A stretch of 21,235 bases of DNA. It comes from a virus. How positions within the stretch are numbered: the first letter of the stretch is position 1; each line of letters begins with the position of its first letter. Position numbers and translations under genes: made by a program. The notes beneath the pieces are model-generated. The model was not told where the DNA came from. It searched no databases and worked only from the letters and a program-made list of their open reading frames with translations. This document shows, in pieces, positions 1-21,235 of the stretch. The stretch spans positions 1-21,235 of the IMG/VR virus record IMGVR_UViG_3300018424_000308. One strand, 5' to 3'.

Positions 1-672
1 AAATATAGACCTTTTCTTGTCAAAGAAGAAAAAATACTATTAATGGCCTTAGAATCAGGTGATGAAAAAGATATTTTAAGAGCTATCAGACAGATATTAT
101 CAAATTGTTTACTTACGGATTTAAATGTAGAACATCTACCTTTATTTGATTTGCAGTATATCTTTTTACAAATAAGATCCAGATCTATCGGAGAAACAAT
201 TGAAGTAAATTTAAAGCATAAAAACAACTTAAACAAAAATGGTGAATCTTGTGACGGCACACAAAAAGTAAAAATTAATATAGATGAAATAAAACCTGTA
301 AAAAATAAAGAAAATGAACCTAACATTAAATTATCAAAAGAAATGGGAATTATGATGAAATATCCAACAGTTGAATTGTTGGGACAAGTGACAAATTCTA
401 CTGAAATGAATGGTATGATTGATGATTTATTTGAAGTTGTCGTTGGATCAATAGATTACATATATCATAATGATGAAATGTATCATGCCAATGAATACAA
501 AAAAGAAGAAATTACTGAATTTTTAAATAATTTAAATTCTCAGCAATTTGATCAAATAAGATCATTCTTTTCTACTATGCCAACTATTTTTGTGTCTAAA
601 AAATATAGATGTAAAAAATGCGGTGTAGAAGAAGAGGTTGTATTGAGTACTCTTGAAGATTTTTTTTCGTGA
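1..672 (+). CDS. 26: gp26-like baseplate/tail-assembly protein (5' partial)
   Basis: Resembles the T4 gp26 baseplate hub family, a small protein needed for assembly of the baseplate hub and tail, acting in the host cytoplasm. The reading frame is open from base 1 and reads KYRPFLVKEEKILLMALES across the ATG at 43, a typical conserved N-terminal stretch of the family. The ATG at 43 is therefore internal and the true start lies upstream of the window. The C-terminus carries a CxxC pair (YRCKKCG) and ends in EDFFS at a TGA at 670-672. The last codons lie in a T8 run (660-667), and the next ORF is in the -1 frame and overlaps the stop, so part of the product may be extended by frameshifting. Position just before the tape-measure candidate matches a tail-assembly chaperone. 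The family call is from remembered motif similarity and gene order. Confidence 0.78.
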   Translation, partial: KYRPFLVKEEKILLMALESGDEKDILRAIRQILSNCLLTDLNVEHLPLFDLQYIFLQIRSRSIGETIEVNLKHKNNLNKNGESCDGTQKVKINIDEIKPVKNKENEPNIKLSKEMGIMMKYPTVELLGQVTNSTEMNGMIDDLFEVVVGSIDYIYHNDEMYHANEYKKEEITEFLNNLNSQQFDQIRSFFSTMPTIFVSKKYRCKKCGVEEEVVLSTLEDFFS

Positions 673-690
673 GCCTGTGTCATAACTCAC
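660..690 (+). other. candidate -1 ribosomal frameshift site with downstream hairpin
   Basis: The run T660-T667 contains a perfect X_XXY_YYZ heptamer, T_TTT_TTT, at 660-666, with TTT TTT as the in-frame gp26 codons (661-666). A -1 slip there enters the frame of the following ORF (TTC GTG AGC...), six bases before the gp26 TGA. Immediately downstream GTGAG (669-673) can pair with CTCAC (686-690): five base pairs, 12-base loop. The hairpin begins only two bases after the heptamer, closer than the usual 5-9, so its contribution is doubtful. The design parallels the G/GT frameshift of lambda-type tail chaperones. It is a prediction, not demonstrated. Confidence 0.5.
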
Positions 691-863
691 TTGAAAATTA
701 TTATGTAACAAATTTCAATTTAATGCAGCATCACAAATATAATTTAAATGATTTGGATAATATGATTCCTTTTGAAAGAGATATATATGTCACATTATTG
801 GTAAATTACATCAAAGAAGAAAACGAAAGATTAAAACAACAAGCAGCAGCGAGAAGGAAATGA
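669..863 (+). CDS. small ORF in gp51 position, probable C-terminal part of a gp26 frameshift fusion
   Basis: A 64-residue reading frame between the gp26-like gene and the tape-measure candidate, the place held by gene 51 in T4. If translated independently it could start at GTG 669 (overlapping the gp26 stop) or at ATG 723, giving MQHHKYNLNDLDNM. Neither has a convincing Shine-Dalgarno sequence. The core from residue 19 (LMQHHKYNL..L..MIPFERDIYVTLL) followed by a charged tail ending AAARRK looks like the short helical C-terminal part of tail-assembly chaperones. The frame is open upstream through the T8 run, so a -1 shift from gp26 would fuse the two. The end overlaps the next gene as ATGA (860-863), implying translational coupling. 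The exact relationship to T4 gp51, which is much longer, is uncertain. Confidence 0.6.
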   Translation: MSLCHNSLENYYVTNFNLMQHHKYNLNDLDNMIPFERDIYVTLLVNYIKEENERLKQQAAARRK

Positions 864-3616
864 GAAAATCCAAAAAATCAAAAAATTTAAAATTCAGTGA
901 ATTAATTGATTATACTAAAAAGAAATTTAATCCTTCAAATAAAAATAATTTTTCGAAAGAATCTGCCGAAGAGCCTTCCGGTAAAGAACAAATTAATTTA
1001 CTAAAATCTATATTAAAACCAATAACTCAAATGTCATATTGGACAAAAGAAATATTGGATTTACAAAAAAGTAATAGCATTCTTTTTAAAGATATAAATG
1101 ATTCTTTAATAACATTAAGACAAACTAATGGTCAAGAACTATCAAATTCAGAATCATTTACTCCTATGGTTAGAGAATTAAGTGATATAAATCAATCTAT
1201 TGAACAATTAAAATTATCAAATAAAAAAGAAGAGGATCAAAATCAAGCATTTCAAAAACAAAATAATAGTTACCTATCCAACTTATTATCAATTTTTGAA
1301 AAAAGAAGATTTAGAGAAGAGGAAGAAGATTTAGAGAAAGAAAGAGAAAGACAGAGACAAAAAACATCTTCACCTGGAATGTCAATTCCGAGTGGGCCAA
1401 GTTCTGGTTTAGGATCGGTTTTAGCAAAATTATTATCCAGTATTTTTCTAGGTCCAAAAGGTATGAGTTTATTAACAAGTTTAATACCTAAATCATTGGG
1501 AGCTGCTGGATTGGCATTAACAAAAGGTATTGCTGGGTTATTGTTAGGTCCGAAATTATTAGAATCACTGCAAAAAGCATTTGAAGAGGAAAATGTTACT
1601 GCAGGAGTTGGCACGTTTATTGATGAATTCTTTAATGATGATATGTTGAATAATTTAGGTAAAGGTGCTTTACTCGGTTTTATGACAATGGGAGGCATAC
1701 GTGGAATAGTTCCTGGATTAATGATAGGCGGTGCTATGACAACATTGCACGCTATATTTGGAAAAGACGCCACTAGTAAAATATTAACAGGCACTCCTGA
1801 TATGTTAAAAGAAACTTTTTTAATGGCAGGATTGGGGGCATTAGTGGGCAGCAAATTTGGAATTCCAGGAATAATTCTAGGAGCAGCATTTGGCTCACTG
1901 TTAGGAGTCATTAATGCTAAAGATACTAAATTTAATGTAGCGTCAATAACTATGGCCGCATTAGGAGGTTTGGGAGGAGCGTTAGCGGGAATGAAAATTG
2001 GTATGCTCATAGGTTCTGTAGGAACACCTGTAGGCATGATGGCAGGAGGTATGTTAGGGGTAACAATTGGACTGGCAGTAGCTTCTGTTATATCTTCAGA
2101 TCAACTAAGCGCATCAGAAGAAGCGACTAAAAAGTTTTCAAAAGCAGCATTAGCAAAATCCGAATTGTTGAAAAAATATAATGGAGATGTGTCAAAAATG
2201 AGTCCAGAAGATTTGAAACTTCTGGAACAATATGATAATGAATTAAATTTTGCAACAAAACAGTTTGAATCTGAAGGTATTACACCAGAAAATATTTCAT
2301 CATCTATCAGTTTATTAGAAACTGAAGATGAAAATGCTAGATTAATTGGTTCAAGAACTGCGGATGAATCGTATTATGATACTTTAGCTAATCAAATATT
2401 ATCAAAATCAGAAAATGAAAAATATTCAAAATTAAGTGATGTTCTTGATGTAGATCCTGAGAATTCAACGGCAATCACTAAAGTCGCAATGAAAGATTCA
2501 ATGGGCAACATACAACCTGCTGGTGTGCCTTTGAGTAAAATAAATGATCAATTTGATACAAAATTATTTACTGCTCTCAGAAGAATTTCAGCGCAAGATG
2601 ATAGTGTAATTGGACTAGATGATTTTGATGAAGAAGATAGACAAATGATTGAAGTCCAGAAAAAAATTATACAAAGAGATGTTAAAAATATAAAAAATAA
2701 CTTCAGCAATTCAGATCAAATTGATAATTCAAATAACGTTAAAGAGCAAGTGGTTGAAGAAAATCAAACTACACTGCTTGACAATAATCAAAGCAACAAT
2801 CAATTTTCAAGTAAAACTGAAAACAACACTGAAAATAATAACCAAAATAACAATCAGCGCACACAAACATCAAATGATCAATCTACAAGTTATACCAGTC
2901 AAGACACAAAATCATTGAATGAACAAGCCGCAGAGAGATTAAATGCCGTGTATAATTTGCATACACAACAATTGAAAGAAAATATTCAAAAATTTAATCA
3001 AATCAATAATTTAAATATTAAAAATTTTGGAGAAATATTCGAATATGATGATGAAAAGAAAACTCTTGTTTTATCAAAAGATATAGATTATACATTCAAA
3101 AAAAATCAATTTGGTAAAGAAATATCAGAAAATAGACAGTTGAAAAAAGGTAGTCCAATTAGGAATATGGTAGGATTGAGAGATGAAAACTCAATTGTTC
3201 AAAATTATATTCACTTAGCTAAAAATAGAATGCAATTATCACAATTTTTGCCAGGAACTGCCGAAAAAAATTCAATTCCTGATGTAATAAATAATCAAAT
3301 TTTAAAAGTTCCAGAATTTAAAACGGGTGCAGTATTTACAAAACCTCAGTTATTTATAGCGGGAGAATCACCAAAAAATAATCCAGAATTTTTATTTAAT
3401 AGACAACAAATGGAAAATTTAGGACATATTTTTTCCATGCAAAATGAAAACGAAAAAATGAAAAGTAATTTAACTATTGGGGCACCTATAATTGCCCCTG
3501 GAAATAATTCAAATTATATTGACAATAAAAGAATTTCGGTTCAAGAGTATAACATCACTGAGATACCTCCTGAACCGAATTCATCCGTATCTTTTAAAGA
3601 TATTCTCTCATATTAA
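860..3616 (+). CDS. putative tail tape measure / baseplate hub protein
   Basis: A 918-residue protein directly behind the tail-assembly chaperone-like pair, the position of a tape measure protein, which sets tail length and threads the tail tube. The start ATG overlaps the preceding TGA (ATGA). Regions seen: Lys-rich N-terminus; helical stretch to about residue 140; a very charged segment near 142-170 (RRFREEEEDLEKERERQRQK); a long Gly/Ala-rich hydrophobic region about 190-410 with GG/GA patterns, compatible with the membrane-active part of tape measures; an Asn/Gln-rich low-complexity stretch about 640-690; and a C-terminal motif about 822-860 (FKTGAVFTKPQLFIAGES) recalling the GE-containing C-terminal motif of many tape measures. 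It may be the functional counterpart of T4 gp29 (590 residues). Its stop overlaps the gp32 stop on the other strand by four bases (TTAA), with no terminator between. Confidence 0.6.
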   Translation: MRKSKKSKNLKFSELIDYTKKKFNPSNKNNFSKESAEEPSGKEQINLLKSILKPITQMSYWTKEILDLQKSNSILFKDINDSLITLRQTNGQELSNSESFTPMVRELSDINQSIEQLKLSNKKEEDQNQAFQKQNNSYLSNLLSIFEKRRFREEEEDLEKERERQRQKTSSPGMSIPSGPSSGLGSVLAKLLSSIFLGPKGMSLLTSLIPKSLGAAGLALTKGIAGLLLGPKLLESLQKAFEEENVTAGVGTFIDEFFNDDMLNNLGKGALLGFMTMGGIRGIVPGLMIGGAMTTLHAIFGKDATSKILTGTPDMLKETFLMAGLGALVGSKFGIPGIILGAAFGSLLGVINAKDTKFNVASITMAALGGLGGALAGMKIGMLIGSVGTPVGMMAGGMLGVTIGLAVASVISSDQLSASEEATKKFSKAALAKSELLKKYNGDVSKMSPEDLKLLEQYDNELNFATKQFESEGITPENISSSISLLETEDENARLIGSRTADESYYDTLANQILSKSENEKYSKLSDVLDVDPENSTAITKVAMKDSMGNIQPAGVPLSKINDQFDTKLFTALRRISAQDDSVIGLDDFDEEDRQMIEVQKKIIQRDVKNIKNNFSNSDQIDNSNNVKEQVVEENQTTLLDNNQSNNQFSSKTENNTENNNQNNNQRTQTSNDQSTSYTSQDTKSLNEQAAERLNAVYNLHTQQLKENIQKFNQINNLNIKNFGEIFEYDDEKKTLVLSKDIDYTFKKNQFGKEISENRQLKKGSPIRNMVGLRDENSIVQNYIHLAKNRMQLSQFLPGTAEKNSIPDVINNQILKVPEFKTGAVFTKPQLFIAGESPKNNPEFLFNRQQMENLGHIFSMQNENEKMKSNLTIGAPIIAPGNNSNYIDNKRISVQEYNITEIPPEPNSSVSFKDILSY

Positions 3617-4524
3617 TCATCTTCTGCCAACTTTGCAAAATATGACATGTCCTCATCATCGTCATCCGTTCCAATATTTGCATATGCAGGCATAGGTTTA
3701 CGTTCCTGCTGCATCTCTTCTTCTGCAGTAGGACGTTTATTCATTGCTTGCACAACCGGCTCTTCAATTCTTGGTTTATCCAAAGCAAGGACTAAATCCA
3801 ATCTCTCCTTTAGTTCGTCATAGGTTTTAAAATTATCATCAGCAATAAACTCTGACAAAGGATATTGAGAATTCCAAACGGCTTCAAGTTCTTCATCAGT
3901 TTCCAGTAATTGTCCCGGAGAATCAAATTCAGACTTATCATAATTTTGATATCCTTCGACCTTTCGAATTTTCAATTTAAAACTAGCGCCTTCCCATAAA
4001 TCAAAAGGATTTACAGGTGTTTCATCTTCAAATTCGGGGTTCATTAGATCATTGATCTTATCAAAAATCTTTTTTCCGAATTTGTAAAGAAATACTTTAC
4101 CTTCATTTTGTGGATTTTTAGGATCAGAAATAACATAAATGTTACTGATATATGTCAAACGGCGCTTTTGTTTTCTTGCCACTTCTTTATTAGCCTCAAT
4201 GCCAGAATTCCACAATTGTGTGTTATATTCTGATACTGGATCTTTTTTTCCAAGAGTGGTCAAAGAATTTTCAATATACCATAATCCTGTTGGACCTTGA
4301 AAACCATGATTAAAAACTCTGGCCCAAGGAATATCTTCACCTTGCACCGGAGGTAAAAATCTAATAACAGCATAACCGTTACCGGATTTATCTACTTCTG
4401 GTTTCCAAAATCTATCATCAATGTAACTCTTTCCTTCGGAAGGTGTGTCAATTTTTTCGATTTCTTTGTTTAGTTGCTTTAAAAAAGAATTGCGGTTTTT
4501 CTTGAGTTCGGATAGTGAAGTCAT
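3613..4524 (-). CDS. 32: gp32 single-stranded DNA-binding protein
   Basis: Cooperative ssDNA-binding protein of T4-type replication, recombination and repair, which coats the lagging-strand template and recruits gp59. The 303-residue product (T4: 301) has the family layout. A basic N-terminal cooperativity region (LKKNRNSFLKQLNKEI) is followed by the OB-fold core with the RFLPP and NHGF.GP.GLWYIE motifs, and then an Asp/Glu-rich C-terminal tail (GTDDDDEDMSYFAKLAEDD). There is no cysteine at all. The zinc-binding segment of T4 gp32 after WYIE is replaced by NSLTTLGKKDPVSEYN, a variant I recall from marine T4-like phages. The start ATG has a strong Shine-Dalgarno AAAGGA at 4530-4535 (minus strand). 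The gene lies 25 bases after gp59 and is last in the operon; small hairpins in its leader suggest translational control. Confidence 0.95.
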   Translation of the reverse strand: MTSLSELKKNRNSFLKQLNKEIEKIDTPSEGKSYIDDRFWKPEVDKSGNGYAVIRFLPPVQGEDIPWARVFNHGFQGPTGLWYIENSLTTLGKKDPVSEYNTQLWNSGIEANKEVARKQKRRLTYISNIYVISDPKNPQNEGKVFLYKFGKKIFDKINDLMNPEFEDETPVNPFDLWEGASFKLKIRKVEGYQNYDKSEFDSPGQLLETDEELEAVWNSQYPLSEFIADDNFKTYDELKERLDLVLALDKPRIEEPVVQAMNKRPTAEEEMQQERKPMPAYANIGTDDDDEDMSYFAKLAEDD

Positions 4525-4532
4525 CTTGTTCC

Positions 4533-4547
4533 TTTCGTATTTCGAAA
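4533..4547 (-). promoter_or_regulatory. hairpin overlapping the gp32 ribosome binding site
   Basis: On the minus strand TTTCG-AAATA-CGAAA can form a five-base-pair stem (4543-4547 with 4533-4537) with a five-base loop. Its 3' arm covers the AAA of the AAAGGA Shine-Dalgarno sequence (4530-4535). Opening or binding of this hairpin could tune gp32 translation. T4 gp32 is known to repress its own mRNA through a structured, AU-rich leader. The stem is short and could be chance. Confidence 0.35.
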
Positions 4548-4549
4548 TA

Positions 4550-5155
4550 TTACGTTGTATAATGTTTTAATTTGTCTCGTAAAATTTTACGAAACTTCGT
4601 CTTATCCACCTCCAAAAATGGAGTGTACTTCAAAATTTTATTTCTAAATTGAGGCCAAACAAATTTTTCTGTAATTTGTTTATCCCAATCAGGTATAAAA
4701 TTAAGAATCAAATTTAGTATAGAAAATGTTTCCATACTAATATATTTAGCAATCGTTAATCTCATCAATAAAGGATGATGTCCTTTATCGACTTTGAACC
4801 ATTGTTCAAAATCACCTTCTTCTAAAATTTTGTCAATTTCATTTCCGAAAACATAGCCCATGCTCTGTACTCGTTTATTCCAATTAGCATAACACACTTC
4901 CGCTTGAGTGTCAAGAGCATCGCCAATCCACATATTTTCATCGTTAACAAAATTTGCCACAAAAAATTTTATAATCTCATCATCTTTAAAATTTTTAGCA
5001 AGTTTAACAAAAAAGAAATGATCTTTACGTTTTTTAAAAGTTTCATAAGATACTTTTCTTTTCCTATGTTTAAAATAATCAAATTTTTCAGCATGAAAGT
5101 GTGTCTTGATTGCTACATATTCCTTATAACAATCAAAAGGATCCATTTTTATCAT
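4550..5155 (-). CDS. 59: gp59 loader of gp41 DNA helicase
   Basis: Replication and recombination mediator that binds fork DNA and gp32 and loads the hexameric gp41 helicase. The 201-residue product (T4: 217) shows the family pattern. The N-terminal part has YKEYVAIKTHFHAEKFDYFKH, followed by ETFKKRKDHFFFVKLAKNF (T4 has a similar YQKRRDKYFFQKLS) and NMWIGDA (T4: AWIGDI). The C-terminal helical half contains ISMETFSIL and WPQFRNKILKY. It is strongly basic, as expected of a fork-binding protein. The start ATG overlaps the gp33 stop; an alternative in-frame ATG (MDPFDCY) lies three codons downstream. The order gp33-gp59-gp32 is the same as in T4. Confidence 0.9.
   Translation of the reverse strand: MIKMDPFDCYKEYVAIKTHFHAEKFDYFKHRKRKVSYETFKKRKDHFFFVKLAKNFKDDEIIKFFVANFVNDENMWIGDALDTQAEVCYANWNKRVQSMGYVFGNEIDKILEEGDFEQWFKVDKGHHPLLMRLTIAKYISMETFSILNLILNFIPDWDKQITEKFVWPQFRNKILKYTPFLEVDKTKFRKILRDKLKHYTT
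4577..4592 (-). promoter_or_regulatory. 16-base palindrome in the gp32 leader
   Basis: TCGTAAAATTTTACGA is a perfect inverted repeat in the 3' end of gp59, 53-68 bases upstream of the gp32 start codon. As RNA it forms a six-base-pair stem with an AAUU loop. A second AAUU follows within a few bases (in GACAAATT), so a weak pseudoknot is conceivable. The roughly 30 bases after it are A/U-rich and look unstructured. In T4 the autoregulatory pseudoknot of gene 32 lies at a similar distance from the start, so this is a candidate autogenous operator. Evidence is positional and structural only. Confidence 0.35.
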
Positions 5156-5376
5156 AATCCAGGTATTGTAGCTGTTTTTGGTAAAAAATGCAAATCAATT
5201 GCTTCTTCCCTAACTTTTTGTTTTAATACACCTTGTATTAATTTACTAGCAGTTTCAGGTTCTAATTTATTTTCTTCACAATAATAAGTTATTGCTTCAA
5301 TGTATGTCATTTTAGTTGTCGAAACTAAATTTTCAATTATAGTTGTAAACTCTTGAGGTTTTAGCGTTTTTATCAA
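5152..5376 (-). CDS. 33: gp33-like late promoter transcription accessory protein
   Basis: A 74-residue protein with the helical pattern of the short marine phage gp33 proteins (TYIEAITYYCEENKLEPET). In T4, gp33 binds the RNA polymerase beta flap and links polymerase to the sliding clamp, co-activating late transcription with gp55. The T4 protein is longer (112 residues), so the call rests on motif memory plus its place directly before gp59 and gp32. The start codon is TTG (5374-5376), with a perfect AAGGAG Shine-Dalgarno at 5382-5387 and a five-base spacer. It overlaps the end of the ClpP-like gene as TTGA, so translation is probably coupled. Regulation through the weak start codon would keep its level low. 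Confidence 0.72.
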   Translation of the reverse strand: MIKTLKPQEFTTIIENLVSTTKMTYIEAITYYCEENKLEPETASKLIQGVLKQKVREEAIDLHFLPKTATIPGL

Positions 5377-6011
5377 GACAGCTCCTTCACTTCATCACAT
5401 ATTCCATATTTTAATGCCTCGTTTGAAGACAACCAGACATCATGCGGAGGTAATAAAAATTTACGTATATCATCATCCTCAATGCCTGTACACTTTCTAT
5501 AATGATTTAACATTCTTTCAGTGGTTAAATCATATTCTTTTTGCACAGCAAAAAGTTCGTGTTCTTTTCCAAATGAGCCCCAAGAATATTGATGTGATAA
5601 AATACTTGTATTTGGTGTCAATAAACGTTTTCCTTTCTTCCCTGCCATAAAAACAGAAAGTGCGGCACTCCCAATAATACCAAGACCGACAGTATGAATA
5701 GGTATGGAAGACCCTCTCATAACATCAATCAAAGCAAAACCAGCCGTCATATCTCCTCCGTGAGAATTTATGCATAATGTTAAAAATTCTGGTCTTGATG
5801 ATTTTTTCATATTATTCTGTAATATCCATTCAATTGCGGATAAGACCGAACCGCTATAAATATCATCAAATAAAAAATAATAACCTTTATTCTCCAAAGA
5901 TGCGCCATCATCTTCAACATTTTCTGATGGTGCATTGGCTATAAATTTTTCAGCAACTAAAGTTGCAAATTCGGGGGTAACCAATGCCTCAGCAATTTTT
6001 TCTTCATTCAT
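5373..6011 (-). CDS. ClpP-like serine protease (family S14)
   Basis: A 212-residue ClpP-fold protease with all three catalytic residues apparent. Ser115 lies in GIIGSAALSVFMAG, which aligns position for position with the GQAASMGAFLLTAG segment of bacterial ClpP. His140 lies in ILSHQYSWG (ClpP: VMIHQ), and Asp191 in HDVWLSSNEALKYGICDEV (ClpP: RDRFLSAPEAVEYG). The oxyanion/substrate strand NSHGGD is at 82-87 (typically NSPGG). An N-terminal extension of about 40 residues precedes the core. The ATG at 6009-6011 has a GAGGAAT ribosome site and overlaps the end of the large glycosyltransferase gene by eight bases. Bacterial ClpP works with an ATPase partner, and none is encoded nearby. It could feed on a host Clp ATPase, act alone, or act in assembly or host takeover. 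Its place beside gp33, gp59 and gp32 argues against a prohead-protease role. Confidence 0.88.
   Translation of the reverse strand: MNEEKIAEALVTPEFATLVAEKFIANAPSENVEDDGASLENKGYYFLFDDIYSGSVLSAIEWILQNNMKKSSRPEFLTLCINSHGGDMTAGFALIDVMRGSSIPIHTVGLGIIGSAALSVFMAGKKGKRLLTPNTSILSHQYSWGSFGKEHELFAVQKEYDLTTERMLNHYRKCTGIEDDDIRKFLLPPHDVWLSSNEALKYGICDEVKELS
5382..5387 (-). promoter_or_regulatory. ribosome binding site deciding the TTG start of gp33
   Basis: AAGGAG on the minus strand, five bases before TTG at 5374-5376 and inside the last codons of the ClpP-like gene. It supports initiation at the unusual TTG codon. Confidence 0.75.
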
Positions 6012-9000
6012 TATTCCTCATTTCGATTATATTTTCAATTGCCTGGAAAACAGTTTCAGGTGTTATTAATTTAGTACATTCAAACATTCTATCAGTTCCT
6101 TTCTGATCTGGACACCAAATCCAATCTCCTGGATCAAATTTGTGTCTATTATAACAACTATTGCAAGTTTTATCATTAAATATTCTAATGCATTTTGAGG
6201 AAAATTCTGACGAAGGATTACTAAATCCTGAAATTAATATGACATGTTTATTTAAAGACCATGCCACCCAAGATAAACCAGATCCTAATCCTATAAAAAA
6301 TTCTGCATCATTAATTGTTGCGATAGTCTCATTCAAAGTTCTTCCATGTCTAGGTATAGCATTGCTTGGACTAAAATTGAAATGATTACCCTGTCCAAAA
6401 GAACCGTGTTTATCTACACATACAACATCATACCCTTTTTCCTTTAAAAAGTCAACTACTTTTTCCCATGCTCCAGGATTATTCCAATATTTTGCCTGTG
6501 CGGTTGATTGTGTACCTATTACAACATAAGGTTTTTTCAGTTCGGTCTCTTTTTCGAAGACCGTTATTTTTGAAGGTTTTTCTTCCCATTCGGATAAACC
6601 TAATATACTAGCACACAATTTTTGTAAAGACACTTCTTTACAATCAACAGGAGATAAATCACATTTCTCAAAAAATCCAATTCTATAGGAATGATCAAAA
6701 TCATCAAATCCCGAATTTGGGTTTTCAAATTTAATTTCTGGATATTCGTTTTCAAATAATTCATTGAAAAATGTACTACAAATAACTTTACACCCATGTT
6801 TTTTTCTAAATTCTTCAACTGGTTGCATCCATGCCAAATTATCGCCCAATGCCGATGAATCTAGCCAAATGAATACTTTTTTATCTTTTAAATCCATCTT
6901 ATATTCATGAACCAACTCATTTGTTTTAGAATCATAAACTTCAATTTTCCATGGAATAAAATATGATAAAGTTGATGCGGCCCAACAATTATTTGCTATG
7001 GTAACCTGATAATGCACAAAATCTGTTGTACTATCTCTAAAAACAACATTAAATTCTTTATTGACATTTCCTTTTATATTGATATATGGATTAGGTTTTA
7101 CTGTAATATTGAAAAAAGTGCGATCAAAACTTTCCGAATTTAAATTTTTCAAATCATTACTATATGTGTAAATTAATCTATCTTTCATCTCTAAAGGAAC
7201 ATTAGATTTCAAATCTTTTGCTAAGTAGTAGTATTTTTCCAATTCTAGAAAAATATTATCCCAATCTCGTTCGATTGCATAATTTCTGGCAAGTTTTGAA
7301 TTCAGATCTAAATCTTGTAAATGGGTTTTTATTCCATTTACTATATCATCTACATCCCTTGTGCATTGATAAAAACCAGGCACTTCCATTTGATCTTGTA
7401 AAGTTCCTACAACAGGTAGTCCACACGCCATTCCTTCTAATACGCCTAAACATGGTTGACCCGTTTCCATAGAAGCCGGATGTATTATAATATCCTGACC
7501 TGCCAAAATATTTCTAAGATCTTTTTTAAGAACGTTGCCTAATAAATTAATTTCTATATCATTTTTACACTGGTCATAAATATCGTAAAAGACTTTATTG
7601 TAATCTTGGTGTATAGAATCTGCACCAATTATCGTTATTGGAAATCCTAATTTATGAGCGGCTAAAATTGCTAAATGAAATCCTTTTCTATCATCTCCGC
7701 CTCCAACACAAACTAATCTATTTCCTCTTGTTTTATTAATATCAGGATAGTAAAAATTAGTATCTACACCATGGTGTAAATGTTTTAACTTATCTTTAGC
7801 ATCGAAAAAATTTATAAAATTATTAATAGGCGTTAAACTCAAAACTGAATTATCAATGGTCGATTTTATTTGATTATAAGAAAAACTATATTTTGCTTGA
7901 AGACCCACCCAAGCATCATGAACCGTATGAATGAAAGGAACAAATTTATTTTTTAACGTGTCATTGAAATTGGCCATATGATTGTGAAAAATATCAGTTT
8001 TTTCAAGATCTGTTTGATTTATTTGATCTAACCACATCAATTTCACATCATGGCCTCTTCTTTTTGCGGCATTTATATATTGTCCAACTACTTCTTCAAC
8101 ACCACCATATCCTTTTGGAGGAATTTCAATGCCACATCCTGGATGTATTTGAACAATATTTAATTTTTGAAAATTTGATATTTGATTTATCGGTTTTACT
8201 TCACTTTTTACTTTTTGAACTATTTTAGGTTCATGTATGATTTCAATTTTTTTATCATTTTGTATTTTTGATCGTGTTACCATAAAAAATCTATTATCTT
8301 GACAGAACCATCTAAACTGATAACCTTCTTTGCTCATAACATCGACAATATTGTCAATAACATTGTAATTAGTTCTATTATTTCTCATCAAATGAGTATT
8401 ATTACAAAATATCACAATCTCACAAGAAATTTTATTTTGATTCTCGATTTTTTGTACGATGTTTTGTATGTCATGTTCTGTATCGTCTAAAGAAACTTTT
8501 ACATAAAAATAATTTATATTTTCAAATAAATCAAAGTTTACAATGTGATCAAAAAATAATTTTTGAAGTTTATCTTTTTTTACCATATCGTAATTAAAAT
8601 TACAAAAACAAATGTTTTGTGCATTTTTTTCATGATTTAAAAATGATGTATATGTTGATTCTGCCGCATCATAAATTTCATCGAAATATTTAATATTTCT
8701 AGGATATTCTAAAATAAAGTTTTCTCTTCTTTTTTTAGCATCAATCGCCAATTGGGCTTCACCTCTTGTATTCCAATTCCTGTGATTTTCAGAATCTTCA
8801 TGATCTCTCGCTAAATAAGTCGTTCTAGGTATTGTGATCCATTTTCCTCTTTCTTCCATCATCAATAACCACTGTCCATCATTAGAGGAACAGGCATCAC
8901 CATCTTTATGCACTGGAAATTTTAGTCCCGGCAAATTTCTGAAAATTCTAAGATAACCGAAAATATTAGTTCGATGAGGCCAAAGTTTTTCAAATCCTTC

Positions 9001-9459
9001 CAAAAAAGAATCATTATCCGTGGTCATATAAACATTATCTCTAAAATTATCAAGATATTTTTTTTCAGAACTTGTAGGAAAAAAGTCATTATATTTGTTT
9101 GCATTAAAATGCATCAATACACTTTCTGGAAATAAATTAAAATAATAATTTATTTTTTTAAGAGTATTTGGTAATAAAAAATCATCAGAATCAATATGAC
9201 AAACTACATCACCAGTTGCATGGATTTGAGGATTCCACCAAATTTGTTTTTTATATTCCGGTTTAATAATTTTAATTCTTTGATCATTTTTAGAAATTTT
9301 ATTAATTATATTTAAAGTACCATCGGTCGAAAAATCATCAGAAATCAACCACTCCCAATTTTCGTACTCCTGTGAGAAAATAGATTCAGCAGTTTCTTCT
9401 AAATATTTTTCAGCATTATAGCAAGAAGTAATCAAAGATAATTTCAATTCATCGTACAT
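6004..9459 (-). CDS. three-domain glycosyltransferase: GT2 + GT4 + TibC/Aah-like O-heptosyltransferase
   Basis: An 1151-residue fusion. Residues 1-230: GT-A family 2 domain (LSLITSCYNAEKYL; SDDFS at 40-44; DSDDF at 90-94). About 430-760: GT-B family 4 domain (IHPGCG, PPKGYGGVEE, LGNVLKKDLRNIL, and a METGQPCLGVLEGMACG donor-site region). About 800-850: beta-rich linker module. About 860-1151: bacterial autotransporter heptosyltransferase (BAHT) domain, with WLDSSALGDNLAW, QSTAQAKYWNNPGAWEKVV, GLGSGLSWVAW, ISGFSNPSSEF and the four-cysteine metal 'finger' C1099-x2-C1102-x13-C1116-x11-C1128 (CNSCYNRH, WIWCP, FECTKLITPE). Known TibC and Aah transfer heptose from a nucleotide-heptose to Ser/Thr of adhesin repeats. 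This protein could build and attach a short glycan on a protein. Its start ATG overlaps the upstream TAA by one base and has the ribosome site AAAGGTGA. Confidence 0.87.
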   Translation of the reverse strand: MYDELKLSLITSCYNAEKYLEETAESIFSQEYENWEWLISDDFSTDGTLNIINKISKNDQRIKIIKPEYKKQIWWNPQIHATGDVVCHIDSDDFLLPNTLKKINYYFNLFPESVLMHFNANKYNDFFPTSSEKKYLDNFRDNVYMTTDNDSFLEGFEKLWPHRTNIFGYLRIFRNLPGLKFPVHKDGDACSSNDGQWLLMMEERGKWITIPRTTYLARDHEDSENHRNWNTRGEAQLAIDAKKRRENFILEYPRNIKYFDEIYDAAESTYTSFLNHEKNAQNICFCNFNYDMVKKDKLQKLFFDHIVNFDLFENINYFYVKVSLDDTEHDIQNIVQKIENQNKISCEIVIFCNNTHLMRNNRTNYNVIDNIVDVMSKEGYQFRWFCQDNRFFMVTRSKIQNDKKIEIIHEPKIVQKVKSEVKPINQISNFQKLNIVQIHPGCGIEIPPKGYGGVEEVVGQYINAAKRRGHDVKLMWLDQINQTDLEKTDIFHNHMANFNDTLKNKFVPFIHTVHDAWVGLQAKYSFSYNQIKSTIDNSVLSLTPINNFINFFDAKDKLKHLHHGVDTNFYYPDINKTRGNRLVCVGGGDDRKGFHLAILAAHKLGFPITIIGADSIHQDYNKVFYDIYDQCKNDIEINLLGNVLKKDLRNILAGQDIIIHPASMETGQPCLGVLEGMACGLPVVGTLQDQMEVPGFYQCTRDVDDIVNGIKTHLQDLDLNSKLARNYAIERDWDNIFLELEKYYYLAKDLKSNVPLEMKDRLIYTYSNDLKNLNSESFDRTFFNITVKPNPYINIKGNVNKEFNVVFRDSTTDFVHYQVTIANNCWAASTLSYFIPWKIEVYDSKTNELVHEYKMDLKDKKVFIWLDSSALGDNLAWMQPVEEFRKKHGCKVICSTFFNELFENEYPEIKFENPNSGFDDFDHSYRIGFFEKCDLSPVDCKEVSLQKLCASILGLSEWEEKPSKITVFEKETELKKPYVVIGTQSTAQAKYWNNPGAWEKVVDFLKEKGYDVVCVDKHGSFGQGNHFNFSPSNAIPRHGRTLNETIATINDAEFFIGLGSGLSWVAWSLNKHVILISGFSNPSSEFSSKCIRIFNDKTCNSCYNRHKFDPGDWIWCPDQKGTDRMFECTKLITPETVFQAIENIIEMRNNE

Positions 9460-10469
9460 TAATCACCTTTAAAATAAATTGTTGTTGTTTGTTTAATATA
9501 TTGGTACAATTTTTCATCATTTAAGTCAAATGTTTTAATTAATTCATCATTCATGAAAACTTTAATAATTTTACCTTTTTCAAATTTAGCCAAATTAAAA
9601 CAACCTTTGTAAAAAAAAGAATCGGAGATAATATTGTCATCGACTACAATTTTCATATTCATATCAATAAAATGATTTAAATGAAACACATAATCGTATT
9701 GTTCATTTCCAATATAAAGCGCTATCCAAGGTTTAGTTTCCTCTATATGCATTCGATCTTGTTCAAATTGTATTTTATCAAGATTTGGAACAAAATCTAT
9801 TAATTCAACATTTGTATTTTTATTTTCATTAAATTTTGTTAAATTCAAAATGTATGCAAAAAATTCTTCGCCTGGTCCAAACCCATGTCTCAATGTTATT
9901 TCTTTCTGTAATTCCAAGTCTAAATATTGGGAAAAACAATTAAACATATAATCAACATTACCTGACATTAAGCGTGTTGTGACTTGCATTTTTCCATGTG
10001 TTTCTATATCATTTTCAGTAGACCAATGATAAAAAACACCATCCAATTTTTTAGATAATATTTTGCTTTCATTGAGTATTAATTCGTGCGGACTGTGTAT
10101 CAATCCATCATAATCCATAATATGAATTACCTTTTTTCTCAAAATTTTAGCATAATTAATTCCTAATAACAATAATCTAAAAACAGCAAAAGTTGTATTA
10201 TGGCCATGAAATTGTTGCGTTGATAAGTCAAAACCATCAGTGAAATATGTTATGTAACCTAAAAATTTAGGATCAGTTAAAACTATATTATCTTTATCAT
10301 AGACATAATAATCGACCTTTTCCTGTATTTGCTTCGAGGCAGGTGTATGAGTTGTTAATATTATTTCATATCCGAAAAATTTGACATTATTAATCAATTC
10401 TAGACAACATTTTATTCTATCAGGAGTTGATAAATGTGCGTGTATTAAAACAATAGCGTCAGAGGACAT
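9459..10469 (-). CDS. putative GT-A-type glycosyltransferase
   Basis: A 336-residue protein with a Rossmann-like N-terminus (AIVLIHAHLSTPDRIKCC, then FGYEIILTTHTP) and a DxD-type motif, IMDYDGLI, around residues 118-124. This suggests a GT-A nucleotide-sugar transferase; I do not recognise a named family. It is translationally sandwiched between the two large glycosyltransferase fusions. It overlaps the preceding gene by 11 bases, and its TAA shares a base with the next ATG. In-frame GTG 10481 and ATG 10478 are alternative starts. ATG 10469 was chosen because AAGGTGA lies eight bases ahead of it, while the others sit on or next to that ribosome site. The acceptor is unknown. Confidence 0.62.
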   Translation of the reverse strand: MSSDAIVLIHAHLSTPDRIKCCLELINNVKFFGYEIILTTHTPASKQIQEKVDYYVYDKDNIVLTDPKFLGYITYFTDGFDLSTQQFHGHNTTFAVFRLLLLGINYAKILRKKVIHIMDYDGLIHSPHELILNESKILSKKLDGVFYHWSTENDIETHGKMQVTTRLMSGNVDYMFNCFSQYLDLELQKEITLRHGFGPGEEFFAYILNLTKFNENKNTNVELIDFVPNLDKIQFEQDRMHIEETKPWIALYIGNEQYDYVFHLNHFIDMNMKIVVDDNIISDSFFYKGCFNLAKFEKGKIIKVFMNDELIKTFDLNDEKLYQYIKQTTTIYFKGD

Positions 10470-13134
10470 AAGTGACATCACCTTCTTTTAGCAAGGTAGT
10501 CCCATCCTTATAAGATTTATCAAGATATGAATCACCTGAACATTGTATAGAATATGGATTTTTTGTTATTCCCCCAACCAACTCATTTAAAATATTATTA
10601 TTTAACCACAAATCATAAGTGTCCCATTTAGTTTCTTCAAATTTATTCAAAAAATAATCTCTAGATGTTGATGGAACCAAGTAACAATGAGCTTCAGACA
10701 TTCTGTCCGTAGTATCAAAGTATATATTTTTATGATTATAGTGCCATTCAACTATTCTTTTACCGAAATTCATATATCTCAAATCATAATATTTCAAATC
10801 ATCGAATCTATCAATAATTTCCTTATACACTTCAGTAATAGGTTTAATAAAAATAGCATCGCATTCACAAAATAAAACTCCATCTACATCATCTTTTAGA
10901 TGTTCTTGCATTGCAATTCTATGCGCCAGGTAATTTCCATAATGTGCAGGTGTTAATTTATAATGTCCGGGTTCCATTTGAACATCATCAGGTCTTGCAC
11001 AACTCTCTATAGGAGGCATTTGATTGTATTTACCATTTATCATTTGAACATATTCCCAACCAGCATAATCAACCAGTTCTTTCAAATGTCTAATAGATTC
11101 TTTTTCTCTGCTACCATTTACATCAACTAACATATGTACAACTTTCAATTTAGGAATTCTCCAAGCCCACAAATTTCCCAAACCTCCATCAACTATAGCG
11201 TCATCTTTTTTCACTTCATAACCTAATTTTTCTAATCTGGTTATTAATTCATTTGATCTTTTAATTCTCGCCTCGACTGAATTATCATTATTAAAAAAAT
11301 CATGAACTTCCATAGTTATTTTTCTAATTTTATACTTTAACAAATCATCGGATATTTGAGGAAAAATATTCCATTCAGCGCCTTCACAATCCAATTTTAA
11401 AACATCCACTCTCTCTAAATTATTATTATTCATGAATGTGTCAAAAGTCATAGTTCTAACAGTTTCAATTTTTTTCTTACCCAATGTTGTTGGATTACTT
11501 TCATCAGTATTAAAACTATCATAAAAAGAATTTACTGATGATGATCCTAAAACTTTAAATTCTGCCGTTCCGTTTTGATCAGATAAGGCAAAATTAAATT
11601 TTTTAACTTGTTCATAACCTTTTAAATTTTTACACAAAATGTCAAAAGTTTCTTTTGCAGGTTCAAATGTAAAAATGTTTTTAGCACCTTTATCTAAAGC
11701 ATATAAATCAAATAATCCATAATGTCCACCGACATCCACAACAGTGTCCCCTTCTTGAATTTTTACATCTTTATAACATTCTTGATAAAAAACCTCATAC
11801 GCTGTAAACCAAGATGCTGGATCATCACATATACCTTCAATATTTTTAACAATACCTTTAACTGTTATATCCTTGACTTGGTTTGAAAAATTAAACGTTT
11901 TTTGATATATTAAATGATGATCATTCATTAAACTTTCAGAAGATAGTGTAGAAAAATAATCTTTGGGAGCATCATATATTCTAACATCTATACCACCTAA
12001 TAAATCTGGAGAACAATTGGGTTGAGTCCAAAGATCGGGTCCAAACACATTTGTTCGATAGACTAATAAATTTGTTTTGGTATCGAATAAACATAACAAT
12101 TTATTTTCCAATAAAGAAAATACCTCACCAGTATGAACAGATATTTTAGATCCTTCCGTCAAATTGCACTTTATTGGACCATCATCAATATTCAATTTTC
12201 TTAATATTTTTAATCTATTAATTTCGAAATTTTCTTTCGTCAAATAAGTCACCTTATCATCTAATTTGTTTTGATAAGAATCTAATTTATAAATTAAGGT
12301 TGGCATATTCCAACTCAATGCTTCTTTAATCGATAATGGATTAGTTTCTTTATCGTGAGTATTTCCTTGAGATGTGAATAAAAATAGATCCATACACGAA
12401 TAAAAATTATCAACATCCGATCTTTCACCCCAAATTTTACAATTTTCAGGTAAATCATTGATCAAGGGCTCCCAATAAGATTGAAAATTTGGCGCCATGT
12501 TGCCAACAAAATGAAATTCTATAGGGTAATCAATTAAAGATTTTGCATATTCAATAATTTCTGATTGATTTTTTCGTGGCGTAAACAATCCAACATTCAA
12601 TACATGATGTTTTTTTGGATCTAAGTTCAAAAATTTTAATCCGTCATTTCTATTTTTTTCATCTTTTAAGACATTTGGATATTCAATAACACTACAAGGA
12701 ACACCTAAATTTCTGAATAATGAAGCTTGATTATCACTGCAAAATAAAAATTTATCAGGCAAAAATCTTTTATTGGAGGGGTCGAATGAGGAATCATGTG
12801 ATGTTTCATAAATTAAATAATTTCTATCGGAATTATAAATTTTTTTTGTTATATCATCATTCATAAAAAATTCTGGCATCTCTTCAAAATGAATAATATT
12901 AGGTTTTATTTCATCTATATATTTAAAAATATTTTCTTTTTCTTCTCCTAAAGTATAAACAGAATTATTTAAAAGATCTATTATTTTATTTTTTTGTACT
13001 CTATAGATTCCATAGTCATTATATTCAATAACATAAATAGTATAAAAATCTTTTAACAATTCAATTTTTTTGAGAAGATATTGTGGAGCTCCTCCAGTGG
13101 ATAAATGAGGAGTAATGTATAAAATTTTATTCAT
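10459..13134 (-). CDS. three-domain fusion: GT4 glycosyltransferase + FkbM methyltransferase + GT-A-like domain
   Basis: An 891-residue fusion. About 1-300: GT4-like domain (ITPHLSTGGAPQYLL; NVGLFTPRKNQ; LSIKEALSWNMPTLIY near the donor site). About 340-390: beta-rich module resembling the linker of the 6004-9459 protein. About 440-645: FkbM-family SAM methyltransferase (VVDVGGHYGLFDLY near 465, FEPAKETFDIL, VDVLKLDCEGAEW near 577-585, TMEVHDFF). About 660-891: a further transferase-like domain (VVHMLVDVNGSREKES; FCECDAIFIKP near 755-765, a DxD-like metal site). FkbM enzymes usually O-methylate sugars. The start has AGGATG as ribosome site (13141-13146), and a consensus promoter lies about 36 bases upstream of the ATG. 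It is the first gene of a long co-directional operon running down to gp32. Confidence 0.82.
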   Translation of the reverse strand: MNKILYITPHLSTGGAPQYLLKKIELLKDFYTIYVIEYNDYGIYRVQKNKIIDLLNNSVYTLGEEKENIFKYIDEIKPNIIHFEEMPEFFMNDDITKKIYNSDRNYLIYETSHDSSFDPSNKRFLPDKFLFCSDNQASLFRNLGVPCSVIEYPNVLKDEKNRNDGLKFLNLDPKKHHVLNVGLFTPRKNQSEIIEYAKSLIDYPIEFHFVGNMAPNFQSYWEPLINDLPENCKIWGERSDVDNFYSCMDLFLFTSQGNTHDKETNPLSIKEALSWNMPTLIYKLDSYQNKLDDKVTYLTKENFEINRLKILRKLNIDDGPIKCNLTEGSKISVHTGEVFSLLENKLLCLFDTKTNLLVYRTNVFGPDLWTQPNCSPDLLGGIDVRIYDAPKDYFSTLSSESLMNDHHLIYQKTFNFSNQVKDITVKGIVKNIEGICDDPASWFTAYEVFYQECYKDVKIQEGDTVVDVGGHYGLFDLYALDKGAKNIFTFEPAKETFDILCKNLKGYEQVKKFNFALSDQNGTAEFKVLGSSSVNSFYDSFNTDESNPTTLGKKKIETVRTMTFDTFMNNNNLERVDVLKLDCEGAEWNIFPQISDDLLKYKIRKITMEVHDFFNNDNSVEARIKRSNELITRLEKLGYEVKKDDAIVDGGLGNLWAWRIPKLKVVHMLVDVNGSREKESIRHLKELVDYAGWEYVQMINGKYNQMPPIESCARPDDVQMEPGHYKLTPAHYGNYLAHRIAMQEHLKDDVDGVLFCECDAIFIKPITEVYKEIIDRFDDLKYYDLRYMNFGKRIVEWHYNHKNIYFDTTDRMSEAHCYLVPSTSRDYFLNKFEETKWDTYDLWLNNNILNELVGGITKNPYSIQCSGDSYLDKSYKDGTTLLKEGDVTYVL

Positions 13135-13162
13135 ATTCTACATCCTATATATAATAAAGTAT

Positions 13163-13170
13163 TATAAAAA
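13163..13170 (+). promoter_or_regulatory. possible T4-type late promoter for the A-B structural block
   Basis: TATAAAAA on the + strand, about 40 bases before ATG 13211, differs at one position from the T4 late promoter box TATAAATA. It overlaps the -10 of the opposing promoter by one base. The surroundings are very AT-rich, so a chance match is likely; position before a putative late structural operon is the main support. Confidence 0.3.
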
Positions 13171-13198
13171 TTATATATCATTTTTCAACTTATGTCAA
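13170..13198 (-). promoter_or_regulatory. consensus sigma70-type promoter for the glycosyltransferase operon
   Basis: On the minus strand TTGACA (13193-13198) is followed by a 17-base spacer and TATAAT (13170-13175): both hexamers perfect and spacing optimal. It lies in the only intergenic gap of size, reads toward the gene at 10459-13134, and would be recognised by unmodified host RNA polymerase, that is, as an early phage promoter. A leader of about 30 bases with AGGATG precedes the start codon. Confidence 0.85.
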
Positions 13199-13210
13199 CA
13201 ATGATAAGCA

Positions 13211-14359
13211 ATGGCAAATAAAAACAGACCATTAATATGGAATTCAACACTCAAGGGTCTTAAAGAGTTAACCGACAGACAATTAGAGACATTGGTATAT
13301 TTAGTGCAGGCAAAATATGCTGAAAAACTTAAAAATACATCAACAGCATATCATGGACAAGTCGTGTTGTCCAGCACTTCACCGGGAGCAGGATGGTCCA
13401 ACTTTGGCATAGCGGAAGACCATAGACGAAAAGCTGTAACCTATGGTTACGTATTAGATGATAATACACCCGATACTTTTGGTACAGGAGGTTTAGATTT
13501 AATGAACTTCACAGGAGATACCGCAACAACTCAATATGAACCTAGAGTCAAGTTTAATTATCACCAACTTTCAAAAGAACTAAGTACACCTTCTCAGCAA
13601 ACAGCAAATGCAGATGGATATACACATTTCACAACAAATATGAGCCCTGCAGGATTAATACCGGCGGGAAATGACATGGATACAGTTATAAATGCAATTA
13701 CAAAAGAAGTTTGTAAAGAAATGAAAACAGGAAATGGTATAGGAACTTATTACGTAGGTCTAGACACTGATACAACACCAGGAACTTTCAAAGGCACTTT
13801 TGAAAAAATTGGAGATTTTTTTCAAGATACATATTCATCATTTGCAAATCCAACAGTAACAAATTTAGGATCATCTGGTCAAAATTTTGGTTCTGCAGTC
13901 ACAGGAGGAGCGTTACCTACTGGAACGGAAACCTTAGGTAATAAATATTCATTGTTTATAAAAACAGGTTTAGGTGATGATTTCAATTTAAATACAACAG
14001 ATAGACTATTTGATAATGTCGCAAAAATAAATGGCACTGAAATAAATTTAATGGAATTTGATACCGCAGTAAATAATGATGCTACAATGCTCAGTAGATA
14101 CGCTGGATTAGATGACATGATTGATAAAATTATTTTACCAGCATTAACAAATGATTCTACTCCGACATATGCCATTCAAAAAGACAGTAAACCATCATCT
14201 AAAATCTTTAGAGGATATTTTGAAGATTCTTATCTATCAGATTCTAATACTTTTGATTTCAGACTGACAGCAGGAACTACATATGTTTATCAACAATTGG
14301 ATATACCTACTGGATCAAATTTCAGTATTAAAGCGCTTTATTTGAAAATAGCTAATTAA
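13211..14359 (+). CDS. putative virion structural protein A1
   Basis: A 382-residue protein that I cannot place in a named family. Its N-terminus (LKGLKELTDRQLETLVYLVQAKYAEKL) matches that of the gene at 15023-16054 (LKSFKELSDDQLEILSYTVRKKYASLL). More matches follow, such as LSRYAGL with LSRYNGI and TGNGIGTYYVGL with TGDRVGSQYFAL, so the two are full-length paralogues. The rest is rich in Gly, Thr, Ser and Asn with short beta-prone segments (LTAGTTYVYQQLDIPTGSN near the end), typical of exposed virion proteins such as fibres or decorations. The N-terminal helical part would be the docking region. The ribosome site is weak (ATAAGCA before ATG 13211). A second gene type (B1) follows after a nine-base gap with a good Shine-Dalgarno sequence. 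Confidence 0.55.
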   Translation: MANKNRPLIWNSTLKGLKELTDRQLETLVYLVQAKYAEKLKNTSTAYHGQVVLSSTSPGAGWSNFGIAEDHRRKAVTYGYVLDDNTPDTFGTGGLDLMNFTGDTATTQYEPRVKFNYHQLSKELSTPSQQTANADGYTHFTTNMSPAGLIPAGNDMDTVINAITKEVCKEMKTGNGIGTYYVGLDTDTTPGTFKGTFEKIGDFFQDTYSSFANPTVTNLGSSGQNFGSAVTGGALPTGTETLGNKYSLFIKTGLGDDFNLNTTDRLFDNVAKINGTEINLMEFDTAVNNDATMLSRYAGLDDMIDKIILPALTNDSTPTYAIQKDSKPSSKIFRGYFEDSYLSDSNTFDFRLTAGTTYVYQQLDIPTGSNFSIKALYLKIAN

Positions 14360-14368
14360 GGAAATAAA

Positions 14369-15016
14369 ATGAATGAAGAATTAAATTCAGAAGAATCTTC
14401 AGAAGAACAAGGTATATTTACAAATTCTTCGATAATCGAAAATGATGTCATTGAAGAAACCACATCTGAATCTGAAACTGATAATGTCGTTGAAGAAACC
14501 ACATCTGAATCTGAAACTGATAATGTCGTTGAAGAAGATGAAATAAAAGAGAAAATTTTATATGCACACTATACGAACGAAACTAAATCTGTCATAAGAA
14601 TGTACTATATTGATCCAGAGGATGGAATGCAAAAAACTGGGGTTTGGTCAAATCAAAAAATAATTCCAATCATAAATAGACTATACGAAACATACACTGA
14701 AGAAGATTTGACAAGAAATTACTATTTCATGTTGAAAAAAGAGTATGAATTAAGTGAATCATTAGAAGAATATGTAGAGTTTAAAAAATCTGGTGGTGTA
14801 TACGCAACATCTCTAGCAAAATTAAAATCATTAACTTTAGAAGATTTATTTAAATTGAAACTGGAAATATTTGAAGAAGAAATTGTTCAAAATTCAGAAA
14901 ACATTGAACTGAGATCTTTAATGAGAAAATCTAATGACATTATTGAATTATTACACCATTACTATGTCTTATTAGAAGAAGAAAAAAATAAAACTTTAGA
15001 AATCGTAGAGGAATAA
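14369..15016 (+). CDS. small acidic partner protein B1
   Basis: A 215-residue acidic protein of unknown function. Residues about 1-65 are Glu/Ser/Thr-rich and contain a 13-residue sequence repeated in tandem (EETTSESETDNVV). The remainder is a folded helical region with KILYAHYTNETKSVIRMYYIDPEDG. Near the C-terminus LEDLFKLKLEIFEEE, LRSLMRKSNDIIELLHHYY is shared with the gene at 16064-16561 (VEDLFKIKLNIFDLE, LRSKIRKSKTLPELMHHYY). Both B genes directly follow an A gene, so B is probably a partner or assembly chaperone for A, or a small structural subunit; this is inference. The ribosome site TAAGGA overlaps the A1 stop codon, six bases before ATG 14369. Confidence 0.6.
   Translation: MNEELNSEESSEEQGIFTNSSIIENDVIEETTSESETDNVVEETTSESETDNVVEEDEIKEKILYAHYTNETKSVIRMYYIDPEDGMQKTGVWSNQKIIPIINRLYETYTEEDLTRNYYFMLKKEYELSESLEEYVEFKKSGGVYATSLAKLKSLTLEDLFKLKLEIFEEEIVQNSENIELRSLMRKSNDIIELLHHYYVLLEEEKNKTLEIVEE
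14453..14530 (+). repeat. 39-bp in-frame tandem repeat in B1
   Basis: Two identical 39-base units (14453-14491 and 14492-14530), each encoding EETTSESETDNVV, with a few more matching bases (GAAGAA) after the second. Perfect identity at the DNA level implies a very recent duplication by slippage, or copy-number variation among relatives. It lengthens an acidic Ser/Thr-rich N-terminal tail by 13 residues per copy. Confidence 0.95.
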
Positions 15017-15022
15017 AATCAT

Positions 15023-16054
15023 ATGGCAGTCCGAAAACCTGTATATTTTGATCAAGCATTAAAATCTTTCAAAGAATTATCCGATGATCAATTAGAAATT
15101 TTGAGTTACACTGTGAGAAAAAAATATGCCAGTCTACTTGCAACTAATTCATCTACTATAGGAGGCGCCATATCAGCAGGCGCATCAGCGAGTAATTATA
15201 GTTCAGTAGGCACCATATATGACACAATCACTAACACAACTACAAGAACACAGACCGATAACACATCACCTCCACCAGGTGCGGACAACACTTTTCCCAG
15301 TACATTATCATCTTCGGCACACGTAGAAACTCAAACATCATATAGTTATAGGCAATATATACCATCCAATACCATCACAAACTCGACATTCAATACTTAC
15401 AGTTATTTGGTATGGAATAACACAATAAAAGGTTTGCAATTTGAAAAATCTACAGCAAATTTTTTTGATACGATAATATCAGATTGTGTCAATCAAATTC
15501 ATACCGGAGACAGAGTTGGTTCTCAATATTTTGCATTATCTACACCAACAAATGGAACTTGGGCTGATTTGGGTTTAGTTTATCGAGACACTACTTATTA
15601 CAATACGACAGTAAATTTCAACAGATATGTAAAAACAGCAGATAGCAACGAATCAAATGTATTAAACAATCCTTCGGTATACAAGTTTTTATCTAGATAC
15701 AATGGAATTGTAAATAACAATCCAAAATTAACTGAAATACCAATTAATGATGTTACGAATAATTTAATCACTGATATTTTAGTTAAAATGCTGGAAATTA
15801 GACATCCAAAATATACTCTAACAAGAATTGGTGCGACTAATAGCACAACTGCAGCGACTACAACAATATCATCCTATAGTGGGACAAATCATGGATTTTT
15901 ATATGAAAGATTTGTTTTATCAGGATATACCCTTTCTTCAGTAAGTGGTCCTTCAGGAGGAGTATACACTGGAAGTTATGTTCCGGATAATAATAGTTAT
16001 AGATATAATGTATGGGCACTTGTTCCAAATGGAAATAACACAACTTTACTATGA
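15023..16054 (+). CDS. putative virion structural protein A2 (paralogue of A1)
   Basis: A 343-residue paralogue of the protein at 13211-14359, sharing the N-terminal helical region (KELSDDQLEILSY.VRKKYASLL) and scattered later motifs. After it comes an extreme Ser/Thr-rich stretch: 27 of 64 residues at 43-106, including TNTTTRTQTDNTS and STLSSS. This is a plausible acceptor for O-glycosylation by the neighbouring enzymes or a flexible exposed linker. The C-terminal part is Gly/Tyr/Asn/Ser-rich and beta-prone (SGPSGGVYTGSYVPDNNSYR). ATG 15023 is preceded by GAGGAA at 15008-15013 in the end of B1. The A2 stop falls in the ribosome site region of B2, so the two are tightly coupled. Identity as fibre, neck or decoration protein cannot be decided. 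Confidence 0.57.
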   Translation: MAVRKPVYFDQALKSFKELSDDQLEILSYTVRKKYASLLATNSSTIGGAISAGASASNYSSVGTIYDTITNTTTRTQTDNTSPPPGADNTFPSTLSSSAHVETQTSYSYRQYIPSNTITNSTFNTYSYLVWNNTIKGLQFEKSTANFFDTIISDCVNQIHTGDRVGSQYFALSTPTNGTWADLGLVYRDTTYYNTTVNFNRYVKTADSNESNVLNNPSVYKFLSRYNGIVNNNPKLTEIPINDVTNNLITDILVKMLEIRHPKYTLTRIGATNSTTAATTTISSYSGTNHGFLYERFVLSGYTLSSVSGPSGGVYTGSYVPDNNSYRYNVWALVPNGNNTTLL

Positions 16055-16063
16055 GAGGTGATC

Positions 16064-16561
16064 ATGGAAATAGATATTGAAAATATTGAAATTATTGATG
16101 CTGTACATCCTGATATTTCAGAAAAAAAATTAGTATTGGTAGAATATCTTGATATTGCCGGGTTGACAAAAAGCGTGGCTATTAGTATTGATGACGGCAC
16201 AGATATATCAAAAAAAGTATTGGAAAAATTTTCAGAAGATGATATTGTAAAAAATACCAAAATATTATACGATGAAAACAAAAAGAAAGCAGAAGATTTT
16301 CTGCAGTATTTAGAATGGAGAGATTCAGGAAAAATATCTGCTAATGATATTAAAGAAGTTGAAGTAGAAAAAGAAATGTCACTAGAATTATTGGAAAATA
16401 CGTCTGTTGAAGATTTATTTAAGATAAAACTCAATATATTTGATTTGGAAGAGTTTCAAGAATTTGAAGACCGAGATTTAAGGTCAAAAATTAGAAAATC
16501 AAAAACATTACCAGAACTAATGCATCATTACTATGATTTTCTAGTTAGACAAGATTCGTAA
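16064..16561 (+). CDS. small acidic partner protein B2 (paralogue of B1)
   Basis: A 165-residue acidic protein without the repeated N-terminal tail of B1, but with the same body. It has LVLVEYLDIAGLTKSVAISIDDG in the N-terminal half, EDDIVKN, FLQYLEWRDSGK, then VEDLFKIKLNIFD and LRSKIRKSKTLPELMHHYYDFL. Start chosen at ATG 16064, with AGAGGTG (16054-16060) as the ribosome site. The in-frame GTG at 16058 lies inside that site and is unlikely to be used. It directly follows A2 as B1 follows A1. Its last 31 bases overlap the end of the convergent glycosyltransferase gene on the other strand. Confidence 0.62.
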   Translation: MEIDIENIEIIDAVHPDISEKKLVLVEYLDIAGLTKSVAISIDDGTDISKKVLEKFSEDDIVKNTKILYDENKKKAEDFLQYLEWRDSGKISANDIKEVEVEKEMSLELLENTSVEDLFKIKLNIFDLEEFQEFEDRDLRSKIRKSKTLPELMHHYYDFLVRQDS

Positions 16562-17232
16562 TCATGATCATACTTTAGTATGATATCTAAATTAAACCTA
16601 GTATTCATGAAATGTACCATTTTAATTTGATCGTTAAATTCTCCTGCCAAATAAGCCCAACCAGAAGGATGTTTACAGTTTAAATCTAAATATTCTTCAA
16701 AATATTTAGGTTCATCATAAGTTGAATCGTATCTAAAAAACCAACTATCTGGTAAAAATTTTAATTTTAGTTTTTTGCGCACCATTGTTTCTACAAAAAA
16801 CTGCTCTCCATTAACTTTACCAGTTGTTATTTTATTTTCTAAAAAATAATTCATCCAAAAATTTGGTTTAGACATAAATTCATCGTAAATGTATTTACAA
16901 TCTTTAGGATAATATTTTTGAAATCCCCCATTTAATTTATAATTACCCTTATCAGTATCTTTCCACCAAGAATTAGCAGATAAAAATTCACCTCTTTCGA
17001 TAGGATATTCTATCGCTTCCATATAGTCATTGATGAATAACATATCAATATCAATTACTAAAACCGGTTCATCAATATTCAAATTCATTATTCTCAATTT
17101 ATTCCACTGAAGAATCATTCCATCAATCTCATCTCTAATCCATGTAACTTCACCTAATTTATGATTAATGTATTTTTCTACATCTTCTCCGTACTTATCG
17201 CCTATTCTAACAGCAAATATTTTTGTGCCCAT
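16531..17232 (-). CDS. small DxD glycosyltransferase-like protein (paralogue 1)
   Basis: A 233-residue protein with a GT8-like GT-A layout: N-terminal KIFAVRIGDKYGEDVEKYIN, then VLVIDIDMLF with the DxD pair D61/D63, and WWKDTDKGNYKLNGGFQKY in the acceptor half. The GxKYxxxxV opening is shared with the proteins at 17202-17759 and 18965-19714, marking three diverged paralogues. Start chosen at ATG 17232 (GAGAAG six bases upstream); TTG 17238 is an in-frame alternative. It overlaps the end of the upstream gene by 31 bases and its own end overlaps B2 on the other strand by 31 bases. Donor and acceptor are unknown. Confidence 0.65.
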   Translation of the reverse strand: MGTKIFAVRIGDKYGEDVEKYINHKLGEVTWIRDEIDGMILQWNKLRIMNLNIDEPVLVIDIDMLFINDYMEAIEYPIERGEFLSANSWWKDTDKGNYKLNGGFQKYYPKDCKYIYDEFMSKPNFWMNYFLENKITTGKVNGEQFFVETMVRKKLKLKFLPDSWFFRYDSTYDEPKYFEEYLDLNCKHPSGWAYLAGEFNDQIKMVHFMNTRFNLDIILKYDHDYESCLTRKS

Positions 17233-17759
17233 TCGCAACTTCTCATACTTTCAAAAGACTGGTTAAATAAACAAACAGGATAATTTAATTCTTTTCTATC
17301 AAACATCCAAGACCAGCAAACTTTATCGTATGTTTGATAATCAATCTCTCTGTAAATAAACTCATCTATGCCTCTCCAATATTTCACCCTACTATAATCC
17401 TCATCCTGATAAAATTTATCGTAAATGTGTGACAAATCTCCTACCCACGATATAATTGAAGAATTTAAAGGAGTATGCGCAGGCTGTCTCCACCACGCCT
17501 TAATTACTGTAAAATTCTTACGTAGTAAGGTTTTTATATTGGATCTGATGACTACATCTAAATCAAAAAAAATATATTGTTTATTTTCTTTAAATCTTTT
17601 AAAAATTTTTAATTTATCGTAAACAGAACCTTCTCCATCTGTTATTCCCGAAATCTCATAATCAATATCATCACAATTTTTTTTTATCATATGATTTAGA
17701 TTATCCACCCACCATTGATCATATTTGTTTCCTGTACAAACATATATTATTGTTACCAT
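17202..17759 (-). CDS. small DxD glycosyltransferase-like protein (paralogue 2)
   Basis: A 185-residue protein opening IIYVCTGNKYDQWWVDNLN, with the metal-binding type motif FFDLDVV (D66/D68). A signature WWRQPAHTPLNSSIISW around 89-105 matches YWRDPLSHV...TPLNSSFVAW in the protein at 18965-19714; both also end with CLFNxS. It is shorter than its paralogues at the C-terminus. The ATG (17757-17759) overlaps the preceding methyltransferase-like gene by seven bases, and only a weak AGG lies upstream, so expression probably depends on coupling. Likely a sugar transferase of unknown specificity. Confidence 0.65.
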   Translation of the reverse strand: MVTIIYVCTGNKYDQWWVDNLNHMIKKNCDDIDYEISGITDGEGSVYDKLKIFKRFKENKQYIFFDLDVVIRSNIKTLLRKNFTVIKAWWRQPAHTPLNSSIISWVGDLSHIYDKFYQDEDYSRVKYWRGIDEFIYREIDYQTYDKVCWSWMFDRKELNYPVCLFNQSFESMRSCEWAQKYLLLE

Positions 17760-18385
17760 TGGCCTATAACCATAAATCTAGTGTAATTATTCATTTTCAT
17801 TTTACCTGAATATAAAACTTTTTTAATTTGGTTTTTTTGAATCAATTCTTCTGCTGAATGAACGCAATTAACATGCTCTGGTAAATTAAAATAATTATTT
17901 GATTGTAAAACTAATATAGGCTTGAAAGGATAATCTTTATAAAATTTTTTCATAACAACTACATCTCGCATGTGTTCTGAAGAAGTATTAATAATTAAAT
18001 GTCTTCTTCTGATTTCTTCTCTATCAAAATAATCATCAAATACAGATATTTTATAGTTATAATTAAAAAAATTAGTGTATTGTGCAAATATTTTTTTGCA
18101 AGTTTCATCTAGTTCAAAAAAATCTATTTGATCGATTTTAAATGCAAAATTCAACATTTCGATCAAAGGAAAACCAAACCACCCTCCAATAATTTCTATT
18201 TTAATTGGTACCACAAAATTGCATGTTTTTTCTAATTGTCTAATCATCCAAATTTTAGATTCATGTTGACCTTCGGACACGGAATCAATATAACTATTCA
18301 AATAATTTGGATGATTATTTAATATAAACGATTGAGCTCTAAAATATGGAGAATTTACATATCTATCAAATTCCAAATTCATCAT
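17753..18385 (-). CDS. SAM-dependent methyltransferase-like protein (paralogue 1)
   Basis: A 210-residue class I methyltransferase-fold protein of a type I recall from phages and marine bacteria. It has IEIIGGWFGFPLIEML (SAM loop around 65-71), IDFFELDETCKKIF (acidic residue after strand 2, about 87-100), VFDDYF (about 116-121), then IINTSSEHM (131-139), VLQSNNYF, HVNCVHSAEELI and a YTRFMVIG end. The N-terminal third (EGQHESKIWMIRQL) is a helical cap. It is clearly paralogous to 19731-20465, even at DNA level around the SAM loop. The ATG overlaps the upstream gene as ATGA. The substrate is unknown; adjacency to sugar transferases suggests glycan methylation. Confidence 0.7.
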   Translation of the reverse strand: MMNLEFDRYVNSPYFRAQSFILNNHPNYLNSYIDSVSEGQHESKIWMIRQLEKTCNFVVPIKIEIIGGWFGFPLIEMLNFAFKIDQIDFFELDETCKKIFAQYTNFFNYNYKISVFDDYFDREEIRRRHLIINTSSEHMRDVVVMKKFYKDYPFKPILVLQSNNYFNLPEHVNCVHSAEELIQKNQIKKVLYSGKMKMNNYTRFMVIGQW

Positions 18386-18978
18386 AAATTATCACCCACA
18401 ACCATAAAATAATTTAAATTTTTTTGATCATATTCACGAATCACGGACCATGTCTCTTGGTGTTCAACATTTTTTATGTTGTTTTGACTAATCAAGTCTT
18501 CACAAGAATTTATTGGATTAGGAATGTATAATTTATCATCATCATTACCAATTAAAATAAAATTTCCATTATATATTTTACCTACAGGAAATGTATATTC
18601 ACAATATCTATGAATAAAATTACCTTTTAAATTTAAATCATCAAATATGACATCTTTTCTATAACTTTTTTCTGTCAATTTCATGTTTGAATCATGAACT
18701 ATTTCATCAAAATCAAAAAAATTAAAATTATTGACATTTAAAAAAATTTTTTTAATTAAATATAAATCTAAATCACAAAACCAACTGCATAAAACATTGT
18801 AATCCTGATTATTATCTTCATGATTGCAAAAAATATAATTGTATATTTTATTAATCAAATCCGCATGAGTTTTTCTATAATATCGTTTTCGAATATAATC
18901 ATATTCCCCCATCAATCTTTTAGGACGTTCTATGTTTAGATAATCATAGTTTTTTCGTAGCTTGTCATATTCTATCAT
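18382..18978 (-). CDS. diverged methyltransferase-fold paralogue, possibly non-catalytic
   Basis: A 198-residue protein with the same element order as its two neighbours but altered motifs. NVLCSWFCDLDLYLI (61-75) stands in place of IEIIGGWFG, followed by NFFDFDE, DVIFDDL, FIHRYCEYTFPVG in place of IINTSSEHM, and NFILIGNDDD in place of VLQSNNY. Then come NPINSCEDLISQNNIKNV and YFMVVGDNL at the end. The Gly-rich SAM loop is lost, so SAM binding may be lost or changed. It could be a regulatory partner of the active paralogues or have a new substrate. The ATG at 18976-18978 overlaps the upstream glycosyltransferase gene by 14 bases. Confidence 0.55.
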   Translation of the reverse strand: MIEYDKLRKNYDYLNIERPKRLMGEYDYIRKRYYRKTHADLINKIYNYIFCNHEDNNQDYNVLCSWFCDLDLYLIKKIFLNVNNFNFFDFDEIVHDSNMKLTEKSYRKDVIFDDLNLKGNFIHRYCEYTFPVGKIYNGNFILIGNDDDKLYIPNPINSCEDLISQNNIKNVEHQETWSVIREYDQKNLNYFMVVGDNL

Positions 18979-19714
18979 ATTTCATCCACATATCATAAGC
19001 CCAATCAGTTGTTTCATGCAATTCTATTTGTGTCTCATTTTTCCTAGCCCATGCCTTATGTGATGTATTAAAGAGACAAATTTTATAATTTTCACGAAAC
19101 TCAGTAGGTTTCAAATCATTAGGATATTCGGCACCAATGTTATAGTTATAAACTATTCCTTTATTCCAGAGATTAATTTGATCTTTTCGATAGCATTGAT
19201 AAAATATATACTTATCGAATGATGGATAGGTAAAAAATGCTCTTTCTTTATTTTTTAATAAATTTTCATACATTTCAATACCAACATCATCTTGCCATGC
19301 AACAAATGAGGAATTTAACGGAGTCGTCATAAATGAATAATTTTTAACATGAGATAAAGGATCTCTCCAATAATTCATAATAAATCTCGGTTTATTATGA
19401 TTCATTTCAATTAATTCTGTCAAATCATTTTGAATCAAAATATCAAGATCAAACCATGCCTTTTTGCCTGAAATATTTTTAAAATCATTAAAATAACACA
19501 TTTTTTCAGATGTGAAAATTTTTGTTCTAGGAAATTCAGAGAAATCATCAGGAATTTTATGCACTTCTATATCTTTATATAAACCATAGGGATTGTCGGT
19601 CAAACAATGAAAATTAAACGAATTTTTATAGTTTATAATCAAGGAATTAAATAATCTGTTAACATATTCGGGACCATATTTATTGCCCCATTTTAAACAA
19701 AAAAAATTTGTCAT
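18965..19714 (-). CDS. small DxD glycosyltransferase-like protein (paralogue 3)
   Basis: A 249-residue protein opening FFCLKWGNKYGPEYVNRLF, with KAWFDLDILI as the DxD-type motif (D89/D91). YWRDPLSHV around 115-123 and TPLNSSFVAW at 131-140 are shared with paralogue 2, and YKICLFNTSHKAW lies near the end. It retains the full-length C-terminal region lacking in paralogue 2. The ATG 19714 has GGGAT six bases upstream and lies 16 bases after the preceding methyltransferase gene. Likely an enzyme adding a sugar to a glycan or protein made by this cassette; specificity cannot be read. Confidence 0.66.
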   Translation of the reverse strand: MTNFFCLKWGNKYGPEYVNRLFNSLIINYKNSFNFHCLTDNPYGLYKDIEVHKIPDDFSEFPRTKIFTSEKMCYFNDFKNISGKKAWFDLDILIQNDLTELIEMNHNKPRFIMNYWRDPLSHVKNYSFMTTPLNSSFVAWQDDVGIEMYENLLKNKERAFFTYPSFDKYIFYQCYRKDQINLWNKGIVYNYNIGAEYPNDLKPTEFRENYKICLFNTSHKAWARKNETQIELHETTDWAYDMWMKYDRI

Positions 19715-19730
19715 GAATTGATCCCATCAA

Positions 19731-20465
19731 TTACCATCGACCGATAACCATATAACGCTTATACAATGGCAAATCATATGATCCTGAGTAATATACTTGT
19801 TTGATTTCATTTTTCTCTATCAATTCAGCTTCGGATTCAACACAATTTATATGATCTTTAATTTCTTTATAATCATTCGATTGTATTACCAACATGGGGT
19901 ATTCTGGATAATCCTTATAGTAACTTTTCATTTTTACAATATCCATCATATGTTCTGATGATGTGTTAATTATCATATTTCTACGTCTAAGATCTTTTCG
20001 TTGAAAATAATCATCAAACATAGATATTTTAAATTTAGGTTTAAAATTGTTTATATATTGTGCTAAAACTTTTTTACAGTTATTATCAATTTCATAAAAA
20101 TCTATTTGTTTAATATCAATAAAAGAATCCAAAAATTCAATAAACGGATAACCAAACCAACCTCCGATTATTTCTATGTGTTGAAATTTTTGTATATTAA
20201 TTTTTCTAAGTTCTTCAATGATCCATTTCTTAGATTCATATTGTCCTAAAGAAAGAGAATCATCAAAACTATCCAAATAATCATTTAAGTTATTATATAC
20301 CCATTGTCTAGTCCAATAATATGGTGTATCTCTTTGACCATTTTCGCATTGCGAAATTTTCAACTTAAAATTTCCAATCTTTCTGTTTAAATTACCTATT
20401 TCAATATTGTGGTCTTGTATTTTTAATTTTAAATTAATATACTCATCAATATAACTCATTTCCAT
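19731..20465 (-). CDS. SAM-dependent methyltransferase-like protein (paralogue 2) with N-terminal coiled coil
   Basis: A 244-residue paralogue of 17753-18385. It has IEIIGGWFGYPFIEFL (SAM loop around 100-105), IDFYEIDNNCKKVLAQY, ISMFDDYF, IINTSSEHM, VIQSNDY, HINCVESEAELI and YKRYMVIGRW as the last ten residues. It carries about 35 extra residues at the start (YINLKLKIQDHNIEIGNLN...) with hydrophobic heptad spacing, probably a coiled coil for dimerisation or partner binding. ATG 20465 was kept, with GGAG four bases upstream; ATG 20459 is an alternative with the same site ten bases away. It overlaps the radical SAM gene by ten bases. Substrate unknown. Confidence 0.7.
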   Translation of the reverse strand: MEMSYIDEYINLKLKIQDHNIEIGNLNRKIGNFKLKISQCENGQRDTPYYWTRQWVYNNLNDYLDSFDDSLSLGQYESKKWIIEELRKINIQKFQHIEIIGGWFGYPFIEFLDSFIDIKQIDFYEIDNNCKKVLAQYINNFKPKFKISMFDDYFQRKDLRRRNMIINTSSEHMMDIVKMKSYYKDYPEYPMLVIQSNDYKEIKDHINCVESEAELIEKNEIKQVYYSGSYDLPLYKRYMVIGRW

Positions 20466-21235
20466 TGATCTCCGAATGCATCAAAACCTTTTCCGCATTT
20501 TTGTGCGCAAATCTCTGCCCTACCAAGTTCACAAGATGGTATAAACCAAGATTTCTCAATTCTTTTAAAAAAATCACCTTCAATAATGTCTCTTATAGGC
20601 GTTTCTAAAGCATTTATGTTTTTCAAATCATCTATAAATTTCCAAATCTGATCTTGACCTATTCTATGATATGTCTTATACAATCTACCCGCAGTCCAAC
20701 AACATGGAAAAATTAATCCCTCAGCGGAAATATATATTTCTTTATTTTTTATTGATTTACATACTATGTCAGTTTGATCCAAGTAATTATTAAAACTTCC
20801 ATATTTTTCAATCAAATCTTCATAAGCATTTACACTTTTATTTTGATATTCGATATTAGTAGGGGGTTTGATAACATTTCCTTTTTTTGTTTCTTTTTCA
20901 TTAATTTTATTAAATGTTTGTACCCATCTACCCGATTTCTTTTTTACAAATTCTAGACCGAATAACTTTGCCATTCTTTCAGCATCTTCAACTTGATGCT
21001 CATTATGTTCAAATATTAAAAAAACCCATAAACCTCTACCTCCTGCTTGAGTAAAAGAATCCATCGAATTTTCAACTTTTTTCCAATCAACATTAACTCT
21101 ATATAAATGATTCGTATCTTCCAAGCCATCAACAGAAAAGGTTACTCTACCATGTTTTCCCATTATTTTAGCAAGTTCTTTCCACCACTTTGAGTTTCTT
21201 GTTCCCCCATTAGTAGTCATGTGTAAATATAAATC
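20456..21235 (-). CDS. radical SAM/SPASM-like protein (5' partial)
   Basis: C-terminal part of a probable radical SAM enzyme. The frame is open to the window edge (DLYLH precedes the ATG at 21218-21220), and DLYLHMTTNGG is a typical internal strand of the radical SAM barrel. The start and the CxxxCxxC cluster motif therefore lie outside the window. Counting from that Met, FSVDGLEDTNHLYR (28-41) is a barrel strand typical of the family. The C-terminal cysteines C154, C173, C174 (FPCCW), C230, C238 and C242 fit a SPASM-like auxiliary iron-sulfur domain (EGLIFPCC). SPASM proteins often modify peptides or sugars and cofactors. It is the upstream member of the cassette and overlaps the methyltransferase gene by ten bases. 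Catalytic status cannot be judged without its N-terminus. Confidence 0.78.
   Translation of the reverse strand, partial: DLYLHMTTNGGTRNSKWWKELAKIMGKHGRVTFSVDGLEDTNHLYRVNVDWKKVENSMDSFTQAGGRGLWVFLIFEHNEHQVEDAERMAKLFGLEFVKKKSGRWVQTFNKINEKETKKGNVIKPPTNIEYQNKSVNAYEDLIEKYGSFNNYLDQTDIVCKSIKNKEIYISAEGLIFPCCWTAGRLYKTYHRIGQDQIWKFIDDLKNINALETPIRDIIEGDFFKRIEKSWFIPSCELGRAEICAQKCGKGFDAFGDQWK

Follow-up and report, generated by a model that had tools for sequence, protein, structure and literature searches.

A probable −1 frameshift joins the gp26- and gp51-like frames of an uncultured marine T4-like phage into one tail assembly chaperone gene

Introduction

In phage lambda, the tail assembly chaperones gpG and gpGT are a short form and a form with a −1 extension; a slippery heptamer lies toward the 3′ end of the first ORF, and the gene is situated directly 5′ of the tape measure gene. 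Vladimirov, Gautam and Davidson (Virology 2022) reportedly identified the tail assembly chaperone genes of T4-like phages, describing frameshifting in several groups and, in T4, genes 26 and 51 as separate genes.

In a 2016 review, G-T frameshifting was described as conserved in long-tailed phages "except T4" (PMC5009743). Vladimirov et al. 2022 is cited for poly-T slippery sites in the TAC-N genes of T4-like phages (PMC12846349) and for T4-like phages in which a short gene is accompanied by a separate longer fused gene (PMC10274946). Chaperones of Vandenendeviridae and Andersonviridae are likewise made by a −1 frameshift, which takes place where TAC-N ends, on a conserved GTTTTT motif, and their extension is often mis-annotated or unannotated (PMC12846349).

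The DNA analyzed here, referred to as the window, is an IMG/VR virus record of 21,235 bases that carries T4-type genes, among them homologues of gp32, gp59, and the late-transcription coactivator. A gp26-family frame and a small gp51-like frame lie at its left end, directly upstream of a probable tape measure gene. The likeness to lambda is one of arrangement, with T_TTT_TTT as the slip site and an extension of about 65 residues in the window; Vandenendeviridae and Andersonviridae are other phage families, likened to it by the frameshift arrangement.

The T4-like chaperone genes of Vladimirov et al. 2022, as that study is cited, belong to the same gp26/gp51 gene family, to which the window adds only a new uncultured marine member. 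A sequence-only reading of the window had not known the frameshift pair to be described; however, by the same accounts, T4-like chaperone genes are covered there, the frameshift-made pair was already reported in 2022, and it is a common trick in phages. Since the main point was thus published, the gain of the present work is an independent, larger comparative test.

Results

Arrangement of the Two Frames

The following features, all on the plus strand, are considered.

1–672, plus strand: gp26-family protein (PF12322 T4_baseplate), putative short chaperone form (TAC-N / G-like), assigned from Pfam, PHROG 150, and a 223-aa open frame from base 1
660–666, plus strand: slippery heptamer T_TTT_TTT in the gp26 frame, inside a T8 run, read from the sequence; T_TTT_TTN occurs here in 94/95 non-redundant junctions
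657–863, plus strand: −1 frame extension, gp51-like, putative TAC-C / T-like domain, assigned from PHROG 634, the C-terminal part of PHROG 150, and homology to the T4 gp51 C-terminus
669–690, plus strand: 5-bp hairpin (GTGAG 669–673 / CTCAC 686–690) noted in the sequence-only reading, weak and probably non-functional
860–3616, plus strand: probable tape measure protein gene, assigned from position, weak PHROG matches, and the annotation of phage HTVC008M

The first frame matched PF12322 in Pfam with an E-value of 6.1e-49 and 167 bits, against a curated cut-off of 24.5. Its 5′ end lies beyond the left edge of the window, and ATG 43 is an internal Met; according to N-terminus comparison, the start in relatives lies about 35 codons before ATG 43. 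Within PHROG 150 (282 positions), gp26 covers positions 42–232 and the small −1 frame positions 231–277, and some family members must therefore hold both parts in one frame. The −1 frame also matched PHROG 634, "baseplate hub assembly catalyst", with an E-value of 1.9e-29.

The end of gp26 reads GAA GAT TTT TTT TCG TGA, with the T8 run at 660–667. The heptamer at 660–666 is in frame 0, and one sense codon (TCG) separates it from the stop, TGA 670–672. The −1 frame is closed upstream by TGA 654–656 and is open from 657 to its stop, TGA 861–863; the predicted junction peptide is EDFFFVSL. No Shine-Dalgarno-like sequence was detected at either candidate start of the small ORF, GTG 669 or ATG 723. 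The sequence-only reading was thereby confirmed in placing an in-frame T_TTT_TTT within a T8 run just before the gp26 stop, in describing a small −1 ORF open through the run and overlapping that stop, and in seeing no convincing ribosome site at GTG 669 or ATG 723.

The gene directly downstream begins with ATG 860, which overlaps the −1 frame stop. Its matches to tape measure families were weak (phrog_167, E = 7.9e-4; phrog_794, E = 2.8e-3), and in HTVC008M a gene shortly downstream of the pair is annotated "putative tail tape measure".

The reading preferred here, with a probability of roughly 94%, is that gp26 and the small ORF form one tail assembly chaperone gene of the lambda G/GT type, expressed in two forms by a −1 frameshift. 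Most ribosomes would read gp26 and end at TGA 670–672, yielding the short form. A minority would shift back by one base on T_TTT_TTT, where the tRNAs would pair anew with UUU UUU in the −1 frame; these ribosomes would continue to position 863, yielding a long form composed of gp26 and about 65 further residues. On the analogy of lambda gpG/gpGT, the tape measure protein would be coated with the short form in many copies and the long form in few, and these copies would recruit subunits of the tail tube. Slippage in vivo, its efficiency, and the chaperone function of the gp26/−1 product are what we infer for this locus.

Conservation of Phase and Slip Site

IMG/VR was scanned with an alignment of the C-domain as query. 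The junction set comprised 100 junctions, of which 95 were non-redundant at 90% identity. Alignment of the junction in relatives, proposed in the sequence-only reading, showed both the T run and the phase to be conserved. The −1 phase was found in 95/95 junctions, and T_TTT_TTN, in the gp26 frame and within the overlap, in 94/95; its last base was C in 59 cases, T in 29, A in 5, and G in 1. Elsewhere in the same gp26 genes, slippery heptamers occupied 129 of 21,822 in-frame positions (0.6%), so that none would be expected in an overlap of about 10 codons. These counts take related phages as independent, except after clustering of gp26 at 40% protein identity, where the 26 frameshift-type representatives showed the −1 phase in 26/26 cases and the heptamer in 25/26.

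Codon choice around the site was constrained as well. The codon preceding the heptamer was AGT, GAT, AAT, TCT, or GCT, with T at the third position in 94/94 junctions and a variable residue, while the background frequency of third-position T for these residues is 34–74%. The first Phe codon was TTT in 94/94 junctions, compared to 70% in the gene body. The corresponding log10 probabilities were −21 for T before TTT and −15 for the first Phe codon, both ignoring shared ancestry.

Relatives in GenBank belong to Kyanoviridae, Emdodecavirus, Otagovirus, Pootjesviridae, Menderavirus, and Busanvirus, and to Straboviridae outside the T4 group (Nanhuvirus, Angelvirus, Schizotequatrovirus-like). A TTT TTC or TTT TTT pair stands just 5′ of the gp26 stop in these phages, with TTT TTG in RHph_Y68, and their −1 frame contains the block NYY..NF.LMQHHKYSL.E.ENM.PWER.IY or a diverged version of it. 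In L004–L006, a clade 67% identical in gp26, the T8 run, the phase, and the peptide are kept, and GTG 669 is replaced by ATA, as seen in L004.

The junction of the window was also present on three other IMG/VR contigs. Together with the −1 phase in every junction, this renders negligible the idea that the two frames are truly one in the phage and were separated by an assembly error or gene decay, an idea that the single-frame coding of T4 gp51 would otherwise favor.

Slippage of RNA polymerase on the T8 run, giving a mixture of mRNAs of which some join both frames, is a further alternative and is considered highly improbable. T8 runs are present in the window and in 10 other junctions, and in bacteria slippage is known to occur on stretches of nine A or T (PMC5009743); however, 65/94 relatives have only T6 at this place, and the conserved unit is a frame-specific heptamer and not a long run. 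In the window, polymerase slippage could contribute some of the product; on these two grounds, it cannot be the mechanism of the family.

In members resembling Ackermannviridae, the −1 arrangement is retained but no T_TTT_TTN heptamer is present. Dickeya phage Coodle (2127–2145) has A_ATT_TTC in its place and Vibrio phage K483 (around 2079) has A_CTT_TTC. As T_TTT_TTN is missing, a different slip mechanism may operate in them.

Coding in the −1 Frame Without a Start

In the stretch from the slip site to the first conserved ATG, substitutions numbered 3332, 2374, and 5887 at −1 frame positions 1, 2, and 3, respectively, corresponding to a third-position bias. The conserved coding sequence thus extends 5′ of ATG 723. 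In the first 12 codons past the slip site, 77/94 junctions had no ATG, and an ATG with an SD-like sequence was found in 0/94. Four relatives had no usable start in the −1 frame: no start occurs for about 30 codons in L029, L034, and L051, and none at all in L105. Because the −1 frame is conserved as coding before any start, and because relatives without a usable start exist, ribosomes must enter it from gp26.

These observations bear on the possibility that the small ORF is a separate gene whose translation begins at GTG 669 or ATG 723, or by reinitiation after termination at the gp26 stop, with the T run being incidental. A distinct small gp51 gene is indeed annotated in GenBank records, and GTG 669 shares bases with the gp26 stop both in the window and in L016. 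The annotated starts are nevertheless inconsistent between records, and some records leave the ORF unannotated. In L004, where GTG 669 is lost, the peptide and the slip site remain; the first 12 codons hold no ATG, GTG, or TTG in 56/94 junctions; the four relatives above lack a usable start; and the candidate starts have no SD. A separate gene would also leave unexplained both the invariant phase and the T before TTT in 94/94 junctions, as well as the coding conservation upstream of ATG 723. This explanation is judged very unlikely, though a shade less so than polymerase slippage.

The −1 extension is wholly unannotated in five of the relatives (L011 and L106–L109), probably owing to the lack of a good start codon.

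Candidate Stimulators

The hairpin that the sequence-only reading had placed after the slip site does exist (669–673 / 686–690), but its role as a stimulator was rejected. Folding of the region after the slip site was no better than that of shuffled sequences in the window (z = +0.8), and the hairpin is not conserved, since its arms are broken to ATAAG/CTCTC in L004. Across the family, the mean fold value was −1.06, compared to −0.54 in a control region.

An SD-like element 7–9 nt 5′ of the heptamer was enriched in relatives, the mean best anti-SD energy of the family being −5.66 kcal/mol compared to −4.25 ± 0.12 kcal/mol when synonymous codons were resampled. The element was weak in the window (−2.2 kcal/mol) and also in its nearest relatives, L004 and L016. 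The dnaX frameshift of E. coli has an SD-like stimulator, and by analogy the element in relatives may stimulate slippage. It is conceivable, at somewhat less than even odds, that most T4-like members use such an upstream stimulator and that the clade of the window, having lost it, depends on T_TTT_TTT inside a longer T8 run, which would represent a change of stimulator within one conserved frameshift.

Comparison with T4 Genes 26 and 51

In T4, gene 26 (minus strand) and gene 51 (plus strand) are divergent, and both products match PF12322. The 249-aa T4 gp51 matches PHROG 634, and its match to PHROG 150 reaches the end of that family. When the fused products of 97 frameshift-type loci, with T4-type sequences left out of the query, were compared with the T4 gp51 family by hhalign, a probability of 99.2% and an E-value of 1.3e-19 were obtained over 235 columns spanning the junction. 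The gp26 part alone aligned to gp51 residues 7–198 (E = 6e-12), and the −1 part alone to residues 203–244 (E = 4e-7), adjoining the match of the gp26 part.

Because the fused products align across the junction, T4 gp51 is, as judged by sequence comparison, the long form in a single frame, and T4 gp26 corresponds to the short form. The T4 genes thus share PF12322 and, in gp51, the domain order of the frameshift product, gp26 corresponding to the short product; the difference is that T4 has two divergently transcribed genes and no frameshift.

Structure Prediction

The structure model of gp26 was of high confidence, with a pLDDT of 92.3. In VIA-align, the HK97 tail assembly chaperone 2ob9 (2ob9_A) was the second match, a weak one (Z = 4.5, 83/107 residues, rmsd 3.9), and the other matches were unrelated domains. 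Foldseek gave no significant match for the model in the PDB and many "baseplate hub" proteins in a viral structure library, and a sequence search of solved structures gave no match. For the model of a T4-type gp51, no chaperone was present among the matches listed. The predicted likeness of gp26 to 2ob9 is suggestive.

Other Genes in the Window

A glycosylation island occupies 6004–13134 on the minus strand. One of its proteins, of 1151 aa, combines glycosyltransferase domains of three kinds (GT2, group 1, and family 9); another, of 891 aa, has a glycosyltransferase domain together with an FkbM methyltransferase domain. A ClpP-type protease gene (5373–6011, minus strand) has the late-transcription coactivator gene on one side and the glycosyltransferases on the other.

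A two-gene module occurs twice in tandem on the plus strand (13211–15016 and 15023–16561); the first genes are 26% identical (E = 2e-10) and the second genes 32% identical (E = 2e-17), and no PHROG match was found for the genes of 13211–16561. A second duplicated pair of neighboring genes is located on the minus strand (17202–18385 and 18965–20465), with glycosyltransferase-like genes that are 27% identical and partner genes that are 54% identical over 200 residues. The partner gene at 17753–18385 had no PHROG match.

Discussion

The proposal that gp26 and gp51 of this phage are a frameshift chaperone pair, made in the sequence-only reading, is supported by the phase and the slip site over 95 junctions, by the codon constraint, by coding conservation upstream of any start, and by the in-frame T4 gp51.

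Accordingly, the annotations "baseplate hub subunit gp26" and "hub assembly catalyst gp51" would be corrected in hundreds of phage genomes, mostly marine. The two would be one frameshifting chaperone gene, of which T4 genes 26 and 51 are probably a split version. The wider T4-like family would then be no exception to frameshifting, contrary to the exception made for T4 in the 2016 review (PMC5009743).

Follow-up and report, generated by a model that had tools for sequence, protein, structure and literature searches.

Organization of the cassette

Why would a marine phage keep three glycosyltransferase-like and three methyltransferase-like genes interleaved in one operon, and on which molecule would their products act? 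The window, that is, the whole 21,235-nucleotide stretch analysed here (positions 1 to 21,235 of the IMG/VR record IMGVR_UViG_3300018424_000308), contains such a cassette: six minus-strand open frames, mostly overlapping, transcribed in the order MT1, GT1, MT3, MT2, GT2 and GT3. A previous, sequence-only reading had given the same six genes, with these coordinates and in this order. MT1 (19731..20465, 244 aa) overlaps by 10 bases the 3' part of a radical-SAM gene (20456..21235, minus strand, 259 aa) that runs off the record end. A gap of 16 bases separates MT1 from GT1 (18965..19714, 249 aa), which overlaps MT3 (18382..18978, 198 aa) by 14 bases. Overlaps of 4 bases between MT3 and MT2 (17753..18385, 210 aa), 7 bases between MT2 and GT2 (17202..17759, 185 aa) and 37 bases between GT2 and GT3 (16531..17238, 235 aa) follow, counting GT3 from a TTG codon, with an ATG 6 bases in. 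Genes were called simply as longest open frames, so that some starts will be wrong.

The unit extends past these six genes, with radical-SAM genes upstream and a pair of plus-strand genes, F26 and F25, downstream. The 3' end of GT3 overlaps by 31 bases the second copy of the small partner gene F25 (16058..16561, 167 aa), which lies next to the second copy of F26 (15023..16054, 343 aa), a candidate fibre-like virion protein rich in Ser and Thr (26%). First copies of F25 (14369..15016, 215 aa) and F26 (13211..14359, 382 aa) follow on the same strand. All four were assigned by iterated HMM searches, the F25 copies also by a C-terminal motif and the second F26 by composition. The T4-type late promoter motif has two matches in the window, against five expected by chance, and none near the cassette.

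Methyltransferases

MT1 and MT2 are 54% identical (E 1e-74). MT2 occupies the conserved MT3-MT-GT2 position; MT1, with a 35-residue N-terminal extension, is an extra copy placed before GT1. The AlphaFold model of MT2 (pLDDT 93.6) has 854 Foldseek matches in the PDB at E<=0.001, and the 50 matches listed are methyltransferases or methyltransferase-fold enzymes. In a family alignment of 33 rows that includes MT1 and MT2, G67 is found in 33/33, G71 in 31/33 and D93 in 32/33. With a Rossmann-type fold, a glycine-rich motif I and an acidic residue after strand 2, MT1 and MT2 are predicted from model and alignment to be class I SAM-dependent methyltransferases.

The MT3 profile matches that of the MT family (hhalign probability 97.7, E 2e-12), and its AlphaFold model (pLDDT 84.5) has class I methyltransferases as Foldseek matches. 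The first glycine of the SAM loop, present in 33/33 MT rows, is a glycine in only 2 of 29 MT3 rows and A or C in the other 27 (29 of 31 non-redundant rows, leaving out L035 and L074), while D91 is retained in 28/29 and E127 in 29/29. Judging from this alignment, MT3 has a methyltransferase fold that lost the glycine-rich SAM-binding loop, and it lacks the motif I expected of a class I enzyme. All three proteins had been said to share GGWFG, IINTSSEHM and an FMVIG-type end; the end, in the form F/YMV(I/V)G, is indeed common to them, while the other two motifs occur only in MT1 and MT2.

The MT family occurs in at least 573 viral stretches, yet it carries no name in the libraries searched: MT1, MT2 and MT3 match no methyltransferase family of Pfam or PHROGs above the curated cut-off or at E <= 0.001, and MT2 and one MT3 (from L012) match none in NCBIfam. 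Among 21 MT rows compared with Pfam, one matches Methyltransf_11 (E 0.039) and two match Spermine_synth (best E 0.031). A PDB search with the MT3 profile gave no usable kin. Relatives in viral contigs were found with an alignment query, but not with MT1 as a single protein, and tblastn of MT1 and GT1 against phage records found nothing. The idea that the Kiloniellaceae relatives lie next to pseudaminic-acid genes was rejected: their neighbours are oligopeptide ABC transporter genes.

Glycosyltransferases

GT1 and GT2 are 27% identical over 148 aa (E 5e-5); in profile-profile comparisons the probability is 98.7 for GT1-GT2 and 95.5 for GT2-GT3, and only 15 for GT1-GT3. The proposal of a homologous GT set and a homologous MT set in one operon is thus backed by pairwise and profile-profile matches. 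The motif G-KY----V, previously attributed to all the GTs, shrinks to G-KY when GT3 is included, and TPLNSS is found in GT1 and GT2, as noted before. K71, D89 and D91 are invariant in the 33 rows of an alignment of the GT1-GT3 families, and the conserved DxD motif (D89, D91) suggests glycosyltransferases of the GT-A type. The PHROGs glycosyltransferase family phrog_1962 is matched by 18 of the 33 rows (best E 3e-15), with E 0.006 for GT1 and E 0.005 for GT2 of the window. None of the 33 rows matches a glycosyltransferase family of Pfam, GT8 (PF01501, CAZy/Pfam) included, and PDB searches with the GT profiles gave no usable kin.

Age of the duplications and gene order

Did the paralogues arise by repeated duplication inside this genome, as the sequence-only reading proposed? 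Our trees argue against a recent event. Each of the three window GTs clusters with the genes at the same position in other phages, and GT3 and its counterparts form a clade of their own (support 100/100); the three GT lineages are older than the split of these phages. In the free tree MT1 and MT2 are not sisters, which does not favour a recent tandem duplication, although the AU test does not reject joining them (p 0.078). Only the MT-MT tandem of another group of loci (L012-L024), where the two copies form sister clades (support 95/90), resembles a late duplication.

Gene order was compared over 85 distinct MT-bearing viral contigs (duplicate copies removed), 52 of which also have MT3. GT1 and MT3 are adjacent in all 50 contigs that have both, MT3 and MT in 48/52, MT and GT2 in 37/43, and GT2 and GT3 in 17/21. 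Counted per MT cluster at 90% identity, these adjacencies are found in 29/29, 26/29, 20/29 and 14/29 clusters, respectively. By these comparisons, the cassette is an old and conserved operon of many marine phages, with old duplications. Had unrelated transfer genes gathered by chance in a hypervariable island, the paralogues would be expected to fall into separate distant lineages, with no conserved order; the trees and the contig comparison proposed with the earlier reading showed neither. The island is described as hypervariable in the passages available from PMC7029224, and many of our loci hold other gene sets, but the order is fixed over 29 MT clusters and the three GTs have lineage-wide orthologues, and we regard chance accumulation as extremely improbable.

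Radical-SAM genes

Radical-SAM genes accompany the cassette in 46 of 52 contigs. The window copy is the orthologue of the gene (rS3) that adjoins the cassette in other phages, being 65-70% identical to full-length copies of 346 aa in L012, L014, L018 and L020. It matches phrog_21308 (radical SAM, E 1.6e-15), and Pfam Radical_SAM (E 0.0025) and SPASM (E 0.009) below the curated cut-offs. The array genes called rS0 pass the twitch radical-SAM model NF033640 (cut-off 170 bits; 285.6 for the L018 copy and 422 for that of L004), which full-length rS3 orthologues fail (36.2 in L004, 34.9 in L012; that of the window is truncated where the record ends). One 150-kb phage contig has 18 matches to the twitch family.

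SPASM- and twitch-type radical-SAM enzymes often act on peptides, and several peptide maturases are among the weak NCBIfam matches of rS0 and rS3. Could the cassette and its radical-SAM enzymes serve peptide modification, maturing a peptide or cross-linking and decorating F26 repeats? Aromatic repeats of the QYTGQY type do exist in F26 of L005, L007 and L010; however, such an insert is seen in only 2 of 17 aligned F26 rows, a minority, and we find peptide modification quite improbable.

Linkage to the F26-F25 pair

Which acceptor does the gene neighbourhood suggest? By iterated HMM searches, the F25 family has 70 members, with a conserved C-terminal FKLKL..FE motif, and the F26 family 71, with a median Ser+Thr content of 23% against 8-11% in the cassette families. 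A first F26 profile missed the type found in the phage Mosig, which a wider profile recovered. F26 has nothing above chance in PHROGs, the PDB or Pfam, so that its 'fibre' label rests on place and composition. F25 or F26 is found at most five genes from the cassette in 55 of the 85 contigs, and in 54 of those the arrangement is convergent.

Searches seeded with F26 gave a strongly one-sided picture. Among 56 further loci in which four or more genes beyond F25 could be inspected, the F25 side has a GT in 50, an MT in 47 and a radical-SAM gene in 42, against 0, 0 and 2, respectively, on the other side of F26 in 60 loci (five F26 loci from contigs counted before were dropped, L143 and L195 share one contig, and HMM labels required E 1e-3 with no further score floor); these counts overstate independence, because the search was seeded from loci that have the cassette and many of the loci are closely related. 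The cassette is co-directional with F26-F25, flipped yet still attached, in 7 of 55 loci of this F26-seeded search, and F25 and a GT overlap by 4-8 bases in five loci, which makes a mere border effect less likely. A sugar epimerase gene (PF01370, E 4e-27) separates F26 from F25 in 30 loci. Carbamoyltransferase and sulfotransferase genes, and in Mosig a DegT aminotransferase and a GT8-like gene, are further neighbours with sugar roles, in favour of a glycan function. In four loci with no cassette after F25, T4-type neck genes come directly next, which places the pair among virion genes; the F26 family also adjoins neck genes of the T4 type in L145 and other loci, and a VrlC-related gene (family F33) lies behind F26 in L027 and L031. 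In the window itself, the searches made found neither VrlC nor the neck gene gp14. The cassette of the L012-L024 group is not beside F26: the two are about 43 kb apart in the record G002, and no F26 was found in G001, a record of 177 kb.

Proposed function

Our leading reading, held tentatively and with close to an even chance of being right, is a conserved module for sugar assembly and decoration in T4-like marine phages, with F26 as the most likely acceptor. It builds on the homologies, the MT and MT3 folds, the conserved order and the F26-F25 linkage, from which we infer the activities, the partner role of MT3, and F26 as fibre and acceptor. Three DxD-type glycosyltransferases would add sugars in succession, and MT1 and MT2 would methylate them. 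MT3, encoded directly before MT2, would most likely be a non-catalytic partner subunit. Upstream radical-SAM enzymes may edit the sugars or their precursors, and the acceptor would be the Ser/Thr-rich F26, made with F25 from genes at the cassette end, so that the virion fibre would exit the cell already glycosylated. The glycan-type function first proposed from the sequence is supported to this extent, as a reading. A more specific version, in which radical-SAM arrays edit sugars assembled and methylated on the fibre protein by GT1-MT3-MT-GT2-GT3, with MT3 a dead methyltransferase steering its active neighbour, we consider unlikely as a whole; if true, swapping modules would re-coat the fibre with the fibre protein unchanged.

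Is the virion or the host surface the target? The cassette might alter LPS or another host surface glycan during infection and block attachment by other phages, with fibre and receptor change co-evolving, an account that we rate as somewhat unlikely but as the main rival. Linkage to a fibre gene is also expected if the cassette altered the receptor bound by the fibre, and host O-chain modification is the printed interpretation favoured for glycosyltransferases of the pelagimyophage host recognition cluster (HRC) in the passages available from PMC7029224. However, no member of MT3, GT2, GT3, rS3 or rS0 has a membrane stretch like that of a flippase or lipid-linked transferase, and a mean hydropathy of at least 1.6 over 19 residues is reached in only 5/137 MT and 2/88 GT1 rows. 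Gtr-type serotype conversion finds no hydrophobic flippase or membrane-anchored transferase among the cassette families. Several loci have the cassette and F26-F25 in one tight same-strand row with virion-gene neighbours, and the gene neighbourhood suggests the virion rather than the host surface.

Phage glycosyltransferases and radical-SAM enzymes are also known in the modification of DNA, RNA and small molecules, and carbamoyltransferases, present among the cassette neighbours, also occur in nucleoside pathways. The GTs and MTs could then act on a nucleobase or cofactor, and DNA-glycan glycosyltransferases are cited in the part of PMC12619734 available. Such hypermodification does not predict tight linkage to F26-F25 or to sugar epimerase and aminotransferase genes, and seems improbable.

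Comparison with known systems

In marine T4-like phages, glycosyltransferase and radical-SAM genes usually pass for unconnected auxiliary genes, but the loci compared here join them in a single ordered unit that is linked to a pair of virion genes. Should this unit act on the fibre, phages that are abundant in the ocean would produce unusual virion glycans of their own, with a bearing on host range and phage-receptor contests in SAR11-type hosts, and their puzzling arrays of radical-SAM genes would gain a place. The closest published setting is the pelagimyophage HRC, an island between VrlC and the neck gene gp14 of T4-like marine phages, where glycosyltransferases and radical-SAM cassettes lie beside tail fibre genes (PMC7029224); the passages available there do not describe the GT1-MT3-MT-GT2-GT3 order, such an MT family or linkage to F26-F25. 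In chlorovirus PBCV-1, A064R and A061L likewise combine viral glycosyltransferases (one GT-A, with DxD) with class I SAM methyltransferases, which together assemble the terminal part of a virion glycan and methylate it (PMC9614988). Unlike the separate cassette genes, A064R is one fused protein acting on capsid-protein N-glycans; radical-SAM enzymes are not mentioned in the passages available, and no A064R chain is among the PDB matches listed for our GT profiles. The mycobacteriophages Che8, Corndog and Myrna decorate their own capsid and tail proteins with phage glycosyltransferases, which are single enzymes in other hosts, with no methyltransferase or radical-SAM array named in the passages available (PMC12363180). 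The T4-related Campylobacter phages CP220 and CPt10 have 11-12 radical-SAM genes in exchangeable modules, in the part of PMC2853527 available, where the words 'glycosyl' and 'methyltransferase' are absent; CP220 lacks the MT family, and its radical-SAM proteins score below the twitch-family cut-off.

The cultured Pelagibacter phage Mosig EXVC030M (MT647606) carries a related locus, which makes the glycan reading testable: MT, GT3-like, GT2-like and radical-SAM genes adjoin F25-epimerase-F26, where the F26 homologue is Mosig_00097 (72526-73446). Its MT is only about 28% identical to MT2 of the window, and MT3 was not detected there. Mosig additionally has carbamoyltransferase and nitroreductase genes, and two neighbours with sugar roles, a DegT aminotransferase and a GT8-like gene; the latter, like a neighbouring gene in L186, matches PF01501 near the cut-off.

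Gene order of the cassette

The minus strand of the window, an IMG/VR viral sequence of 21,235 bases, carries at 16531-20465 interleaved methyltransferase(-like) (MT) and glycosyltransferase-like (GT) genes. Transcription runs from a radical-SAM gene truncated at the edge of the record through MT1, GT1, MT3, MT2 and GT2 to GT3, and five of these six junctions are overlaps. The six-gene cassette of the sequence-only reading is thus real, with corrections of detail. Facing it on the plus strand (13211-16561) are two copies of a pair formed by F26, a candidate fibre-like virion protein, and its small partner F25; the 3' ends of GT3 and of the second F25 copy share 31 bases. The tandem copies are 22% (F26) and 31% (F25) identical.

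Searches with an MT alignment gave 29 loci at first and later the 80 top-ranked among at least 573 stretches, leaving 85 distinct viral contigs with MT once re-fetched contigs were removed, 52 of them with MT3. GT1 and MT3 are adjacent in all 50 contigs carrying both; the corresponding counts for the other adjacencies are 48 of 52 (MT3-MT), 37 of 43 (MT-GT2) and 17 of 21 (GT2-GT3). Counted per 90% MT cluster (n = 29), the figures are 29, 26, 20 and 14, respectively. MT-MT tandems occur in 13 contigs, and up to ten radical-SAM genes lie in the fetched stretch of 46 of the 52 MT3 contigs. The 33 contigs without MT3 hold different gene sets, many resembling that of the cultured Pelagibacter phage Mosig.

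Two contigs filed under Chloroflexi and Acidimicrobiaceae MAGs look phage-derived and are probably mis-binned: L033 carries a complete cassette and F25-F26, and L034 shows a cassette end within a phage-like gene row. An MT relative is also found in Kiloniellaceae and Rhodospirillaceae MAGs (L036, L037, L039, L041, L042) beside oligopeptide ABC transporter genes (confirmed by Pfam in L036, L039 and L041), a neighbourhood that may point to another substrate.

Homology and origin of the transferases

MT1 and MT2 are 54% identical, and GT1 and GT2 align weakly in sequence. Profiles built from related loci link GT1 to GT2 (probability 98.7) and GT2 to GT3 (95.5), with GT1-GT3 at 15. One lysine and both DxD aspartates are invariant across the three GT families (33 rows); 18 of these rows match the 'glycosyltransferase' family of PHROGs, with E 3e-15 at best, and none matches a Pfam glycosyltransferase. 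By fold comparison, the predicted MT model (pLDDT 93.6) is a class I methyltransferase, its nearest viral models being uncharacterised phage proteins. MT3 is related to MT (profile probability 97.7, E 2.3e-12) and its predicted model (pLDDT 84.5) also matches class I methyltransferases. The motifs GGWFG and IINTSSEHM, ascribed to all MTs from sequence alone, are both absent from MT3, since motif I has mostly lost its first glycine there (retained in 2 of 29 rows, versus 33 of 33 for MT); despite this loss, acidic pocket residues are retained in the MT3 alignment. Long charged N-terminal extensions, probably coiled coils as judged by eye, occur in MT1 (window 19731-20465) and in the MT directly after MT3 in L003, L005 and L012; they are missing from MT2 and from the second copy in MT tandems.

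Did the paralogs arise by repeated duplication within the genome, as initially proposed? In the joint GT tree, GT3 is a single clade (support 100/100). Because the window GT1, GT2 and GT3 each group with same-position genes from other phages, this tree makes the three GT lineages older than the divergence of the phages. In the L012-L018 group the two MTs form sister clades (95/90), indicating a late tandem duplication there. An old conserved operon mostly takes the place of the duplication reading. MT1 and MT2 of the window are not sisters, although a tree constrained to unite them is not rejected (p 0.078), so MT1 either is a copy of greater age or was acquired from a relative.

Radical-SAM arrays

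Arrays upstream of the cassette contain twitch-domain radical-SAM genes (NF033640), two tested copies reaching 285.6 and 422 (cut-off 170); the radical-SAM gene in the window itself is of a second type, under that cut-off. In L063 (record G002), a 150-kb phage contig, 18 twitch matches at 28-65 kb end at a GT1-MT3-MT-MT-GT2 set. The available text of earlier reports describes 12 radical-SAM genes in one marine T4-like genome (PMC5332604), cassettes of them in pelagimyophages (PMC7029224) and 11-12 such genes in Campylobacter phages (PMC2853527), a number exceeded in L063. Other neighbours at related loci include carbamoyltransferases, a sulfotransferase, a DegT aminotransferase and GT8-like genes.

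Linkage to a fibre-like protein

F26 (about 325 amino acids) contains 23% Ser+Thr, versus 8-11% in the cassette families. F26/F25 and the cassette are at most five genes apart in 55 of the 85 contigs, in a tail-to-tail arrangement in 54 of these. A reverse search from F26 used a profile that is blind to GTs and MTs but has seeds drawn from cassette loci, and many of the contigs are closely related. In this search, the F25 side of 56 further loci (those with four or more genes beyond F25) showed GT in 50, MT in 47 and radical-SAM in 42, versus 0, 0 and 2 on the opposite side of F26 in 60 loci. Five of the 56 (L132, L140, L145, L151, L153) had no GT, MT or radical-SAM gene on the F25 side. Four loci without cassette have T4-type neck genes after F25. 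F26 matches were found in five of seven cassette-bearing records (none in G001 and G011) and in none of five cultured phages lacking the MT family; members of the L012-L024 group either carry the cassette far away from F26 or gave no F26 match. A NAD-dependent sugar epimerase gene lies between F26 and F25 in 30 loci, and all 70 convergent GT/MT-F25 junctions overlap, by 8 to 125 bases in simple gene calls.

The cassette probably builds a glycan for the virion fibre. The main competing reading is that it alters the host surface, as proposed for GTs of this genome region in the available part of PMC7029224, and linkage to F26-F25 is compatible with both. However, the cassette encodes no membrane proteins and, in 7 of 55 loci found from the F26 side, it is inverted and co-directional with F26-F25, F25 and a GT overlapping by 4-8 bases in five loci; we favour the virion on these two grounds. 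For virion glycosylation, soluble cytoplasmic transferases would assemble a short glycan that is then methylated, with radical-SAM enzymes altering its sugars, and F26 would be the closest protein for these enzymes to decorate ahead of assembly. MT3, encoded right before MT2, may associate with MT2 in a complex where SAM is bound by MT2 alone.

Mycobacteriophages glycosylate their own virions, as the accessible text of PMC12363180 describes, and in PBCV-1, according to that of PMC9614988, GTs and class I methyltransferases (A064R/A061L) likewise act on a virion glycan, but A064R/A061L have no evident kinship with the cassette. We found no description of the ordered GT/MT set or its F26-F25 link in the literature searched, which included few subscription papers and no preprints.

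A second sugar-transfer block occupies window 6004-13134 (minus strand), across the F26-F25 quartet from the cassette, and sugar genes therefore lie on both flanks of the fibre-like genes. It encodes three proteins: one of 1151 aa with GT2-family, GT1/GT4-type and GT9-type domains, one of 340 aa assigned to no family, and one of 891 aa combining GT1-type and FkbM methyltransferase domains.
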